A program made the position numbers and the translations under genes. The notes beneath the pieces were generated by a model that saw only the letters and a list, made by a program, of their open reading frames with translations, did not search any database and was not told the DNA's origin. From the NCBI RefSeq assembly GCF_007474545.1, contig NZ_VKOG01000002.1, forward strand, positions 552,796 through 616,795: a stretch of 64,000 nucleotides of DNA. The letters run 5' to 3'. This DNA is from Chryseobacterium binzhouense. GTDB taxonomy: Bacteria; Bacteroidota; Bacteroidia; Flavobacteriales; Weeksellaceae. Below are positions 1 through 64,000 of this stretch, piece by piece (position 1 is the first letter of the stretch; each line of letters begins with the position of its first letter).

Positions 1-1
1 A

Positions 2-241
2 GACGGTGTTTCGCAAGGTCTACTCCGAGCCCGCAGCGTTTACATCCTGTTTACCAGCGGCGGTACTGGCATAGGCAGCGAGAAGGATTTCGCAACTCCG
101 TATGCAAAGTATTTATGGCAGACATTGGGTATTCAACACGTCCAAATTATTGATGCTTCCGGACTTTTGTTTAATCCTGAGGAGAAAATACGCAATGCCA
201 AGACACAGATTGATCAGTTGGTGTTACCTGTATTTGGGTGA
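2..241 (+). CDS. FMN-dependent NADH-azoreductase / quinone reductase, C-terminal part
   Basis: The open frame runs in from the window edge and ends at TGA 239-241, giving the last 79 residues of a flavodoxin-fold oxidoreductase. The stretch YLWQTLGIQHVQIIDASGL and the following helix rich in K, A and Q resemble the C-terminus of AzoR-type azoreductases, which reduce azo dyes and quinones with NAD(P)H and FMN in the cytosol. The catalytic and FMN-binding N-terminal half lies outside the window, so the family call rests on the C-terminus only. This stretch looks more GC-rich than the DNA that follows, which could mean later acquisition, but 240 bases are too few to judge. Confidence 0.6.
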   Translation, partial: DGVSQGLLRARSVYILFTSGGTGIGSEKDFATPYAKYLWQTLGIQHVQIIDASGLLFNPEEKIRNAKTQIDQLVLPVFG

Positions 242-419
242 TTTGTTAGCGAGTTAAATACTAAAAGGCATTTTTTTCCTAAAAATCCCATCATTTTCGT
301 GCAAACTTTTAAAAGACTCCGCCGAAACACATAGACAATGCAGAACAGTTAAACTATAAGTAAACTTTGCTAATTCTTAACAAACTAAAAAAAATAAAAA
401 CAAATAAAAATTTATAAAA

Positions 420-788
420 ATGGTCAATACTCTAAATTGGTTTGAAATCCCTGCAATAGATTTCGCTAGAGCAAAAACATTTTATGCTACAGTGTTAGAT
501 GCTCAAATTCATGAAGACCCTAATATGCAATATGCATATTTACCGTCTGATCCACAAAAAGGCGGATTTGGCGGAGCAATTGCTATCGGTGAGAAATTCG
601 TTCCTTCAATGACTGGCACAACCGTATACTTAGATGGAGGAAAAGACCTTTCGATTCCGTTAAGCAGAGTAGAAAGTGCTGGTGGCACAATTATTCTTCC
701 GAAAACTAATATTGGTGAAAACAGAGGCTTTATTGCGCTTTTTATCGATACAGAAGGAAACAAAGTTGGATTCCATTCAATAGGATAA
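420..788 (+). CDS. VOC family protein (glyoxalase/bleomycin-resistance fold)
   Basis: This 122-residue soluble protein has the beta-alpha-beta-beta-beta pattern of the vicinal oxygen chelate superfamily. It opens with LNWFEIPAIDFARAKTFY, the usual first strand and helix of single-domain VOC proteins, and ends with GFIALFIDTEGNKVGFHS, the usual last strands with the metal-site region. Members bind a metal or a small ligand, and the substrate cannot be read from the sequence. The gene stands alone on the plus strand between the azoreductase fragment and the convergent hmgA. A perfect 13-bp hairpin follows it. The ATG at 420 is preceded by a very A-rich leader, which is normal for this phylum, where Shine-Dalgarno sequences are rare. 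Confidence 0.85.
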   Translation: MVNTLNWFEIPAIDFARAKTFYATVLDAQIHEDPNMQYAYLPSDPQKGGFGGAIAIGEKFVPSMTGTTVYLDGGKDLSIPLSRVESAGGTIILPKTNIGENRGFIALFIDTEGNKVGFHSIG

Positions 789-814
789 AACAGAATTCTC
801 ACTCACCTTAATAT

Positions 815-853
815 AGCTGATAAAAGTGTTGTTCATTGATACTTTTATCAGCT
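815..853 (+). terminator. Hairpin downstream of the VOC gene
   Basis: A perfect 13-bp stem (815-827 with 841-853) encloses a 13-nt loop and lies 27 bases after the VOC stop codon. Only a short T-run (TTTG) follows, so it is either a moderate intrinsic terminator or an mRNA-stabilising hairpin. Confidence 0.6.
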
Positions 854-972
854 TTGTGCTATATCCATAAAGACATTACTAAACATCAATAACAGTATCG
901 ACAGACAAAACAATTGCACCAAAGATTTTGTGGCAGTTAAAATACATTTATAGCACGAAGTTTAGCCCCAAT

Positions 973-1006
973 AAAAAACATCAGCAATAATTTACTGATG
1001 TTTTTT
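973..1006. terminator. Bidirectional terminator between VOC gene and hmgA
   Basis: The stem AAAAAACATCAG (973-984) pairs with CTGATGTTTTTT (995-1006) around a 10-nt loop. The run of A on the left and of T on the right makes it a terminator on both strands. It lies 18 bases beyond the hmgA stop and also backs up the plus-strand VOC gene. Confidence 0.85.
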
Positions 1007-1024
1007 ATTAAATTAAAATAAAAG

Positions 1025-2212
1025 CTACTCTTGCAAACGATCTTTTAAACTGTGGTCTTCGCTTTCCAGCCAAGAGGTCTTATAAGATGGATCTTCAACT
1101 TTCAATGCTTCCTCAGTAATTTTTAATGGTTTAAAAGGATCTACCATTAAGGCATATTCTTCGGTAAATTTCTTTCCGATACTTCTTTCCATTGCTCCCG
1201 GATGCGGTCCGTGAACAATTCCTCCAGGATGAAGCGTAAAATCCATCAGATCAATATGATTCCGGCTCATAAAATCACCCTCGGTATAAAACAAAACCTC
1301 ATCAGAATCAATATTTGAGTGATTATAAGGCGCAGGAATTGCCTGCGGATGATAATCGTACATTCTTGCACAGAACGAACAAACTACATAATTGTGTCCT
1401 TCAAAATTCTGATGAACCGGAGGCGGCTGATGAATTCTTCCTGTTATCGGTTCAAAATTTTTAATATTGAATTTATACGGATAAAAGTATCCATCCCAGC
1501 CTACGACATCAAACGGATGTGTTGCATAGATGAAATCTGTAATCTGATTTTCTTTTTTAACCTTAATCAAAAATTCACCCTTTTCATCTTTTGGTTCAAC
1601 AAATGTGGGTGCAATAATGTCTCTTTCGCAAAAAGGCGAATGTTCCAGCAGCTGACCAAACTCGTTTCTGTACCTTTTTGGAGTATAAATCGGAGAATGA
1701 CTTTCCAGAACAAACAATACTGTATCATCAGAATTCAGCTCAACCTGATAAATCGTTCCTCTCGGGATAATCAGGTAATCACCTACAGAAAATTCCAGAT
1801 TTCCGACAAAAGTTTTCAGAATTCCTGCTCCTTGATGTACAAACAAAAGCTCATCGCATTCTGCGTTTTTATAGAAATAATTCATTGACTTTCTCGGTTT
1901 TGACAGTCCCATTTTCAGGTCGTTGTTGACCATCAGAAATTTACGGCTGTCCAAAAAGTCGTCTTCAGGAGTTACATTCATTCCCTTAAACATCCTTGGA
2001 GTTACATTCTTCTCAATTGCAATTTTCGGAGCAACATCTTTTGCTTCCCCGATTGATTTGATCTGGGTGGGACGGTGAATATGGTATAAAAGGGAAGAAA
2101 TTCCGTGAAAACCTTCCGTTCCGAAAAGCTGTTCGTAATAGAATTTGTCTTCCGGTGATTTGAAAATGGTATGTCTTTTTTGAGGGATATTTCCCGACTG
2201 ATGGTATCTCAT
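1025..2212 (-). CDS. hmgA: Homogentisate 1,2-dioxygenase
   Basis: This 395-residue cupin enzyme opens the ring of homogentisate to maleylacetoacetate in tyrosine and phenylalanine breakdown, in the cytosol. The start matches the family well (RYHQSGNIPQKRHTIFKSP), and the C-terminal cupin carries YNHSNIDSDEVLFY, which should hold an iron-ligand His and Glu, then HPGGIVHGPHPGAMERS with the further His ligand and the active-site region. Length is close to the compact bacterial form. A likely -7 box (TAAATTTG on the minus strand, 2235-2242) lies just upstream, giving a short leader. The next catabolic gene (fumarylacetoacetase) is not adjacent, so hmgA appears monocistronic. It is a second aromatic route beside the paa cluster in this window. 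Confidence 0.97.
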   Translation of the reverse strand: MRYHQSGNIPQKRHTIFKSPEDKFYYEQLFGTEGFHGISSLLYHIHRPTQIKSIGEAKDVAPKIAIEKNVTPRMFKGMNVTPEDDFLDSRKFLMVNNDLKMGLSKPRKSMNYFYKNAECDELLFVHQGAGILKTFVGNLEFSVGDYLIIPRGTIYQVELNSDDTVLFVLESHSPIYTPKRYRNEFGQLLEHSPFCERDIIAPTFVEPKDEKGEFLIKVKKENQITDFIYATHPFDVVGWDGYFYPYKFNIKNFEPITGRIHQPPPVHQNFEGHNYVVCSFCARMYDYHPQAIPAPYNHSNIDSDEVLFYTEGDFMSRNHIDLMDFTLHPGGIVHGPHPGAMERSIGKKFTEEYALMVDPFKPLKITEEALKVEDPSYKTSWLESEDHSLKDRLQE

Positions 2213-2345
2213 TTTACTTGGTATATGTGATTCTCAAATTTAACATTTTTAAATGAAATGAATGAAAACAATTTAAATCACATTTTTTAAGCATCAATTT
2301 CTATAAATTAATTTTGACAATATTTAGTTTTTATATTCTAAAAAT

Positions 2346-2369
2346 AATTGTTAGTTTTGTCTAACAATT
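2346..2369 (+). promoter_or_regulatory. Palindromic operator overlapping the -7 box of the TonB receptor gene
   Basis: A perfect inverted repeat, AATTGTTAG (2346-2354) and CTAACAATT (2361-2369) with a 6-nt spacer, lies 8 bases before the receptor start. It overlaps TAGTTTTG (2352-2359), which matches the Bacteroidetes -7 box TAnnTTTG. Its placement suggests repression, perhaps by a metal- or ligand-responsive dimer. No good -33 box is visible at the right distance. Confidence 0.55.
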
Positions 2370-2377
2370 TTAATTTT

Positions 2378-4450
2378 ATGAGGCAAATATTATTTCCTTT
2401 TATGTTTTTGTCTTTATTTTGTTTCTCTCAGGAAACAGATAGCTTAGCTGCTCAACAATTAAAAAAAACAGATTCGGCTGCAATTCCTAAAAAGGAAGAG
2501 CTAAATACTAAAGAAATTGATGATGTTGTCATTACGGGAACAATAAAGCCTGTCAGTAAATCAAAAAGTCCTGTTGCGGTAGAAATTTATTCCCAAAAAT
2601 TCTTTCAGAAAAATCCGACACCTAATATTTTCGAAGCCATCTCGATGGTAAATGGCGTGCAGCCACAGCTGAATTGTTCGGTCTGTAATACTGGAGACAT
2701 CCACATCAACGGACTGGAAGGACCGTACACGATGATTTTAATTGACGGAATGCCCATTGTAAGCTCACTTTCCACCGTTTATGGTTTAAGCGGAATTCCA
2801 AACAGTTTAATAGACAGAGTTGAAGTTGTGAAAGGTCCGGCTTCATCTATTTACGGCTCCGAAGCAATGGGCGGAGTCATCAATATCATCACTAAAAATG
2901 CTTTGACAGCACCCAAATTAAGCATTGATGTAATGACTACAAGCTGGGCAGAAAATAATCTTGATCTGTCTACAAAATTTAATTTGGGTAAAAATACAGC
3001 TTCATTACTGAGTCTGAATTATTTTAATTTCACCAAGAGATTTGACGAAAACAATGACAACTTTACAGACGGAGCTTTGCAAAACAGAATTTCGGTTTTT
3101 AACAAATGGAATTTTAGAAGAAAAGAAAATCGACAGGCAAGCTTTGCGCTGAGATACTTATACGAAGACCGTTTTGGAGGAGAAATGCAGTGGAACAAAT
3201 CTTACCGCGGCAGTGACCAAATCTATGGAGAAAGCATTTACACAAATCGTTTTGAAGCTTTTGGTATTTATCAGCTTCCTTTTAAAGAAAATATTATGAC
3301 GCAGTTTTCATATAATTTTCATGATCAGAATTCATTTTATGGGAACAACTCCTATCTCGCTACGCAAAAAACAGCTTTTATTCAGACTTACTGGGATAAA
3401 AAAATACAAAATCATGATTTTATTTTGGGACTGACCTACAAAAAAACTTTTTATGATGACAATACACCAGGAACTTTATCTTCAGACGGACTAAATAATG
3501 AACCGATGAATTCACCAATCTTTGGCGCTTTCATTCAGGATCAGTGGGAAATCAATGAAAAAAATACGTTGCTTCTCGGGTATAGATTTGATTATGACAA
3601 AATACATCAGAGTGTACATTCACCAAGGTTTGCCTGGAAACTTTCACCCAATCCTTTTCATACATTGAGATTTAATTTCGGAACGGGTTTCCGGGTAGTA
3701 AACCTGTTTACCGAAGACCATGCTGCTTTGACGGGTTCCAGACAGGTAATAATTAAGTCTGATCTTCAGCCGGAACGATCAGTAAACGGAAATTTGAATT
3801 ACATGTGGAAAATTCCTGCCGGAAATCAGCTGATCAATCTTGATGCATCGGCTTTTTATACCTATTTCAGCAATAAAATTGTGGGTGATTTTGACTCAGA
3901 TCCTGAAAAGATTATCTATGATAATCTCAATGGCTACGGTATTTCGAGAGGTGTTTCTCTAAATGCAGATTTTGCCCTGAGCTTTCCTTTGAGCATCAAT
4001 CTGGGAATAACGTATCTTGATGTTTACCAAAAATTTGATGATGAAAGGCAAAAGTCACAGCAGCTTCATGCACCAAAATGGAGCGGAACTTACAGCTTAA
4101 CGTATAAATTTAAAAATAATCTGACTGTAGATTTTACGGGACAACTGTATGGTCCTATGAGACTGCCGATTTTAGAAAATGATTACAGACCGGAATATTC
4201 TCCGTGGTATTCTTTAGCAAATATTCAGGTTTCAAAAAGTTTCAGATCTGGGTTTGAAGTGTATTGCGGAATTAAAAACTTATTCAATTTCACCCCAAAA
4301 GATCCTATTATCAGACCGTTTGATCCATTTGACAATCAGATAAACGATCCAATAAACAACCCGAACCGATATACATTTGATACAACTTACGGATTTGCAC
4401 CGATGCAGAGAATCAGAGGTTTTTTAGGCGTCAAATATAATTTGAAATAA
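2378..4450 (+). CDS. TonB-dependent outer-membrane receptor with a CxxC in the plug domain
   Basis: This 690-residue receptor has a signal peptide (residues 1-18, ending FCFSQ), a plug domain (about 45-165) and a 22-strand beta-barrel ending in aromatic-rich strands. The plug shows the usual LIDGMPI and VEVVKGPASSIYGSEAMGG signatures. An earlier in-frame TTG at 2348 lies inside the operator, so ATG 2378 is taken as the start because it yields a clean signal peptide. There is no SusD partner and no carboxypeptidase-like domain, so it is a siderophore-, metal- or cofactor-type receptor rather than a glycan importer. Cysteines 100 and 103 (NCSVCNTGDIHINGLEG) lie in the plug, which is unusual. 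The next gene encodes a periplasmic thioredoxin with the same CSVC motif. The ligand is unknown. Confidence 0.88.
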   Translation: MRQILFPFMFLSLFCFSQETDSLAAQQLKKTDSAAIPKKEELNTKEIDDVVITGTIKPVSKSKSPVAVEIYSQKFFQKNPTPNIFEAISMVNGVQPQLNCSVCNTGDIHINGLEGPYTMILIDGMPIVSSLSTVYGLSGIPNSLIDRVEVVKGPASSIYGSEAMGGVINIITKNALTAPKLSIDVMTTSWAENNLDLSTKFNLGKNTASLLSLNYFNFTKRFDENNDNFTDGALQNRISVFNKWNFRRKENRQASFALRYLYEDRFGGEMQWNKSYRGSDQIYGESIYTNRFEAFGIYQLPFKENIMTQFSYNFHDQNSFYGNNSYLATQKTAFIQTYWDKKIQNHDFILGLTYKKTFYDDNTPGTLSSDGLNNEPMNSPIFGAFIQDQWEINEKNTLLLGYRFDYDKIHQSVHSPRFAWKLSPNPFHTLRFNFGTGFRVVNLFTEDHAALTGSRQVIIKSDLQPERSVNGNLNYMWKIPAGNQLINLDASAFYTYFSNKIVGDFDSDPEKIIYDNLNGYGISRGVSLNADFALSFPLSINLGITYLDVYQKFDDERQKSQQLHAPKWSGTYSLTYKFKNNLTVDFTGQLYGPMRLPILENDYRPEYSPWYSLANIQVSKSFRSGFEVYCGIKNLFNFTPKDPIIRPFDPFDNQINDPINNPNRYTFDTTYGFAPMQRIRGFLGVKYNLK

Positions 4451-4566
4451 GTTTTAATGTAAAGATTCAATTTTTCAGCAAAGAACTTCAATAACTAAAG
4501 TAATTGAGTTTTATTAAAGTTATAAATATTGCTTTAAATTAGGTATGAAATTAAATATCAGTCAAC

Positions 4567-5028
4567 ATGAAATTTTCACTCATTATAATGTTAACCATTT
4601 CAGGGTTTTATTTTTCACAGTTAAAACAACATTCTTTTTCGGAGGTAGAAACTCTGCAAAAGAATAATCCCAAACCTGTAATTATTCACATTTATACCGA
4701 CTGGTGCTCGGTTTGCAAAATTGAATCATTCAAACTCAATAAGGATAAAGAATTAACTCAGTTTATTAATGATCACTTTTACTTCATCAGTTTTGAAGCA
4801 GAAAAAACAAAAGAAACGATCAGTTTTCAGGAAAAAGAATTTACATACTTGCCCAATGGAAATTCAGGAATTCACGAGCTTGCCACGGCTTTAGCTAAAA
4901 ACAAAAATCAGCCTGTTTACCCTTTGTGGATTATATTAGATAAAAATCAGAAACTTATTGATTACCATGAAGGATTGCTTACCCCTAAAAATATGGCAGA
5001 AAAACTGAAAAAGATTCTGTTACCTTAA
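4567..5028 (+). CDS. Periplasmic thioredoxin-fold protein
   Basis: The protein has 153 residues, with a signal peptide (ending FYFSQ) and a thioredoxin domain carrying the active site DWCSVCK. This places the redox pair in the periplasm. It belongs to the thioredoxin-like or DsbD-gamma-like group, in which the first cysteine attacks a disulfide. The region after the active site (KLNKDKELTQFINDHF) matches the helix and strand usual for this group, and a proline of the cis-Pro type occurs in QPVYPLWIILD. It lies 116 bases after the TonB receptor on the same strand and was probably recruited as its partner, since the receptor plug also holds a CSVC pair. Reductase or metallochaperone are both possible roles. 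Confidence 0.8.
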   Translation: MKFSLIIMLTISGFYFSQLKQHSFSEVETLQKNNPKPVIIHIYTDWCSVCKIESFKLNKDKELTQFINDHFYFISFEAEKTKETISFQEKEFTYLPNGNSGIHELATALAKNKNQPVYPLWIILDKNQKLIDYHEGLLTPKNMAEKLKKILLP

Positions 5029-5080
5029 TTCATAAATTTTGATCCATTTGAATAATGATTCTGAACAATATTCAACTAAT

Positions 5081-5446
5081 TTATTTTAAAAGCACAGCAA
5101 TAATTGCTACAATTGCGGGAAGCGCCTGAACAAAGAAAATCTTTTTTGTCGCAGAAACAGCACCGTAAATTCCGGCTACCGCAACACATGCCAAGAAAAA
5201 CAATGCAATATTGGTTTGCCATTTCGGATCTTCAATAAAAAATGACCAGATCAATCCGGCAGCCAAAAAACCGTTATACAAACCCTGATTTGCTGCTAAA
5301 CCTTTTGTTGGTTTAAATAATTCTGCCGGTAACGCTTTTTTAAAAACTTCCTTTCCTTTAGGTTCCCATGCAAACATTTCCATCCAGAGAATATAAAGAT
5401 GTTCTGCAGCTACAACTGCAATCAGAATTTGGGCGACGATTTCCAT
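5081..5446 (-). CDS. DUF1304 family membrane protein
   Basis: This small integral membrane protein has 121 residues and four predicted membrane helices. The sequence EHLYILWMEMFAWEP near the N-terminus and NQGLYNGFLAAGL in the middle are typical of the DUF1304 family, found widely in bacteria and without known function. The length equals the family norm. It is a single gene convergent with the thioredoxin gene. Nothing in the sequence points to a substrate. Confidence 0.88.
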   Translation of the reverse strand: MEIVAQILIAVVAAEHLYILWMEMFAWEPKGKEVFKKALPAELFKPTKGLAANQGLYNGFLAAGLIWSFFIEDPKWQTNIALFFLACVAVAGIYGAVSATKKIFFVQALPAIVAIIAVLLK

Positions 5447-5558
5447 TGTTGAGTGTTTTTGAACTGTAAAGCTAAGAAATAAAATAAATCCGTTTCAAAA
5501 AATTTAGAACTTATTATTCATTTTAAATATGAACCTATTCCTACAGAACAGAAGTAAA

Positions 5559-5587
5559 AATAGCTTTTCAAAAACTGAAAAGCTATT
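5559..5587 (-). terminator. Intrinsic terminator after the 171-residue lipoprotein gene
   Basis: The stem 5559-5570 pairs perfectly over 12 bp with 5576-5587 around a 5-nt loop. On the minus strand it is followed by TTTTTAC. It lies 30 bases beyond the stop of the gene at 5617-6132. Confidence 0.85.
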
Positions 5588-5616
5588 CCCTAATATAAAA
5601 TTTAACTGATTTAAAA

Positions 5617-6132
5617 TTATCTTACAGGAACACTGCTGAAATTGAGTGTTACTTTGATATTCATGTCTGAAGAAGTCTGATTCTTCAATTCATAAACCGT
5701 TCTTACAGAAAGTCCGGAACTCTTTACAATGCTGTCTAAAAATCCTGTTTCGCTGTTAAGATCTAAGTTTAAACTGGATGAATTGGTAGAAATATCATTT
5801 CTTGAAGCAACCAGTCTTTCACTTGTTCCGGTAGAAGAAATGTATACTTTTACTGATTTTAATGCGCTTAAATTTCCTCCTGTAGGAGAAACTACCGAAA
5901 TTTTTGCATCAGAAATTCTTACATCTTTAATCTGAGCATTATTATTGCCTCCTACCCAAGTCTGCACATTGGAAGCCGTAGAGGTAGACGAAACTTCTTT
6001 ATTGGCAGGAACTCCCGTTGATATAAGAACATTGGTTGTATACGGAAATGTATTCTGAACAATAGACTGTACTGCACCACAGCTCGTCAAAAAAACCGAC
6101 GATACAATGGCTATTGAAAATACCTTTTTCAT
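5617..6132 (-). CDS. Small lipoprotein of unknown function
   Basis: The protein has 171 residues with a lipoprotein signal (MKKVFSIAIVSSVFLTSC), so it is anchored after cysteine 18. The mature part is rich in Ser, Thr and Val with alternating polar and hydrophobic residues, which suggests a single all-beta domain of about 140 residues. It has no recognisable catalytic motif. The gene stands alone, with its own terminator downstream. Similar small lipoproteins are common in Chryseobacterium, but I cannot name a family or role. Confidence 0.8.
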   Translation of the reverse strand: MKKVFSIAIVSSVFLTSCGAVQSIVQNTFPYTTNVLISTGVPANKEVSSTSTASNVQTWVGGNNNAQIKDVRISDAKISVVSPTGGNLSALKSVKVYISSTGTSERLVASRNDISTNSSSLNLDLNSETGFLDSIVKSSGLSVRTVYELKNQTSSDMNIKVTLNFSSVPVR

Positions 6133-6240
6133 AAGTAGATTTTTAATGATTTAAATTGCGTGGAATTGTTTATGACGATTTATATCGCAAAGACCTATCC
6201 CTATTTTTGATTAAAATTCTAGTTACAGAAATTATACCAA

Positions 6241-6741
6241 TTACTCTACCGTTACCGAAAAATCTCCTTCAACTGCTCCTTCAGCCATCAGATTTTTGCC
6301 GATGATCAGCCAGACTTCACCTTTATTTTTAATCTGGTAAGAAATTTCTTTTCCAAAGGGACCGTCATAAGTCCCGTCAGGTAATTTGATCTGATTGAAG
6401 CGAACATTCATATTATTCTTTTGCGGGGAAATGCTTCCATGAATTTCAGGTTTGCTGTAATTGGGAATCCTGATCACCAGCTTCTGGATTTTAGCATCAA
6501 ATTTCTGATCAATGGTACACGGAAGTTTTTCGGCATTCAGAATTTTTACTGTTTCGCCTGCATTTTTTACTTGTTTTGTTTGTAAAGAATCTTCAACAAT
6601 TGGTTTAGAAACAGAATCTTTCCTTTTTACATCCGTATTGACCACAGATGTGAGTGAATCTTCTTTTTGTTGAGCTTCTGAACTTTGTTTGCTGCATGAA
6701 GCCATCAGTAGAGGAATAATTAAGAGAACTGACTTTTTCAT
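6241..6741 (-). CDS. Lipoprotein of unknown function
   Basis: The protein has 166 residues with a lipoprotein signal (MKKSVLLIIPLLMASC). A charged, low-complexity linker rich in K, D, E and S (about residues 18-65) leads to a C-terminal beta domain of about 100 residues (from KILNAEKLPCTID to the end). It lies 13 bases after the stop of the membrane-protein gene at 6755-8125 and probably shares its transcript. No family is recognised. Confidence 0.8.
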   Translation of the reverse strand: MKKSVLLIIPLLMASCSKQSSEAQQKEDSLTSVVNTDVKRKDSVSKPIVEDSLQTKQVKNAGETVKILNAEKLPCTIDQKFDAKIQKLVIRIPNYSKPEIHGSISPQKNNMNVRFNQIKLPDGTYDGPFGKEISYQIKNKGEVWLIIGKNLMAEGAVEGDFSVTVE

Positions 6742-6754
6742 ATTGATATAGTTT

Positions 6755-8125
6755 TTAGTTTAGTGTTTTATAATACAGAATCTGAGAAAGAAAAGAAGCT
6801 GACTGATGCTCTTTGACTCTTTCTGAAATTTTATTTTTCAGCGATGTATCATTATGATCTTCAGCATATTTCAAAAGCTGTTTTTCGCTGAAATTGATGC
6901 TGTTCAGATGATAATTTACCGCAAAATCTTTTCTTTTCATATTTTGGGAAGTGATGACACCACCCCAATTAATAAAACTGCATACTAAAATTATTCCATA
7001 AAAGCTCCAGCTCATTGAATTGAAAAGGAATGCATTGGTTTTTCTATACTGAATTTTGATGAAAGTAAGCGTCAATCCGATCAATGACAAAAGCAGAAAA
7101 GCGTACACCCCAAGTCTTTTGTAGGTAAAACCATAATTGCTGATGTATTCTGAATTTTTTAAAATTGCCGAAAAAATCAGGACAACATTGAGCAGCAACC
7201 ATACTTTGGCTAAGATTTTCAGCAATCCCGCTTCAGGATCAAAATTAAAATTGGATTTAAAATAAAACATAATGACCAGAATTGCCATCATGATAGACAA
7301 AATCACTGCATTTACTCTCTCATGCGTCTCTTCAGAAAGCTGATTCGGAGTTTTTACTATTTCATAAAACTGCTCATAATTGTAGGTGATGATAAAGAAA
7401 ATAAGAAGCACATTCAGAGAAATAAGAGAAATAATACCGCTCAATCTTTCCGTGTTCAAATCCAGAAATGAATATGTAGGTTTTGGTGTTTTATGCTTTT
7501 GCTGAAAATCATTGCTCAGTAAGCAATTTTGCTTATACAAAAACTTTTCTACCGCAAAATTGAAGTAATTGAACGCAATGAAAAAGCCTAAAGCTCCTAA
7601 TGCAAAAATCTGAAACAGATTGACATCCAGTTCGACATCTTTGAAAATATTGGCAAAATGACTGCTTCCTACAGAATAAATTCCGAAAAATACGGCTACG
7701 AAAATAAAAGGAATCAACACAAAGGCAAAAATCTTCTTCCAGAGCTCTGAAGTATTTTGTTTTGGAAGCCATTCATCAAAACTGATAACCCTGCAAATAA
7801 AAGTAAAAACATTTACAACAAAGACAGGAAGGAGAAAAAGACTTTTCATCTTTTTGTTTTTAGCTTTAAAAGACAGCAGTAAAAGCGATAAAACCAATGC
7901 CAGAAAAGAGGCAAAATCCACAAACCAGGCAAATGCAAGACTTGATAAAATGCTCGTCACAAAAAGCAACAGAAATACTTTGGTATAATTTCTTTTAGGC
8001 GTTTTGATTATTGTAAAAACTGAATAGGAAATTCCTAAAATTCCAAGATTAAGACCTATACTTTCGTTATAAAAAAGAATAACGAAAAGTACGGTCGAAA
8101 TGAATATATAGTGATGTGTTTTCAT
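6755..8125 (-). CDS. Polytopic membrane protein, DUF4153/DUF4173-like
   Basis: This 456-residue protein is made almost wholly of membrane helices (about 11-12), with a soluble C-terminal tail of about 60 residues. ATG 8125 (MKTHHYIFIS) is preferred over an upstream TTG because the longer form would run into the end of the preceding gene. The pattern of helices and the motif IPFIFVAVFFGIYSVGSSHF resemble the DUF4153/DUF4173 groups of unknown function that are common in Bacteroidetes. It is followed at once by the lipoprotein gene at 6241-6741, suggesting a joint envelope role. The family call is from memory of the pattern and not certain. Confidence 0.75.
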   Translation of the reverse strand: MKTHHYIFISTVLFVILFYNESIGLNLGILGISYSVFTIIKTPKRNYTKVFLLLFVTSILSSLAFAWFVDFASFLALVLSLLLLSFKAKNKKMKSLFLLPVFVVNVFTFICRVISFDEWLPKQNTSELWKKIFAFVLIPFIFVAVFFGIYSVGSSHFANIFKDVELDVNLFQIFALGALGFFIAFNYFNFAVEKFLYKQNCLLSNDFQQKHKTPKPTYSFLDLNTERLSGIISLISLNVLLIFFIITYNYEQFYEIVKTPNQLSEETHERVNAVILSIMMAILVIMFYFKSNFNFDPEAGLLKILAKVWLLLNVVLIFSAILKNSEYISNYGFTYKRLGVYAFLLLSLIGLTLTFIKIQYRKTNAFLFNSMSWSFYGIILVCSFINWGGVITSQNMKRKDFAVNYHLNSINFSEKQLLKYAEDHNDTSLKNKISERVKEHQSASFLSQILYYKTLN

Positions 8126-8153
8126 AAAATTATAGTTAAAATTAAGGTTGAGA

Positions 8154-8638
8154 CTAAAAAGCAACAGGTGCTTCTTTTTGCCTGATAAAATCTTTCAAAT
8201 GGTCAAAATTCTGCCACAAAAGTTCTTCAAAATTCCAGTGGTGAAAGGTTCTCATATTTCTGCCTTTTTTATAAGCGTTGATGTATGTCTTGAAGTATTC
8301 CGGAAAAACAACAGTTCCCAAAGCCAAAACGCCTAAAAGATAAGCACTTCTTTTTCCGTTTCCGAAAAGCAGATACTGCATGGCAATTTCATCCTAAATA
8401 TTGGTACTGCAATCGGTAATCAGATGATAAACATCGTGATTTTCCATTTTTGGAATCATCCTGAAACCGTGCTTTTTGTAAAATTCGCCTAAGGTTCGTC
8501 CCAAAGAATCTTGTTTAAAGCTTAACAGTTGTTCTTCGTTAAACTGCCATTGCCTTTTTTTCTTTTTAAAATATCTCCTGTACTGTTTTTGGGAGTTTTC
8601 GTACATGAATATGATAAATTTTGTGCGTAGTTTTTCAT
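8154..8638 (-). pseudogene. Coq4-like protein gene, broken by an in-frame stop and a start-site frameshift
   Basis: The frame reads a Coq4-type protein: a basic N-terminal helix (FIIFMYENSQKQYRRYFKKK), then SLGRTLGEF, the metal-site motif HDVYH, TNI, and after the stop DEIAMQYLLFGNGKRSAYL and a C-terminal helical part with KGRNMRTFHHW. Coq4 is a scaffold or decarboxylation protein of ubiquinone synthesis, and bacterial relatives are little studied. A TAG at 8394-8396 interrupts the frame between TNI and DEIA. A single C-to-T change from CAG would explain it. The natural ATG (8636-8638) is out of frame by one base, and adding one A to the A-run just after it would give MKKLRTKF in frame. The gene therefore looks inactive, unless these are sequencing errors. 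Confidence 0.7.
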
Positions 8639-8953
8639 AGTTGATATATTTTTGAAGATTAATTAGAATTAAAATCCCATTAAGAAAATAACTAAATAGA
8701 AAATACAGAATTACAATGGGATTGTTAATGCAAATGATTAGTGACGCTTTAACACATTCTTTTAAGTTAGTTTTTCGGAATAAACCATAAATGAGTAAGG
8801 ACAGAAATAGGAATTGTGAATTGCAATAAAGTAAATCCTGAATCTGGAAAGCATCAATTTTTGTACTCATATATCCGAGAAGGCAAATATTTCCAAGAAG
8901 AAAAAACAATCCGAATGTGTATTTTCCTATGTTTAAATAGCTTAATTATTCAT
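8639..8953 (-). pseudogene. Degenerate small membrane protein, paralogue of the gene at 8950-9246
   Basis: This stretch encodes NIGKYTFGLFFLLGNICLLGY and, further on, FLSLLIYGLFRKTNLKEC with four hydrophobic segments. It aligns with NIGNYAFWVSFVLISFCFLGS and FFFLMIYGSYHESQFNIC of the neighbouring 98-residue protein, so the two are tandem duplicates. An ATG at 8951-8953 overlaps the stop of the neighbour (ATGA) but leads to a stop after two codons; one extra base would join it to the conserved frame. Read without correction, the frame has no ATG near its start and runs straight into the Coq4-like part, which explains the odd 171-residue fusion frame seen here. Confidence 0.55.
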
Positions 8954-9246
8954 AATTCTATTATTTTTATTAAAATTCCATAAAAAATTATAACAAGAAT
9001 ATTCTTTAAAATTGTCATAGCGGATTTATAACAAATATTGAACTGAGATTCGTGATAAGAACCATAAATCATAAGGAAAAAAAATATCATCATATTAATA
9101 AAGCCTCCAAAAAGCATTAGAATTGCTCCAAGAATTCCAAATAAAAATCCTTCACTTGTAAATGATCCTAAAAAGCAAAAACTTATTAGAACAAACGAAA
9201 CCCAGAAAGCGTAGTTTCCTATATTTATGATGGTTGAATCCTTCAT
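8950..9246 (-). CDS. Small membrane protein of unknown function
   Basis: The protein has 98 residues and three membrane helices, with a short polar loop (YGSYHESQFNICYKS) before the last. It lies 4 bases after the metallophosphoesterase gene and is probably co-transcribed with it. The next frame downstream is a decayed paralogue. No known family is recognised. Confidence 0.65.
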   Translation of the reverse strand: MKDSTIINIGNYAFWVSFVLISFCFLGSFTSEGFLFGILGAILMLFGGFINMMIFFFLMIYGSYHESQFNICYKSAMTILKNILVIIFYGILIKIIEL

Positions 9247-9250
9247 TATT

Positions 9251-10090
9251 TTAAGCTTGAATTAAAGTAAAAACCGTTATTTCCGGACGAACCATAAATC
9301 GAACCTGAAAAGAATGTCCCAAAGCACGGTTGATGTAGAGTATTCTTCCGTCTTCAAGATCAATCTCGCCCGAAATATATTTTCTGTTTTCCACAGGAAG
9401 AATCGGGGTAATCACTCCCGGAATTCTGCATTGTCCACCGTGAGTATGACCACTCAAAATCCAGCCCTGATAACCGTTCCAGACATCTTTATCGCAAACA
9501 TCGGGATTATGACAGAGTACCAGATTTGCTTTTTCCGGATCATAATCTTTCATGATTTCCATCGGATCAAAATTGGGTGACCATAAATCATCAAAGCCGA
9601 TAAAATTTAATCCGTGAGATTCTGTCTGCTGATTTTTCAGCATCGTGATACTATTATTTTCTAAAATGCGGCAAATTTCTTCCGAAGAACCGAGATCTTT
9701 CCAGTTTTTTCCGTAATCGTGATTTCCTAAAATTCCGAAAGTTCCCAGCTTTCCGTAAACTGCTTTTTCCATTACTTTCTGCAAACTTTTGTGATCTTCC
9801 GGAGTACCGTGGTTGACGTAATCACCTGTGTACATCACAAAATCAGGATGAAAGTTTTGAGCTTTTGCGAACGATTCAATCAGAAAATTCCAGTCGAATC
9901 TGTTTCCTACATGCAAATCTGAAATCTGCATTAAAATTTTTCCTTCCAAATTTTCAGGCAGATTTTTAACAGGAAGTTTCTTCTCTACAAACTCTACCCA
10001 AAACGGCTCAATCTGCCATGAATAGAGAAAAGGCAAAGCTCCGACTGCAGAAAGCTGCAAAAGTCTTTTTAAAAATTTCTTTCTGGTCAT
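9251..10090 (-). CDS. Metallophosphoesterase (YaeI-like)
   Basis: This 279-residue protein has an N-terminal basic stretch and hydrophobic segment (residues 1-25), acting as a signal or membrane anchor. A calcineurin-like phosphoesterase domain follows. All metal-binding motifs are present in order: SDLHVG, GDYVN, GNHDYG, LCHNPD and SGHTHGGQ. The domain faces the periplasm, and the YaeI relatives act on phosphodiesters, some near lipids. It lies 9 bases after the stop of the small membrane gene at 10100-10387 and 4 bases before the gene at 8950-9246, so the three may form one transcript under the ACTTTG-type operator at 10411-10427. Confidence 0.92.
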   Translation of the reverse strand: MTRKKFLKRLLQLSAVGALPFLYSWQIEPFWVEFVEKKLPVKNLPENLEGKILMQISDLHVGNRFDWNFLIESFAKAQNFHPDFVMYTGDYVNHGTPEDHKSLQKVMEKAVYGKLGTFGILGNHDYGKNWKDLGSSEEICRILENNSITMLKNQQTESHGLNFIGFDDLWSPNFDPMEIMKDYDPEKANLVLCHNPDVCDKDVWNGYQGWILSGHTHGGQCRIPGVITPILPVENRKYISGEIDLEDGRILYINRALGHSFQVRFMVRPEITVFTLIQA

Positions 10091-10099
10091 TTTCTTTTT

Positions 10100-10387
10100 T
10101 TAGTTTCCTGCGAATGGACTTCCAAAGATTCCTACTGCCAATTCTATCCATGTTAAAACAAGAAATACGACAATTATAAGACTTAATAAGATTCTGTAAT
10201 TTCTGTTTTTTATGAAAGTCCGTACCAAAAAGATTAGACCCGCTGTTCCGAAAAGTAAGACTGCGGCAACAAGGAAATCAAATCCTGACCAGTTCCAGCC
10301 ATCTACAAAAAGATTTCCTAAAAATGCTGCTGCCAATAAGAGTGCGGGAACAGCAAAAATTGCTAGTGTTGTGTTTCTGTTTGTCAT
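10100..10387 (-). CDS. Small membrane protein, likely target of the neighbouring winged-helix regulator
   Basis: The protein has 95 residues and three membrane helices. The first contains ALLLAAAFLGNLFVDGWNW and the last ends with ELAVGIFGSPFAGN. No family is recognised. Its value lies in its context: an inverted repeat of the same sequence and geometry as the one in front of the regulator operon (10451-11901) sits 24-40 bases upstream of its ATG. This suggests control by that regulator. The metallophosphoesterase gene follows after 9 bases. Confidence 0.75.
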   Translation of the reverse strand: MTNRNTTLAIFAVPALLLAAAFLGNLFVDGWNWSGFDFLVAAVLLFGTAGLIFLVRTFIKNRNYRILLSLIIVVFLVLTWIELAVGIFGSPFAGN

Positions 10388-10410
10388 TTTTATTTAATTT
10401 ATTATAAAGT

Positions 10411-10427
10411 ACTTTGTATTTCAAAGT
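10411..10427 (-). promoter_or_regulatory. Operator copy, ACTTTG-N5-CAAAGT
   Basis: The perfect inverted repeat ACTTTGTATTTCAAAGT lies upstream of the small membrane gene starting at 10387. The same half-sites with the same 5-nt spacer occur at 11910-11926, upstream of the winged-helix regulator operon. A -7-like AAACTTTG overlaps one arm on the minus strand. Confidence 0.7.
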
Positions 10428-10450
10428 TTAAATTTAAAAAAATATCGAAG

Positions 10451-10741
10451 TTATTTTCCGAGGAGTTTTTCCAAAGCATTCAAATGCTCTGTGAAAGCAG
10501 TTCGGCCGTTTTGAGTAACCCGATAAGACGTTTTTGGTTTTTTACCTACAAATTCTTTTTTTACTTCGATATAATTTGACTTTTCAAGCGCATTACTGTG
10601 GCTTGCCAGATTTCCGTCTGTGATTTCCAACAAACTTTTCATTTCAGAAAAATCAACCCAATCATTCACCATAAGAACGGACATTATGCCCAATCTTACA
10701 CGGCTTTCGAATTCTTTATTGAGTTTTGAAATGTTGATCAT
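10451..10741 (-). CDS. Winged-helix transcriptional regulator
   Basis: The whole of this 96-residue protein is one winged-helix DNA-binding domain of the MarR/PadR-like small type. A helix-turn-helix lies around residues 28-60 (DFSEMKSLLEITDGNLASHS for the turn and recognition helix), and a wing contains KKPKTSYRVTQNG. Such proteins act as dimers, usually as repressors. In Bacteroidetes this type is regularly paired with a membrane protein like the one at 11284-11901. The symmetric site ACTTTG-N5-CAAAGT in front of both this operon and the next one is the natural candidate for its operator, giving autoregulation. Confidence 0.88.
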   Translation of the reverse strand: MINISKLNKEFESRVRLGIMSVLMVNDWVDFSEMKSLLEITDGNLASHSNALEKSNYIEVKKEFVGKKPKTSYRVTQNGRTAFTEHLNALEKLLGK

Positions 10742-10762
10742 TGATATTAAATTTGCTTGAGA

Positions 10763-11284
10763 CTAATTATTTTTCTTCTTAAAAAATACATTTCCAAATT
10801 TTTTAGATTTAAAAACGTAATAAAAATTCCACTTATTTCTTACTAATAAAGGTTCATTATCTACTATTTGATGCTCTGGTTTTACATTACTTAATCTTAA
10901 ATGCGGACTAGCGTAGCCTTCAATAAATTCTACATTTCCTGTGTGCTTTCTATTAATTTTTCCATCATCATAATATTCATAAAAATAAAATGTTCCACTT
11001 TCTTTAATTTCAAAACTAAAATGTTGAAATTGCCAATCAGCATTCTTTCCTCTGAACATATCTTTATCAACTTCGTATATTCCGTAAATATCTTCTTTAT
11101 CAACAGTAGTTGGACTATTAATAAAACCGACTACAAGCAAACTCACAAATGATAAAATAAAAAACAACCAATATCCTATAAATAATTTTTTAAAGACTTT
11201 ATTTTTAGTTCCATAATATAATAAAAGGAAGATGAGAGAAATCCCACATATCATAACAAAAAATATGAACTGAATGAGCATCAT
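10763..11284 (-). CDS. Membrane protein of unknown function inside the regulator operon
   Basis: The protein has 173 residues, two membrane helices at the N-terminus (about 1-60) and an extracytoplasmic beta-rich domain (KESGTFYFYEYYDDGKINRK is in its middle). It starts with overlap TAATG on the stop of the preceding gene, so the two are translationally coupled. The gene is clearly more AT-rich than both neighbours and separates the membrane protein from the winged-helix regulator that normally follows it, so it looks like an insertion into the operon. No family is recognised. Confidence 0.7.
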   Translation of the reverse strand: MMLIQFIFFVMICGISLIFLLLYYGTKNKVFKKLFIGYWLFFILSFVSLLVVGFINSPTTVDKEDIYGIYEVDKDMFRGKNADWQFQHFSFEIKESGTFYFYEYYDDGKINRKHTGNVEFIEGYASPHLRLSNVKPEHQIVDNEPLLVRNKWNFYYVFKSKKFGNVFFKKKNN

Positions 11285-11901
11285 TACTTATACTTCACAT
11301 GCATAATCCATCCATACACAATATGCAGCACACCAAAACCGATTGTCCAGGCTACTAAACCCCAACCAAGAAACATAAATGAAAGTAATCCTAAGATTAT
11401 CTGACAATATCCTAAATATTTTATATCCGTTAAAGTATATCTTTCTGCACTCACCAAAGCAAGTCCATAAAAAATTAAAGTTGCCGGAGCCACCAAAACG
11501 AACAAATGATGATACAGAAGCAACAGACAAAACAATCCTCCGGTTACTAAAGGCACTGCAAATGTTACCAATAATCTTCTTGTGGTAGCATCCCAGATTT
11601 TAAGTCCTTTCTTTTTGCTTTTGCTTGCAGTAAAAAAATATCCGCACAAAACAGCAACAACCAAAATCACAAATCCCGTCATCACCAATTCTTTTACCAG
11701 TTCTTTTCCAAAAATATTTCTGTCGCCTTCAAAATAGTCAATTCCTTCGCGCTGAAAAGCGAAGTAAACATATACTGCGCCAATAATCGCAGCAAGTCCT
11801 GCAAAAACTCCGGATAACCCGCTTAATGAAATAAACCTTGAAGATCGCTCCATCATAGAACGAATGTGTGATAAGTCTTCGTGAAAGTTTTTTGATTCCA
11901 T
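11284..11901 (-). CDS. Membrane protein paired with a winged-helix regulator
   Basis: The protein has 205 residues: a short soluble N-terminus (ESKNFHEDLSHIRSMMERSS), then six membrane helices. The N-terminal motif with a conserved MERSSRF just before the first helix is typical of a Bacteroidetes family that is found next to small winged-helix regulators; its function is unknown. It is the first gene of a three-gene operon (11901 to 10451). The promoter is near-perfect for the phylum and overlaps an inverted repeat. Confidence 0.8.
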   Translation of the reverse strand: MESKNFHEDLSHIRSMMERSSRFISLSGLSGVFAGLAAIIGAVYVYFAFQREGIDYFEGDRNIFGKELVKELVMTGFVILVVAVLCGYFFTASKSKKKGLKIWDATTRRLLVTFAVPLVTGGLFCLLLLYHHLFVLVAPATLIFYGLALVSAERYTLTDIKYLGYCQIILGLLSFMFLGWGLVAWTIGFGVLHIVYGWIMHVKYK

Positions 11902-11909
11902 ATAAAAGA

Positions 11910-11951
11910 ACTTTGAATTACAAAGTTATTAATTTTATTGAATTTTCCAAA
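11910..11951 (-). promoter_or_regulatory. Promoter with overlapping operator of the winged-helix regulator operon
   Basis: On the minus strand TTTG (11948-11951), a 19-nt spacer and TAACTTTG (11921-11928) match the Bacteroidetes sigma-A consensus exactly. The inverted repeat ACTTTGAATTACAAAGT (11910-11926) overlaps the -7 box and the start point, where a bound dimer would block transcription. The same palindrome type occurs at 10411-10427. Confidence 0.8.
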
Positions 11952-11970
11952 TATTTATTTTAAAATAAAA

Positions 11971-11996
11971 AAAGACTGAAGAATTTTTCAGTCTTT
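11971..11996 (-). terminator. Terminator of the Na+/H+ antiporter gene
   Basis: A 10-bp perfect stem (11971-11980 with 11987-11996) is followed on the minus strand by a run of eight T. It lies 20 bases after the antiporter stop codon. Confidence 0.9.
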
Positions 11997-12015
11997 GATT
12001 AATATTAAAGTTAGT

Positions 12016-13242
12016 TTATTTGCTCCATTTGGCTACTTTACCTACAGTAAGTCCCTGAATAAGAATACTGAACAAAACAGTACAATAGGTAGCAACCAGC
12101 AAAACTTCTTTAGAAGAATTGTGAGGAAGTGATAATACCAATGCAAGGGAAAGCCCGCCCCGAAGTCCGCCCCAGGAAATAATTCTTGCGTCTACTCTAT
12201 TCAGATTAAAAAATTTAGGAAAGATACTTAATGGAAGATACACTAAAAATGCACGGGTAAAAAGAATTATAAGCACTGATACAATGCCCAGAATTACATA
12301 TTCAATCTTAAAATCAACTTCAATAAGGACGAAAGCAATAAGAATAAAAAGCAATGCATTGAGAACCACATCTACCAGTTCCCAAAATTTATTGACATAT
12401 TCCTGGGTAGTATCACTCATTGAGAGACTCGTCCGGAAATTTCCGACCATCAATCCCATTACAACCATAGACAAGGCTCCTGAAATGTGAAAATGATTGG
12501 CAAGATAATATCCTCCCATAACAAAAGCAAGGGTAATCAGGATTTCTGTTTCATAATGATCTACAGCTTTCAGCAGCAAATGAAGGAAATACCCATACAC
12601 AAGACCAAGCAAAATTCCACCTACGGCTTCCTGCATAAAAAGCAGACCAAAATGCCCCAAATCAAATTCTCCTACACGGAGCGTATCCAGCAATGCAATA
12701 AACAACACCACCCCGATTCCGTCATTAAACAAACTTTCTCCCACGATTACAGATTCCGTTTTCTTGGGAACTCCTGCCTGTTTTAAAATTCCAAGGACCG
12801 CAATCGGATCGGTAGGTGAAATTAAAGCTCCAAAAATAAGACAGTACACAAAACTGATATCAATTCCCAATAAGCCGGCAATAAAATAAAAAAGACCGGC
12901 AATAATAACTGTAGAAAGAATTACTCCGCCCAAAGCAAAGCTTGCAATAGGCTTAATCTGAGAACGCAGATTGCCCCAATTCGTATGGAGTGCGCCTGCA
13001 AAAAGTAAAAAACCCAGAAAAACATCAATGATCAGCCTGTCCAGGTGTGAGTTTTCCAGATATTTTTCCAGCCCTTTTACATCAATATCAATCCATAATT
13101 GGGAAGTAAGTACGATAACAGATAAAGCTGTTGACAGAAAAAATAATCCTATCACAAAAGGCAGCTTCAGAAACTTCTGATTAATAAAAGCAAATCCTGC
13201 TGAAAGACATATCAGCAAAATGAAAATTTCGTAAGAACCCAT
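12016..13242 (-). CDS. Na+(or K+)/H+ antiporter, CPA1 family
   Basis: This 408-residue inner-membrane protein has about 12-13 helices. It exchanges cytosolic Na+ or K+ for external protons. Family hallmarks are ISPTDPIAVL and, further on, ESLFNDGIGVVLF, the conserved ion-binding Asp and Asn region of the NhaP/NHE group, plus a late WGGLRGGLSLAL, also typical of CPA1. The soluble C-terminal TrkA-type regulatory domain of longer relatives is absent; the protein ends soon after the last helix. It is a single gene with terminators on both sides. Confidence 0.93.
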   Translation of the reverse strand: MGSYEIFILLICLSAGFAFINQKFLKLPFVIGLFFLSTALSVIVLTSQLWIDIDVKGLEKYLENSHLDRLIIDVFLGFLLFAGALHTNWGNLRSQIKPIASFALGGVILSTVIIAGLFYFIAGLLGIDISFVYCLIFGALISPTDPIAVLGILKQAGVPKKTESVIVGESLFNDGIGVVLFIALLDTLRVGEFDLGHFGLLFMQEAVGGILLGLVYGYFLHLLLKAVDHYETEILITLAFVMGGYYLANHFHISGALSMVVMGLMVGNFRTSLSMSDTTQEYVNKFWELVDVVLNALLFILIAFVLIEVDFKIEYVILGIVSVLIILFTRAFLVYLPLSIFPKFFNLNRVDARIISWGGLRGGLSLALVLSLPHNSSKEVLLVATYCTVLFSILIQGLTVGKVAKWSK

Positions 13243-13279
13243 TTTAGTTTATTTTTTAAATATAGTCAAGTTTTTATAA

Positions 13280-13310
13280 AAAAACCGTTGACGATATTAC
13301 AACGGTTTTT
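13280..13310. terminator. Terminator after the enoyl-CoA hydratase gene
   Basis: An 11-bp perfect stem (13280-13290 with 13300-13310) has A on the left and T on the right, so it works in both directions. It separates the antiporter gene from the catabolic genes upstream and marks the end of the paa region. Confidence 0.88.
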
Positions 13311-13333
13311 CAAGGAATCAAAAGAAAGAATAT

Positions 13334-14098
13334 CTATTTAGTCCTTAATTTTTCTTTAATTGCCTCAATATTTTTCTTTGCAGATTCTTCAAGAATCAGG
13401 CTTGCGCTCATGTGAATTCTTGCCGGCATCAATTCATCAAAATGTTCAGTTCCTTCCCACGAAACTTTTTTAATTAAAGCCAGAGCCTCTTTGCTTCTCG
13501 AAGATAATTTTTCTAAAAATTTATCCAACTGAGAATCCATTTCTGCAATCGTAGGTGAAACGGAATGATAAATATTATGCTGTTCTGCCCATTCTGCAGA
13601 TCTGAAATCTGCATCAATTGCCATTGCCGAAAATTGTGATTTTCCTATTTTTCGTTCAACATACGGTCCTATCACAAATGGTCCGATTCCTAAATTGATT
13701 TCTGTTAACGCTAAGGCAGAATCGGTAGTCGCAAAACAGTAGTCCGCTCCACAAGCCAAACCCACTCCACCACCTGTAGTTTTTCCCTGAACTCTCACCA
13801 CAACAATTTTCCCGCAGTTTCTCATTGCATTCAGAACTTTTGCAAAGCCACCGAAAAACCGAGTTGATTTTTCCAGTTCCTCAATTTCCAAAAGCTCATC
13901 AAAACTGGCACCTGCACAGAAAGCTTTTTCACCTTCGCTTTTTATTAAAATTGCTTTCACCTCATCTTTAGCGCCTTCATCAAGGATGGTCTGCGCCAAT
14001 TTTTCGAGGATTGCTCCCGGAAGGGAATTACTTTTTGCTGTTCCGAATGTTATTTCGGCAATATTATTTTTAATTTCAGATGTTACGAAATCGCTCAT
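13334..14098 (-). CDS. Enoyl-CoA hydratase/isomerase family protein
   Basis: This 254-residue crotonase-fold enzyme hydrates or isomerises an enoyl-CoA. The two oxyanion-hole regions are visible as KAFCAGASF and TTGGGVGLACGADY, and a glutamate in ALTEINLGI sits where hydratases carry a catalytic acid. The paa cluster needs a hydratase (PaaF) besides PaaG, and no other candidate is in the window, so this gene may supply it. However, it is separated from paaZ by the glycosylase gene and a terminator. Acting in branched-chain or other acyl-CoA breakdown is equally possible. Confidence 0.88.
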   Translation of the reverse strand: MSDFVTSEIKNNIAEITFGTAKSNSLPGAILEKLAQTILDEGAKDEVKAILIKSEGEKAFCAGASFDELLEIEELEKSTRFFGGFAKVLNAMRNCGKIVVVRVQGKTTGGGVGLACGADYCFATTDSALALTEINLGIGPFVIGPYVERKIGKSQFSAMAIDADFRSAEWAEQHNIYHSVSPTIAEMDSQLDKFLEKLSSRSKEALALIKKVSWEGTEHFDELMPARIHMSASLILEESAKKNIEAIKEKLRTK

Positions 14099-14184
14099 TT
14101 TTACAATTTAAGGTGGATTTTTACAAAAATACTAATAACAGAGTTTTTAGAAAAATAAAAGTGAAAATATGATTCAAAAATAAA

Positions 14185-14874
14185 TCAACCGTTATTCTTC
14201 AAAGCCAAAATATATTTGTCGATGTACATTTCTTTCTCCTTAGATTTGTATTGCTGAATATATCTGGGATGTTCCAAAACGGTCATTTTACTAAAAAGAT
14301 TTGCTTCCTGATTTAATTTTGAAATAAAATCTGCGTTCTTTTTTCCTAAAATAAAAACTTCCGAAGTTTGGAGATTTAAACTTAAATGTTTTTGTAATGA
14401 GCTGATCATAAATTCTTTCACATCATTAAACAAACCTTTATCGTCATAATAATTGGCATTGATCCAACTGCCTTTCGATTTCCTGACAATTGCTAAAGGA
14501 AACGGCGAATTGATGTAAACCTCTTTATAAAATTCTTCCACTCCGCCATATTGTTCAATCATATCATACATGAAAACCGAAGAAACTTCATGAGTCCGGG
14601 CAGATTTCATCTGAATTCCGCAGACGCTTTCCAATCGTTTGGTATCCGTAAACGGAACTCCTGTAACTCCTGCTCCATGACGACTCGGATTAATTCCTAT
14701 TAAAAATTTTCTTTGATTGGAATCGTTGTAAAACTTTTGATAAAACTTCTCCATGACGACCAGCGTTTCAGGATTATCAAGATATGGATTAAGCACCTGA
14801 AAATCTTCGGGAAGTTTTCCGGAATATTGTAATTTTTTATTGAATTCAATTACTTGCTGAGCAAAAGTTTCCAT
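14185..14874 (-). CDS. SMUG2-like uracil-DNA glycosylase (DUF4918 family)
   Basis: The protein has 229 residues of uracil-DNA glycosylase fold. The first active-site motif is GINPSRHGAGVTGVPFTD, and the second is HPRYIQQYK, in the place of the HPS-type loop that enters the DNA minor groove. Such enzymes remove uracil or other damaged pyrimidines from DNA in the cytosol. The gene lies between the hydratase and paaZ and carries no link to catabolism, so it is probably a bystander. The paaZ terminator separates it from the upstream operon. Confidence 0.85.
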   Translation of the reverse strand: METFAQQVIEFNKKLQYSGKLPEDFQVLNPYLDNPETLVVMEKFYQKFYNDSNQRKFLIGINPSRHGAGVTGVPFTDTKRLESVCGIQMKSARTHEVSSVFMYDMIEQYGGVEEFYKEVYINSPFPLAIVRKSKGSWINANYYDDKGLFNDVKEFMISSLQKHLSLNLQTSEVFILGKKNADFISKLNQEANLFSKMTVLEHPRYIQQYKSKEKEMYIDKYILALKNNG

Positions 14875-14932
14875 AAAATAAATATAATGATTTAACAGAT
14901 GTATTTTTATGATTGTAGAGTTTAAAATAAAA

Positions 14933-14960
14933 AACAGCGCAACAAAATTGTTACACTGTT
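14933..14960 (-). terminator. Terminator of paaZ
   Basis: On the minus strand AACAGTGTAACAA (from 14948-14960) pairs with TTGTTGCGCTGTT (14933-14945), 13 bp counting two G-U pairs, followed by TTTTTTATTTT. It lies 26 bases after the paaZ stop. Its arm also carries the TGTAACAAT word found in the repeats of this region. Confidence 0.8.
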
Positions 14961-14986
14961 ATATCGGTACATTGATTATTTGAATT

Positions 14987-17482
14987 TTAAATCAATCCAA
15001 ACTGCTCAAAATGATGCGTAAAATGCTTTTTATGCATCAATTCCCACATTTCCTTATTCAGTTTTCCGAATACGAAATTCATGTGTTCTGCCTGTGGATT
15101 TTCTTTGTAATAAATTACAAATCTTTTTAAATTATCAATGAAAGACTGTTTTGCAGCTTCGAGATTTTTATGTCTTAACTCCAATAGTTTTTCATCATCC
15201 GCCAAAAACGGCGCAGGGAAATCTTTCGGCATTTTTCTGTGGTTATATAAAGAATCCTGCCATTTTTCCAACTGTTCTTCAGGAGTGAAGCACCTATCAG
15301 CTTCCGGTTCGCCAAGACTTACCAAAACCCCGTGTTCCAGATGTTCTATCATTTGCTGAGGAGACATTTTTCCCCAGTTTGGCTGAGTAGAATCTGTTAA
15401 TCCATTTAGTATTTTCTGAATATTTTTTAAGTTTAAATTGATAAAAGGAGACTGTTTTGCCACCAACGTTAAAATAGTTGCCACACAAACGATCTCATCT
15501 CTCTGATTTACGACCTCAACTAACCATTTCACAACGCCGGAAGGAATATTTCTTCCTTTTACCCCTCTGTTGATTTTTTCTTTTGCCGTTAAATACACCG
15601 TAATGGTATCTCCAGCATAAACAGGTTTAAAGAACGAACAGTTTTCCAGTCCGTAATTCGCGATAACCGGTCCTTTTTTCCCTGAAACAAACAATCCTGC
15701 CGCTGCGGAAAGAATAAAATAGCCATGAGCAACAGTTTTATCGAAAATTGTTCCTGTTAAACTTGTTGCATCCGTGTGTGCATAGAAGTGATCCCATGAA
15801 ACATTGGAGAAATTTACGATATCTGCGTCTGTAACCGTTCTTCCTGCTGTTTCCAGAGAATCTCCCACTTCAACTTCCTCAAAATATTTCTGGAAAGGAT
15901 GTTTGTCTGAATATTTTTTCTCGGCTCCTTGCTGATAAATTTTGGTAATCGCGGTTAAAACATCCGGAGAACCCTGAATTGCCGTTTTCTGAAGGAAGAA
16001 ATGAAGACCATTTAATCCGCCCATTTCTTCACCGCCTCCTGCTCTTCCGGGACCGCCATGCATCAAAGTCGGAAGCGGAGAACCGTGACCTGTGCTTTCT
16101 TTTGCACTGTCTCTGTTCAGTACAAAAATTCTTCCGTGCTGTGAAGCCATTTTCCACGCTGTTTCGGCGACAAATTTGTCATCATGCGAGATAATTGAGC
16201 CAACAAGACTTCCTTTTCCTCTTTTTGCCAAAGCTGCCGCTTCTTCCGCATCTTTGTAAGGCATCAACGTAGAAACCGGACCAAAAGCCTCAACATCGTG
16301 AGAAATATTTTTAGTAAACGGAGAGTCATTTAAGAATAATTTCGGACTCATGAAAGCTCCGTTTTCATAATCGGCATCTACCAATTCGTGCTTTCCGTCG
16401 TAAATTAACTCGGTTTCAGCTTTAAGCAAATCAACTTTTCTTAAAACCTCATCATACTGTTGTTTTCCGACCAAAGATCCCATTCTGGTTTCTCTACTCA
16501 ACGGATTTCCGATTTTTGTCTGGTCTAAAGCTTTAGATAAAGCATTCTGAACATCACCAATTAAGTTTTCGGGAACAATAATTCTACGGATTGCCGTACA
16601 TTTTTGTCCTGCTTTCGTCGTCATTTCGTTACGAACTTCTTTGATGAATAAATCAAACTCGGGAGTTCCCGGTTTTGCATCCAACCCAAGAATTGAACAG
16701 TTCAAAGAATCTGCTTCCATATTGAAACGAACGGCATTTCCTGCAATTGAAGGCAGAGATTTTAATTTTCTTCCTGTTGTTGCAGAACCTGTGAACAAAA
16801 CAGAATCTCCATCCTGCACATAATCCAGAATATTTCCCGGTTCACCGCAAACCAACTGAACCGCTCCTTCCGGAAGAATTCCGCTTTCAATCATATCCTG
16901 AAAAACAGCGTTTGTTAAATAAGAACCGAAAGGAGAAGGTTTTACAATCGAAGGAACACCTGCTAACAATGATGTAGATAACTTTTCCAGCATTCCCCAA
17001 ACTGGAAAGTTGTAAGCATTAATTTGTACTGAAACCCCTTCACTCGGCGTTAAAATATGAGTTCCCAAAAAAGTTCCGTTTGCTGAAATTTTCTGAGTAT
17101 CTCCATCTACCCAAAATGGGGTGTTCGGAAGCATTCTTTTTGCCAATCCTGAATACGTGAAGAATGTACCAAAACCTCCTTCAATATCTACCCAGGAGTC
17201 AACGTGAGTTGCTCCTGTTTTATACGATAGTTCGTAATATTTTTTCTTTCTTTCTAAAAGGTAAAGCGCGACTTTTTTCAACATTTCACCACGATCGTAG
17301 AATGTCATGGATGAAAGGTTTTTGTAACCTACCGTTCTTCCGTAATCTAAAGCCTGCTCAAAATTCAGACCTTCCGTGTCGGAAATGGCAACCTGTTCTC
17401 CGTTTACAGCATTGTATAAAGGAATCCCGTTTCCGTTTCCTTCGATCCATTCGCCGTAGATATAGTTTTTTAACTTTTCCAT
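14987..17482 (-). CDS. paaZ: Bifunctional PaaZ (oxepin-CoA hydrolase / semialdehyde dehydrogenase) with an extra C-terminal DUF1569/DinB-like domain
   Basis: The 831-residue protein opens the oxepin-CoA ring (MaoC domain) and oxidises the resulting aldehyde (ALDH domain) in phenylacetate breakdown. Residues 1 to about 515 are the aldehyde dehydrogenase, with Glu256 (FNMEAD) and Cys295 (AGQKCTAIRR) at the same numbers as in the E. coli enzyme. Residues about 530-675 are the MaoC hydratase, with SWDHFYAHTD and VAHGYFI. E. coli PaaZ ends near residue 681. Here about 150 residues follow, with PNWGKMSPQQMIEHLEHG and a final KKHFTHHFEQFG, which fit the DUF1569/DinB-like four-helix fold with histidines (about 714, 717, 823) able to bind a metal. 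The role of this extension is unknown. It is the last paa gene before a terminator. Confidence 0.95.
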   Translation of the reverse strand: MEKLKNYIYGEWIEGNGNGIPLYNAVNGEQVAISDTEGLNFEQALDYGRTVGYKNLSSMTFYDRGEMLKKVALYLLERKKKYYELSYKTGATHVDSWVDIEGGFGTFFTYSGLAKRMLPNTPFWVDGDTQKISANGTFLGTHILTPSEGVSVQINAYNFPVWGMLEKLSTSLLAGVPSIVKPSPFGSYLTNAVFQDMIESGILPEGAVQLVCGEPGNILDYVQDGDSVLFTGSATTGRKLKSLPSIAGNAVRFNMEADSLNCSILGLDAKPGTPEFDLFIKEVRNEMTTKAGQKCTAIRRIIVPENLIGDVQNALSKALDQTKIGNPLSRETRMGSLVGKQQYDEVLRKVDLLKAETELIYDGKHELVDADYENGAFMSPKLFLNDSPFTKNISHDVEAFGPVSTLMPYKDAEEAAALAKRGKGSLVGSIISHDDKFVAETAWKMASQHGRIFVLNRDSAKESTGHGSPLPTLMHGGPGRAGGGEEMGGLNGLHFFLQKTAIQGSPDVLTAITKIYQQGAEKKYSDKHPFQKYFEEVEVGDSLETAGRTVTDADIVNFSNVSWDHFYAHTDATSLTGTIFDKTVAHGYFILSAAAGLFVSGKKGPVIANYGLENCSFFKPVYAGDTITVYLTAKEKINRGVKGRNIPSGVVKWLVEVVNQRDEIVCVATILTLVAKQSPFINLNLKNIQKILNGLTDSTQPNWGKMSPQQMIEHLEHGVLVSLGEPEADRCFTPEEQLEKWQDSLYNHRKMPKDFPAPFLADDEKLLELRHKNLEAAKQSFIDNLKRFVIYYKENPQAEHMNFVFGKLNKEMWELMHKKHFTHHFEQFGLI

Positions 17483-17500
17483 ATAATATTTAATTTAACT

Positions 17501-17538
17501 ATGTATCAATCTTTTACACAGATACATTTTTATATTGT
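17501..17538. repeat. Word-type inverted repeat between the esterase gene and paaZ
   Basis: ATGTATC (17501-17507) pairs with GATACAT (17521-17527), followed by the word TATTGTTACATTTTT. It belongs to the same AACAATGTA/TACATTGTT-like set that fills other gaps of the paa region. Confidence 0.5.
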
Positions 17539-17545
17539 TACATTT

Positions 17546-18376
17546 TTAATTTTTCGGTTCCTGATACGGAAACAATTTTACCAAACCTTCATACAAACTT
17601 CTGTGTAGGATTGTTGCATGATTGTCTGTTTCCATCATTTTATATTCCACTGTCCAGTTTTTCTTGTTTGATTTTTTTAAAACATCAAATAAATCTTCTG
17701 CATCTTTTACCATTACAGGATGCTCTCCTTTTCCAACGGAAATGTAAATAAATTTTTTAGTATCCGGAATTTTAGCTAATAATTGAGGAGCCTGTTTTAG
17801 AAGACTTTCATCATCCCACCACAAACTCGGACTGATAATAAAGTAATTATTGAACAGTTCAGGCTTTTTCAATAAAATTTCGGTTGCTAAAAGTCCGCCG
17901 AGAGATTGTCCGAATAGATAGTTATCGGTGGTTTTGAACTGACTTTCAATATAAGGCTTCAATTCTTTATCTAAAAAATTAATAAACTTATCTGAATGTC
18001 CTGTTGTAGGGTAATCTTTCTGTAAATCTTTTAAATCCGTATGAAAAGTAAAGTCTCTCTTTCTGTCAATATTCGCAATTCCAACCACAATTGTTTCCGG
18101 CATGGAATACATTTGGTTAAAGAACTGAACCAAGCCTGTCACATGAATAAAATCTTCATTCATACCTCCATCCAAAAGATAAATAATTGGATAAGATTTT
18201 GTTTTGTCGAATTTTTGTGAAAGATAGATGTTCAAAGTTCTCTCTTCATTCAAAATTTTAGATTGTATCGTTCTGATTTCTCCAATAATCAGTGGTTTTA
18301 CATTTTCAGTCTGGGCGAAAACCAGAGACTGAAATGCAAACAGAATACTGCAGAAAATGAGAAGTTTTTTGATCAT
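17546..18376 (-). CDS. Secreted esterase of the PF00756 (Fes/EstD-like) type
   Basis: The protein has 276 residues and a signal peptide (ending SLVFAQ), followed by an alpha/beta-hydrolase domain. The nucleophile elbow is FGQSLGGLLA, and IYLLDGG supplies the usual oxyanion region; the catalytic His is probably in ETDNHATILHRSLYEG, which is typical of the putative-esterase family acting on siderophores, acyl esters or peptides. It lies between paaY and paaZ on the same strand, 11 bases after paaY, so it is co-transcribed with the phenylacetate genes. Being exported, it might release phenylacetate-type acids from esters outside the cytosol, but that link is only inferred from context. Confidence 0.88.
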   Translation of the reverse strand: MIKKLLIFCSILFAFQSLVFAQTENVKPLIIGEIRTIQSKILNEERTLNIYLSQKFDKTKSYPIIYLLDGGMNEDFIHVTGLVQFFNQMYSMPETIVVGIANIDRKRDFTFHTDLKDLQKDYPTTGHSDKFINFLDKELKPYIESQFKTTDNYLFGQSLGGLLATEILLKKPELFNNYFIISPSLWWDDESLLKQAPQLLAKIPDTKKFIYISVGKGEHPVMVKDAEDLFDVLKKSNKKNWTVEYKMMETDNHATILHRSLYEGLVKLFPYQEPKN

Positions 18377-18387
18377 AATAATTTTAA

Positions 18388-18981
18388 TTATTTCACATCA
18401 TTCCAAATGCTGTAATCCACAATTTTCGTAGGAATCTGCTGAATATATTCTGTGAAAGGTTCACAAGGCAGAATAGCATCTTTTCCTTCTCTTGCCAGTT
18501 CCTGATATAATTTTGTTCCTTCCGTTTTCCATTTGATCATTTCATCAGAAACATCGCGAATAATCTTTGCAGGACTTCCGACAATTAATTTTCTGGCATC
18601 ACATCTGAAGTTTGCCGGAACAAAAGCTAAAGCGCCGATGATACATTCGTCACCGATGACCGCTTTGTCCATCACGACAGAATTCATTCCGACCAGACAA
18701 TTTTTTCCGATATGCCCAGAATGGATAATCGCTCCATGCCCGATGTGTGCAGACTCTTCAAGTATGGTTTCAATTCCCGGAAAAACGTGCAGGGTACAGT
18801 TTTCCTGAACATTGGCACCGTCTTTTACTATTATTTTTCCCCAGTCGCCACGAATCACTGCATTGGGACCAACATAAACTTCTTCGCCGATTTCCACGTT
18901 GCCAATAATCACTGCTTGTGGATGAACAAAAGCTGAAGGTTTTATGATGGGGCGAATTCCGTGATATGAGTAGATATTCAT
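18388..18981 (-). CDS. paaY: PaaY-type hexapeptide-repeat protein (gamma-carbonic-anhydrase fold thioesterase)
   Basis: The 197-residue left-handed beta-helix protein has repeated hexapeptides from about residue 15 to 140 (for instance ILEESAHIGHGAIIHSGHIG), with the histidines that bind the metal in gamma-carbonic-anhydrase relatives. PaaY hydrolyses CoA esters that would trap CoA when the phenylacetate pathway stalls. ATG 18981 (MNIYSYHG) fits the family length (196 in E. coli). A longer frame reaches 19029 but would translate the intergenic repeat, so it is rejected. It sits between paaJ and the secreted esterase gene. Confidence 0.9.
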   Translation of the reverse strand: MNIYSYHGIRPIIKPSAFVHPQAVIIGNVEIGEEVYVGPNAVIRGDWGKIIVKDGANVQENCTLHVFPGIETILEESAHIGHGAIIHSGHIGKNCLVGMNSVVMDKAVIGDECIIGALAFVPANFRCDARKLIVGSPAKIIRDVSDEMIKWKTEGTKLYQELAREGKDAILPCEPFTEYIQQIPTKIVDYSIWNDVK

Positions 18982-18989
18982 AATTTTAG

Positions 18990-19086
18990 TTTGAGAATTA
19001 ATCAATTTGAAAATTTGATAATGTACCAATTTGAAATTAAAATGCGATGTGACATTTTCAAATTCTCAAATTAGCACATTTTCAAA
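18990..19086. repeat. Inverted word repeat without a gene inside (paaY/paaJ gap)
   Basis: The left part is built of AATTTGAAAATTTG and ACCAATTTGAAATT words and the right part of their complements (ATTTTCAAATTCTCAAATT). The right arm holds the 19-mer AAATTAGCACATTTTCAAA (19068-19086), which recurs unchanged at 21836-21854 and with two changes at 23416-23434, next to a four-helix-bundle gene. This looks like an empty copy of that element. Confidence 0.7.
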
Positions 19087-20292
19087 TTAAACTCTTTCAA
19101 TCACCATCGCATACCCTTGTCCGACACCGATACAAAGCGTACACAATGCATATTTTTTATTTTGTTTCTGTAGTTCCATTGCCGCAGAACCAACGATTCT
19201 GGCTCCGGAAACTCCAAGTGGATGACCGATTGCAATAGCACCTCCGTTTGGATTTACTCTTGAATCATCATCCTGTAAGCCTAAACTTCTTGTTACAGCT
19301 AAAGCCTGAGCCGCAAATGCCTCATTTAACTCAATGATATCCATATCGTCTAATGAAAGATTCAGTCTTTTTAATAGTTTTTGAGTCGCTTCTACAGGTC
19401 CGATTCCCATGATTCTTGGCTCAACACCGGCAACAGCAGAACCTAAGATTTTAGCTTTAGGTTTTAAACCATATTTTTTTACAGCTTCTTCACTTGCTAA
19501 AATTAAAGCTGCTGCTCCGTCATTCATTCCGGAAGCATTTCCTGCGGTTACCGTTCCTTCTTTTCTGAAAGCCGGACGAAGTTTTCCTAATCCTTCCATT
19601 GAAGAAGTCGGCTTGATGAATTCGTCGGTATCAAATATTTTCGGTTCGCCTTTTTTCTGAGGAATTTCAACTTTTACAATTTCTTCTGCCAGTCTTCCGC
19701 TTTCCTGAGCCTTAGTAGCTTTCTGCTGAGACCAAAGGGCAAATTTATCCTGATCTTCACGACTGATGTTGTGGATGTCTGCTAAATTCTCTGCAGTTTC
19801 CCCCATTCCGTCAACGCCGTACATTTCTTTCATTTTCGGGTTTATGAATCTCCATCCGAAAGTGGTGTCAAACATCTGACTGTCTCTTCCGAAAGCTGTA
19901 CTTGGTTTTGACATTACATAAGGAGAACGTGTCATATGCTCTACTCCGCCTGCGATATAAATTTCACCTTCTCCTGCAGCAATTGCACGAAAAGCATTTG
20001 CCACCGCAGACATTCCTGAAGCACACAATCTATTCACCGTTTCCCCTCCGATTTTATATGGAAGTCCAGCCAATAAAAGCCCCATTCTGGCAACATTTCT
20101 ATTATCTTCTCCTGCCTGATTAGCGCACCCGAAAATAACGTCCTCAATTTCCTCAACAGGAACTTCAGGGTTTCTTGCTACAATTTCTTTAATAACAATG
20201 GCAGCCAAATCGTCGGCTCTTACTTCTGAAAGACCTCCGCCTAATTTTGAAATGGGAGTTCTTATGTAATCTATGATATATACGTTGTTCAT
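19087..20292 (-). CDS. paaJ: 3-oxoadipyl-CoA/3-oxo-5,6-dehydrosuberyl-CoA thiolase
   Basis: This 401-residue thiolase cleaves the last CoA esters of phenylacetate breakdown to acetyl-CoA and succinyl-CoA. The active-site cysteine lies in RLCASGMSAVANA, the His in GGAIAIGHPLGVSGARIV and the second Cys in LCTLCIGVGQGYAMVIERV. The start NNVYIIDYIRTPISKLGGGL is typical of the PaaJ/PcaF subgroup. It lies between the four-helix gene upstream and paaY downstream, with word repeats in both gaps. Confidence 0.95.
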   Translation of the reverse strand: MNNVYIIDYIRTPISKLGGGLSEVRADDLAAIVIKEIVARNPEVPVEEIEDVIFGCANQAGEDNRNVARMGLLLAGLPYKIGGETVNRLCASGMSAVANAFRAIAAGEGEIYIAGGVEHMTRSPYVMSKPSTAFGRDSQMFDTTFGWRFINPKMKEMYGVDGMGETAENLADIHNISREDQDKFALWSQQKATKAQESGRLAEEIVKVEIPQKKGEPKIFDTDEFIKPTSSMEGLGKLRPAFRKEGTVTAGNASGMNDGAAALILASEEAVKKYGLKPKAKILGSAVAGVEPRIMGIGPVEATQKLLKRLNLSLDDMDIIELNEAFAAQALAVTRSLGLQDDDSRVNPNGGAIAIGHPLGVSGARIVGSAAMELQKQNKKYALCTLCIGVGQGYAMVIERV

Positions 20293-20315
20293 AATAATTC
20301 AATTTAACAATCTAG

Positions 20316-20372
20316 TAATGTAACAATGTAACAATCATTGGTAGACTGTTATATTGGTACATTGTTACATTA
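20316..20372. repeat. Long hairpin directly after four-helix-bundle gene A
   Basis: Arms 20316-20335 and 20353-20372 are complementary at 19 of 20 positions. The arm reads TAATGTAACAATGTAACAAT. The hairpin starts within the TAA stop of the gene at 20370-20720. It could act as a terminator, a processing site, or one end of a mobile cassette. Confidence 0.8.
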
Positions 20373-20720
20373 ATTTTTTAAACTTGTACTTAATATTTTA
20401 TAAATAATTTTTCCAATCTCTATAATCTGACTTTCCAATTTTTCATCAAATGGATAGCTTTTAGAGTGTTTACAGAGATAGAGCCAATATTTTGTTTCTT
20501 CTAATTCTTTAGCTGCAATTTTAATTTTGTTGACAAAATCATTTTTGCTGTTAGGGTTTTGTGCTTCAAACGAGTTGGCTCCGATGCTTGTTCCGGAACG
20601 CAACAATTGTTTAGCAATAACAAATTTTCTCTTTTCGTCCAACAATTCACAAAATTCAATGATATCTAAAGAAAATTGAACTGTTTTCTCAATTAATGGA
20701 TTATTTTCGAAATTAATCAT
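20370..20720 (-). CDS. S23-like four-helix-bundle protein (A)
   Basis: The 116-residue all-helical protein belongs to the group related to the proteins encoded in 23S rRNA intervening sequences and to Avd of diversity-generating retroelements. The hallmark RSGTSIGANSFEAQ and the later KIKIAAKELEETKYWL are both present. The fold forms a positively charged pentamer in solved relatives; the cellular role of chromosomal copies is unknown. It lies inside the paa operon, between paaI and paaJ, flanked by word-type inverted repeats (a 20-bp hairpin at its 3' side). A paralogue, about 45 percent alike by eye, is at 23032-23385. No reverse transcriptase or rRNA is nearby, so neither classical context applies. 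Confidence 0.9.
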   Translation of the reverse strand: MINFENNPLIEKTVQFSLDIIEFCELLDEKRKFVIAKQLLRSGTSIGANSFEAQNPNSKNDFVNKIKIAAKELEETKYWLYLCKHSKSYPFDEKLESQIIEIGKIIYKILSTSLKN

Positions 20721-20747
20721 TTGTGTTAAAATTAATTTTTATTTCAT

Positions 20748-20785
20748 CATTGTTAAATTATTATACTGATAAATTGTTACATTGA
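20748..20785. repeat. Word repeat upstream of four-helix-bundle gene A
   Basis: This AT-rich stretch reads, on the minus strand, AATGTAACAAT, a middle part, and AATTTAACAAT. Both 11-mers also occur in the 3' flank at 20301-20340 on the plus strand, so the two flanks of gene A carry the same words in opposite orientation. Confidence 0.6.
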
Positions 20786-20786
20786 G

Positions 20787-21200
20787 CTATAGCTCCGTTA
20801 CTTTTTTTCCTATTTTATACACTGTTCCGACAAATTTTGCCACCAACTCTTCGTTTTGATTGGTAATTTTAATATCGTAAACAGCGGTTTTTCTGGTTTC
20901 ATTGACCAAAATACTTTCTGCTCTGAAAGTATCCGCTTCTTTTCCGGCTTTGGTAAAATTGATGATGCAATTCAATGCAACGGCTGCATCTCCGGAATTG
21001 TTGGACGAAAAAGCCAGTGCAGAATCTGCAAAAGCAAACGTAACGCCTCCGTGAACCGTTTTCAGCCCGTTAATCATTTCTTTTTTAATGGGCATTTCAA
21101 TTAAACAATAATTTTCTTTAACTTCAATCAGTTTGATATTCATCCATTGGGAAAAATAATCCTGATCAAACATATATTCTGCAACCTGTCTCGGATTCAT
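20787..21200 (-). CDS. paaI: PaaI-type hotdog-fold thioesterase
   Basis: The protein has 137 residues and a hotdog fold. The central motif TVHGGVTFAFADSALAFSSN contains the HGG and the aspartate typical of PaaI, which hydrolyses hydroxyphenylacetyl-CoA and similar esters to free CoA when the ring cannot be opened. The N-terminus ends a cluster of helices (ADEYMFD-like AEYMFDQDYFSQWM) usual for the family. Its ATG overlaps the stop of the preceding small membrane gene by four bases, so translation is coupled. Confidence 0.93.
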   Translation of the reverse strand: MNPRQVAEYMFDQDYFSQWMNIKLIEVKENYCLIEMPIKKEMINGLKTVHGGVTFAFADSALAFSSNNSGDAAVALNCIINFTKAGKEADTFRAESILVNETRKTAVYDIKITNQNEELVAKFVGTVYKIGKKVTEL

Positions 21201-21445
21201 TTACTCTTATTTAAATTTTTAAATCTAATCACATCTTTCCATGTGTATTCTCTGCCGTCCAAAATGAAAAAAGCTAAAAACATAAAGATGAAATAAACGA
21301 TAAAACCATATATATTGATGCTTTTTTCATCGTCCCATCCCAAATAATAAAAAAGAAATTTGATAAGAGAAAATCCAACTACAAAAATAACGGCATTCAC
21401 GAATGAGCGTAAAAAGTTCTTTTTTGTAAAAATTCTTTTAAACAT
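21197..21445 (-). CDS. Small membrane protein of unknown function in the paa cluster
   Basis: The protein has 82 residues, two membrane helices (about 14-33 and 43-62) and a basic N-terminus (MFKRIFTKKNFLRS). It overlaps paaI by 4 bases and follows the gene at 21461-21769 by 15. No family is recognised. It is not part of known paa clusters. Confidence 0.6.
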   Translation of the reverse strand: MFKRIFTKKNFLRSFVNAVIFVVGFSLIKFLFYYLGWDDEKSINIYGFIVYFIFMFLAFFILDGREYTWKDVIRFKNLNKSK

Positions 21446-21460
21446 GGTTTAAATTTCAGA

Positions 21461-21769
21461 TTAATGTGTTATTTCTTCATATAATTCATCAGCTAACTTG
21501 TCGTAAACCACCATGGTTTTTCCAAGAATGATTTGATTGTATGAAAGATTTTCGGAATTTGATGGATCTTCTGCTTGAAAACGTTCATGTAAATTAATTC
21601 CAAATTCATTTGCTAATCTTTTAATCAGTTCTTTATATTTTTCATTGAATTTGCCTAATAATTCAAGCTTTTCCTGATAATCATGTATCGAAGACAGTTC
21701 CTGACTGATGTATTCTTTTTCAATGATAAGCCTTGTTTCAAGTTCGGCTCTGAATAATTCTATATCCAT
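21461..21769 (-). CDS. Small helical protein of unknown function in the paa cluster
   Basis: The 102-residue soluble protein is acidic and almost wholly helical, with a probable coiled-coil part (residues 1-60, heptad-like spacing of L and I in ELFRAELETRLIIEKEYIS). No family is recognised. It lies between paaH and the small membrane gene. The gap in front of it contains an inverted word repeat (21776-21857), and the gene may have arrived together with its neighbour. Confidence 0.55.
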   Translation of the reverse strand: MDIELFRAELETRLIIEKEYISQELSSIHDYQEKLELLGKFNEKYKELIKRLANEFGINLHERFQAEDPSNSENLSYNQIILGKTMVVYDKLADELYEEITH

Positions 21770-21775
21770 AATTTT

Positions 21776-21857
21776 AATTTGAAAATTAAATCAATTTGAG
21801 AATTTGAAAATCAAAACCTACTGTAATAAATTTTCAAATTAGCACATTTTCAAATTT
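21776..21857. repeat. Inverted word repeat without a gene inside, next to paaH
   Basis: Left words (AATTTGAAAATT, AATTTGAGAATTTGAAAAT) face their complements on the right (AAATTTTCAAATT). The right arm has the 19-mer AAATTAGCACATTTTCAAA at 21836-21854, identical to 19068-19086. Confidence 0.7.
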
Positions 21858-22991
21858 TTAATTCAATTTACGAAGCAACGGGCTTTGTCTGTATCTTTCT
21901 TCCTGATATTCTTCGTACAGATTCTGCAAAGTTTCAGAGATTTTAGCATATCCGATTTCTTTTCCCCAAGCCAATAAACCTTTGGGATAATTTACGCCCT
22001 TCTGCATTGCCAATTCCAGATCTTCGTCATTTGCTACGCCTAACCTTTTTGCTTCTACGGCTTCATTAATCAGCATGGAAATAATTCTCATGAATATTTG
22101 TTGATAAAGCGCATCATCTTTCACTGGTTCCGGTTTAACAGCTCCTTCCGAATAATCGTAAAAACCTTTTCCTGTTTTTCTGCCGTGAAGTTTGGCTTCC
22201 GACATTCTTTGCTGTAGAAGAGATGGTTTGTATTTCGGATCGTAGAAATATTCGTTGTACACAGTTTTAGTCACCGATAAATTCACATCAACTCCTATTA
22301 AATCCATTAATTCAAAAGGTCCCATTTTAAAGTTACCTAAAGTTTTCATGGCATCATCAACCTGTTCTACCGTTGCGATGCTTTCCTCAACAATTCTCAA
22401 CCCTTCTCCATAGAAAGGACGGGCAATTCTGTTGACGATAAATCCGGGAATATCTTTTGCAATAACCGGAGTTTTCCCCCAATCTTTCATGAGATTGTAG
22501 ATTTTTTCCGCTAAAGATTTTTCGGTTAATAAGGATGGAATAACCTCCACTAAAGGCATCAACGGAGCCGGATTGAAGAAGTGAATTCCGATGAAACGCT
22601 CCGGTTTCTGTAATTCCGCACCAAGAGAGGTGATGGAAATGGAAGATGTATTGGAACCAATCACACAACTTTCAGAAACATGTTTTTCTAATTCTGTGAA
22701 AACTTTGGTTTTGATTTCTTTATTTTCAATGATGGCTTCAATGATCAATTCACAATCTTTGAAGTCCTTCAATTCTGTAGCGATGGAAATATTAGATAAA
22801 ATTTCAGTCATTTTCTCTGCCGAAATTTTCTGTTTATCAACCAATCTGGTTAACGTTTTTTCCAAACCTACGGTTGCCGTTTCTACCTGTTTTGTGTTGG
22901 CGTCATAAACCCAAACTTTGCATCCGTTCGTTGCGGCTACTTGTGCAATGCCGATTCCCATGGTTCCGGCACCGATAATTCCTACATTCAT
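21858..22991 (-). CDS. paaH: 3-hydroxyacyl-CoA dehydrogenase
   Basis: The 377-residue NAD-dependent enzyme oxidises 3-hydroxyadipyl-CoA in the beta-oxidation part of the pathway. The Rossmann motif GAGTMG is at residues 7-12, and the signature GIHFFNPAPLMPLVEVI contains the catalytic His. A C-terminal domain with IPGFIVNRIARPFYGEGLRI follows, plus a second one of about 90 residues. E. coli PaaH has about 475 residues, so this is the shorter bacterial form. The gene lies between four-helix gene B and the small genes before paaI. Confidence 0.95.
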   Translation of the reverse strand: MNVGIIGAGTMGIGIAQVAATNGCKVWVYDANTKQVETATVGLEKTLTRLVDKQKISAEKMTEILSNISIATELKDFKDCELIIEAIIENKEIKTKVFTELEKHVSESCVIGSNTSSISITSLGAELQKPERFIGIHFFNPAPLMPLVEVIPSLLTEKSLAEKIYNLMKDWGKTPVIAKDIPGFIVNRIARPFYGEGLRIVEESIATVEQVDDAMKTLGNFKMGPFELMDLIGVDVNLSVTKTVYNEYFYDPKYKPSLLQQRMSEAKLHGRKTGKGFYDYSEGAVKPEPVKDDALYQQIFMRIISMLINEAVEAKRLGVANDEDLELAMQKGVNYPKGLLAWGKEIGYAKISETLQNLYEEYQEERYRQSPLLRKLN

Positions 22992-23007
22992 ATTTTTAAT
23001 TTGAAAA

Positions 23008-23033
23008 TTTGGAAATGAGTTAATTTGAAAATT
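23008..23033. repeat. Left arm of the inverted repeat enclosing four-helix gene B
   Basis: This 26-nt arm is complementary at 24 of 26 positions to 23409-23434. It ends inside the stop codon of the enclosed gene (23032-23034). The two arms could fold into a long stem in the operon mRNA with the whole gene in the loop. Confidence 0.8.
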
Positions 23034-23385
23034 ATTTAAGCTTCGAACTTGAAATAATTTTAGATAGAATTAATAAAATTTCTTTTAAATCTGAAATTAA
23101 TTTTTCATTGGGCGATTGCAAATGTGGAGACTTTAAACACAGTAAAAGCCAATATTCTGTTTCATCAGCTTCTTTAGCGGCAATTTTCAATTTATGGATA
23201 AAATCTGCCTTGCTTTCTGCATTTTGGGCTTCTCTAACATTGGCTCCAATCGAAGTTCCAGATTTGAAAATCTGATTTGCTAATGGAAATCTTTTAGATT
23301 CATACAAACCTTCTGAAAATTCGATAATGTCTAATGCAAAATCAAAAGTCTTATTTACAATAATATTTTCTTTATCATTTCTCAT
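23032..23385 (-). CDS. S23-like four-helix-bundle protein (B)
   Basis: The 117-residue paralogue of gene A has the same signature (KSGTSIGANVREAQ and LKIAAKEADETEYWL) and the same four predicted helices. It lies between paaG and paaH in the paa operon and is enclosed by two complementary 26-nt arms (24 of 26 matches). In spirochaetes and Coxiella, relatives are encoded inside 23S rRNA intervening sequences whose ends form a stem cut by RNase III. The layout here imitates that arrangement within a protein-coding operon. A direct role in phenylacetate breakdown is unlikely. Confidence 0.9.
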   Translation of the reverse strand: MRNDKENIIVNKTFDFALDIIEFSEGLYESKRFPLANQIFKSGTSIGANVREAQNAESKADFIHKLKIAAKEADETEYWLLLCLKSPHLQSPNEKLISDLKEILLILSKIISSSKLK

Positions 23386-23408
23386 TTAATGCTCTTTAAA
23401 CATTTTCA

Positions 23409-23434
23409 AATTCTCAAATTAACTCATTTTCAAA
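23409..23434. repeat. Right arm of the inverted repeat enclosing four-helix gene B
   Basis: It complements 23008-23033 with two mismatches. Its last 19 bases match the 19-mers at 19068 and 21836 except at two positions, tying the arm to the gene-less copies. It ends five bases before the paaG stop codon. Confidence 0.8.
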
Positions 23435-23438
23435 TTAA

Positions 23439-24239
23439 TTATCTTCCTTTATAAATAGGTTTTCTTTTTTCTAAAAAGGCACTTACTCCTTCTTTAAAGT
23501 CTTCAGTTTCTGCTGCTTTCTGTTGTAAATCGCCTTCTAACTCCAATTGCTGTTTGAGTGTATTGTCATAAGAATGAGCAAATGCTTTTTTGGTTAGTTT
23601 TAAACCAACAGTCGGCATATTTGACACTTTTTCTAAAATTTCCATTGATTTTGAATTGAATTCTTCTTCAGTGAAAACTTCTGCCACCAAACCGTAAGAT
23701 TTTGACTCTTCCGCAGATAATTTTTTTCCTGTGAATGCTAAATAATTAGCTAATTGTCTTCCGAGTAATTTTGGAAGGAAATAAGTTCCACCCGTATCAG
23801 GAATTAAACCGATATTAGAAAATGCCTGAGCAAAATACGCTTTGTCTGTTGCCAAAACAAAATCACAGATCAACGCCAACATCGCTCCGGCTCCAACTGC
23901 AGGACCGTTTACCAACGCTACAACCGGTTTTTTGCAATGGGTAATTTCCATTACCAAAGGATTGTAATAATCTGTCACAATTCTTCTGATAATATCGTTA
24001 TCATGATGTTCATTACCCTGTACAAAAGCATCATCTAAATTCTGACCAGAACAAAAAGCTCTTCCTCTTCCTGAAATGGCAACACATCTTACTGTAGGAT
24101 CTTCGCTGTATTCTTTAACGAAGTCTTTAAGATCTGATAAAGACGGTTTTGTAAGCGCATTCATGGTATCCGGCTGATTCAGATAAGCAATTTTAAGTTT
24201 CCCGTCAAAATGCGACTCAATATCGAGTTGTGTATACAT
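23439..24239 (-). CDS. paaG: 1,2-epoxyphenylacetyl-CoA isomerase (PaaG)
   Basis: The 266-residue crotonase-fold enzyme isomerises the ring epoxide to oxepin-CoA and also shifts double bonds later in the pathway. The oxyanion hole shows as RAFCSGQNLDD and VNGPAVGAGAMLAL. The catalytic Asp lies in NIGLIPDTGGTYFLP, the arrangement typical of PaaG rather than of hydratases, which carry Glu. The gap upstream to paaD is 131 bases of word repeats. The downstream neighbour is four-helix gene B. Confidence 0.93.
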   Translation of the reverse strand: MYTQLDIESHFDGKLKIAYLNQPDTMNALTKPSLSDLKDFVKEYSEDPTVRCVAISGRGRAFCSGQNLDDAFVQGNEHHDNDIIRRIVTDYYNPLVMEITHCKKPVVALVNGPAVGAGAMLALICDFVLATDKAYFAQAFSNIGLIPDTGGTYFLPKLLGRQLANYLAFTGKKLSAEESKSYGLVAEVFTEEEFNSKSMEILEKVSNMPTVGLKLTKKAFAHSYDNTLKQQLELEGDLQQKAAETEDFKEGVSAFLEKRKPIYKGR

Positions 24240-24261
24240 AGTTTTAATTTTTATGATTAAT

Positions 24262-24366
24262 GCACTAATTTAACAATAAAAATGTACCAATATATCAGTT
24301 TACCAATATAACAATATTTAAAGCATTCAAAATTGTTATATTGTTATATTTTCAGATTGTTACATT
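24262..24366. repeat. Word-repeat block between paaG and paaD
   Basis: Words such as TTTAACAAT, AATGTACCAATATAT and TTTACCAATATAACAAT are followed by their rough complements (ATTGTTATATTGTTATATT, GATTGTTACATTAA). It forms an imperfect long hairpin. It contains no open frame. Confidence 0.65.
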
Positions 24367-24370
24367 AATT

Positions 24371-24835
24371 TTAGTGACATTTAAAATAGTCAAAAGGTTC
24401 TAAACAGTCTAAACACTGATACGAAGCCTTACATAGTGTAGACCCGAATCTGCTGATCTGTTTTGAGTTCATAGAACCGCAACGCGGACATTTTTTTGGT
24501 TTGCCGATGTGATGCTCATCGGCTCCTTTTTCGGGAGGCGTGATTCCGTACACCCGAAGTTTTTCTCTCGCTTTATCTGTTAACCAGTCTGTTGTCCAGA
24601 TCGGAAACATTTTGGTCACCACTTTTGCCTCCCATCCGTTTTCTTTCATTATTTTGATGATATCTTCCTCAATGGTAAACATGGCGGGACAAGCCGAATA
24701 AGTTGGCGTAATGGTTATTTCACAAGAATTCTCGCTCGTAACTTTGGCTTCTCTTACAATGCCTAATTCCACAATATTAATAACCGGAATTTCCGGATCG
24801 GGAACTTGGGATAATATGTTTAATAAATTACTCAA
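24371..24835 (-). CDS. paaD: PaaD, Fe-S maturation factor of the epoxidase
   Basis: The 154-residue protein has a MIP18/DUF59 domain (residues 1-100, with SQVPDPEIPVINIVELGIV and TPTYSACPAM) and a C-terminal zinc-ribbon-like part with cysteine pairs (CPRCGS, QCLDCLEP). PaaD is needed for a functional PaaABCE monooxygenase and is thought to serve its Fe-S reductase. The start is TTG 24835, inside the stop region of the upstream lipoprotein gene (8-base overlap); no ATG is available in this frame. This suggests that the lipoprotein gene was inserted just at the paaD start. Confidence 0.93.
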   Translation of the reverse strand: MSNLLNILSQVPDPEIPVINIVELGIVREAKVTSENSCEITITPTYSACPAMFTIEEDIIKIMKENGWEAKVVTKMFPIWTTDWLTDKAREKLRVYGITPPEKGADEHHIGKPKKCPRCGSMNSKQISRFGSTLCKASYQCLDCLEPFDYFKCH

Positions 24836-25511
24836 ATTTTTCTATAAAATATATTGAATTGTTGCCTAATATTAGACTATCCTTACGTTTGGGGTCTTTT
24901 GCACTAACAATTTCGCTGAAATATCCTGAAATATGATCTCCTTTTTTGAAACCATATTTAATATCTGCAAAATATTTTCCTTCTTTAACATTTTTATAGA
25001 CAAAAGAATCTATTTTGATTTCTTTTCTATCTCTATAAATTGTATAAATGACTTTAGCTTCTTTATAAATTTCATTTTTTATCTCAGGAGAGAAAAATTT
25101 GTAAAGTAATCCTTTATATGTTTTATTTTCTACTAAATAAAATTTACTATGAGAAGAATCTATTTTACCATGTTCTTTAAAAATAATTTGATTTTTGAAG
25201 AAATCATTCTTACCAAAAACTATATAATCAATTTGTATTTCCTTGGAATCAGTTTTATTCTTTAAACTCCAGATTCCTGTTTTTGTATTATTCTTTCTAT
25301 CGAAATCTCCACTAAGTATAAAATATCCTGTGTGAGCAGTAATACGAGTTACGGAATCATTGATTTTTTTCTTCCATTGATTCTTGTAATTTTTCAACTG
25401 AAACATTTCTTCAATATTTCCCATATCATTAATGACTTTAGCTTCCACCGCCTTTTTTTGACAAGAAATAATGAAAAAACTAATTATTGAAAAGATTACG
25501 AATTTACTCAT
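24828..25511 (-). CDS. Lipoprotein of unknown function inserted between paaC and paaD
   Basis: The protein has 227 residues with a lipoprotein signal (IISFFIISC), and a Lys- and Asn-rich mature part with alternating beta strands. No known family is recognised. Codon use is visibly more AT-rich than in the flanking paaC and paaD. Since PaaC and PaaD act in the cytosol, an exported lipoprotein is out of place here. Its stop overlaps the start of paaD by 8 bases. Confidence 0.7.
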   Translation of the reverse strand: MSKFVIFSIISFFIISCQKKAVEAKVINDMGNIEEMFQLKNYKNQWKKKINDSVTRITAHTGYFILSGDFDRKNNTKTGIWSLKNKTDSKEIQIDYIVFGKNDFFKNQIIFKEHGKIDSSHSKFYLVENKTYKGLLYKFFSPEIKNEIYKEAKVIYTIYRDRKEIKIDSFVYKNVKEGKYFADIKYGFKKGDHISGYFSEIVSAKDPKRKDSLILGNNSIYFIEKFE

Positions 25512-25573
25512 ATATATAAAATCAAACTTTATAGCAATTAATTGTTAAACTGCTACATTGCTACATTCAAAAT

Positions 25574-26323
25574 CTACCATGTACAACCCGGATATGCTCT
25601 CTGCATATACTGCAATTCACAAAGGATATATCCAAAATATTCTGTGTGATATCCTGTTCTGGATTTTGGCTGCATGAAAGGATTGGTAGGATATTCTAAG
25701 TAGAAATCTGCAAAATCTTTTTTGGTGATTGCTAAAAATTCTTCATAAAGAGCATCTGTATTCGGAGCAATATTTAAAGCTACTAAATCATCTTCTCCTT
25801 CTGTTTTTGCAAATAAACCTTTGGTGTATTCCCAGATATTTTCAATGGCTTTTTCTAAACGGCTCTTACTTTCTTCCGTTCCCTGAGCGAAAATTTTCAT
25901 CCAGGATGCAGCATGTGTGTAATGATATTTTACCTCTTTTAATGATTTTTGAGCAATAGCCGCCAATTCTTCATTGGCTGAATTGGATAATGCTTCGTAC
26001 ATCAGTTTCTGATACACTGCGAAAACGTAAACTTTTAAAATCGTCTGAGCATAATCTTCGTTCGGAAGTTCTGTCCAGTGTGCATTTACATATTCGTGTT
26101 CGTATCTTAAAAAAGCGATATCATCTTCAGATTTTCCGTCGTCTAAAAGTCTTGAAGCGTAAACGTAAAAGTTATTCGCTTGTCCGAGTTCATCCAACGC
26201 AATGTTTGTTAATGCAATATCTTCCTCCAGATAAGGACCTTCACCGCACCACGCAGACAAACGCTGTCCCATAATGAAACTGTCGTCTGCTAATTTTAAT
26301 AGATAATTATATAATGGGTTCAT
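25574..26323 (-). CDS. paaC: PaaC, structural subunit of phenylacetyl-CoA epoxidase
   Basis: The protein has 249 residues and a ferritin-like fold without a full di-iron site. In E. coli PaaC forms the stable heterodimer with PaaA. Recognisable stretches are LLKLADDSFIMGQRLSAWCG near the N-terminus and KYHYTHAASWMKIFAQGTEE in the middle, and the C-terminal YILCELQYMQRAYPGCTW is highly typical. It follows paaB by 69 bases (with a GCCAAAAGC-type inverted repeat in the gap). Confidence 0.95.
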   Translation of the reverse strand: MNPLYNYLLKLADDSFIMGQRLSAWCGEGPYLEEDIALTNIALDELGQANNFYVYASRLLDDGKSEDDIAFLRYEHEYVNAHWTELPNEDYAQTILKVYVFAVYQKLMYEALSNSANEELAAIAQKSLKEVKYHYTHAASWMKIFAQGTEESKSRLEKAIENIWEYTKGLFAKTEGEDDLVALNIAPNTDALYEEFLAITKKDFADFYLEYPTNPFMQPKSRTGYHTEYFGYILCELQYMQRAYPGCTW

Positions 26324-26327
26324 TGTT

Positions 26328-26388
26328 TTAGCTTTTGGCTTTTGGCGTATAGCTTTTGGCCAAATGCCAGCAGCTAACAGCCAAAAGA
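26328..26388. repeat. Inverted repeat of GCCAAAAGC type between paaB and paaC
   Basis: The left part has three copies of AGCTTTTGGC-like words, and the right part has CCAAATGCCAGCAGCTAACAGCCAAAAG, which split into words complements the left. It is a third repeat family, unlike the AACAATGTA and TTTGAAAAT families of the nearby gaps. Confidence 0.65.
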
Positions 26389-26392
26389 TGTT

Positions 26393-26674
26393 TTACATAT
26401 TTTTTACATCGTTCGGGATCTCGTAGAATGTTGGATGACGGTATAGTTTGTCATCAGCCGGATCGAAGAATGCTTCTTTATCCACCCCTTCTGAAGTTAC
26501 GATGTATTTACTTGGAACTACCCAAACAGAAGTTCCTTCTTTTCTTCTTGTATAAACGTCTCTTGCGTTCTGCAAAGCCATTTCTGCTGTTGGTGCCTGT
26601 ACAATTCCAACGTGTTTGTGAGATAATCCCGGCTTAGTCTGAATAAATACTTCCCACATATCTAAATTTGCCAT
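26393..26674 (-). CDS. paaB: PaaB subunit of phenylacetyl-CoA epoxidase
   Basis: The protein has 93 residues, the usual length. The sequence WEVFIQTKPGLSHKHVGIVQ at the start and DVYTRRKEGTSVWVVPSKYI in the middle are nearly invariant in PaaB, a small bridging subunit that joins the PaaAC dimers of the complex. It lies between paaA and paaC. Confidence 0.97.
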   Translation of the reverse strand: MANLDMWEVFIQTKPGLSHKHVGIVQAPTAEMALQNARDVYTRRKEGTSVWVVPSKYIVTSEGVDKEAFFDPADDKLYRHPTFYEIPNDVKNM

Positions 26675-26688
26675 AATTAAAATTAATT

Positions 26689-26790
26689 TAACAATGTATC
26701 AATGTACCAGTTTAACAATGAGATGCTTCGACAAGTTCAGCATGACAATGATTGTTACATTTTTACATTGGTATATTGTTATATTGAAAT
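26689..26790. repeat. Composite repeat between paaA and paaB, with CTTCGACAAGTTCAGCATGAC core
   Basis: Words of the AACAATGTATCAATGTACCA type on the left face ATTGTTACATT, ACATTGGTATATTGTTATATT on the right. The centre (about 26720-26745) holds GATGCTTCGACAAGTTCAGC, which itself forms a small hairpin (ATGCT with AGCAT). This core resembles a short dispersed repeat found in many bacterial chromosomes. Confidence 0.7.
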
Positions 26791-27717
26791 TTTTTCCTGT
26801 TTTTCTGCAAAAGCTGCTGCCGCTTCTTTTACCCAAGCATTCTCTCTCTGCGCCTTTCTTTTGGTTTCGATACGCTTTTTATTGGCAGGACCATTTCCTT
26901 TTAAGATTTCCATGAATTCATCCCAAGGAAGTTCTCCGAAATCGTAATGCTGTCTTTCTTCATTCCATTTCAGATCTTTGTCCGGAATGGTTAATCCCAA
27001 AAACTCAGCCTGAGAAACGGTAACGTCAATAAATCTCTGACGAAGACTGTCGTTACTCTCTCTTTTCACTCTGTAATTCATAGAGATTTTTGAGTTTGGC
27101 GAACTATCGTCATTCGGACCAAACATCATTAAAGCTGGCCACCAGAAACGATTTAACGAAGCCTGAGCCATTTCTTTCTGCTGTTTTGTACCGCGGCAAA
27201 GAGCCATCAAAATCTCGTAACCCTGTCTTTGGTGGAAAGATTCTTCTTTACAGATTTTCACCATCGCTCTTGAGTAAGGACCGTAAGAATTCCCCATCAA
27301 CATTACCTGATTCATAATGGCAGCACCATCAACCAACCAACCGATCGCACCGATATCTGCCCAGCTTAAAGTCGGATAGTTAAAAATACTTGAATATTTT
27401 GCTTTTCCTGAAAGCATATCTTCATAGGTTGCATCTCTGTCGGCTCTGATCGTTCCGTTTCCCAAAGTTTCTGTTGCAGAATAAAGGTATAAACCGTGAC
27501 CTGCCTCGTCCTGAACTTTAGCCAAAAGAGCCATCTTTCTTCTCAGTGAAGGCGCTCTGGAAATCCAGTTAGCTTCCGGCAACATCCCAACAATCTCAGA
27601 ATGGGCGTGCTGTGAAATCTGACGAACCAATAGTTTTCTGTAATCATCGGGCATTACATCTTTTGGTTCTACTTTATTTTCGTCGTGTACGTATTGTACA
27701 AATTTTTCTAAATCCAT
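26779..27717 (-). CDS. paaA: PaaA, catalytic subunit of phenylacetyl-CoA epoxidase
   Basis: The 312-residue di-iron ferritin-like oxygenase inserts oxygen into phenylacetyl-CoA to give the 1,2-epoxide. Iron-ligand motifs are visible as [15 protein letters not shown] and [13 protein letters not shown] (two ExxH pairs), with [20 protein letters not shown] before the first. The C-terminal part has the PaaA-typical [19 protein letters not shown]. It follows paaE by 74 bases and precedes paaB. Confidence 0.97.
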
Positions 27718-27791
27718 TTTCTTGTTTTTTGTAAAATGTAAAAAGTATTTATGTATTCATGAATACGTTTTACATTAATCATTAATACAAT

Positions 27792-28877
27792 TTAAACATC
27801 ATAATTAAGCATCACCACATTCGTTGTCGGGTGACATTGGCAAGTAAGAACGAAGCCTCTGGCTACTTCTTCTTCGGTAAGCGCGTAGTTTTTTTCCATG
27901 AAAACTTCACCTTCTAAAACTTCAGCCTTACACGTACAGCACACTCCTCCTTTACACGCAAAAGGTACAGGAAGATTGTCTTTCAATGCTTTATCTAAGA
28001 TACTCTCTTTTTTTGAATTCAAATGGAAAGAATATTCATCATCATCAATGATTACTGTTACCATACTTTCGATATTGGCAATGGCTTTAAACTCATCGCT
28101 CATTTCCTCCGTATTTTCTTCGTCAGGAGCAGTGAAATATTCAAATAAAACCTGAATTGCCGGTACTTTTTTATCTTTCTTTAAATAATCTGCAATTCCT
28201 TTGATCATTTCCGAAGGTCCACAAATAAAATAAGTAGCCTCTTTTACATCAATATCTGTATATCTTTCAAATAAAAGTTCCAGTTTGTCCGGACAAATTC
28301 TTCCTTCAAAAAGCGGATCTTCATGCTTTTCACGGCTTACGAGATAAACTACTTTCAATCTTCCGTTAAACTGTTCTACCAGCCTTTCAATTTCCGCCTT
28401 TTTCATTACATGATTCATGCTTCTGTTGCTGTAAAACAGGTAAGCATTAGAATTCGGTTCCTGATAAAGACTTTCTTTAATATTTGATAAAACCGGAGAA
28501 ATACCGCTTCCTGCTGCCAAACCAACGTAAGTTTTCACATTTGTCGGGTGATAAGAAGTGTTGAAACCGCCCATTGGAGGCATTACTTCCAAAACTTCAT
28601 CCATGTGAAGATGTTCGTTGAAATAACCGGAAACTTTTCCGCCTTCCAGTAATTTCACCAAAACTTCCAGCGTGTTGCTTTTTTCGCTCGGCGCATTGCA
28701 AATGGAGTAAGAACGTCTTTCTTCGTTTCCGTTGATCATCAATTTAAAATTGAGATACTGACCTTGCTTAAATCTGAATTTATCTTTCAGCTCTTCAGGA
28801 ATTTCCACAGCTACACTTACAGCATCGTTGGTATCTTTCTCGACCTTAACGGTTTTTAGTTTATAAAATGAATTCAT
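27792..28877 (-). CDS. paaE: PaaE, ferredoxin-type reductase of phenylacetyl-CoA epoxidase
   Basis: The 361-residue flavoprotein passes electrons from NADPH to PaaA. Residues 1 to about 110 bind FAD (RRSYSICNAPSE), about 110-240 bind NADPH (GLAAGSGISPVLSNIKESL), and the C-terminal plant-type ferredoxin domain carries CKGGVCCTCKAEV and a later Cys in LTCQCHP for the [2Fe-2S] cluster. It is the first paa gene here and has its own promoter and palindrome upstream. In E. coli paaE is last of the epoxidase genes, so the order differs. Confidence 0.96.
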   Translation of the reverse strand: MNSFYKLKTVKVEKDTNDAVSVAVEIPEELKDKFRFKQGQYLNFKLMINGNEERRSYSICNAPSEKSNTLEVLVKLLEGGKVSGYFNEHLHMDEVLEVMPPMGGFNTSYHPTNVKTYVGLAAGSGISPVLSNIKESLYQEPNSNAYLFYSNRSMNHVMKKAEIERLVEQFNGRLKVVYLVSREKHEDPLFEGRICPDKLELLFERYTDIDVKEATYFICGPSEMIKGIADYLKKDKKVPAIQVLFEYFTAPDEENTEEMSDEFKAIANIESMVTVIIDDDEYSFHLNSKKESILDKALKDNLPVPFACKGGVCCTCKAEVLEGEVFMEKNYALTEEEVARGFVLTCQCHPTTNVVMLNYDV

Positions 28878-28923
28878 TATTTTTATAAAGTAATCTTTAA
28901 TTCTTAGTTTATATTAAAACTAA

Positions 28924-28937
28924 CTAACACTTGTTAG
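28924..28937 (-). promoter_or_regulatory. Palindromic operator in front of paaE
   Basis: CTAACA-CT-TGTTAG (28924-28937) is a perfect inverted repeat located just downstream of the -7 box, at the expected start of transcription. This geometry suits a TetR-type repressor such as the PaaR proteins released by phenylacetyl-CoA. No tetR gene is in the window, so the regulator must be elsewhere. Confidence 0.65.
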
Positions 28938-28941
28938 GTTG

Positions 28942-28972
28942 TAAATTTAAAAATAATTTTACTGATAGCAAA
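28942..28972 (-). promoter_or_regulatory. Promoter of the paa operon
   Basis: On the minus strand TTTG (28969-28972), 19 nt, and TAAATTTA (28942-28949) match the phylum consensus except for the last base. The predicted start point falls inside the palindrome at 28924-28937. Confidence 0.65.
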
Positions 28973-28974
28973 AT

Positions 28975-30312
28975 TTATCTTGAATCTGTGTTATTGATTT
29001 TTTTTATCTTTAAAATTTCAGATTCATGTAATGCATCCGTCACCTGTCCTGTTTTTGCAAAGTCTGCCCAAAGTGCACGGATTTTTTTACCTTCCTGAAA
29101 AAGATATTCCCACGAAATGTTTTTTAAAAGTACTGAATTTTTCCATGCTGTTTTATTGGCAAATATCAAAGGAAGATCTATACAATGAGAAGCTCCGGTA
29201 TAACTTTCGTCAGATAAAGAATAGATTTTATACAAATGGATATTTCCTCTGCCATTAGCATAATTGTGTGCAAAAACCTGAGCCGGTTTTTCATAGATTG
29301 ACTTAGTTGTAGATCTTATAATGCTGTTCAGAATTCTCTTAGGCAGATAAGTATAGAGACCGTTCTCTGCAGTTTTTACATAAAATGCAGTTTCATCATG
29401 ATTTGAACCAATCAGAACATCATATTTTGAAGCATTTTTTCTCCATAAATCCAAACTTTCTTCTTCTTTACACAAAGGAGAAAAACCGTATTGAGTGCAA
29501 AAAGGCATTGAAGTCTTTAGTCCGTATTTTCTGAATGATGGTAAAAACTTTTCATAACTGTTCACCATTTTCAGAACATCATTTTCATTTTTAAGATCTT
29601 CTGTTTTAAGGAAAAACTCTTCTGACATTTTTTGTCTTCTATGCCTGAAACCAAGTGGTGCACTTTGGATAATTGCCCGGTGAAACAATCCTTCCACACC
29701 TTCTGAAATCATCAGATGAGCAATGGCATCACCACCGGAAGACTGTCCGAAAAGCGTAATATTGTTCTTATCACCATCAAAATTTTCAATATGATTCTGA
29801 ATCCATTTCAGAGCTTCTATTATATCAAACAAACCTAAATTGGCTGGTCTTTCATCAGTTCCACCCAAAAAACCAAACAAACCCAAACGATAAGAGACCG
29901 AAACTACCATTACATTTTGTTCCTTTACCCAGACTGAAGGATCTGAAGTGGGAAGACTTCCGCAACCAATTTCGTAAGAACCACCATGAATCCAGACAAT
30001 GACAGGAAATTTTCCGGTATTTTTTGAAATTTCAGGACGGGTAATGGTAAGAAATTGTGGAGATTCATCAGGAATAAAATCTTCCGGATCTGTTTTTTGA
30101 ATCAATCTATCTAAAAAAGGACTTAATTTTTGAGGACAAACCGGAGTTTTATCTAAAATTTGTTCAAAACTATTTTTTAATCTTGCAGGATGTTTGAACC
30201 TATCTGATCGGGCGTAGCGAATATTTTTAGCCTTTAAAACATTGTTTTCACGAAATGCAAGAATATCTCCTATAGATGTACGAAATGTATGAGTTTTAAC
30301 CTGATTCTGCAT
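28975..30312 (-). CDS. Carboxylesterase, type B family
   Basis: The 445-residue alpha/beta-hydrolase has the type-B signatures: IVWIHGGSYEIG (oxyanion hole), NLGLFDIIEALKWIQNHIENFDGD and LFGQSSGGDA with nucleophile Ser191. GASHCIDLPLIFAN near the end contains the probable catalytic His. No signal peptide is seen, so it is cytosolic. Substrates are unknown. It lies upstream of paaE on the same strand, but the paa promoter lies between, so joint control is uncertain. Confidence 0.9.
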   Translation of the reverse strand: MQNQVKTHTFRTSIGDILAFRENNVLKAKNIRYARSDRFKHPARLKNSFEQILDKTPVCPQKLSPFLDRLIQKTDPEDFIPDESPQFLTITRPEISKNTGKFPVIVWIHGGSYEIGCGSLPTSDPSVWVKEQNVMVVSVSYRLGLFGFLGGTDERPANLGLFDIIEALKWIQNHIENFDGDKNNITLFGQSSGGDAIAHLMISEGVEGLFHRAIIQSAPLGFRHRRQKMSEEFFLKTEDLKNENDVLKMVNSYEKFLPSFRKYGLKTSMPFCTQYGFSPLCKEEESLDLWRKNASKYDVLIGSNHDETAFYVKTAENGLYTYLPKRILNSIIRSTTKSIYEKPAQVFAHNYANGRGNIHLYKIYSLSDESYTGASHCIDLPLIFANKTAWKNSVLLKNISWEYLFQEGKKIRALWADFAKTGQVTDALHESEILKIKKINNTDSR

Positions 30313-30432
30313 TGTAGTTGTAATACTTTCTACTATAAATGTAAGATTAATTCAGGAATTAAATGTTTTTTGAGAAATAATTTAACTGTATAAGGTTTAA
30401 AGTATACGGATAAATGCAGAAAAGTTCAAACA

Positions 30433-30460
30433 AAAAATGCCCCAGTAGAAACTGAGGCAT
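30433..30460 (-). terminator. Terminator of the rpoBC-DUF3467 unit
   Basis: A 9-bp stem (30439-30447 with 30452-30460, one G-U pair on the minus strand) with a 4-nt loop is followed by TTTTTTG on the minus strand. It lies 24 bases after the DUF3467 stop codon. Confidence 0.88.
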
Positions 30461-30483
30461 CTTTATTTTGATTAAGAAAAATC

Positions 30484-30792
30484 TTAAGCGTTTACGTTGT
30501 TTCCACCTAAAACGAAAGGCTCAACTTCTTTGATTTCTCCAAATTGCTGCTCATAATTAGCAACATTTTGCTGAAGTGCAGCTAAAACTCTCTTAGCGTG
30601 AAGAGGAGCCAAGATTACTCTTGATCTTACATTTGCTTGTTGTACACCCGGCATTAACTGGATGAAATCTACAACGAATTCAGATGGAGAGTGGTTTACT
30701 AAAGCTAGGTTACAGTAAACTCCTGAAGCGATCATTTCGTTTAACTGGATGTTGATGTTTCCGTCTTGTGGATTTTGATTTTGATTGTCCAT
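30484..30792 (-). CDS. DUF3467 family protein
   Basis: The 102-residue protein has the DUF3467 core (NIQLNEMIASGVYCNLALVN and RVILAPLHAKRVLAALQQN). The family is widespread in Bacteroidetes and Chlorobi and commonly follows rpoC, as here. Function is unknown; the shape suggests a small all-beta/alpha adaptor. A GC-containing hairpin lies in the 144-base gap behind rpoC. Confidence 0.93.
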   Translation of the reverse strand: MDNQNQNPQDGNINIQLNEMIASGVYCNLALVNHSPSEFVVDFIQLMPGVQQANVRSRVILAPLHAKRVLAALQQNVANYEQQFGEIKEVEPFVLGGNNVNA

Positions 30793-30887
30793 TTTTTTGT
30801 TTGATGTTTTTGTTTTTAAAATTCAAGGTTCAAAAATAAATAAAACTTTGAACCCCGAACATTAAATTTTAAATTATTTTAATAAGA

Positions 30888-30927
30888 TTTGTGCTTCGGA
30901 TTACCATTTTGTATCCCGAAGCACAAA
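30888..30927. terminator. Hairpin between rpoC and the DUF3467 gene
   Basis: A 12-bp perfect stem (30888-30899 with 30916-30927) carries the highest local GC. On the minus strand the tail is TCTTATT, so T-richness is weak; it may be a partial terminator or a processing hairpin. Confidence 0.65.
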
Positions 30928-30936
30928 GTCTTTTTA

Positions 30937-33900
30937 TTAGTTTAGATCTTCGAATTCTTTTTTAGAACCTACAATAACATTCTGATATTCTTTAAGACCC
31001 GTTCCTGCAGGAATTCTGTGTCCTACAATTACGTTTTCTTTAAGACCATTCAGTTCATCAACTTTACCAGCAACTGCTGCTTCGTTAAGAACTTTTGTTG
31101 TTTCCTGGAATGATGCTGCAGACATGAAAGATTTTGTCTGAAGAGCCGCTCTTGTAATACCCTGCAATACTGGTGTAGCGGTTGCAGGCAATGCATCTCT
31201 TACTTCAACCAAAGCCTGATCTTCACGCTTCAGTTTAGAGTTTTCGTCTCTCAACTCTCTTGCTGTAATCATCTGTCCTGGTTTGAAAACTTTAGAATCT
31301 CCTGCTTCAGTAACTACTTTAAGACCGAATACTCTGTTGTTTTCTTCAAGGAAGTCATATTTATGTTCAAGAGCTCCTTCAAGGAATTGAGTATCACCTC
31401 CATCAACGATAGATACTTTTGTCATCATCTGTCTTACAATGATTTCAAAGTGTTTGTCGTCAATTTTCACCCCCTGAAGACGGTAAACTTCCTGAATTTC
31501 ATTTACTAAATATTCCTGAACCGCAGTTGGACCTTTGATCTTCAAGATGTCATCCGGAGTAACTGAACCGTCAGAAAGTGGCGAACCAGCTCTCACGAAG
31601 TCATTTTCCTGAACAAGGATCTGATTTGATAATTTAACTAAATAAATTTTTCTCTCTCCGGTTTTAGCCTCAACGATCAATTCACGGTTACCTCTCTTGA
31701 TTTTCCCGTAAGAAACTACCCCATCAATTTCTGTAACAACCGCTGGGTTTGAAGGATTTCTTGCTTCAAATAATTCGGTAACTCTAGGAAGACCTCCGGT
31801 GATATCCCCTGCTTTTGCAGATTTTCTCGGGATCTTGATTAAGACTTTACCTGCCTTAATTTTTTCACCATCATTAACCATTAAGTGGGCTCCTACCGGT
31901 AAGTTGTACCCTTTTTGTTCAACTCCTTTAGAGTCTACTACTTTCAAGGTAGGTACCGCTTTCTTATTTCTAGATTCAGAGATTACTTTTTCTTCGAAAC
32001 CAGTTTGCTCGTCGATTTCCAATTGGAAAGAAACCCCCTGAATAATATCTTCGTACTCAACTTTACCTGCAGTTTCAGCAATAATAACGGCATTATAAGG
32101 ATCCCATCTACAGATCATATCTCCTTTGCTTACTTTATCTCCTGGTTTTACAGCCAAGATAGCACCATAAGGAATGTTGGCAACCATCAACGGAGTTCTT
32201 GCTTCGTTATCAGCAACCAATCTGAATTCTGTTGAACGGGAAACTACAACCTCAGCTGTATTACCGTTTTCATCTTCAGAAGTAATGGTTCTTACTTCAT
32301 CCATTTCAACGATACCGTCTCTTCTTGCAACAATTGAAGGGTTTTCTGAAACGTTACCTGCAGTACCTCCCTGGTGGAAGGTTCTCAACGTAAGCTGAGT
32401 TCCCGGTTCACCAATAGATTGTGCTGCAATTACACCTACCGCTTCACCCATGTGAATCATCTTACCTGTTGCTAAGTTTCTACCGTAACATTTCGCACAG
32501 ATACCTTTTTTAGTTTCACAAGTAAGTGGTGAACGTACTTCAACTGCTTCTAATCCTGCTTCTTCGATTTTCTTAGCCAGCTCCTCAGAAATTACCTGAT
32601 CAGCATTTGCAATCAACTCGTCAGTTTCAGGATCATAAATATTATGAAGAGATACTCTACCTAAGATTCTTTCAGAGATTCTTTCAACGATTTCGTCGTT
32701 TTTCTTCAATGCAGTAACTTCGGTTCCTCTTAAAGTTCCACAGTCTTCTTCTGTAACGATAACATCCTGTGCAACGTCTACCAGTCTTCTCGTTAAGTAA
32801 CCAGCATCGGCAGTTTTAAGAGCGGTATCCGCAAGACCTTTACGGGCACCGTGGGTAGAGATAAAGTATTCTAAGATTGAAAGACCTTCCTTAAAGTTTG
32901 CAAGGATCGGGTTTTCGATGATTTCCGCACCAGTAGAACCGGCTTTCTGCGGTTTTGCCATCAAACCTCTCATCCCTGATAACTGACGGATCTGTTCTTT
33001 AGAACCCCTCGCTCCTGAATCAAGCATCATGTATACAGAGTTGAAACCACCTTGGTCAACTTTCATTCTGCTCATGATCATTTCAGTTAATCCTGCATTG
33101 GTATTTGTCCAAACGTCAATTACCTGATTATAACGTTCTGTATCTGTAATAAGACCCATGTTATAGTTGGCTCTAATCTCGTCAACAGCTTCAATAGACT
33201 GTGCAATCATCTGCTTTTTCTCAACAGGAACTACGATGTCACCTAATGAGAAAGAAAGACCTCCTTTAAATGCATTTGAATAACCTAAATCTTTCATTGC
33301 ATCCAGGAACTTCACTGTTGTAGGGAAATCTGTATCAGCAAGGATTTTACCGATAACGTTTCTCAATGATTTCTTCGTTAAAAGCTCATTAATATATCCT
33401 ACTTGCTTAGGTACAATCTGGTTGAATAAAATTCTACCTACAGAAGTTTCGATCAATCTTGTAACGATTTCTCCGTTTTCTTTGATCGGAAGTCTACATC
33501 TTACTTTAGCATTTAAAGATACTCTTCCTTCAGCATAAGCGATTTCCGCTTCTTCAGGAGAATAGAATGCAAGACCCTCTCCTTTTACTTTCATATCTTC
33601 TGTAGAGCTTAATTCTTTGGTCATGAAATAAAGACCAAGAACCATGTCCTGAGAAGGTACCGTAATTGGAGAACCGTTTGCCGGGTTTAAGATATTCTGA
33701 GAACCTAACATCAATAACTGAGCTTCAAGGATCGCTTCAGGACCTAATGGTAAGTGTACCGCCATCTGGTCACCATCGAAATCGGCGTTGAATGCTGTTG
33801 TTACCAACGGGTGTAGCTGGATTGCCTTACCTTCGATCATCTTAGGTTGGAATGCCTGAATACCCAGTCTGTGAAGCGTAGGTGCTCTGTTCAATAGAAC

Positions 33901-35202
33901 AGGGTGACCTTTCATCACATTTTCCAGGATATCATATACTACTGGTTCTTTTCTATCAATAATTCTCTTTGCAGATTTTACTGTTTTTACAATCCCTCTT
34001 TCAATCAGTTTTCTGATGATGAACGGTTTGTAAAGTTCAGCTGCCATATCCTTAGGAATACCACACTCGTGAAGCTGTAAGTTTGGACCTACAACAATTA
34101 CCGAACGCGCAGAATAATCTACCCTTTTTCCTAGTAAGTTCTGACGGAAACGACCCTGCTTACCTTTCAATGAATCTGAAAGTGATTTCAATGGTCTGTT
34201 TGATTCAGATTTTACAGCTGAAGATTTTCTTGTATTATCGAACAATGAATCTACTGATTCCTGAAGCATACGCTTCTCGTTTCTCAAGATTACTTCCGGA
34301 GCTTTGATCTCCAATAATCTTTTCAAACGGTTATTTCTGATAATTACCCTTCTGTAAAGGTCATTCAAATCGGAAGTTGCAAAACGTCCACCATCCAACG
34401 GAACCAATGGTCTTAATTCTGGTGGTATTACAGGAAGCACACGCATAATCATCCACTCTGGTCTGTTGATCATTCTTGTATTAGCACCTCTTAATGCTTC
34501 TACAACATTCAATCTTTTCAGAGCTTCTGTTCTTCTTTGTTTTGAACCTTCGTTGTGAGCTTTGTGTCTCAAGTCGAAAGACAAGGCATCAAGATCAATT
34601 CTTTTTAACAATTCTTCAACCGCTTCGGCACCCATCTTAGCAATGAATTTGTTCGGATCAGAATCATCAAGATATTGATTTTCGATCGGAAGAGTTTCCA
34701 TAATATCAAGGTATTCTTCCTCAGTAAGGAACTCCATGTGATCGAAATCTGAACCGTCTAATTTTTTAGCAATACCTTGTTGGATCACTACATATCTTTC
34801 GTAGTAGATGATCATATCCAATTTCTTGGAAGGAATTCCTAAAAGGTAACCGATTTTGTTTGGCAACGAACGGAAATACCAGATGTGAGCAATTGGAACT
34901 ACCAGATTGATATGCCCGATTCTCTCTCTACGTACTTTTTTCTCCGTAACTTCTACACCACAACGGTCACAAACGATCCCTTTATAACGAATTCTCTTGT
35001 ATTTACCACAAGCACATTCGTAATCTTTGATAGGACCAAAGATTTTTTCACAGAACAAACCGTCTCTTTCAGGCTTGTGGGTTCTGTAGTTAATAGTTTC
35101 CGGTTTAAGAACCTCCCCTCTTGAATCCTGAAGTATGGACTCCGGTGAAGCTAAACCGATGGTTATTTTATTAAATCTACTTGATTTATTTTTATTTGAC
35201 AT
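30937..35202 (-). CDS. rpoC: RNA polymerase beta' subunit
   Basis: The 1421-residue subunit carries the catalytic magnesium site [15 protein letters not shown]. The N-terminal zinc site is [19 protein letters not shown] and a second zinc site is formed by CGTLRGTE plus [19 protein letters not shown]. The bridge and trigger regions are intact ([29 protein letters not shown]). Length is normal for Flavobacteriia. It follows rpoB by 84 bases of repeated words. Confidence 0.99.
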
Positions 35203-35206
35203 TTGT

Positions 35207-35284
35207 TAGATTTTAAATTTTAGATTTTAGATTTTAGATTAATTTCTGAATGTCTCCATTCAGCATTTATAATTTAAAATTTAA
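35207..35284. repeat. Word repeat between rpoB and rpoC
   Basis: Tandem words AGATTTTAAATTTTAGATTT and the complementary AATTTAAAATTTAAAATT surround a short core (TCTCCATTCAGC). It is one more AT-word inverted repeat, here inside an essential operon, where a hairpin could adjust the ratio of the two subunits. Confidence 0.6.
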
Positions 35285-35286
35285 AA

Positions 35287-38200
35287 TTATTCCTCTAGTC
35301 TTACGTCTAATCCAAGACCTTGTAACTCATGCAGCAATACATTGAAAGATTCCGGAATACCAGGTTCTGGCATTGCTTCACCTTTTGCAATCGCTTCATA
35401 AGTTTTTGCTCTACCAATCACGTCATCCGACTTCACAGTAAGAATCTCTCTAAGGATATTGGATGCTCCGAATGCTTCAAGAGCCCAAACCTCCATCTCT
35501 CCAAATCTCTGACCACCAAATTGAGCTTTACCTCCTAATGGCTGCTGAGTAATTAATGAATAAGGACCGATAGAACGTGCGTGCATCTTATCATCAACCA
35601 TGTGACCCAGTTTCAGCATGTAGATTACACCCACTGTAGCAGCCTGTGTAAATCTTTCTCCTGTACCACCGTCATAAAGGTAAGTGTGACCAAATTTAGG
35701 AAGACCTGCTTTATCAGTATATTCTGTAATCTGATCAAGAGTAGCACCATCAAAGATCGGTGTAGCGAACTTCATTCCTAATTTCTGACCAGCCCATCCT
35801 AAAACTGTTTCGTAGATCTGACCGATGTTCATACGCGAAGGTACCCCAAGTGGATTCAATACGATATCTACCGGTGTTCCGTCTTCCAAGAAAGGCATAT
35901 CTTCTTCACGAACGATTCTTGATACGATACCTTTGTTACCGTGACGTCCTGCCATTTTATCTCCTACGTTCAGTTTACGTTTTTTAGCAATATAAACTTT
36001 AGCCAACTTCATGATCCCTGCAGGAAGCTCGTCTCCGATAGAAATTGCAAATTTCTCACGGTTTTTAACTCCCTGGATATCGTTGTACTTGATTTTATAA
36101 TTGTGAATCAACTGTTTGATCAATTCATTCTTATCAGCATCAACCGTCCAGTCTGCACCGCTTACGTTTACATAATCTTCAACTGAAGTCAATAACTTAT
36201 GAGTGAATTTCACCCCTTTACCGATAATTTCTTCATCTAAGTCATTAGTAACTCCCTGAGAAGTTTTACCGCTAACTAAAGTATTCAATTTTTCGATTAA
36301 AGTATTTCTCAACTCGTCAAACTTAGCTTTGTAAGTATTTTCAATCTCTTCAAGCTTAAGTTTTTCTTCAGTTCTTTTCTTTTTATCCTTAATGTTTCTA
36401 GAGAACAATTTTTTGTTGATTACAACACCTCTTAATGAAGAATCTGCTTTCAATGAAGCATCTTTTACATCACCGGCTTTGTCACCAAAAATGGCTCTCA
36501 AAAGTTTTTCTTCAGGAGTAGGGTCAGATTCACCTTTTGGAGTGATTTTACCAATCATGATATCTCCAGGCTTCACTTCAGCACCAATTCTGATCATACC
36601 GTTCTCGTCAAGATCTTTTGTAGCTTCTTCAGAAACGTTCGGAATATCTGCTGTCAATTCTTCCATACCTAATTTGGTATCACGAACTTCCAAAGAATAT
36701 TCATCTACGTGGATCGAAGTAAACCAGTCTTCACGTACAACTTTTTCGTTGATTACGATTGCATCCTCGAAGTTATAACCCTTCCAAGGCATGAACGCAA
36801 CTACCAAGTTTCTACCAAGAGCCAATTCTCCTTTTTCAGTAGCATAACCGTCGCAAAGCACCTGTCCTTTTTCTACTACATCACCTACTCTTACGTTTGG
36901 TCTTAAAGTAATGGTCGTACTTTGATTGGTTTTTCTAAACTTAGTTAAGTTATATGTTTTTGTAGCGGATTCGAAAGACACTAAATCTTCGTCTTCGCTT
37001 CTTTCATATTTAATAATAATCTTATCTGCATCTACATACTCTACAGTACCTCTTCCTTCTGCATTGATCAAGATTCTTGAATCTTTAGCAACCTGCTGTT
37101 CCAGACCTGTACCTACAATCGGAGCCTGTGGCTTCAACAAAGGAACTGCCTGACGCATCATGTTCGATCCCATCAATGCACGGTTTGCATCATCATGTTC
37201 CAAGAAAGGAATTAATGAAGCAGAAATACCAGAGATCTGGTTCGGAGCAACATCTATTAAGTTAACTTCAGAAGGTTCAACAACCGGATAATCACCGTCA
37301 AGACGGGCAATAATTCTGTCTGTTTCAAAACCACCATTATCATTCAACTCAACATTCGCCTGAGCGATTACTTTATCTTCTTCATCTTCTGCATTTAAGT
37401 AAATCGGATCTGCATTCAAATCAACTTTACCATCTGCTACCTTTCTGTACGGAGTTTCGATGAAACCTAAAGTATTGATTTTAGCATAGATACCTAAAGA
37501 TGAAATCAAACCAATGTTTGGTCCTTCCGGAGTTTCAATAGGGCAAATTCTTCCGTAGTGTGTATGGTGAACGTCACGAACCTCGAAACCTGCTCTTTCT
37601 CTTGATAAACCACCAGGTCCTAGTGCAGAAAGTCTACGCTTATGCGTGATCTCTGACAATGGGTTGGTCTGGTCCATGAACTGAGAAAGCTGGTTGGTAC
37701 CAAAGAATGAATTAATAACTGATGTTAAAGTTTTAGCATTAACAAGATCAAGAGGAGTAAAGATTTCGTTATCTCTAACGTTCATTCTTTCCTTGATTGT
37801 TCTTGCAATTCTTGAAAGACCTACCCCAAACTGTCCTGCCAACTGCTCACCAACGGTTTTAATTCTTCTGTTTGATAAGTGGTCGATATCATCAACCTCA
37901 GCTTTAGAATTTACCAATTCGATTAAGTGTCTTACAATCGCAATGATATCTTCTTTTGTAAGAACTTCAGTTGTGGTAGGAATGTTAAGACCTAACTTTT
38001 TGTTTAGTCTGTAACGTCCAACTTCACCTAATGAATATCTTTGCTCAGAGAAGAATAATTTTTCGATAATTCCTCTTGCAGTTTCCTCATCTGGCGGATC
38101 TGCATTTCTTAACTGACGGTAAATATATTCTACCGCTTCTTTTTCAGAGTTGGTAGGGTCTTTTTGTAAAGTATTCTGAATAATAGAGAATTCGTTTGAA

Positions 38201-39108
38201 TTTTCTTTGTGAATCAAAATAGATTTCACACCAGCATCCAAAATAAGATCTAAATGTTCTTTTTCAAGAATCGTTTCTCTGTCTAAGATGATTTCGTTTC
38301 TTTCGATAGAAACAACTTCACCGGTATCTTCGTCTACGAAATCTTCAAACCAAGTGTTCAAAACTCTCGCAGCCAATGTTCTTCCTTCTACTTTTTTAAG
38401 CGCAGCTTTAGAAACCTTCACTTCTTCTGCAAGGTCGAAGATCTGAAGAATGTCTTTATCAGATTCAAAACCGATTGCTCTTAATAGTGTAGTTAAAGGT
38501 AATTTTTTCTTACGGTCGATATAAGCGTACATTACGCTGTTGATATCGGTTGTAAATTCCATCCAAGATCCTTTGAAAGGAATAATTCTTGAATAGTATA
38601 GTTTGGTTCCGTTTGCGTGATAAGTCTGTCCGAAGAATACACCCGGAGATCTGTGTAACTGAGTTACAATAACACGCTCTGCTCCATTAATGATAAATGA
38701 ACCAGAAGGAGTCATATAAGGTACCGGACCTAAATAAACATCCTGTACAACTGTCTGAAAATCTTCATGTTCAGGATCTGTACAGTACAATTTAAGTCTT
38801 GCTTTAAGAGGAACGGAGTACGTTAAACCTCTTTCCACACATTCGTCGATCGAATAACGCGGAGAATCTACCAGATAATCTAAGAATTCCAATACGAATT
38901 GGTTTCTGGAATCGGTAATTGGAAAGTTTTCCTGGAAGGTTTTGTGCAAACCTTCTTTCTTTCTGTCTTCAGGAAGTGTGTCTAACTGGAAAAACTCTCT
39001 AAATGACTCTAATTGGATGTCCAAGAAGTCAGGAGTGATAATCTTTCCTTTAGCCGAAGAGAAATTAATTCTCTCTACTCCCTTAGTTGTTGATGTTGTT
39101 TTACTCAT
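35287..39108 (-). CDS. rpoB: RNA polymerase beta subunit
   Basis: The 1273-residue subunit has all conserved regions. In the rifampicin pocket the segment [18 protein letters not shown] is followed by LSALGPGG, i.e. the residues at the usual resistance positions (Q513, D516, H526, R529, S531, L533 in E. coli numbering) are of the susceptible type. The C-terminal [18 protein letters not shown] is intact. A promoter and a leader of about 320 nt lie upstream, behind the terminator of the secreted-protein cluster, so rpoBC is transcribed separately from rplKAJL. Confidence 0.99.
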
Positions 39109-39466
39109 AAAACTTTTAAGAAAGGGTTAAAAAATATTTTGTTTTTATTAAAAAATATCAGAAAAAGCTTTGAAGAGAAAAGAGGCAAGAGAAAGACATT
39201 TGATGTTTGGCGCTATCAGAAGTGGTCTTTGTTCTTAATTCTTAATTCTAAATCTAATTCTAACTGCAACACTGGTATATCTTTTCACAGTGTAGTGCAA
39301 AATATTTTTATGATATCTTATGGGATTAAAATAACAGAATGAGTATAAAACACGAAAAGCTCTTTCAATTTACGAAAGAGTTGATTTTCAATATTTTATC
39401 GTATTATGTATAATTTAAGCGCCAAAAGAGACTGCAAATTTACATATTTTTTAGTTCTTAAACAAA
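39109..39466 (-). promoter_or_regulatory. Promoter and long leader of rpoBC
   Basis: On the minus strand TTTG (39463-39466), 20 nt, and TAAATTTG (39435-39442) form a near-consensus promoter, giving a leader of about 320 nt without a credible gene. In the leader TTTGGCGCT (39418-39426, plus strand AGCGCCAAA) can pair with its complement 200 nt further on (39206-39214), and a local hairpin joins 39360-39366 with 39374-39380. An imperfect word repeat (AATTCTTAATTCTAAATC) lies near 39237-39262. The leader may hold feedback control of RNA polymerase synthesis. Confidence 0.6.
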
Positions 39467-39468
39467 AA

Positions 39469-39491
39469 AACCACCTCAAAATGAAGTGGTT
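39469..39491 (-). terminator. Terminator of the secreted-protein cluster
   Basis: A 9-bp stem (39469-39477 with 39483-39491, one G-U pair) with a 5-nt loop is followed on the minus strand by TTTTTTTG. It lies 24 bases after the last gene of the cluster, and its T-run doubles as the -33 region of rpoBC. Confidence 0.88.
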
Positions 39492-39514
39492 AAAATTTAT
39501 CTGCTAAATTTTAT

Positions 39515-40048
39515 TTATGGTTTCCAGAACGACCAGACCGTACCATTGAAAACAGCCAACTGTTTATTAAAAGTATCATACACTATCATTCCCGGAGCAG
39601 GATTGATAATATTAAGATGAGGACTCGCTACTTTCGGTAAAACCATCGCTTTATTCGTATCTTCCAAAACTAAAATTCCGGGAGTGGAAGTGAGTGTTCC
39701 TATCGCAGATTTAGCAAGAGTATTTTCTGTTGCTGAATTTTGTATAAGTACACCATCTACACTTGTTAATGGATCTACTGTAGTACCTTGTGTATTAATA
39801 CTGAGATCCTTCCATGCAGCATTATATTTTACTTTCACCTTTTTATCAGTAAGATCATACACCATAGTCCCGTTTACTACGCCCGTAACTGCTGCTGTAG
39901 AAGTAACCCAAGGCAAAACCATTCCACGGTTTTCTGTTCCGAAATCCAGAGATACCGATGGTGATGCAACACTTGCTTTTCCAATTGCTACCTGAGAAAA
40001 AACAGATACCGAAAACAAAGCAAACAATATTGTGATTATATTTTTCAT
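39515..40048 (-). CDS. Secreted protein with two copies of a GMVLP...GMxVYD...W module
   Basis: The protein has 177 residues and a signal peptide (ending VFSQ). The mature part holds two similar modules: NRGMVLPWVTS to GTMVYDLTDKKVKVKYNAAW (about residues 40-85), and NKAMVLPKVAS to GMIVYDTFNKQLAVFNGTVW (about 130-175). The C-terminus of the 1054-residue neighbour has the same design. Such modules are common in secreted proteins of Chryseobacterium and recall phage tail-fibre parts. The function is unknown; a surface or adhesive role is inferred. It is the last gene of the cluster. Confidence 0.75.
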   Translation of the reverse strand: MKNIITILFALFSVSVFSQVAIGKASVASPSVSLDFGTENRGMVLPWVTSTAAVTGVVNGTMVYDLTDKKVKVKYNAAWKDLSINTQGTTVDPLTSVDGVLIQNSATENTLAKSAIGTLTSTPGILVLEDTNKAMVLPKVASPHLNIINPAPGMIVYDTFNKQLAVFNGTVWSFWKP

Positions 40049-40075
40049 TTTAAATTTCTTTTATTATTAATCTCT

Positions 40076-43000
40076 TTAATTAGTAGGACATGTCTGCGTA
40101 TTGAAACAAGCCCAGCCTGCAGGAGTACCCGTGGTATTTACCTGTAAACAATCTAGTGTTGTATTGTAAACCATCATTCCTTCTACCAAATCAGCAGCAG
40201 GTATTGCTGCAATCTGAGCAGTTGTTAATCTGTTTAACACAAAACCTTTAGTTTTAGATTCTAAAGCAGTCCACGCTCCTTTTCTTACCATCGGCCAATT
40301 ATTTCCAGACGCACTATTACCAGCTCTGTTTAGAGAAGTGATTCCGTGAGAAGTATCCAACACTGTTCCAGCGGTAACAGCCGGTCTGTAACAAACAGCC
40401 TGAGTATCTGTATCTGTAGCCGAATTATTAGTTGTATTAGTTTCTGTAATATTTGAAGGCGGCGTAATAGTTACAGTATTTACGAGATTTCCGTTAAATG
40501 AAAAAGGTATACTCACTACTACGGTATAAGTAACAGTTCCACCAACAGGCAGGTTAACAACATCATTAATTGCGCCTGTTTGCGTTCCGGTAACTGAAGT
40601 GGTAGCTCCGCCTGCAACAACTGCCGTATAACTAACATTCGCCGCCGGAATTCCTGAAGGCACAGGATCTGAAACGGTAGCACCCAAAACACCAAACGGA
40701 CCATTATTCCTCGCTACAATCGTATAAGTAGTGCTGGTTCCGGAAGAATAAGTGGTTACACCATTTGTTTTGGTCACCGCAAGATCAGAACTGAAAGTAA
40801 TTGGAGCTGTAACACAATGAGCACCATCATTGGCATTACTGCTCGGAGATCCGGAAATTAAAACTCTTTGTCCATTGGTGATATTAAACTGGTAAAAACC
40901 GCCTGCATTATCCGATCCATATAACTCACCTGTACTTGAGCCAAACATAGCTCCGAAAGATATCGCACCTGGCGCAGAACCTATTGGTGTTACAGCACCT
41001 GTTGCAGGATTAATAGAAACCAACTGCCCGTTAGTTGAATTTACAGTATATAATAATCCAGTTGTAACATTATAAGCCAAATCAGCAACATTAATACTTG
41101 CTGAAAGAGTGATCGTTGTTGCCGTCATAGTATTCAAATTGATACGGTAAATCTGATTATTATCTGAGTTTATTTTCACATAATAATTACCTAAATTATC
41201 AATCTCACCAGCATTGAAAGTTGCTACAGGCAGCCCTGTTACAGGACCTAAATTAATAGAAGTACCATCAGTATTAATGACTATAACATTATTTGAATTA
41301 AGAACCTGCATTCCATACAAACGTCCGTCTAATGGGTTTAATCCTATTGCATTATAATTTACAGAAGCCGTTCCTATTGCTGGATAAGTAAAAGGATTTG
41401 TCGTTGTATTCACATTGTATAAAGTAGCCGTCTGAGAAAGGTACATTGCTGTAGTACAGCCAAAAGCATTAGCACACTGAACGTCTTGTATTACAGAATT
41501 CTGCGCAGTTCCTATCCCTTGTCCGACGTCGCTTCCTATATCAGCAGCACCAGATGTATTAACCAAGTTCGGAACACCATTGGCATTTATCCCACCATTA
41601 GCTGTTGTATTAATACTTCCGTTAGCGTTTATCTGTGACAATGTAACATTTTCATCACCTTCTACTGCATCAAAACAACCGTCGTTATCAGAATCCAGAT
41701 CTAGATAATCTGGAGTTCCATCATTATCGGTATCACAAAGAGCAAGAGGTATAGAAATATTATCAAGACTCCAGTCATCCTGAATGGCATTCATTCTAAA
41801 TGCCAATGTTGCCGTAGCAGGTCCGGAATAAGGTATATTAATAGTGAAAGTCCGGGTTGTAAATCCTGTTTGTGAAGCTGTAGAAAATGGAGTAAAATCA
41901 CTCACGGCTCCATTTGCCATGGTTATCGTTACATTATTGGTTCCCACAGTTCTTACCGTACTGTTATTCAAAGTGGCATAAACAACATTGTTAAGCAGAA
42001 TATCAAGAGAAGCCGTACTTCCCGCTGAATTACCACCATCTTGAGCTCCAACAGTAAGTGTTAAAGCAATTACACCATCGTAAGGTTTATCTAAATTTGA
42101 TAATGATTGAGATAATGTTTGGTTTACAGCATTATCAGTAGTATTTTGAGATGTTCCGCCTGCAGCCACCCAGCCGCCACTGTTTGTCCAACCATTTAAA
42201 TTAGTAGTAAAAGTACCATTTGTTACCGTATTTGTTTCCGGGCATTCGACAGAGTCTAAAATACCGTCATTATCATCATCAAGATCTAGATCATTAGTTA
42301 TTCCGTCACCATCAGTATCAGCTTTTACAATTACACTTATAAATGCATTAGAAGATGCACTTGGAGAACTTACACCATTCAGTGTATAATTATCTTGTAT
42401 TGTATAAGGGATTGTAGCCATACCAACAAAACCAGCTACCGGAGTAAATGTTACTTGTCCGGTCGTCGTATTTACAGACCATGTTCCCTGAGTAGTAACA
42501 ACCGAGGTCTGCCCACCAGTAAATCTTACAGTATTGGCAACAACACTTCCGTCGGGATCAGTATCATTAGTTGCCACATTTATCGTCACAGGTGTATTCT
42601 GAAGAGTAGTTGCATTATCATTTACAGCAATAGGTACAGCATTGATAGCATTTGCCGTAACCGAAACATTTATTGATTCAAAGCTGGATGTAGATGCATT
42701 AGAGCCAGGATAAAAGGTTAGAGTTCTTGTAGTTGCAGATGCTATAAAACGAAGTCTTCTTGTAACCCAAGTGTTTCTAGTTGCTACAGTTTGTGTAATA
42801 TTTACTCTGGAGGCACCTTCTAATTGGTAAGCAAAGGCATCTATAAAAGTAGGACTATAAGCTGGTGCAGTTGCAGATAAAGTGTAGACCAAGACTTCAT
42901 ATTCTCTCCCAACTGTAAGACCAGACATTGTCACTCTTATGGCTTCCTCACCAGCAACAGTTCCTATATCTCTTAAAGTAATAAAGAAGTTATGATTGTT

Positions 43001-43240
43001 AGGAGGTACTGGTAAAGGGCTTAAGTTCCATGTGGCACCACCGCCTGTTGTTGTGTTAGTTGCAGCAGTAGTACGATTAGATACATCTGGTGTACCAGAA
43101 ACTGTAGTCCAATTCGCATTGGGCGTACAGTTGGAACAAAGAGTTGTACCTTCTGAAGAGGCTATGGTTTGTGACAAAAGCCACGAGTTCATAAAAAAAA
43201 TTAAAACTAGTAATGTCCTATAAAAATATTTATTTTCCAT
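40076..43240 (-). CDS. Large modular surface protein (Ig-like, type-3 repeat, propeller-like and DUF11 domains)
   Basis: The 1054-residue protein has a signal peptide (ending WLLSQ). In order: an N-terminal jelly-roll-like domain (about 25-195); an Ig/cadherin-like domain (NDNATTLQNTPVTINVATND to PYTIQDNY); two calcium-binding thrombospondin type-3-like strings (DTDGDGITNDLDLDDDNDG and DTDNDGTPDYLDLDSDNDG) around a second jelly-roll; a beta-propeller-like part (CTTAMYLSQTATLYNV onward); a DUF11 domain (SDLAVTKTNGVTTYSSG); and a C-terminal GFVLNR...GMMVYN...GWACF module also present in the next protein. I see no clear type-9 secretion signal at the end. It is probably a calcium-dependent adhesin or matrix protein. 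The two strings in the DNA are notably GC-richer than the rest. Confidence 0.82.
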   Translation of the reverse strand: MENKYFYRTLLVLIFFMNSWLLSQTIASSEGTTLCSNCTPNANWTTVSGTPDVSNRTTAATNTTTGGGATWNLSPLPVPPNNHNFFITLRDIGTVAGEEAIRVTMSGLTVGREYEVLVYTLSATAPAYSPTFIDAFAYQLEGASRVNITQTVATRNTWVTRRLRFIASATTRTLTFYPGSNASTSSFESINVSVTANAINAVPIAVNDNATTLQNTPVTINVATNDTDPDGSVVANTVRFTGGQTSVVTTQGTWSVNTTTGQVTFTPVAGFVGMATIPYTIQDNYTLNGVSSPSASSNAFISVIVKADTDGDGITNDLDLDDDNDGILDSVECPETNTVTNGTFTTNLNGWTNSGGWVAAGGTSQNTTDNAVNQTLSQSLSNLDKPYDGVIALTLTVGAQDGGNSAGSTASLDILLNNVVYATLNNSTVRTVGTNNVTITMANGAVSDFTPFSTASQTGFTTRTFTINIPYSGPATATLAFRMNAIQDDWSLDNISIPLALCDTDNDGTPDYLDLDSDNDGCFDAVEGDENVTLSQINANGSINTTANGGINANGVPNLVNTSGAADIGSDVGQGIGTAQNSVIQDVQCANAFGCTTAMYLSQTATLYNVNTTTNPFTYPAIGTASVNYNAIGLNPLDGRLYGMQVLNSNNVIVINTDGTSINLGPVTGLPVATFNAGEIDNLGNYYVKINSDNNQIYRINLNTMTATTITLSASINVADLAYNVTTGLLYTVNSTNGQLVSINPATGAVTPIGSAPGAISFGAMFGSSTGELYGSDNAGGFYQFNITNGQRVLISGSPSSNANDGAHCVTAPITFSSDLAVTKTNGVTTYSSGTSTTYTIVARNNGPFGVLGATVSDPVPSGIPAANVSYTAVVAGGATTSVTGTQTGAINDVVNLPVGGTVTYTVVVSIPFSFNGNLVNTVTITPPSNITETNTTNNSATDTDTQAVCYRPAVTAGTVLDTSHGITSLNRAGNSASGNNWPMVRKGAWTALESKTKGFVLNRLTTAQIAAIPAADLVEGMMVYNTTLDCLQVNTTGTPAGWACFNTQTCPTN

Positions 43241-43307
43241 ATATGCTTAAAAGTATTAGAACACCTCATAAATATGAGGTATAAATTATAATATAAAAAT
43301 TCTACAT

Positions 43308-43892
43308 TCAAGCTAATACAGGTGGTGGTCTCACAGAAAAGACCTCTGAAAAACAACAATCTAATGATTTGTTATTGTAATAATGAAAATCTGTTTTGTG
43401 TAGAAAATCTAATGCTATTTTAATAACATAAAATTCTGCAGTACAGCTGATTTTCAGAAGATTATAAGAATAGGAAGTGGTTGCCGAATCTTTAAAGAGA
43501 TGTGATAGAGAAAGATAATCTTGTGATGAAGGATATTCTTTTAGATTATGAAAATCAAAAGATCTCTTACGTCTTTCAAAATCATCAATTTTCTTTTTAA
43601 CTTCCTGAAAAGCCAGCTTATCTTTTTTTTCTTTTGCCGCTTTTACATTTTTTTTAAGATCGTATTTCTCTTTTAAAGTATTTTTCTCTGAATTAAATAC
43701 TATAAATTCTTTATTATTTAAACTATACTCTTTGTAAATATATTTTGAGTGAACTTTTTTGTTGAAATTCTCATCAGATGAATATATCTGCACATCACCG
43801 TGAAGTGTAATTTCCTGACTACTCCCAAAACCTTCCTGCGCATTTACAAACAGATTAAAATTGAGAAAAATAGCAAAAAGAATGAACTTCAA
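43308..43892 (-). CDS. Exported protein ending in SVRPPP (second module)
   Basis: The frame is open further upstream but has no ATG. The TTG at 43892 gives a clean signal peptide (KFILFAIFLNFNLFVNAQ), so it is chosen, leaving 194 residues. A small beta-strand part (EITLHGDVQIYSSDENFN) is followed by a Lys-rich helical stretch and a region with several aromatic residues, and the protein ends FSVRPPPVLA. It is a paralogue of the protein at 46542-47219, which has the same layout and ending. Each opens a group of secreted-protein genes. Function unknown. A TATTTTTG promoter-like box lies at 43970-43977. Confidence 0.65.
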   Translation of the reverse strand: MKFILFAIFLNFNLFVNAQEGFGSSQEITLHGDVQIYSSDENFNKKVHSKYIYKEYSLNNKEFIVFNSEKNTLKEKYDLKKNVKAAKEKKDKLAFQEVKKKIDDFERRKRSFDFHNLKEYPSSQDYLSLSHLFKDSATTSYSYNLLKISCTAEFYVIKIALDFLHKTDFHYYNNKSLDCCFSEVFSVRPPPVLA

Positions 43893-44077
43893 TCCCGGAA
43901 AAGAAATTGTTAGATTTTTATATAAGTTAGTATTTAATAAATGTATTTTCAAAAAGACGTGGTATTTTGCAAAAATAGCAATTATTCTGACAAATAATAT
44001 GAATTTCAAATTAATATTATAAAAAAAATTGCTTTCAACAATAGAAAGCAATTTATAATTATATTATTCTTAATATA

Positions 44078-44836
44078 TCATTGAATCGGCTCCAATATTT
44101 TTAATGATGATGAAGTTCCTGCCATAGTGGTACTCAATACTGCCGTATTTTGTGACTGACCAATCGTTAAAGTACTGCCTACAGGAACATTTCTTTGGGC
44201 ACATGCAAATTTATAACTGTGAGTCCCTACACTTAAATTGGGTATAGAAGCATTTAAAGTAAGTATTCGATACGAACCTGATGCGCCACTTACAATTCCG
44301 GTTCGTGTAAATTTCAACTGATCATCAATATATATCCCGCAGCCAAACGATCCTGTTGCATCTGTACCGGTAACCTGTGCCACTGTCTGCACAAAAATAT
44401 TGACAATATTTGTAGCTTTTGTTATTCTGAAAGTAGGTTCACTAACACCTGCAATTTCAACCCATGAAGCGGGAAGAGTCTGATTTTCAGTATAAGGTAT
44501 ACCATTTGCTCCCGTTCCGTCAAAAGAAGCTCCTACAGTAGTTGATTTTAATGATGATCCAGTAAGGACAAATCCATCCAGATAACCATTAGGCAAGTCA
44601 AATTTTTTCCAAGTAGGATTAGCTGCTCCATTAGCAGAAATCAAATCCCCTGCTGTCCCGGAGTTTCCAACAGCTGAGTTTGTACCTCCCAGGTTGATTT
44701 CATTATTTATATTCATCGTTCCGTTAACATCTAAAGTAGACCGTGGTACTGTTGTGCCGACTCCAACATTTCCGGTTTGTGCTAATAGAGCATTCAGATT
44801 CATTATCACGGATAAAAACAAAATATATTTTTTCAT
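44078..44836 (-). CDS. Secreted tail-fibre-like protein (paralogue 3)
   Basis: The protein has 252 residues and a signal peptide (ending ALLAQ). It begins with VGVGTTVPRSTLDVNGTM, the motif that in phage tail fibres and many Bacteroidetes surface proteins precedes a trimeric stalk. The C-terminal half has FGCGIYIDDQLKFTR and LSVGTHSYKFACAQR, which match FACGIFIDDQLRAIR and LSAGPHTVKVACRR of the paralogue at 45669-46475, and similar parts at 44849-45664. The three genes lie in tandem with gaps of 4 and 12 bases. They probably form related subunits or variants of one surface structure. Confidence 0.75.
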   Translation of the reverse strand: MKKYILFLSVIMNLNALLAQTGNVGVGTTVPRSTLDVNGTMNINNEINLGGTNSAVGNSGTAGDLISANGAANPTWKKFDLPNGYLDGFVLTGSSLKSTTVGASFDGTGANGIPYTENQTLPASWVEIAGVSEPTFRITKATNIVNIFVQTVAQVTGTDATGSFGCGIYIDDQLKFTRTGIVSGASGSYRILTLNASIPNLSVGTHSYKFACAQRNVPVGSTLTIGQSQNTAVLSTTMAGTSSSLKILEPIQ

Positions 44837-44848
44837 TGTAACTACTTA

Positions 44849-45664
44849 TTAAGGATTATACACAGGAACTGTATTGCCTGCATTTGGTTTTTCATACGTT
44901 TCTATGACTAAAGAAGATTTAGTCATAAAATCATTCAAATTATTGGCAATATTTTTTCCTATTCCCAATTGACCGGTAAAAGCATTGATATTAGCTCTCT
45001 TCTTACATGCAACTCTTGCAGCATGATTTCCTGTAGGCAAATCTTTCACTACAGCAATCAAATCATAAGTGTAAAAAGGGGTTACAGCAGCTCCTGGCTG
45101 ATTAAGGGTGTACACACGAATTCCTTTAAGTAAATCATCTACAAAAATACCACACGAGAAATCTGCAGCTGTAAACTGATTTGCAGATTCTAGATGGGCA
45201 ATCGTTTCGAATGTTAATATAGATATATTTTGTGTATTATCTATTTGAAAACTACGCTGAAGCTCTGTAATCTCAGTTCCGGCAAAACTTGCGAAAGTTT
45301 GATTCAAAGTATGTAATTGAAATCCTGAGCCAGCAGTATTAGCTGCGAAAATAATTCCGTTGCGTGTTTCACTAGCCTCATTATTAAAGATTGTATATAA
45401 AAAAGGATCAAAATCTGGTCTTCTTATAACTTTCCAAACAGGAGGGTTATTGGCTCCCTGAGAAACCAGAACCGAACCCACATCACCCAACAATCCGTTT
45501 ACGCTGTCAGAACCGCCCAGATAAATTCTGTTTCTTATGCTTAAATTACCCTGCACATCTAATCTTGCTCTTGGTGTTTCAGTATTGATGCCTACTTGAG
45601 AAAAAGCAAGACCATTTATGAAAATCATTGCAAGAACAACTATATATTTATTAAAAATCATCAT
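44849..45664 (-). CDS. Secreted tail-fibre-like protein (paralogue 2)
   Basis: The protein has 271 residues and a signal peptide (ending LAFSQ), followed by VGINTETPRARLDVQGNLSI. The C-terminal domain carries FSCGIFVDDLLKGIR and LPTGNHAARVACKKR as in its two paralogues. The middle part (about 80-150) is the most divergent of the three, as expected for a variable head or binding face. It lies 12 bases before paralogue 3 and 4 bases after paralogue 1. Confidence 0.75.
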   Translation of the reverse strand: MMIFNKYIVVLAMIFINGLAFSQVGINTETPRARLDVQGNLSIRNRIYLGGSDSVNGLLGDVGSVLVSQGANNPPVWKVIRRPDFDPFLYTIFNNEASETRNGIIFAANTAGSGFQLHTLNQTFASFAGTEITELQRSFQIDNTQNISILTFETIAHLESANQFTAADFSCGIFVDDLLKGIRVYTLNQPGAAVTPFYTYDLIAVVKDLPTGNHAARVACKKRANINAFTGQLGIGKNIANNLNDFMTKSSLVIETYEKPNAGNTVPVYNP

Positions 45665-45668
45665 TTGT

Positions 45669-46475
45669 CTAATATATTATTTTAACCTGTTCACTGACAT
45701 CAAACTTCAATATTGATCTCAGCATAAAATTATTTACTGTCTGTGTACCATCTGTAGTAGTTCTACCAATTGCAAAGTGATACCCAGTTGCACTTGAGGT
45801 AATTCTTCTGCAAGCCACTTTTACCGTGTGAGGTCCCGCTGAAAGATTGTTTACAGTATAGCTTAATGTAAAAATTGACTGATTTTTTGCCCCTTTGTTG
45901 TTTATCGCATTAATTTGGTCTGCTCTGATCGCTCTGAGCTGATCATCTATAAAGATTCCACAGGCAAAACGCACAAACGCACCTGTAGTTGTCCCTACAT
46001 TAGACATCTCCAAACCTGTCTGAAATAAAAAATTAGTTCGGTTCAATGTATTTTTAATCGTGAAGCTTGAAGCTAAGTCTGTTATTGGACTCCATACAGG
46101 ACTAGAGGAAGTAATACTTTCTCCAAACGGACTGATTGCTATACCGTCACCTGTACTTGTATTACCAAAGTTAATTCCGATTTCATCAGTAGTTGCATTA
46201 GATTCAGTAATTCTATATTCGTCCTGTTCAAAAAAACCAAGTTTGGAAGTTTTCCATTCCGGAGTTACATTATCTCCTTGCGAAACTAGTATTTGATTAT
46301 TTGTTCCCGGGTTACCGTTTGTCGTTTTTGTTCCCCCCACCCTAAGCTCATTTCTTAAGGTAATATCTCCATTCACATCAAGCGTAGACTGTGGCACCGT
46401 AGTATTTATTCCTACTTGAGCAAATGAAATAACACCGGCAAACAATGCCGATATCATTATGCATTTAAATTCCAT
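45669..46475 (-). CDS. Secreted tail-fibre-like protein (paralogue 1)
   Basis: The protein has 268 residues and a signal peptide (ending VISFAQ), followed by VGINTTVPQSTLDVNGDITL. The C-terminal domain has FACGIFIDDQLRAIR and the ACRR motif. It is the first of three tandem paralogues and follows the SVRPPP protein gene by 66 bases. No known catalytic motif is present. Confidence 0.75.
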   Translation of the reverse strand: MEFKCIMISALFAGVISFAQVGINTTVPQSTLDVNGDITLRNELRVGGTKTTNGNPGTNNQILVSQGDNVTPEWKTSKLGFFEQDEYRITESNATTDEIGINFGNTSTGDGIAISPFGESITSSSPVWSPITDLASSFTIKNTLNRTNFLFQTGLEMSNVGTTTGAFVRFACGIFIDDQLRAIRADQINAINNKGAKNQSIFTLSYTVNNLSAGPHTVKVACRRITSSATGYHFAIGRTTTDGTQTVNNFMLRSILKFDVSEQVKIIY

Positions 46476-46541
46476 AATATTAAATTAATTGATAAATAAA
46501 AATTGAATTGGTTATTCAGTTTTTGTTGGTTTAAGATTGCT

Positions 46542-47219
46542 TTAGCAATCAAGCACTTGCATAGGTGGAGGTCTTACAGAATAAAATGTGGAATAATGAT
46601 AAGTAGAATATACACTTTTATAAAGTGCGTATTTCTGACTGTAAACAAATTCTAAGCTTACGTTTATTTTCTCTGTGAACTTAAGAAAATATTTTAGAAA
46701 ATTATATGTAGACGTTTCGTGTACAAACGAAGTATTAATACTTTTACCGGTGTTCAGATGCTCATCAGAAGGCACGTTATTAAACTTATAACTAATAACT
46801 TTCCTTTTTTTAAGATAAATTTTAGTTTTAGCTAAAAGCTTTTCTTCTGTTTTTGCTTCTGTCGCTAATACTTTTCTATGATCTTTATCTGAAATTTCTT
46901 TGTTAGATTGTTCGCCTTTAACAATTAGTCGGGTTTTATCAGCAGAAATTGTAAGACTGACTTCGGATTTATTTACCGTTATGGTTTTATCAGTAATCTG
47001 TTGAGTAAAATCAGGATCTCCCGAATATATAAAAGCTCCCTCTGATACATATATCTGACTTTGCTGAGGTTCATCAACATTTTGGGCTAATACGTTGTTG
47101 AGGAAAGAAACAAACAACAATAAAAATAAAGACAAATATTTTACATTTTTGTCTTTACCATATTGATTTGACTTCTTGCCTAAAAAAGCTGCAGCGATGA
47201 TATTGTATTTTTTTTGCAA
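46542..47219 (-). CDS. Exported protein ending in SVRPPP (first module)
   Basis: The frame is open from a TTG at 47219 and has no ATG before the signal peptide (YLSLFLLLFVSFLNNVLAQ). A promoter-like TATCTTTG (47217-47224) overlaps that TTG, so the true start lies downstream. The ATG at 47159-47161 is out of frame by one base; one more A in the A-run at 47146-47150 would give MVKTKNVKYLSLF with a proper signal. So the gene is either frameshifted, wrongly sequenced here or begins at a non-ATG codon. The mature part has YVSEGAFIYSGDPDFTQ, a Lys-rich helix and the ending FYSVRPPPMQVLDC. It is paralogous to the gene at 43308-43892 and opens the cluster. Confidence 0.6.
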   Translation of the reverse strand: MQKKYNIIAAAFLGKKSNQYGKDKNVKYLSLFLLLFVSFLNNVLAQNVDEPQQSQIYVSEGAFIYSGDPDFTQQITDKTITVNKSEVSLTISADKTRLIVKGEQSNKEISDKDHRKVLATEAKTEEKLLAKTKIYLKKRKVISYKFNNVPSDEHLNTGKSINTSFVHETSTYNFLKYFLKFTEKINVSLEFVYSQKYALYKSVYSTYHYSTFYSVRPPPMQVLDC

Positions 47220-47319
47220 AGATACAAAACAATATTTACAGTATTACAGCATAAACACTTTACAAAATTCATATTATCAATCATGATAATTTCATTTAAT
47301 TCTACTGATAAAATAAAAA

Positions 47320-47344
47320 AAGCTGCTCCTATATGGAACAGCTT
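47320..47344 (-). terminator. Terminator of the rplKAJL operon
   Basis: A 10-bp stem (47320-47329 with 47335-47344, one G-U pair on the minus strand) is followed by a run of T on the minus strand. It lies 22 bases after the rplL stop and isolates the ribosomal operon from the secreted-protein cluster. Confidence 0.9.
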
Positions 47345-47365
47345 CAAATATTGTAAGAAAATGAA

Positions 47366-47734
47366 TTACTTCAATTCTACTTCAGCACCAGCTTCTTCTA
47401 ATTGCTTCTTAAGAGCTTCAGCTTCGTCTTTAGAGATACCAGTCTTGATTGGAGCAGGAGCACCATCTACGATATCTTTAGCTTCTTTAAGACCAGCACC
47501 AGTTAAATCTTTTACCAATTTAACGATAGCTAATTTAGAAGCACCTGCAGACTTAAGAATTACGTCGAATTCTGTTTTTTCTTCAGCAGCTTCACCTGCA
47601 CCACCACCTGCAACAACTACTGCAGCAGCAGCTGGCTCAATTCCGTACTCATCCTTAAGGATAGCAGCTAATTCATTTACGTCTTTTACTGTTAAGTTTA
47701 CTAGCGTTTCAGCTAAATTTTTTAAATCTGACAT
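47366..47734 (-). CDS. rplL: Ribosomal protein L7/L12
   Basis: The 122-residue stalk protein recruits translation factors. An N-terminal dimerisation part, an Ala/Gly-rich hinge (about residues 36-54, [13 protein letters not shown]) and a C-terminal domain with [12 protein letters not shown] and [17 protein letters not shown] are all typical. It lies 46 bases after rplJ and is the last gene of the operon. Confidence 0.99.
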
Positions 47735-47780
47735 TGTTGTAATGTTTTTGTTGATTATTTATTTAATTTTTTGAGTGTAA

Positions 47781-48368
47781 TTATTCAGCAGCTGGAGTTT
47801 CTCCTTCAGCAGCTGGAGTTTCCGGAGTTTCAGTAGCAGGAGCCTCTTCTGCCGCAGGTGCAGCTTCTTCAGCTTTAGCTTCTACTGTCTCAGGTTTGTT
47901 TTGAAGAGCAGAAACAACTCTTTGGATTGGAGACTGAAGTAATCCGATAATTTCTCCGATCATTTCTTCTCTAGACTTGATGTTTGCCAACATCTCCAGG
48001 TTGTTGTCACCAACATAGAAAGTTTCCTGTACGAAAGCAGACTTCAATGCAGGTTTCTCTTCTTTTTTTCTAAAGTCTTTGATTAATTTTGCCGGAGCAT
48101 TAGCTGTTTCAGCAATCATTAATGCAGAGTTACCTTTAAAAGTCTGGAACATTTCAGAATAATCTACTCCTTCAATCTGTTCCATTGCTTTTTGCAAAAG
48201 TGTATTTTTCACCACTTTTACTTTAATATTTTGCTTGAAAGCCTGTCTTCTGAAGTCAGAAGATTTAGCAGCGTTCAAACCATCTAGATCTGCTACATAA
48301 ACTACTTTAGCATCCTGAAGCAAATCTTTGATCTCTTGTATTGCTACAACTTTTTGGTCTTTTGTCAT
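47781..48368 (-). CDS. rplJ: Ribosomal protein L10
   Basis: The 195-residue protein forms the base of the L7/L12 stalk. The core (residues 1 to about 155) is normal (DLDGLNAAKSSDFRRQAF; KVVKNTLLQKAME). A tail of about 40 residues rich in Ala, Glu, Pro and Thr follows, which is longer than in most bacteria and is probably disordered. Repeats in the tail (AAEGETPAAE type) may vary in length between strains. The start lies 17 bases after rplA. Confidence 0.98.
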   Translation of the reverse strand: MTKDQKVVAIQEIKDLLQDAKVVYVADLDGLNAAKSSDFRRQAFKQNIKVKVVKNTLLQKAMEQIEGVDYSEMFQTFKGNSALMIAETANAPAKLIKDFRKKEEKPALKSAFVQETFYVGDNNLEMLANIKSREEMIGEIIGLLQSPIQRVVSALQNKPETVEAKAEEAAPAAEEAPATETPETPAAEGETPAAE

Positions 48369-48385
48369 TGTCTTAAGGATTATAA

Positions 48386-49078
48386 TTAGTTAACAGATTT
48401 AGTATCAATTGCAATACCCGGACTCATTGTAGAAGAAAGATAGATAGACTTCACATAAGTACCTTTAGCAGCAGTTGGCTTCATTTTGATCAAAGTAGAG
48501 ATTAATTCCTGAGCATTCTCCTTGATTTTAGCAGCATCGAAAGATACTTTACCAATACCAGCGTGGATAATACCGTATTTATCTACTTTAAAGTCAATTT
48601 TACCCGCTTTTACTTCAGTTACTGCTTTACCAATTTCCATTGTTACAGTACCTGATTTTGGGTTAGGCATCAAACCTCTTGGTCCTAATACTCTACCCAA
48701 TGGTCCTAATTTACCCATAACAGCCGGCATTGTAACGATAACGTCAACATCTGTCCAACCGTCTTTTATTTTTTGTAAATATTCATCAAGACCTACATAG
48801 TCTGCACCAGCTTCTTTAGCCTCAGCTTCTTTATCCGGAGTTACTAAAGCCAATACTTTAACATCTTTACCGGTACCGTGAGGAAGAGATACAACACCTC
48901 TTACCATTTGGTTTGCTTTTCTTGGATCTACACCCAATCTTACAGCGATATCTACAGAAGCATCAAACTTTGCAGTATTCACCTCTTTTACAAGAGCAGA
49001 ACCTTCTTCAAGATTATAGATTCTTCCTTTTTCTACTTTGCTTAAAGCTTCCTTTTGCTTTTTAGTCAATTTTGCCAT
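48386..49078 (-). CDS. rplA: Ribosomal protein L1
   Basis: The 230-residue protein binds the L1 stalk of 23S rRNA and, in many bacteria, the mRNA of its own operon. Typical stretches are [12 protein letters not shown], and [19 protein letters not shown]. It follows rplK by 11 bases. If autoregulation operates here, its target would be in the rplK leader. Confidence 0.99.
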
Positions 49079-49089
49079 TTCTCTAAGTA

Positions 49090-49536
49090 TTAAGCGTTAA
49101 AAGTTGGTTTAGTTCCTGTTACTCTTAATCCCATAGATCTAGCAGTACCTGCAACCATAGAAACTGCAGAATCCAAAGTAAAACAGTTAAGATCGGTCAT
49201 CTTGTCCTCAGCGATCTTCTGAACCTGAGCCCAAGATACAGCACCTACTTTGTTTCTGTTTGGTTCTCCGGAACCACCTTTGATTTTAGCCGCATCCATC
49301 AACTGGATTGCTGCAGGAGGAGTTTTGATTACGAATTCAAAAGATTTGTCTTCGTACACTGTAATTACTACAGGTAAAACTTGTCCTGGCTTATCTTGAG
49401 TTCTTCCGTTAAATTGCTTACAAAACTCCATGATGTTCACACCTGCAGAACCCAAAGCCGGACCTACTGGCGGAGAAGGGTTAGCAGCGCCACCTTTCAC
49501 CTGAAGTTTTACCATTTTAAAGACTTTTTTAGCCAT
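49090..49536 (-). CDS. rplK: Ribosomal protein L11
   Basis: The 148-residue protein binds the GTPase-associated centre of 23S rRNA. It has the N-terminal [20 protein letters not shown] and C-terminal [12 protein letters not shown]. It is the first gene of the rplKAJL operon, preceded by an excellent promoter and a leader of about 90 nt. Confidence 0.99.
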
Positions 49537-49662
49537 TTTTTATTTTTTAAATTTGAATAATTAATGAGTTTGGAAGCATTTATTATTCAGTAGGTTACCT
49601 ACTCACATACAGCAACCCTACTTTCGGATGGCAAAATTATGAAATATTTTCTAACTAGCAAA
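49537..49662 (-). promoter_or_regulatory. Promoter and leader of rplKAJL
   Basis: On the minus strand TTTG (49659-49662), exactly 19 nt, and TAATTTTG (49632-49639) match the Bacteroidetes consensus. The leader of about 90 nt contains a small hairpin AGTAGG-TAA-CCTACT (49589-49603) beside a further GTAGGGTTGC segment, a possible site for L1-dependent feedback. The RNA fold was judged by eye only. Confidence 0.75.
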
Positions 49663-49694
49663 AGCAATTCGTTGATTTTTATAAAGAAACTAAT

Positions 49695-50357
49695 TTAGGG
49701 CAAAATTTTTGGTCCTAAAATTTCCATCCATAATACATACCCCAAAACACCTCCTGCAAAACCTGATAAAATGAAAGTAAACCTCTGACTTATAGGAATA
49801 AATTTAAAAATGACGATTGAAATTATAATTTAACCTACAAAACCTGTAATTATATCAAGTGTAAAAACGGGCAATCCTAATTTTAGAGAAATACGACTTT
49901 CATCACCTTTCTGCATGATCAGCCCTTGAAAAAGATAAACAGCTATTATCATAAAAGAAATTGCTGTTTGTCTAAGCCAGAACATTGCCATGAAAACCAT
50001 TGCCCAATGCTTCCTTTCTAATCTTGATCTTTTTAATATTTCATTTTTGAATTCATATAATAACAAAAAACCCAATGTTCCTGTTAACATGGTCTGAATT
50101 GGTCCGCCTAAAGAAATCAATATACTTTCCCATTTAAAGAGATGACGATAATTCTCATTTTTTATTGTTCTCATATAGGAATAATGTATCTCTCCATCCA
50201 TTCCTAGAATTTCAACCACAACAAAGTGCCCAAACTCATGAGACAATGTACCTACCACAGTCATCAAAACAAATATCATCAATAGTTTCATGAGCAGTTT
50301 TTGATAAACCTTAAACTCAATCAAATCTTTCACTAAATTATTAATTCTTTCTTTCAT
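49695..50357 (-). pseudogene. Membrane zinc-metalloprotease-like gene (HEFGH) with an in-frame stop
   Basis: The frame from ATG 50357 encodes 175 residues with SHEFGHFVVVEILGMDG in the first membrane part and SLGGPIQTMLTGTLGF later. These are the HExxH and a region recalling peptidase M50-like membrane proteins. The frame meets TAA at 49830-49832 but continues in the same frame for 44 more codons with plainly coding character (RFTFILSGFAGGVLGYVLW, ending EILGPKILP), then stops at 49695. The gene is thus truncated by a nonsense change, unless misread. The shortened protein keeps the zinc motif and may be partly active. It is probably co-transcribed with the gene at 50362. Confidence 0.65.
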
Positions 50358-50361
50358 TAGA

Positions 50362-50886
50362 TTAGCTAAAAAAATGAGAAAAAATATCTTGAAGCTTAAA
50401 AAACTTCATAATAACGGTACTTATGAAAAATAGTAAAATAAAAATAACATCTCTCCTTACAAATTTATACTTTGCAAAAAAATATCCCGAATTAATAGCT
50501 CCACATACGTATAATATAATAAGAGTTTTATAATATTCTTCTACACTGAGATCTATCATATTTTTATATCCTTCAAAGCGATATGGAAAAAAGTCATTAA
50601 AAACATTATATAATAAAATAGTGAAAAAATAAAGGCAAAACAACCTGAGAATAAAGTCTAGCCTATCTTTTAAAAACAAATTGAGAAAGTGTAGAATTAT
50701 TAAAAAAACAACTATAAAAATGGGATAAGTAGCCACGTAATAAATACCAATTGCCCCAATTAAAAATGGAGCAATTGACGAATATGTATTTTCTACTACT
50801 ATATTGATAATAATTATGAGCAAAAATGTTTTAATAAAGTACTTCATTAATTTCAGCAATAGTTTTCTTATACAAGAAGCCAACAT
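50362..50886 (-). CDS. Membrane protein of unknown function between nusG and rplK
   Basis: The protein has up to 174 residues and about five membrane helices, and is very AT-rich. Two ATG starts are possible: 50886 and 50847 (MKYFIKTFLLIIIINI, the more usual look). It lies 4 bases before the HEFGH gene, so the two are coupled. No family is recognised. Its presence in the nusG-rplK gap is not typical for the phylum. Confidence 0.6.
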   Translation of the reverse strand: MLASCIRKLLLKLMKYFIKTFLLIIIINIVVENTYSSIAPFLIGAIGIYYVATYPIFIVVFLIILHFLNLFLKDRLDFILRLFCLYFFTILLYNVFNDFFPYRFEGYKNMIDLSVEEYYKTLIILYVCGAINSGYFFAKYKFVRRDVIFILLFFISTVIMKFFKLQDIFSHFFS

Positions 50887-51420
50887 CTTTTATTACATTA
50901 TAATATAGCATTAAGATTTGCATTACTGCTATTCTTTGTCGTAAAGATTCTATCAAAGAAAAAATCTGATCTCTCATTTCACTGTTCAAGATTTTTACCG
51001 CGATAATGAAAAACAGTTACTGCTTCAAGATTTTCCAAATTACTTCATCTCCTGTTTCATTACCGACATTATAAACATTAATCCCCGTAGATTATCAAAA
51101 TGATCAGCATTTGTTAGGGGAAGCAGTAAGAATAACTTTTTCTTTCATAAAATATGTTTAATTATTAGGTAACAAACATACTACTAAAAGTTCTAAAAAC
51201 AACAAACACAAGCATATAAAATATTGATTTTCAATACACTTAAAAATAAATAAATGATTCTTATGTTAAAATTTAAATAATATATTATTGTTAGAATTTT
51301 TTTAAAAATATATGATTATGAAATCTAAAACTTAAATAAATAAAAAGACTAAATTGAAAATATACTTATTTTTTTTCACAATCATTTGCATAACATAACT
51401 CACAAGAAGTTAATAAAATA
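50887..51420. other. Gene-poor AT-rich stretch with possible remnants
   Basis: About 530 bases without an intact gene. On the minus strand (about 51010-51080) a short frame reads GINVYNVGNETGDEVIWKIL and ends after KQ. Just before it (about 51105-51150) another reads MKEKVILTASPNKC and stops. They look like parts of one decayed small gene, but neither can be named. The rest (51150-51400) is extremely AT-rich without visible structure. Confidence 0.4.
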
Positions 51421-51449
51421 AAAATACCGCTCATTCTGAACGGTATTTT
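51421..51449 (-). terminator. Terminator of the secE-nusG unit
   Basis: The stem AAAATACCG (51421-51429) pairs with CGGTATTTT (51441-51449), followed on the minus strand by TTATTTTATT. It lies 20 bases after nusG and separates it from the genes before rplK. Confidence 0.85.
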
Positions 51450-51468
51450 CTATTCTAATAAGTATAAT

Positions 51469-52011
51469 TTATACTTTCTCTACCTGCATATAGCTTAACT
51501 CCATCGGAGTTTTTCTTCCGAAGATTAAAACTGATACTTCAATTTTCTTTTTATCTTCAAGAATTTTTTCAACTGTTCCGTTGAAGCCGTTGAAAGGTCC
51601 GTCGATTACTTTTACATTTTCACCAACAATAAAAGGAATCTCTGCATCAGTAGCAAATTCTGAAAGCTCATCCATTCTGCCTAACATTCTATTGACCTCT
51701 GATTTTCTCATAGGAACAGGATCTCCTCCTTTGGTAAGGCTCAAAAATGAAATAACTCCCGGAATATTTTTAATAACGTGAGGAATCTCACCCATTAAAT
51801 CAGCTTCTATCATCAGATAACCAGGATAGTATGGTCTTTCTTTTGGTACTTTTTTCCCATTTCTAAGCTGAATAACCTTTTCCATAGGAATCACTACCTG
51901 AGTAACATATTGCTCAAAACCCAAACGTTTGATTTCTGTCTCAATATAGTTTTTCACTTTATTTTCCTGTCCGCTGATCGCTTTCAGCACATACCATTTC
52001 AATTCGCTCAT
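51469..52011 (-). CDS. nusG: Transcription termination/antitermination protein NusG
   Basis: The 180-residue protein binds the RNA polymerase clamp and couples it to Rho or the ribosome. The NGN domain is residues 1 to about 115 (KWYVLKAISGQENKVKNYIE; KVPKERPYYPGYLMIE), and the KOW domain is at the end (GENVKVIDGPFNGFNGTVEK). It follows secE by 18 bases. Confidence 0.99.
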   Translation of the reverse strand: MSELKWYVLKAISGQENKVKNYIETEIKRLGFEQYVTQVVIPMEKVIQLRNGKKVPKERPYYPGYLMIEADLMGEIPHVIKNIPGVISFLSLTKGGDPVPMRKSEVNRMLGRMDELSEFATDAEIPFIVGENVKVIDGPFNGFNGTVEKILEDKKKIEVSVLIFGRKTPMELSYMQVEKV

Positions 52012-52029
52012 TATGGAAAATATCTTTTA

Positions 52030-52236
52030 TTAGTTGAAGCTGTTGATTAGTATTCCTATAATGTTGCTGATTGCTTTAGAAAACAATTCATCAACTCCAA
52101 AAGTAAAAAGCGATAAAATTACAGTCGCTACAGTTACTACGATGGTAGAAGACTGTAAATCTGCCCATTTTGGCCATTCTACTTTATGTCTGAATTCGTT
52201 ATAAGAACCTTTTAAAAAATCGACAAATGAACTCAT
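52030..52236 (-). CDS. secE: Preprotein translocase subunit SecE
   Basis: The 68-residue protein has an amphipathic helix (NEFRHKVEWPKWADLQSST) and one membrane helix, the minimal form of SecE, which clamps SecY. It lies between tRNA-Trp and nusG, the classic place. Confidence 0.97.
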   Translation of the reverse strand: MSSFVDFLKGSYNEFRHKVEWPKWADLQSSTIVVTVATVILSLFTFGVDELFSKAISNIIGILINSFN

Positions 52237-52248
52237 AATTTATATTTG

Positions 52249-52319
52249 CACGGGCACAAGGATTCGAACCCTGATCAACGGTGTTGGAGACCGGTATCCT
52301 ACCATTGGACGATGCCCGT
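52249..52319 (-). tRNA. tRNA-Trp (CCA)
   Basis: A complete cloverleaf of 71 nt is read on the minus strand. The acceptor stem is ACGGGCA with TGCCCGT, and the anticodon loop is CTCCAAC with CCA as the anticodon. The T-loop is TTCGAAT, with discriminator base G. The gene lacks an encoded CCA end. One end pair of the anticodon stem (C-T) is mismatched. It lies between tuf and secE. Confidence 0.96.
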
Positions 52320-52327
52320 AGATTAAA

Positions 52328-52355
52328 AAGTTCCGTAAGCTTCCTTACGGAACTT
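52328..52355 (-). terminator. Terminator of tuf
   Basis: A 12-bp perfect stem (52328-52339 with 52344-52355) with loop CTTC (GAAG on the minus strand) is followed by TTTAATC on the minus strand. It lies between tuf and tRNA-Trp, so expression of the tRNA and secE depends on readthrough or another promoter. Confidence 0.9.
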
Positions 52356-52371
52356 TATTATATTAAGATGA

Positions 52372-53583
52372 TTAGTCTAAGATTTCAGTAACCTGACCTG
52401 AACCAACTGTTCTACCTCCTTCTCTGATCGCAAATCTAAGACCTACGTTAAGAGCGATTGGCTGTAACAATTCTACAGAGATTTCTAAGTTATCACCAGG
52501 CATTACCATTTCTACACCTTCTGGTAAAAAGATCTCACCTGTAACGTCAGTTGTTCTTACGTAGAACTGAGGACGGTACTTGTTGTGGAATGGAGTGTGA
52601 CGTCCACCTTCTTCTTTAGAAAGAATATATACAGATGCTTTGAATTTTTTGTGTGGCTTAACAGAATCTTTCTTAGCGATTACCATACCTCTCTTGATGT
52701 CAGTTTTTTCAATACCTCTCAACAATAGACCTACGTTATCACCAGCTTCACCTCTGTCTAGGATTTTTCTGAACATTTCAACCCCTGTAATTGTAGAAGT
52801 TAATTTTTCATCACCCATACCAACGATATCTACAGGATCACCTGTATTGATAATACCAGCTTCGATTCTACCAGTTGCTACAGTACCTCTACCTGTAATA
52901 GAGAATACGTCCTCAATTGGCATTAAGAATGGCTTGTCAGTATCTCTTACCGGCTCTTCGATCCAAGTATCAACAGCATCCATCAAAGCTTCAACGCTCT
53001 TGAACCACTGATCTTCAGTGTTAACAGGGCTAGAAGTAGCAGCTGTAAGTGCACCTAATGCAGAACCTTGAATTACTGGAGAGTTATCACCGTCGAAATC
53101 ATAAGTAGACAATAAGTCTCTCAATTCCATTTCAACTAGCTCTAATAATTCAGCATCGTCTACCATGTCAACTTTGTTCATGAAAACAACAATTCTAGGT
53201 ACGTTTACCTGACGACAAAGCAAGATATGCTCTCTAGTCTGAGGCATTGGACCGTCAGTAGCAGCACACACAACGATAGCTCCATCCATCTGAGCAGCAC
53301 CAGTTACCATGTTCTTTACATAATCCGCGTGACCTGGACAGTCAACGTGAGCATAGTGTCTTTTTTCAGTTTCGTACTCAATGTGAGCAGTATTAATAGT
53401 GATACCTCTTTCTTTTTCTTCAGGAGCAGAGTCAATAGCAGAGAAATCTTTTTTCTCAGCAAGACCTTTGCTCGCTAATACAGCAGAAATAGCTGCAGTA
53501 AGTGTAGTTTTACCATGGTCAACGTGACCAATAGTACCAATGTTCAAGTGTGGTTTGTTACGATTAAACGTTTCCTTTGCCAT
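52372..53583 (-). CDS. tuf: Elongation factor Tu
   Basis: The 403-residue GTPase delivers aminoacyl-tRNA. G1 is [10 protein letters not shown]3 [12 protein letters not shown] and G4 NKVDMVDD. It is about 8 residues longer than the 394-395 of most species: an insertion lies near residue 180-195 ([18 protein letters not shown]), at the end of domain 1, between the helices where most Bacteroidetes have a shorter loop. It may mark the genus or family. The terminator at 52328 follows. Confidence 0.99.
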
Positions 53584-53619
53584 GATTTAAATTATTTATT
53601 TATTGTTTTATTCAAATTT

Positions 53620-53640
53620 TCGGTGTGCAAATATAATGAA
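53620..53640 (-). promoter_or_regulatory. Likely tuf promoter -7 region
   Basis: On the minus strand TATATTTG (53628-53635) matches the -7 box, about 45 bases upstream of the tuf start. A TTTGG lies 16 nt further up, three short of the usual spacing, so the -33 assignment is unsure. Confidence 0.5.
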
Positions 53641-53829
53641 TTTTTATATACCAAAATCTTTTTATCAAAAAAAGTTTAAATATTCAAACCCAGTAAAGTC
53701 ACAAACCTCATCATTCCGTAAACAGAAGTGCAAATTTAAACAAAAATTTGATAAAAAAAAATTGCACTCTGAAAATCCAAGTCAATTTTTCTTTCGTAAA
53801 TGACCATACAACCTTAAAATTAAATTATT

Positions 53830-55335
53830 ATGAGAAAACTTTTTTACTCTTCAATCGTTGCATTTGCCTTAGTCTCGGTAATATCTTGTGATGATGATAA
53901 TGTGATGATGGAAGAACCTATCATGAATATGATGAAACCAGATGTAATGGTGTATGGATTGACCGGCAATAATCAGCTGGTTTCATTCAATGCCAATAAC
54001 TCTGCTTCTTTTAGTTCTACAAAAGCTATTTCGGGAATTCCTTCAGGAGAAAAATTATTAAGTATTGATTTCAGACCTGCAACCGGCGAACTTTATGCGG
54101 TATCAGATGCCAGTAAGTTTTATATTATCAATACTTCTACAGGTGCTTCAAGAGTTGTAAGCAATACTGCATTCAGCCCTATGATTTCGGGAGCTGTAGC
54201 TTCCATTGACTTCAATCCTACTGTTGACAGAATAAGATTGGTTACCAATACCGGACAAAATCTCAGACTCAATCCTGAAACCGGTGCTGTAGCTGCTACA
54301 GATACAAGTATTGCCACAACTTCTTCTATAATGGGAGTGGCTTATACAAACAGCGTATCCGGAGCTGCCTCCACTATTCTTTATGATTTGGATGTAAATT
54401 CAGGAAAACTGTTTAAACAAGATCCTCCAAACAATGGCGTATTGGTAGAAGTGGGAAGTTTGGGCATCACTTTTACAGGGCAGGCAGCTTTTGATATTAA
54501 TCCTGACAATAAAATTGCATTAATGGCAGCGACAACCGGGATGCAGAATAATCTGTATACTGTGGATCTTAATTCCGGAAAAGCAACAGCTATCGGCTCA
54601 CTTTCGCAGAAAGTTATTGATCTGGCAATTCCGACTAATCCTGTCGCTTATGCAGTAGATAACTCGAACGCTTTACAAATTTTCAATCCAAATAATCCAC
54701 AGCCTGTGTCTAAAGCAATTACCGGATTGCAGACCGGAGAAAATATTGTTGGAATTGATTTCAGACCTACCAACGGACAGCTTTATGCAATGGGAAGCAC
54801 AAGCAGAATATATACAATCAATCTGGGAACAGGTGCTGCTACACAAGTAGGCGTACAGCTTCCGACACTTCTATTGGGTACACAGTTTGGCTTTGATTTT
54901 AATCCTACGGTTGACAGGATAAGAGTAGTAAGCAATACCGGACAAAATTTAAGACTCAATCCGAATGACGGAACTATTTCTGCAGTTGACGGAATGATTA
55001 ATCCGGGAACTCCTTCTCTAGGAGCAGCGGCTTACACCAATAATTTTGCAGGTGCAACTTCTACTATGCTTTTTGTGATTGATACCAATACAGACAAAGT
55101 ATATCTGCAGGATCCGCCAAATAACGGAACATTGGTAGAAAGAGGTGCTTTGGGAATCAATATTGACGGAGCTGACGGCTTCGACATCGGTAGTATGAGC
55201 CAGAAAGCATATTTGGTGGCTACCGTTGGAACCAGCACAAATATTTATACTATCAACACAACCACAGGTGCAGCAACATCGCTGTCATCATATCCTAATG
55301 CTGTAAGAGGATTTGCAGTAGGATTAGGTTTTTAA
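53830..55335 (+). CDS. DUF4394 lipoprotein with two tandem domains
   Basis: The 501-residue protein has a lipoprotein signal (ALVSVISC) followed by an acid and Met-rich linker (DDDNVMMEEPIMNMMKPD). Two copies of the DUF4394 domain (about residues 37-270 and 275-500) follow, each with FDFNPTVDRIR or similar, NTGQNLRLNP and QDPPNNGxLVE. The copies are spaced by about 230 residues and are a clear internal duplication. The fold should be a beta-propeller-like surface domain with unknown ligand. It is the only plus-strand gene in the right half of the window and lies between tuf and the efflux operon. A strong terminator follows. Confidence 0.88.
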   Translation: MRKLFYSSIVAFALVSVISCDDDNVMMEEPIMNMMKPDVMVYGLTGNNQLVSFNANNSASFSSTKAISGIPSGEKLLSIDFRPATGELYAVSDASKFYIINTSTGASRVVSNTAFSPMISGAVASIDFNPTVDRIRLVTNTGQNLRLNPETGAVAATDTSIATTSSIMGVAYTNSVSGAASTILYDLDVNSGKLFKQDPPNNGVLVEVGSLGITFTGQAAFDINPDNKIALMAATTGMQNNLYTVDLNSGKATAIGSLSQKVIDLAIPTNPVAYAVDNSNALQIFNPNNPQPVSKAITGLQTGENIVGIDFRPTNGQLYAMGSTSRIYTINLGTGAATQVGVQLPTLLLGTQFGFDFNPTVDRIRVVSNTGQNLRLNPNDGTISAVDGMINPGTPSLGAAAYTNNFAGATSTMLFVIDTNTDKVYLQDPPNNGTLVERGALGINIDGADGFDIGSMSQKAYLVATVGTSTNIYTINTTTGAATSLSSYPNAVRGFAVGLGF

Positions 55336-55363
55336 TTTCAGCAGACACAAATTTATCATAGCA

Positions 55364-55402
55364 GAGGCGCAGTTAGATTTTTACTGCGCCTCATTTTTTT
55401 TT
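55364..55402 (+). terminator. Terminator of the DUF4394 gene
   Basis: The stem GAGGCGCAGT (55364-55373) pairs with ACTGCGCCTC (55383-55392), and nine T follow after one A. This is a textbook terminator. Confidence 0.95.
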
Positions 55403-55474
55403 AACTAAATAAACTTTTATATTTTTTCTTACAAGAAATAATTTATTACAACATTAATATCATTAAAATAGAAT

Positions 55475-58400
55475 CTATATTAACTCAGTTCTTTTACTTC
55501 TGTTAAAAATCCAGAAAATGATCGGAAAAATGAGTAGTGTGAGGACTGTAGCCGTAATTAATCCCCCAATAATCACAATCGCCAAAGGTTTTTGAGATTC
55601 TGAGCCAATTCCTGTAGATAGTGCCGCAGGCAGCAAACCGATGGAAGCCATCAAAGCAGTCATAATGACAGGTCTGGTTCGGGATTTTACTCCATTCAAT
55701 ATAGAATCATCCAGTGAAAGACCATTTTTGAAGTTCTGGTGAAATTCCGTGATGAGAATAACACCGTTCTGAATACAGATTCCCAGTAAAGCGATCATTC
55801 CCACCCCTGCAGAAATCCCGAAATTCATATTGGTGACATGCAAAGCAATGATGCCGCCAATTAATGCAAAAGGTACATTTGCCAAAACTAAAAGAGAATC
55901 TTTCATATTTCCGAAAAGAATAAAAAGAAGAAAGAAGATTCCCAGAATACTGATCGGAACAACCTGCGTCAATCTTTTAGTTGCTCTCTGTTGATTTTCA
56001 AACTGACCGGTCCATCCTATCTTATATCCTTCCGGCAAATTGATTTTTGAAACTTCTTTTTGTGCATCAGCAATCGTTCCGCCCAAATCACGGTCACGGA
56101 TAGAAAACTTCACCCCGATATACCGTTTGATATCATCACGATAAATAAATGCAGCTCCATTATTTTTCACAATATTTGCAACTTCTTTCAAAGGTATCAT
56201 CGTTCCATCCTGTGTAGGAATCATCAGCGAAGCAATATCATTTTCATCTTTCCGATATTCCTGGGAATAGCGCAGACGAATAGGGAATTTTCTTTCGCCA
56301 TCATACATTTCAGAAGCTGTTTTCCCTCCAAAAGCCATTTCCAGAACAGTCTGCGCATCTTCTGGCATTACTCCGTAAGCCGCCATTTTGTTTCTGTCCC
56401 AAACTACATTTACTTCCGGCTGACCAACATTTTTAATAATTCCCGCATCCCGTACCCCGTCTACATCTTTTATTGATTTTAAAACCTTTTCAGCTAAATC
56501 ATCTAAAGTCTGAAGATTATCACCATAAATTTTAATCCCGTTTTCTGCTTTAAAACCTGCCACTGCTTCTGCTACGTTATCTGAAATCGGCTGTGAATAA
56601 TTGAAAGTAATCCCTTGATAATTCCTCAGTTTTTTATCAATTTCTTCAATCAGCTGATCGTAACTGATTTTACGTTTCCATTCATCTTTCGGTTTCAAAT
56701 TCACTGCAAACTGCACAAATCCAAAGCCGTTCGGATCGGTTCCGTCATTACTTCGTCCGGTTTGTGCCAAAACATCGGTCACCTCAGGAACGCTCATAAT
56801 GTCTTTCTTCAGAATATCCGCTGTTTTCAGAGATTCTTTTAATGAAGAACTCATCGGCATTTCTGCTGTAATCCAAAGTGACCCTTCATTAAGCTGCGGT
56901 AAAAATTCTGTTCCTAAAAATTTTGCTGAAAAAAGACTTATTGCCATACAAGAAATAGCTACCAGCAAACTAATTTTTTTATTCCTGAAGGTAAACTTAA
57001 ATCCATTCAGAACAATTCTGTCCCAGAAATTAACAAATGGATTGTTCTTTTCTCTTACATTTTTATTCAAAAGCAAATGAGTAAGAACAGGAACTAGAGT
57101 GAGCGTAAAAATAAGGGCTCCCATTAATGCAAAACCAAGTGTGAAAGCTAATGGAGAAAACATTTTTCCTTCTACTTTCTGAAAAGAGAAAATCGGGATC
57201 AGAGAGGTAATGATAATCAGCTTAGAGAAGAAAATTGCTTTTCCCAAGCCAGTTCCAGTTTGCTTGATCCAGCCTGCTTTGGCTAATTTATTGAATCGTT
57301 CGTGACCATATTTTTTGGCTTTATGATCCAGCATTACAAAAATACCTTCTACCATGACGACGGCTCCGTCTATGATAATCCCAAAATCTACTGCTCCAAG
57401 CGATAATAGATTGGCACTCATCCCGGCCATTTTCAGGCATAAAAACGCAAAAAGCAGAGACAGCGGAATGATGATGGAAACAATCAGTGTAGTACGCCAG
57501 TCTGCCATAAAAATCAAGACAATGACTGTTACAAGAATAATTCCTTCCAGAAGATTGTGCATTACGGTTTCTGTAGTAAAATCCATCAGATTGTCACGAT
57601 CATAGAAAGTAACCATTTTGACATCTTTGGGAAGAATTTTTTCGTTGAGTTCCTGAATTTTAGCTTTTACATCCACCAAAACTTCACGCGGGTTTTCACC
57701 TTTTCTCATCACCACAATCCCTTCTACAGTATCATCATGTTTATTGAGACCAGCCTGTCCTACTCTTGGCAAAGAACTTTCGTGGACTTCTGCCACATTT
57801 TTAACCAAAATAGGATTTCCGTTGTCATTATGAATAGTTATATTGGCAATATCATCAACAGACTGCACCAAACCAATACCTCTCACCACATAAGCCTGAC
57901 CGTTTTTTTCAATAATATCTCCTCCTACATTCAGGTTGCTTTTGGTAACCGCTTCGTATACTTCAAGGGGTGTCAAACCATATTTATCCAACGCTCTCGG
58001 ATCTGTACTCAATTCAAAAACTTTTTCCTGACCACCAAAAACATTGATATCGGCAACTCCCGGAACTCCACGAAGTGCTCTGTCTATCACCCAGTTTTGT
58101 AAGGTTAAAAGCTCCCGGGAATCTTTAGTTTTGCTTTCTAAAGTATATCTGAAAATCTCACCGGTAGGTCCGTAAGGAGGCTGCACTTCAGGGTCAATTC
58201 CTTCGGGAAGACTTACATTTCTGAGTTGATTATTAACCATATTCCGGGCAAACATATCATCAACCCCATCATCAAAAAGTATTTTAACAATCGAAAGCCC
58301 AAACATCGTATTGCTTCTTACGCTTGTTTTTTTCTGAACCGGACTCATTGCAAGTTCTATAGGTGTTGTTACAAAACGTTCTACTTCTTCCGCACTTCTT

Positions 58401-58573
58401 CCCTCCCATTGTGTAATAATCACAATCTGCGTATTGGTAACATCAGGAAAAGCCTCAATCGGCATATTTTTGAAGCTTATAAATCCCGCAATCGCCAAAA
58501 TCCCTACCCAAACGAAAGTAAAAGCTTTATTTTTGAGTGAGAACGCGATGATATTTTTGATAAATTTATTCAT
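55475..58573 (-). CDS. CzcA-type heavy-metal efflux RND transporter
   Basis: The 1032-residue inner-membrane pump has twelve membrane helices and two large periplasmic loops. It exports divalent cations using the proton gradient. The fourth helix carries VDFGIIIDGAVVMVE with Asp396, Asp402 and Glu409. This DFG-x3-DGA-x3-VE pattern is that of the Co/Zn/Cd (HME1/2) class; Cu/Ag pumps instead have a pattern like GALIDAAIVMIE. The outer loop NISHDV is not relevant here. It is the last gene of the operon: regulator, kinase, outer-membrane channel, adaptor, pump. Confidence 0.95.
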   Translation of the reverse strand: MNKFIKNIIAFSLKNKAFTFVWVGILAIAGFISFKNMPIEAFPDVTNTQIVIITQWEGRSAEEVERFVTTPIELAMSPVQKKTSVRSNTMFGLSIVKILFDDGVDDMFARNMVNNQLRNVSLPEGIDPEVQPPYGPTGEIFRYTLESKTKDSRELLTLQNWVIDRALRGVPGVADINVFGGQEKVFELSTDPRALDKYGLTPLEVYEAVTKSNLNVGGDIIEKNGQAYVVRGIGLVQSVDDIANITIHNDNGNPILVKNVAEVHESSLPRVGQAGLNKHDDTVEGIVVMRKGENPREVLVDVKAKIQELNEKILPKDVKMVTFYDRDNLMDFTTETVMHNLLEGIILVTVIVLIFMADWRTTLIVSIIIPLSLLFAFLCLKMAGMSANLLSLGAVDFGIIIDGAVVMVEGIFVMLDHKAKKYGHERFNKLAKAGWIKQTGTGLGKAIFFSKLIIITSLIPIFSFQKVEGKMFSPLAFTLGFALMGALIFTLTLVPVLTHLLLNKNVREKNNPFVNFWDRIVLNGFKFTFRNKKISLLVAISCMAISLFSAKFLGTEFLPQLNEGSLWITAEMPMSSSLKESLKTADILKKDIMSVPEVTDVLAQTGRSNDGTDPNGFGFVQFAVNLKPKDEWKRKISYDQLIEEIDKKLRNYQGITFNYSQPISDNVAEAVAGFKAENGIKIYGDNLQTLDDLAEKVLKSIKDVDGVRDAGIIKNVGQPEVNVVWDRNKMAAYGVMPEDAQTVLEMAFGGKTASEMYDGERKFPIRLRYSQEYRKDENDIASLMIPTQDGTMIPLKEVANIVKNNGAAFIYRDDIKRYIGVKFSIRDRDLGGTIADAQKEVSKINLPEGYKIGWTGQFENQQRATKRLTQVVPISILGIFFLLFILFGNMKDSLLVLANVPFALIGGIIALHVTNMNFGISAGVGMIALLGICIQNGVILITEFHQNFKNGLSLDDSILNGVKSRTRPVIMTALMASIGLLPAALSTGIGSESQKPLAIVIIGGLITATVLTLLIFPIIFWIFNRSKRTELI

Positions 58574-58768
58574 TTGAACAGATGTTTAGATATTAGGTTT
58601 AGCTTTATTTCTAATTCCTAATGTTTAATTGTATCTAAAGAATTTAAAAACCATTAAGAACAATGAAGTTTAAAACTGAATTAAGAAACATCGAATTAAT
58701 GCTTGTGGTTTATAAAATAGGTTAATTCTCAATTGTTTACTGCTTTCAGTATCTTAATGGCTAAAGAA

Positions 58769-59851
58769 TTAATTTTTTAATGAACGATAAATCAGCAACT
58801 GATTATTGGTAATTACGTTTTCACCTTCTTGAAGACCTTCAGAAATGTATGTGACATCTCCCACTTGCTTCAGCACCTGAATCTCCTTGATCTTCACATC
58901 AGTTCTTGATTTGAAAACAACAACATAACTTCTGTCATCATCAAAAATGACTGCCTTTGAGGGAACAGAAAGAGCTGTTTTATTTTCAGACTTTAAAACT
59001 TTAATGGTTGCTTTGCTATCCGGAATCAACAATCCGTTGGCATTATCCAAAACCACTCTTGCCTGCATTGCGTTGGTTTCAGGATTAATGATTTTAAATA
59101 TTTTGTCAATTTTACCGGTGAAAATTTTGTCGGGATAAGAAAGAGTGGAAACCTGAGCCAGCATTCCCAGACTTATTTTATCAATGTCAGATTCATTCAC
59201 ATTCATAATTGCCCAGACATTGGTGGTATTGGCTACGTCAAAAATATTTTCGCTGCGGTCACTTCTCAGCTGCATATCTTTATTAATATCTTTATGTACA
59301 ATATAACCACTGATAGGCGACAAAACACTGTAAATGTTTCCATTTCTTACATTGTAAACCGTGCTTACAGCACTTGCTCGCTGTAATTGATCTTCTGCTT
59401 TCTGCAGCTGACTTCTAGCCTCAAGAACCTCCCTCTCTGTGGTGAGTTTTCCCTCATACATTTCTTTTGCGACTCTGAGATTGTTTTTAGCTACAATTAA
59501 ATCAGTTTTAGCATCGCTTATCTCTTTCTGAATTTCAGCCAATTCTGTACTTCTTATCGTTGCGAGAACCTGCCCTTTTTTCACATAATCTCCAAGCTCA
59601 ACATTCACGCTCATCACATTTCCGCCTACCAAAGGAAAAACATCAATGTAAGAATTGGCATCTGCAGCAATTTTACCATAGAAGCTGTAATAATCTTCAA
59701 TCACCCGGGTTTCTGCTTTTACAGTCGAAATAGATTCCAGCATGGTGTTGCTCAGTTCAAAACCTTTTGGTTCTGGAGTTTTTGCAATTTCTGGCTTAGA
59801 GCATGACCATAAAAGCAATGCTGAAAATATAGTTGTAATTATCTTTTTCAT
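58769..59851 (-). CDS. Periplasmic adaptor (membrane-fusion) lipoprotein of the efflux system
   Basis: The 360-residue lipoprotein (signal MKKIITTIFSALLLWSC) links the pump to the outer-membrane channel. A barrel-sandwich domain (VGGNVMSVNVELGDYVKKGQ), a long coiled-coil hairpin (about residues 100-175) and a beta-barrel are visible. ATG 59851 is chosen over 59881 because only it gives the lipoprotein signal directly. It lacks the His-rich metal-binding N-terminus of some CzcB proteins. The 195-base gap to the pump gene holds no frame but has CCATTAAG/CTTAATGG words. Confidence 0.93.
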   Translation of the reverse strand: MKKIITTIFSALLLWSCSKPEIAKTPEPKGFELSNTMLESISTVKAETRVIEDYYSFYGKIAADANSYIDVFPLVGGNVMSVNVELGDYVKKGQVLATIRSTELAEIQKEISDAKTDLIVAKNNLRVAKEMYEGKLTTEREVLEARSQLQKAEDQLQRASAVSTVYNVRNGNIYSVLSPISGYIVHKDINKDMQLRSDRSENIFDVANTTNVWAIMNVNESDIDKISLGMLAQVSTLSYPDKIFTGKIDKIFKIINPETNAMQARVVLDNANGLLIPDSKATIKVLKSENKTALSVPSKAVIFDDDRSYVVVFKSRTDVKIKEIQVLKQVGDVTYISEGLQEGENVITNNQLLIYRSLKN

Positions 59852-59939
59852 TATAGAATTTTTTAAACTAAAGGAGCGCAATGATTTTTAAATAACTTGT
59901 TTTAATATTGCAGATGTTTTTTGTCCTGACTAACATTAT

Positions 59940-61181
59940 TTAATAGAAGATTTTAGTCTGTACCAATTGTTTGAGTCTTTCAGCAGACCGGATCAGCTCA
60001 TTCTTCATATCATAAATCTGAAGCGCAGTTTGTCGGTAACTTTCCATAAAATCTGTAAATTCAATCAGACTGATATTTCCATTTCTGAAATTTTTAAGCA
60101 TTCCGTTATACACCAGATCAAGATTGTCTAGATCAGTTGATTTTATTTCAGCTAGCTGCTCATATTGGTTTTTCCACGCCAGAAATGCAGATTGCACCTT
60201 AGTTTCAAGATCCAGTTTCTGAAATTCTGCATTTTTCTGATTTTGTTTTATGGCAAAATTGGCTCTTTCAACATTTCCTCTGTTGCTTTTCCAAAGAGGT
60301 AAAGGAATTCCTACTTTCAGATTGATTTCATTATTAAAAGTTCCGGAAGCCTGATCGTATTCTGCTCCCACAGTGAGATCGGGAACATTCATTGATTTTT
60401 GCCACAAAGCATAAAGTTTGGCATTTTCAATAAGCTTCAGACCAAATAAATAATCCGCATTATTTTCCAATGCCTTTCTTTTGAGCTCATCTTCGTCTCC
60501 GAATGGTTGCGAAGCAAGTATTTCTTTTACTTCATTATCTGAAATTTGCGGATCTATTCCTTCTGTAATTCCGGTAAGGACTTTTAGGTTCTGATCAAAT
60601 TCAAGAATATTTTTATTGATTTCAACTTTATCATTATTAAGCTGAATCACAATACTCTGCAGACGAACCTCATCTTTCAGCGAAACATTTCCTTTTGCTG
60701 ACTGGATTTTATAAGCTTTCAGAAGATCATTCATATAACCCAGCTGCTTATTGATGCTTTCAAGCTTAAGTTTTTCGTAATAAAGGTTATAATAATTGGT
60801 ATGAAGCTGGGTTCTAAGCTCTATTAAAAGTTGTGCAAACTGAAGTTGCGCAAGTTCTTTGTTAGATTTTGCGAAAGCAACTTCATTTTTCTTTTTTCCA
60901 CCCATATAAATCAGCTGGGTAACTTCTAAACCTTTAGCTCTTCCTGCATCCAGAAATCTTCGTCCTTCGGGATTGTAACCATTAATGTAGCCATTTACCT
61001 GAGGTAGTTCCCAGATTTTCGCCTGCAGAATATCTGCATCAGCCATATTGATGCTGTATTGCTCGGCAAGAAGCTGTAGATTGTTTTGCTGAAAAGCATT
61101 TTCGCAATCTAAAAGTGACATTTGCTGCTGCGCCGAAATAATTGAAGAAATTATCACAAACAGCCCTGCAATTTTGTTCAT
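59940..61181 (-). CDS. TolC-family outer-membrane channel (CzcC-like)
   Basis: The 413-residue protein has a signal peptide (ending SIISAQ) and two long helical repeats of the TolC fold, with LRTQLHTNYYNLYYEKLKLE in the first and QSAFLAWKNQYEQL in the second. It forms a trimeric channel for the efflux system. The gap of 125 bases to the kinase gene contains two direct repeats of AGGCTG, 26 bases apart (61206 and 61232), near TTTAAGTTCGTTTTAATC words, a possible site for the response regulator. Confidence 0.92.
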   Translation of the reverse strand: MNKIAGLFVIISSIISAQQQMSLLDCENAFQQNNLQLLAEQYSINMADADILQAKIWELPQVNGYINGYNPEGRRFLDAGRAKGLEVTQLIYMGGKKKNEVAFAKSNKELAQLQFAQLLIELRTQLHTNYYNLYYEKLKLESINKQLGYMNDLLKAYKIQSAKGNVSLKDEVRLQSIVIQLNNDKVEINKNILEFDQNLKVLTGITEGIDPQISDNEVKEILASQPFGDEDELKRKALENNADYLFGLKLIENAKLYALWQKSMNVPDLTVGAEYDQASGTFNNEINLKVGIPLPLWKSNRGNVERANFAIKQNQKNAEFQKLDLETKVQSAFLAWKNQYEQLAEIKSTDLDNLDLVYNGMLKNFRNGNISLIEFTDFMESYRQTALQIYDMKNELIRSAERLKQLVQTKIFY

Positions 61182-61306
61182 TCTCTCTATTTTGAAGCAA
61201 AAATGAGGCTGTCTGATTAAAACGAACTTAAAGGCTGCTTAAAAAAAAATTAAATTATATTATTAAGCACAGAATGATGAAAAATGGTATTTGATTATCT
61301 TAAAAT

Positions 61307-62674
61307 CTATGTAGTAGTGAAAATTACTTTAAAAACATTAAGATCTTCTGAGTGGGCTGCGTAAACAATATCGGCACTATGATATTCCAGAACTCGTTTT
61401 ACGATTCTGAGTCCCAATCCGGAACCTGCAATATTCTGAGAATTATTACCACGCATAAATGCATCAAAAAGTTTTGGCTGCTCTTCTTCTGATATTGTTT
61501 TCCCATGAGAACTTACCTGTACGATAAGCTGGTTATCTGTTTCGGTAATCAATATTTTTGCTTCTGCATCATCGGAATAGACTGCGGCATTCTTAAGTAA
61601 ATTAATAAATACAATCATAAGCAGCGAGGCTACTCCTTTAATGGTTAAAAAAGCATTTTCCTGTGTATCTTCAGAAATAAGGAAATCCATTCTGAGATTT
61701 GGATAATTTTTTTTTACAGTATCAAAAGACTCAAAAATAATTTCATCAATTCTTACTTCTTCATAAATGCTCTGAATATTTTCTTTATCAAATTTTGTAA
61801 GCAGCATCAGGGAATTAGTAAGATCAGAAAGCTGGTAAACGTCTTTCAGCATTTGTTGTAATGAAGAAACGGTTTCAGGCGAATGGCTGCCAAACTTAAT
61901 AAGATTTTCTAGCTGAAAAGCCATTCTTGTAATTGGAGTACGTATCTCATGCGAAGCACTTGCGGTAAAGTCTTTTTGCGATTGAAATACATCATTCAAC
62001 CGTGCAATCATGGTATTGAATGATCTTGCCAGAATACTGACTTCATCATTGGACTCCTCTGCCGAAATCTGTGTAGTTAGTTTATGTGCGGTGACTTCAG
62101 AAATTTCCTTATTCAGATCTTCCAGCGGTTTGAGAAATTTGCCCATGAAATAATAGCTGAAAAAACCTATTAAAAGTGTGCAGGTAATAAATGCTGTTAT
62201 AAGCAGATATTCAAGATAAGCCAGTTTAGATTTTCCGTTGGTATCATAAGCATAAGTAAGAATGTAATAATTTTCTCCATTGATATTTTTCAAAGCGGCA
62301 TAAATCTCAGGAGATGTATTTTCCTGGTAAATATCAGTTTTGCTGTCGAGTTTTGTCAGCAATTTATGATCCCAGGTTACTTTTTCATCTTTTATCGTAC
62401 TGTAGATGAGTTCCTTTTTGGCATTAAATATTAAAATCGTTTCATTGAGAAGGAAATTATCCGAGTTTTCATTAAAAAATATAGGCGCTTCTTCTTCAAA
62501 ATTTTTAGATTTTGAAATGAAGTTGGTAGTAAAACCCAGTCTTCTGATAAATCTCTCTTTAAATTCTTCTCTTCTAAAATCGTTGAATGATATATATATG
62601 ATAATTAAAACCACCCCGAAAAGCAGCGAAAAAGAAATACTTAAAGTAAGCGCAATCTTCCTTTTTAATGACAT
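61307..62674 (-). CDS. Sensor histidine kinase
   Basis: The 455-residue sensor has two membrane helices (about 8-30 and 153-177) around a periplasmic domain, a HAMP domain (about 178-232), the dimerisation part with phosphorylated His242 (SHEIRTPITRM), and the ATP-binding part (NLLKNAAVYS; GSGLGLRIVKRV). By position it senses the metal pumped out by the efflux system and controls the response regulator. Its ATG abuts the stop of the regulator gene, so they are coupled. Confidence 0.94.
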   Translation of the reverse strand: MSLKRKIALTLSISFSLLFGVVLIIIYISFNDFRREEFKERFIRRLGFTTNFISKSKNFEEEAPIFFNENSDNFLLNETILIFNAKKELIYSTIKDEKVTWDHKLLTKLDSKTDIYQENTSPEIYAALKNINGENYYILTYAYDTNGKSKLAYLEYLLITAFITCTLLIGFFSYYFMGKFLKPLEDLNKEISEVTAHKLTTQISAEESNDEVSILARSFNTMIARLNDVFQSQKDFTASASHEIRTPITRMAFQLENLIKFGSHSPETVSSLQQMLKDVYQLSDLTNSLMLLTKFDKENIQSIYEEVRIDEIIFESFDTVKKNYPNLRMDFLISEDTQENAFLTIKGVASLLMIVFINLLKNAAVYSDDAEAKILITETDNQLIVQVSSHGKTISEEEQPKLFDAFMRGNNSQNIAGSGLGLRIVKRVLEYHSADIVYAAHSEDLNVFKVIFTTT

Positions 62675-63355
62675 CTACAAAGGATTTAGATAATACCCGA
62701 ATCCGGATCTTGTGTGAATGAGCTTTACTTTATATTCTTTATCAATTTTTTTTCGTAAAAAGTTGATATACACTTCTACTGTATTGGTATTGGTATTAAA
62801 ATTATGTTCCCAGACATTCTCTGTGATCTGCTGCTTAGATACTGTTCTACCCTGAGCTTCTGCAAGATAAACCAAAAGCTGGAATTCTTTCAGTGTTAAT
62901 GCAATCTCATTTCCGGCTCGAAACACTTTCTGTTCTGTTTTATTGATAATTAAATCATCTACTCTGATAATATCCAGATCTATATTTTCGGAAGGAACTT
63001 TTCTACGCAATAAAGAATTGATTCTAAGGAGTAATTCCTCAAACTGGAAAGGTTTTACCAAATAATCATCTGCCAATCTGGTGAAGGCGTCTTTTTTATC
63101 TGAGATGTCGCCATAAGCCGAAATGATAATTATAGGTGTGTTTTTATCAAACGAACGAATGGTCTGACAGACATCCAGCCCATTTATTTTTGGAACATTA
63201 ATGTCCAAAAGAAATAAATCGTAAATGTTGTTTTTAATCTGACGAAGAAAAGTATCGCCGTCATAAATACGGTCGCAATTAAAATTATTAGACTCCAGAA
63301 ATTTTCCAAGTTCAGCAGAAAGAATCAAGTCGTCTTCCAGTAAAAGAATATTCAT
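62675..63355 (-). CDS. OmpR-family response regulator
   Basis: The 226-residue regulator has a receiver domain (phosphorylated Asp51 in FLLDINVP; conserved Lys in LVKPFQFEEL) and a winged-helix DNA-binding domain (TVEVYINFLRKKID, then HTRSGFGYYL). ATG 63355 (MNILLLEDD) gives the standard start; a longer frame upstream is not supported. With the kinase it forms a CzcRS/CusRS-like pair controlling the efflux operon. An 8-bp inverted repeat lies about 100 bases upstream. Confidence 0.95.
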   Translation of the reverse strand: MNILLLEDDLILSAELGKFLESNNFNCDRIYDGDTFLRQIKNNIYDLFLLDINVPKINGLDVCQTIRSFDKNTPIIIISAYGDISDKKDAFTRLADDYLVKPFQFEELLLRINSLLRRKVPSENIDLDIIRVDDLIINKTEQKVFRAGNEIALTLKEFQLLVYLAEAQGRTVSKQQITENVWEHNFNTNTNTVEVYINFLRKKIDKEYKVKLIHTRSGFGYYLNPL

Positions 63356-63764
63356 CAGGGAATTATTTATTACGAATTTAATGAAATTTTCAAAATTCTC
63401 TATCGGAATTATTTTAAGGAAACTTTTACGTTTAATCTCCAAAATTTCTAAAGACTTATTACTAAAGTCTTTTAATGCTAATATTATGATTCATTAAAAT
63501 AAAATTAAACTTTGATAAGCTGAGGTTTAGAGTAATATTTAATCTAATATTAGAATAATATTTTTGAACAATCTTAGCAAATACATGATATTCTATAATT
63601 TGAACATATTTACATGGTTTTTTTAAGGAATTACCTATCTAAGAATATAAAACTTCAGATGAAAATGTCTGAAAAATCTTTGAACAAATATATGATTTTA
63701 TGGCAATTTTGTGCGATTTTAAACAAAATTTCGGCTCATTTAAGTGATAAAGAATGTATATAAA
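63356..63764. other. Intergenic stretch upstream of the response-regulator gene
   Basis: About 410 bases without a gene. It holds an inverted repeat AAAGACTT-N7-AAGTCTTT (63450-63457 and 63465-63472), which may be an operator or attenuator for the two-component and efflux operon. The remainder is very AT-rich. No clear consensus promoter with both boxes was found. Confidence 0.5.
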
Positions 63765-63794
63765 ATAAAAAAACACGCTGAAAATCAACGTGTT
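63765..63794 (-). terminator. Terminator after tRNA-Thr
   Basis: A 10-bp stem (63772-63781 with 63785-63794, one G-U pair) with a 3-nt loop is followed by TTTTTTATTTT on the minus strand. It ends the tRNA unit before the efflux operon. Confidence 0.88.
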
Positions 63795-63801
63795 AATTAC
63801 G

Positions 63802-63873
63802 AGCCAACTACGGGACTTGAACCCGTGACCTCTTCCTTACCAAGGAAGCACTCTACCGCTGAGCTAAGTCGGC
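63802..63873 (-). tRNA. tRNA-Thr (GGT)
   Basis: A complete cloverleaf of 72 nt: acceptor GCCGACT with AGTTGGC, anticodon stem CTTCC/GGAAG with loop TTGGTAA (anticodon GGT), T-loop TTCAAGT and discriminator T. It corresponds in position to thrT in front of tuf in E. coli. Confidence 0.97.
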
Positions 63874-63883
63874 GTTAAACAAA

Positions 63884-63909
63884 AAATCACACCATAAAGA
63901 GCGTGATTT
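63884..63909 (-). terminator. Hairpin between tRNA-Gly and tRNA-Thr
   Basis: AAATCAC (63884-63890) pairs with GTGATTT (63903-63909) and on the minus strand is followed by TTTGTTT. It could be a weak terminator or a tRNA-processing hairpin. Confidence 0.55.
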
Positions 63910-63915
63910 CTGTTG

Positions 63916-63988
63916 AGCGGAAGACGGGGGTCGAACCCGCGACATTCAGCTTGGAAGGCTGACGCTCTACCAACTGAGCTACTTCCGC
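63916..63988 (-). tRNA. tRNA-Gly (TCC)
   Basis: A complete cloverleaf of 73 nt: acceptor GCGGAAG with CTTCCGC, anticodon stem TCAGC/GCTGA with loop CTTCCAA (anticodon TCC), T-loop TTCGACC and discriminator T. It equals glyT of the E. coli thrU-tyrU-glyT-thrT-tuf string; tRNA-Tyr may follow beyond the window. Confidence 0.97.
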
Positions 63989-64000
63989 AATTTTGTTTCC

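What the first reader, a model, noticed from the sequence alone, without database searches (positions are those of the whole stretch)
22998..23440. Four-helix-bundle gene enclosed by complementary arms inside the paa operon: an intervening-sequence-like cassette
Seen: gene B (23032-23385) is bracketed by 26-nt arms (23008-23033, 23409-23434) that complement at 24 of 26 positions. Known: the protein family (S23/IVP) is classically encoded in 23S rRNA intervening sequences whose ends form a stem cut by RNase III, and Avd relatives serve diversity-generating retroelements. Here there is neither rRNA nor reverse transcriptase. Inferred: the cassette moved into a coding operon and may be folded out or cut from the paa mRNA, with the protein possibly binding the stem. 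This is the best candidate for an undescribed system in the window.
Basis: partly seen in the sequence, partly recalled or inferred. Interest (0 to 1): 0.72.

Follow-up and report, generated by a model that had tools for sequence, protein, structure and literature searches.

The report
Swappable operon hairpin carrying S23 gene
Between two genes of a degradation operon sits a small protein gene held in the loop of a hairpin built from repeated 7-8-letter words, one of four interchangeable hairpin types seen at that spot in related species, which suggests that the odd inserts known from ribosomal RNA may belong to a larger, little-noticed class of elements living inside ordinary operons.

Summary
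Gene B (23032-23385, minus) is a PF05635/S23 gene between 28-nt arms that are 93% complementary. Scanning the window every 5 nt with a 360-nt loop, gene B and the window's other S23 gene rank first and second for complementary flanks.

It is not a one-off:
(1) Of 126 S23 loci of the genus at 25 sites, 95 exceed the null for inverted flanks. Arms are arrays of 7- or 8-nt words that differ by site.
(2) S23 genes 70-90% identical at different sites share arms at 3 of 4 site pairs, so gene and arms travel together.
(3) The same period marks 154 of 156 gene-less paa gaps.
(4) At paaG-paaH, 90 of 90 sampled genomes carry one of four allele classes: S23 cassette or three other hairpins, nearly uncoupled from the paaH tree.
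(5) Similar arms occur in other Bacteroidota families, at 10 of 16 plasmid loci of other phyla, and heptamers in a published rRNA intervening sequence.

Best reading: an operon-gap counterpart of rRNA intervening sequences. Stem cutting and the protein's role are untested.

The parts
23032..23385 (-). S23/IVP-family four-helix-bundle gene (gene B, P0001), in the loop of the stem
   Evidence: match to PDB 2rld at E 1.8e-25; median dN/dS 0.066 over 76 of 78 pairs from 13 intact orthologues, broken copies left out
23401..23438 (-). 5' arm (transcript sense), 8-nt degenerate words (TTGAAAAT/GAGTTAAT/TTGAGAAT)
   Evidence: best lag 8 in 13 of the 14 site-0 loci that passed the pairing filter
22996..23033 (-). 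3' arm (transcript sense), complementary to the 5' arm
   Evidence: permutation test of arm matching at site 0, p=0.005
23439..24239 (-). paaG-like gene upstream, ends at the 5' arm
   Evidence: gene name recalled from sequence
21858..22991 (-). paaH-like gene downstream, starts just after the 3' arm
   Evidence: gene name recalled from sequence
20370..20720 (-). second S23 gene of the window (gene A, P0002)
   Evidence: relatives at carA-carB, paaI-thiolase and one further site
20746..20785 (-). 5' arm of gene A (TAACAATG words)
   Evidence: ends read by eye
20299..20338 (-). outer 3' arm of gene A (TAACAATG words); 20299-20375 is periodic at lag 8
   Evidence: ends read by eye
21770..21857 (.). 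gene-less TTTGAAAAT-word hairpin in the next gap (paaH to orf102)
19053..19089 (.). gene-less TTTGAAAAT-word element in the thiolase-paaY gap (lag 8)
24281..24369 (.). gene-less TAACAATG-word hairpin in the paaD-paaG gap (lag 8)
26325..26361 (.). gene-less 7-nt-word (GGCTTTT) element in the paaB-paaC gap
26685..26795 (.). gene-less TAACAATG-word hairpin in the paaA-paaB gap with a REP-like core in its loop; the periodic stretch runs slightly past the gap

Best explanation
The segment is one allele of an intercistronic stem-loop element. Two inverted arms, each a short array of 7- or 8-nt degenerate words, form a stem. In this allele the loop holds an S23 gene; in the other alleles the loop is short. 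The S23 form is the gene-carrying form of the class and the bare hairpins are its gene-less relatives. Proposed working: in the polycistronic paa mRNA the arms pair. The stem is cut, most likely by RNase III as in rRNA intervening sequences, so the insert does little harm to paaG or paaH, and S23 is translated from the operon transcript. The S23 protein binds the word arrays and helps the unit to persist or to be copied into other gaps. Shown here: anatomy, word grammar, joint travel of gene and arms, purifying selection on intact copies of the protein, allele turnover at the gap. Inferred: descent of the bare hairpins from S23 forms, cutting of the stem, binding and mobilisation by S23, and the copying route.
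For: Flanks: in 126 S23 loci of the genus, upstream against inverted downstream flank scores 32.3 on average, against 17.8 direct and 17.0 for mismatched sites; 95 of 126 loci and 18 of 25 site means exceed the null 95%. Inverted score minus best self-hairpin is above 0 in 101 of 126 S23 loci and 7 of 87 ordinary paa genes. Words: 154 of 156 paa gaps of 60-180 nt have best lag 7, 8, 14, 15 or 16, against 323 of 780 shuffles; S23 flanks peak at 7, 8, 14 or 16 at 22 of 25 sites and in 28 of 29 loci of other families. Travel: of 89 pairs at different sites with 70% or more protein identity, 88 share arms; 84 are one site pair, and 3 of 4 site pairs agree. Relatives of gene A: of 46 loci, 24 lie at carA-carB, 19 at paaI-thiolase, 1 at a third site and 2 are distant; 43 of the 44 have the word on both sides. 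At carA-carB, S23 genes 68-74% identical carry one of two words, both arms changed. Sense: both neighbours co-directional with S23 in 124 of 126 loci. Median dN/dS 0.047-0.066 at four sites, intact copies only. Precedent: a published 23S intervening sequence has an S23 ORF, a 28-bp terminal stem cut by RNase III, and tandem heptamers before the ORF (PMC4990558, passages).
Against: No RNA data: cutting is untested. 31 of 126 genus loci, 11 of 29 loci of other families and 6 of 16 plasmid loci do not exceed the null for inverted arms. Of the eight related carA-carB cassettes, four score under the genus null of 24 (16, 21, 23, 23). One of four site pairs with 70% identity does not share arms. Arm matching beyond the site average is significant at sites 0, 1, 2, 4, 6 but not at 3, 5, 7, 8. 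S23 identity at this site tracks paaH identity (rho 0.85 over 9 genomes; 0.71 over 30), which looks like old vertical inheritance rather than frequent jumping. The S23 ORF is shorter than 110 aa in 8 of 30 alleles. S23 has no known catalytic activity (recalled), and in the published case the protein was thought not to be made. Some cyanobacterial S23 genes lie antisense to both neighbours. Ordinary paa genes also show a raised inverted cross score (27.6), because neighbouring gaps often share a word.
Confidence: 0.6

Rival explanations
1. Ordinary dispersed palindromic repeats (REP or MITE-like) fill the gaps, and S23 genes lie among them by coincidence.
For: The same words occur without S23 in many gaps. 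A Y1 transposase gene and REP-like hairpins do sit in some of these gaps.
Against: S23 flanks hold half-hairpins, not whole ones (self scores 20.0 and 22.1; inverted cross 32.3). The split index differs from ordinary genes with p about 1e-27, loci taken as independent although many are orthologues. Non-S23 genes inserted in the same gaps, read by eye, show arms on one side or none. The pattern recurs in other phyla.
Confidence: 0.12
2. A DNA transposon-like element: the arms are terminal repeats moved in trans by an unidentified transposase and S23 is cargo or accessory.
For: Inverted ends, joint travel of gene and arms, several sites.
Against: Arms are periodic word arrays that differ between sites. 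Sense orientation in 124 of 126 loci. Gaps look wholly replaced from stop to start codon, by eye. Target duplications were not tested. No transposase search was made.
Confidence: 0.15
3. Selected regulatory hairpins: each gap keeps a few old alleles under balancing selection or through short-tract recombination, and the S23 allele is simply one of them; nothing moves on its own.
For: Four recurring, site-specific allele classes at paaG-paaH in 90 of 90 sampled genomes. Within-allele divergence tracks paaH for S23, TAACAATG and TTAGAAG forms (rho 0.71, 0.47, 0.67) with similar mean identities. Flank similarity is linked to allele mainly in the last 30 nt of paaG (p 0.009).
Against: S23 cassettes up to 90% identical at different sites need movement. 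The GTAAAAT class does not track paaH (rho 0.08). It does not explain why S23 sits in split arms.
Confidence: 0.25

Closest known systems
rRNA intervening sequences (IVS) with an S23/IVP ORF, as in Coxiella, Leptospira and Brucella (PMC4990558, passages read)
   Same: S23-family ORF in the loop of a stem formed by complementary termini of about 28 bp; short tandem repeats beside the ORF (heptamers there, octamers here); sporadic distribution among close relatives; preferred places of insertion.
   Different: Here the host is a protein-coding operon gap, not rRNA; intact copies of the protein are under purifying selection, whereas the published ORF is described as decaying; bare hairpins of several words alternate at the same site; RNase III cutting is not shown.
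REP/RAYT systems (PMC2817692: start of abstract in the listing and two passages; the rest recalled)
   Same: Dispersed intergenic palindromes with a partner gene between repeats.
   Different: Partner gene is S23, not a Y1 transposase; stems are periodic word arrays with many words; the gene splits one hairpin instead of lying near whole ones. A Y1 gene occurs at carA-carB in one of the genomes read.
Avd proteins of diversity-generating retroelements (resemblance recalled)
   Same: Small four-helix-bundle fold thought related to S23.
   Different: The only reverse transcriptase gene found in the own genome is a group II intron maturase.
TAACTGA heptamer repeats of Beggiatoaceae, Cyanobacteria and Bacteroidetes (PMC4679880, abstract and passages) and cyanobacterial STRR heptamers (recalled)
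   Same: Intergenic 7-nt tandem repeats near start codons with patchy distribution.
   Different: Mostly direct arrays, not paired arms; S23 has 0 occurrences in the text of that paper. One Pseudanabaena S23 gene read here lies between direct heptamer arrays.

Membership tests
PF05635 / TIGR02436 (S23, 23S rRNA intervening sequence protein) | Profile score over the curated cut-off | tested here: met
   82.7 bits against 33.8; 95.5 against 24
PF05635 / TIGR02436 (S23, 23S rRNA intervening sequence protein) | Four-helix bundle, pentamer | tested here: inconclusive
   Sequence match to 2rld, one entry with five chains; no model was made here; a pentamer is reported for a Xanthomonas homologue in PMC4990558
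rRNA intervening sequence | Complementary termini forming a stem with the ORF in the loop | tested here: met
rRNA intervening sequence | Located inside a 16S or 23S rRNA gene | tested here: not met
   Lies between paaG and paaH
rRNA intervening sequence | Removed by RNase III, RNA left in pieces | not testable with these tools
rRNA intervening sequence | Sporadic presence among close relatives | tested here: met
   S23 form in 10 of 30 genomes read and at least 48 of 174 by contiguous match among listed rows
Diversity-generating retroelement accessory (Avd) | Nearby reverse transcriptase with template and variable repeats | tested here: not met
   The only RVT_1 gene found in the own genome is a group II intron maturase about 320 kb away on the same contig; template and variable repeats were not searched for
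REP/RAYT | Y1-type transposase associated with the palindromes | tested here: not met
   Genes A and B score as S23 and not as Y1_Tnp; a Y1_Tnp gene was found at carA-carB of another genome
MITE / insertion sequence | Target-site duplication | not tested
   No formal search; gap edges differ between alleles by eye

The most novel reading that the evidence does not exclude
Bacteria carry an RNA-level class of elements defined by a grammar, not a sequence: inverted arms of 7- or 8-nt words, with an S23 gene in the loop of the complete form. They sit mostly in sense inside operon gaps (including carA-carB and groES-groEL), exchange whole alleles between species with almost no flanking DNA, and leave gene-less hairpins as the normal filling of operon gaps in Chryseobacterium. 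The rRNA intervening sequences are the special case that was noticed because it breaks rRNA. The S23 ring reads the words, and the 7/8-nt period reflects the step of the enzyme or ring that writes them.
Probability: 0.4. Interest if true: 0.93.

Novelty: new variant of a known kind. Interest (0 to 1): 0.84.

Why it matters
S23 proteins are common (a match in 116 of 148 genomes of the phylum searched, 113 over the cut-off) and have no known function (stated in PMC4990558). Tying them to a precise nucleic-acid partner, a word-built stem, makes that function directly testable. It would also recast rRNA intervening sequences as one corner of a larger class, and pose a new question: why does a gap of one operon hold a few old alternative hairpins that are almost uncoupled from the tree of the flanking gene?

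Tried and rejected
Rfam: no match at gathering score in 14000-30000; two sub-threshold miRNA matches taken as chance. Retroelement partner: rejected. Exchange with long flanks: same-allele pairs are no more alike in paaG and paaH overall (0.830 against 0.831); of 14 overlapping windows tested, the last 30 nt (p 0.009) and last 60 nt (p 0.013) of paaG and paaH 300-600 (p 0.016) stood out. Steady compensatory drift as proof of pairing: weak; own arms barely beat exchanged arms for orthologues 75-100% alike, and 4 of 9 sites tested give no signal. Hairpin strength alone as the mark: weak; 11 E. coli gaps score 22-40 without any 7/8 period (no shuffles run there), and only 66 of 156 paa gaps individually beat all 50 of their own shuffles although the mean is higher (41.5 against 24.3). 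The first look at S23 flanks ignored strand and was redone. The first period test used only well-paired loci and was repeated without that filter. The within-genome tendency to one word family (0.574 against 0.371) is not corrected for relatedness and leaves out gaps my classifier could not name. The 90-genome sample is not random: 30 are the loci (29 of them S23 carriers), 40 were picked from its listing, 20 came; its allele frequencies are not estimates, and the GTAAAAT class lumps visibly different sequences. The Nostoc C052 control stretch itself holds an S23 gene. Literature: 10 searches of the held library brought up no description of S23 genes between word arms in operon gaps; I read listings and the passages named in this report, and subscription papers and preprints are not covered.

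Full report
WHAT IS THERE. A paa (phenylacetate; names recalled) operon runs on the minus strand. Between paaG (23439-24239) and paaH (21858-22991) lies gene B (23032-23385), an S23/IVP-family gene with a clear sequence match to PDB 2rld. Its flanks contain arms that are 93% complementary over 28 nt. Scanning the window every 5 nt with a 360-nt loop, gene B scores highest for complementary flanks (46) and the window's second S23 gene (gene A, 20370-20720) comes next (35).

THE ARMS ARE WORD ARRAYS. The arms are short arrays of degenerate 7- or 8-nt words. At gene B the word is TTTGAAAAT-like, at gene A TAACAATG-like. I took 126 unique S23 loci of the genus (of more than were listed) and grouped them into 25 sites by flanking DNA. 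The upstream flank matches the inverted downstream flank (mean 32.3) but not the direct one (17.8); the null from other sites is 17.0, and 95 of 126 loci exceed its 95% value. Each S23 flank alone is not a hairpin (20.0 and 22.1). Ordinary paa genes show the reverse: each gap is a whole hairpin (42.1 and 43.3), though their inverted cross score is also raised (27.6) because neighbouring gaps often share a word. The difference of inverted score and self score is positive in 101 of 126 S23 loci and 7 of 87 ordinary genes. So an S23 gene sits where the loop of a hairpin would be. Gene A itself has a negative index because a further hairpin lies beside its 3' arm. Of 156 paa gaps of 60-180 nt, 154 have their best lag at 7, 8, 14, 15 or 16, against 323 of 780 shuffles. 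As a small control, 11 E. coli gaps of 53-284 nt show no such preference (3 of 11 at 7, 14 or 16), although their hairpin scores reach 22-40. The gaps inside E. coli paaA-paaK are at most 26 nt.

GENE AND ARMS TRAVEL TOGETHER. Among 4362 S23 pairs at different sites, arm similarity stays near background below 55% protein identity and jumps at 70% and above. There, 88 of 89 pairs share arms, but 84 of them are one site pair; counted by site pair it is 3 of 4, the exception being one pair at 70.7%. Gene A is the clearest case. Of 46 related loci, 24 lie at carA-carB, 19 at paaI-thiolase, 1 at a third site (77-94% identical) and 2 are distant (53 and 57%); 43 of the 44 have the TAACAATG word on both sides and the one exception is a shortened copy. 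At carA-carB the arm even supplies the last codons and stop of carA. In the 30 genomes read, the same gap holds three different S23 cassettes, a Y1 transposase gene, REP-like palindromes or other fillings. Three genomes (G047, G019, G032) have the altered carA end without an S23 gene, which I read as a footprint of loss. Two groups of carA-carB S23 proteins, 68-74% identical to each other and 86-99% within a group, carry two different words, changed in both arms by eye; four of these eight score under the genus null for pairing.

FOUR ALLELE CLASSES AT ONE GAP. In 30 of 59 searched genomes, 10 have the S23 form at paaG-paaH and 20 have a hairpin of another word. In a larger, non-random set of 90 of 174 genomes, every one falls in four classes by my word classifier: S23 form 30 (one a deletion derivative), TAACAATG hairpin 30, TTAGAAG hairpin 15, GTAAAAT hairpin 15. 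Four example hairpins each fold better than 200 shuffles (z -3.4 to -8.1). On a paaH tree of 30 genomes the four states need 16 changes, the same as shuffled labels (mean 16.0). On 90 genomes they need 39, shuffled mean 47.2, as low in 1 of 200 shuffles, so there is some clustering among close relatives. Pairs with paaH identity under 0.92 share an allele at about the chance rate (0.23-0.29 against 0.278); pairs at 0.95 or more do so in 0.667 of 12. Within an allele, gap identity tracks paaH identity for S23, TAACAATG and TTAGAAG forms (rho 0.71, 0.47, 0.67) but not for the mixed GTAAAAT class (0.08). The plain reading is that the alleles are old and have been sorted or exchanged among species with very short flanks: allele-linked similarity is clear only in the last 30-60 nt of paaG. 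Whether this is standing polymorphism or exchange between species cannot be told with one genome per species.

THE PROTEIN IS KEPT. Among intact copies median dN/dS at four sites is 0.047-0.066, with dS near 1 (0.7-1.2), so the ratios are rough. At paaG-paaH 22 of 30 S23 alleles keep an ORF of 110 aa or more and 8 do not. S23 and both neighbours point the same way in 124 of 126 loci, by a simple ORF rule. By sequence, with names recalled, sites include carA-carB, groES-groEL and a gap before nadD.

BEYOND THE GENUS. In 29 S23 loci outside the genus the inverted score is 26.9 against a null of 15.5, 18 of 29 above the null 95%, and 28 of 29 have best lag 7, 8, 14 or 16. A plasmid search found 41 records with S23, mostly cyanobacteria. 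I read 16 loci, all outside Bacteroidota: 10 exceed the null for inverted arms and 14 have best lag 7, 8, 14 or 16. Random placements in two Nostoc plasmid stretches have a 99% value of 22. One Pseudanabaena locus has direct, not inverted, heptamer arrays on both sides. In print, the Coxiella 23S intervening sequence has an S23 ORF, a 28-bp terminal stem cut by RNase III and two or three tandem GACAGAT heptamers before the ORF (PMC4990558, passages). IVP ORFs were also reported in rRNA inserts of CPR bacteria (PMC11270868, one passage). A Flavobacterium columnare paper lists a four helix bundle gene between guanylate kinase and a nicotinate nucleotide adenylyltransferase without comment in the passages seen (PMC5524665); the downstream gene is like that of site 5 here, the upstream one is not.

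HOW IT LIKELY WORKS. The word arms pair in the operon mRNA; S23 lies in the loop; the stem is probably cut by RNase III, as in rRNA. This would let an insert persist in operons of needed genes. The S23 ring probably binds the word array. The bare hairpins would be gene-less relatives. The cutting, the binding and the copying route are inference. Permutation supports matched arms at sites 0, 1, 2, 4 and 6 and not at 3, 5, 7 and 8.

VERDICT. By the membership rule it is not an rRNA intervening sequence, since the rRNA location fails; it appears to work like one. I file it as a new variant of a known kind, with a real chance that the class itself is new.

Noticed in passing
window 26685-26795 and relatives such as L083, L086, L096: TAACAATG-word hairpins often carry a REP-like core (TGCTTCGACAAGCTCAGCATGACA or its complement) in the loop, as if one repeat had entered another.
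   Followed up: no
paaY-esterase gap in L078, L081, L087, L091 and others: An ORF of up to about 190 aa (MSNTENFECGYVYHI...) near whole palindromes (AAACCTCATAGGTTT...): looks like a REP-associated transposase by eye, but the copy tested had no Pfam match; a true Y1_Tnp gene sits at carA-carB in L283.
   Followed up: partly
L023, L033, L034, L036, L037, L204, L209, L213: S23 cassettes lie between groES-like and groEL-like genes (names recalled), with GGCTTTTGGC-like words.
   Followed up: no
carA-carB S23 relatives (24 loci), and L268, L269, L272: The S23 arm rewrites the C-terminal end of CarA (FKNVPV* in place of FKK*), and three genomes keep this end without the S23 gene.
   Followed up: partly
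L367, L371, L374: In cyanobacterial plasmids S23 genes sit inside CRISPR operons (cas6-S23-cas4 twice, cas10-S23-cmr3 once).
   Followed up: no
window, near 44490-44500: Third-best place in the window for a 360-nt segment with complementary flanks (score 31); no PF05635 match there in the own-genome search.
   Followed up: no
window 35193-35293 and 39223-39259: Further 7-nt periodic stretches outside the paa operon.
   Followed up: no
window 24828-25511: A lipoprotein-like ORF overlaps the start of paaD in the paaC-paaD gap, with a TAACAATG-like half arm on one side only; other genomes have other genes or a bare hairpin there.
   Followed up: partly
G000:C9:255600-256424 (L292): The own genome carries one group II intron maturase with an HNH domain.
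   Followed up: yes
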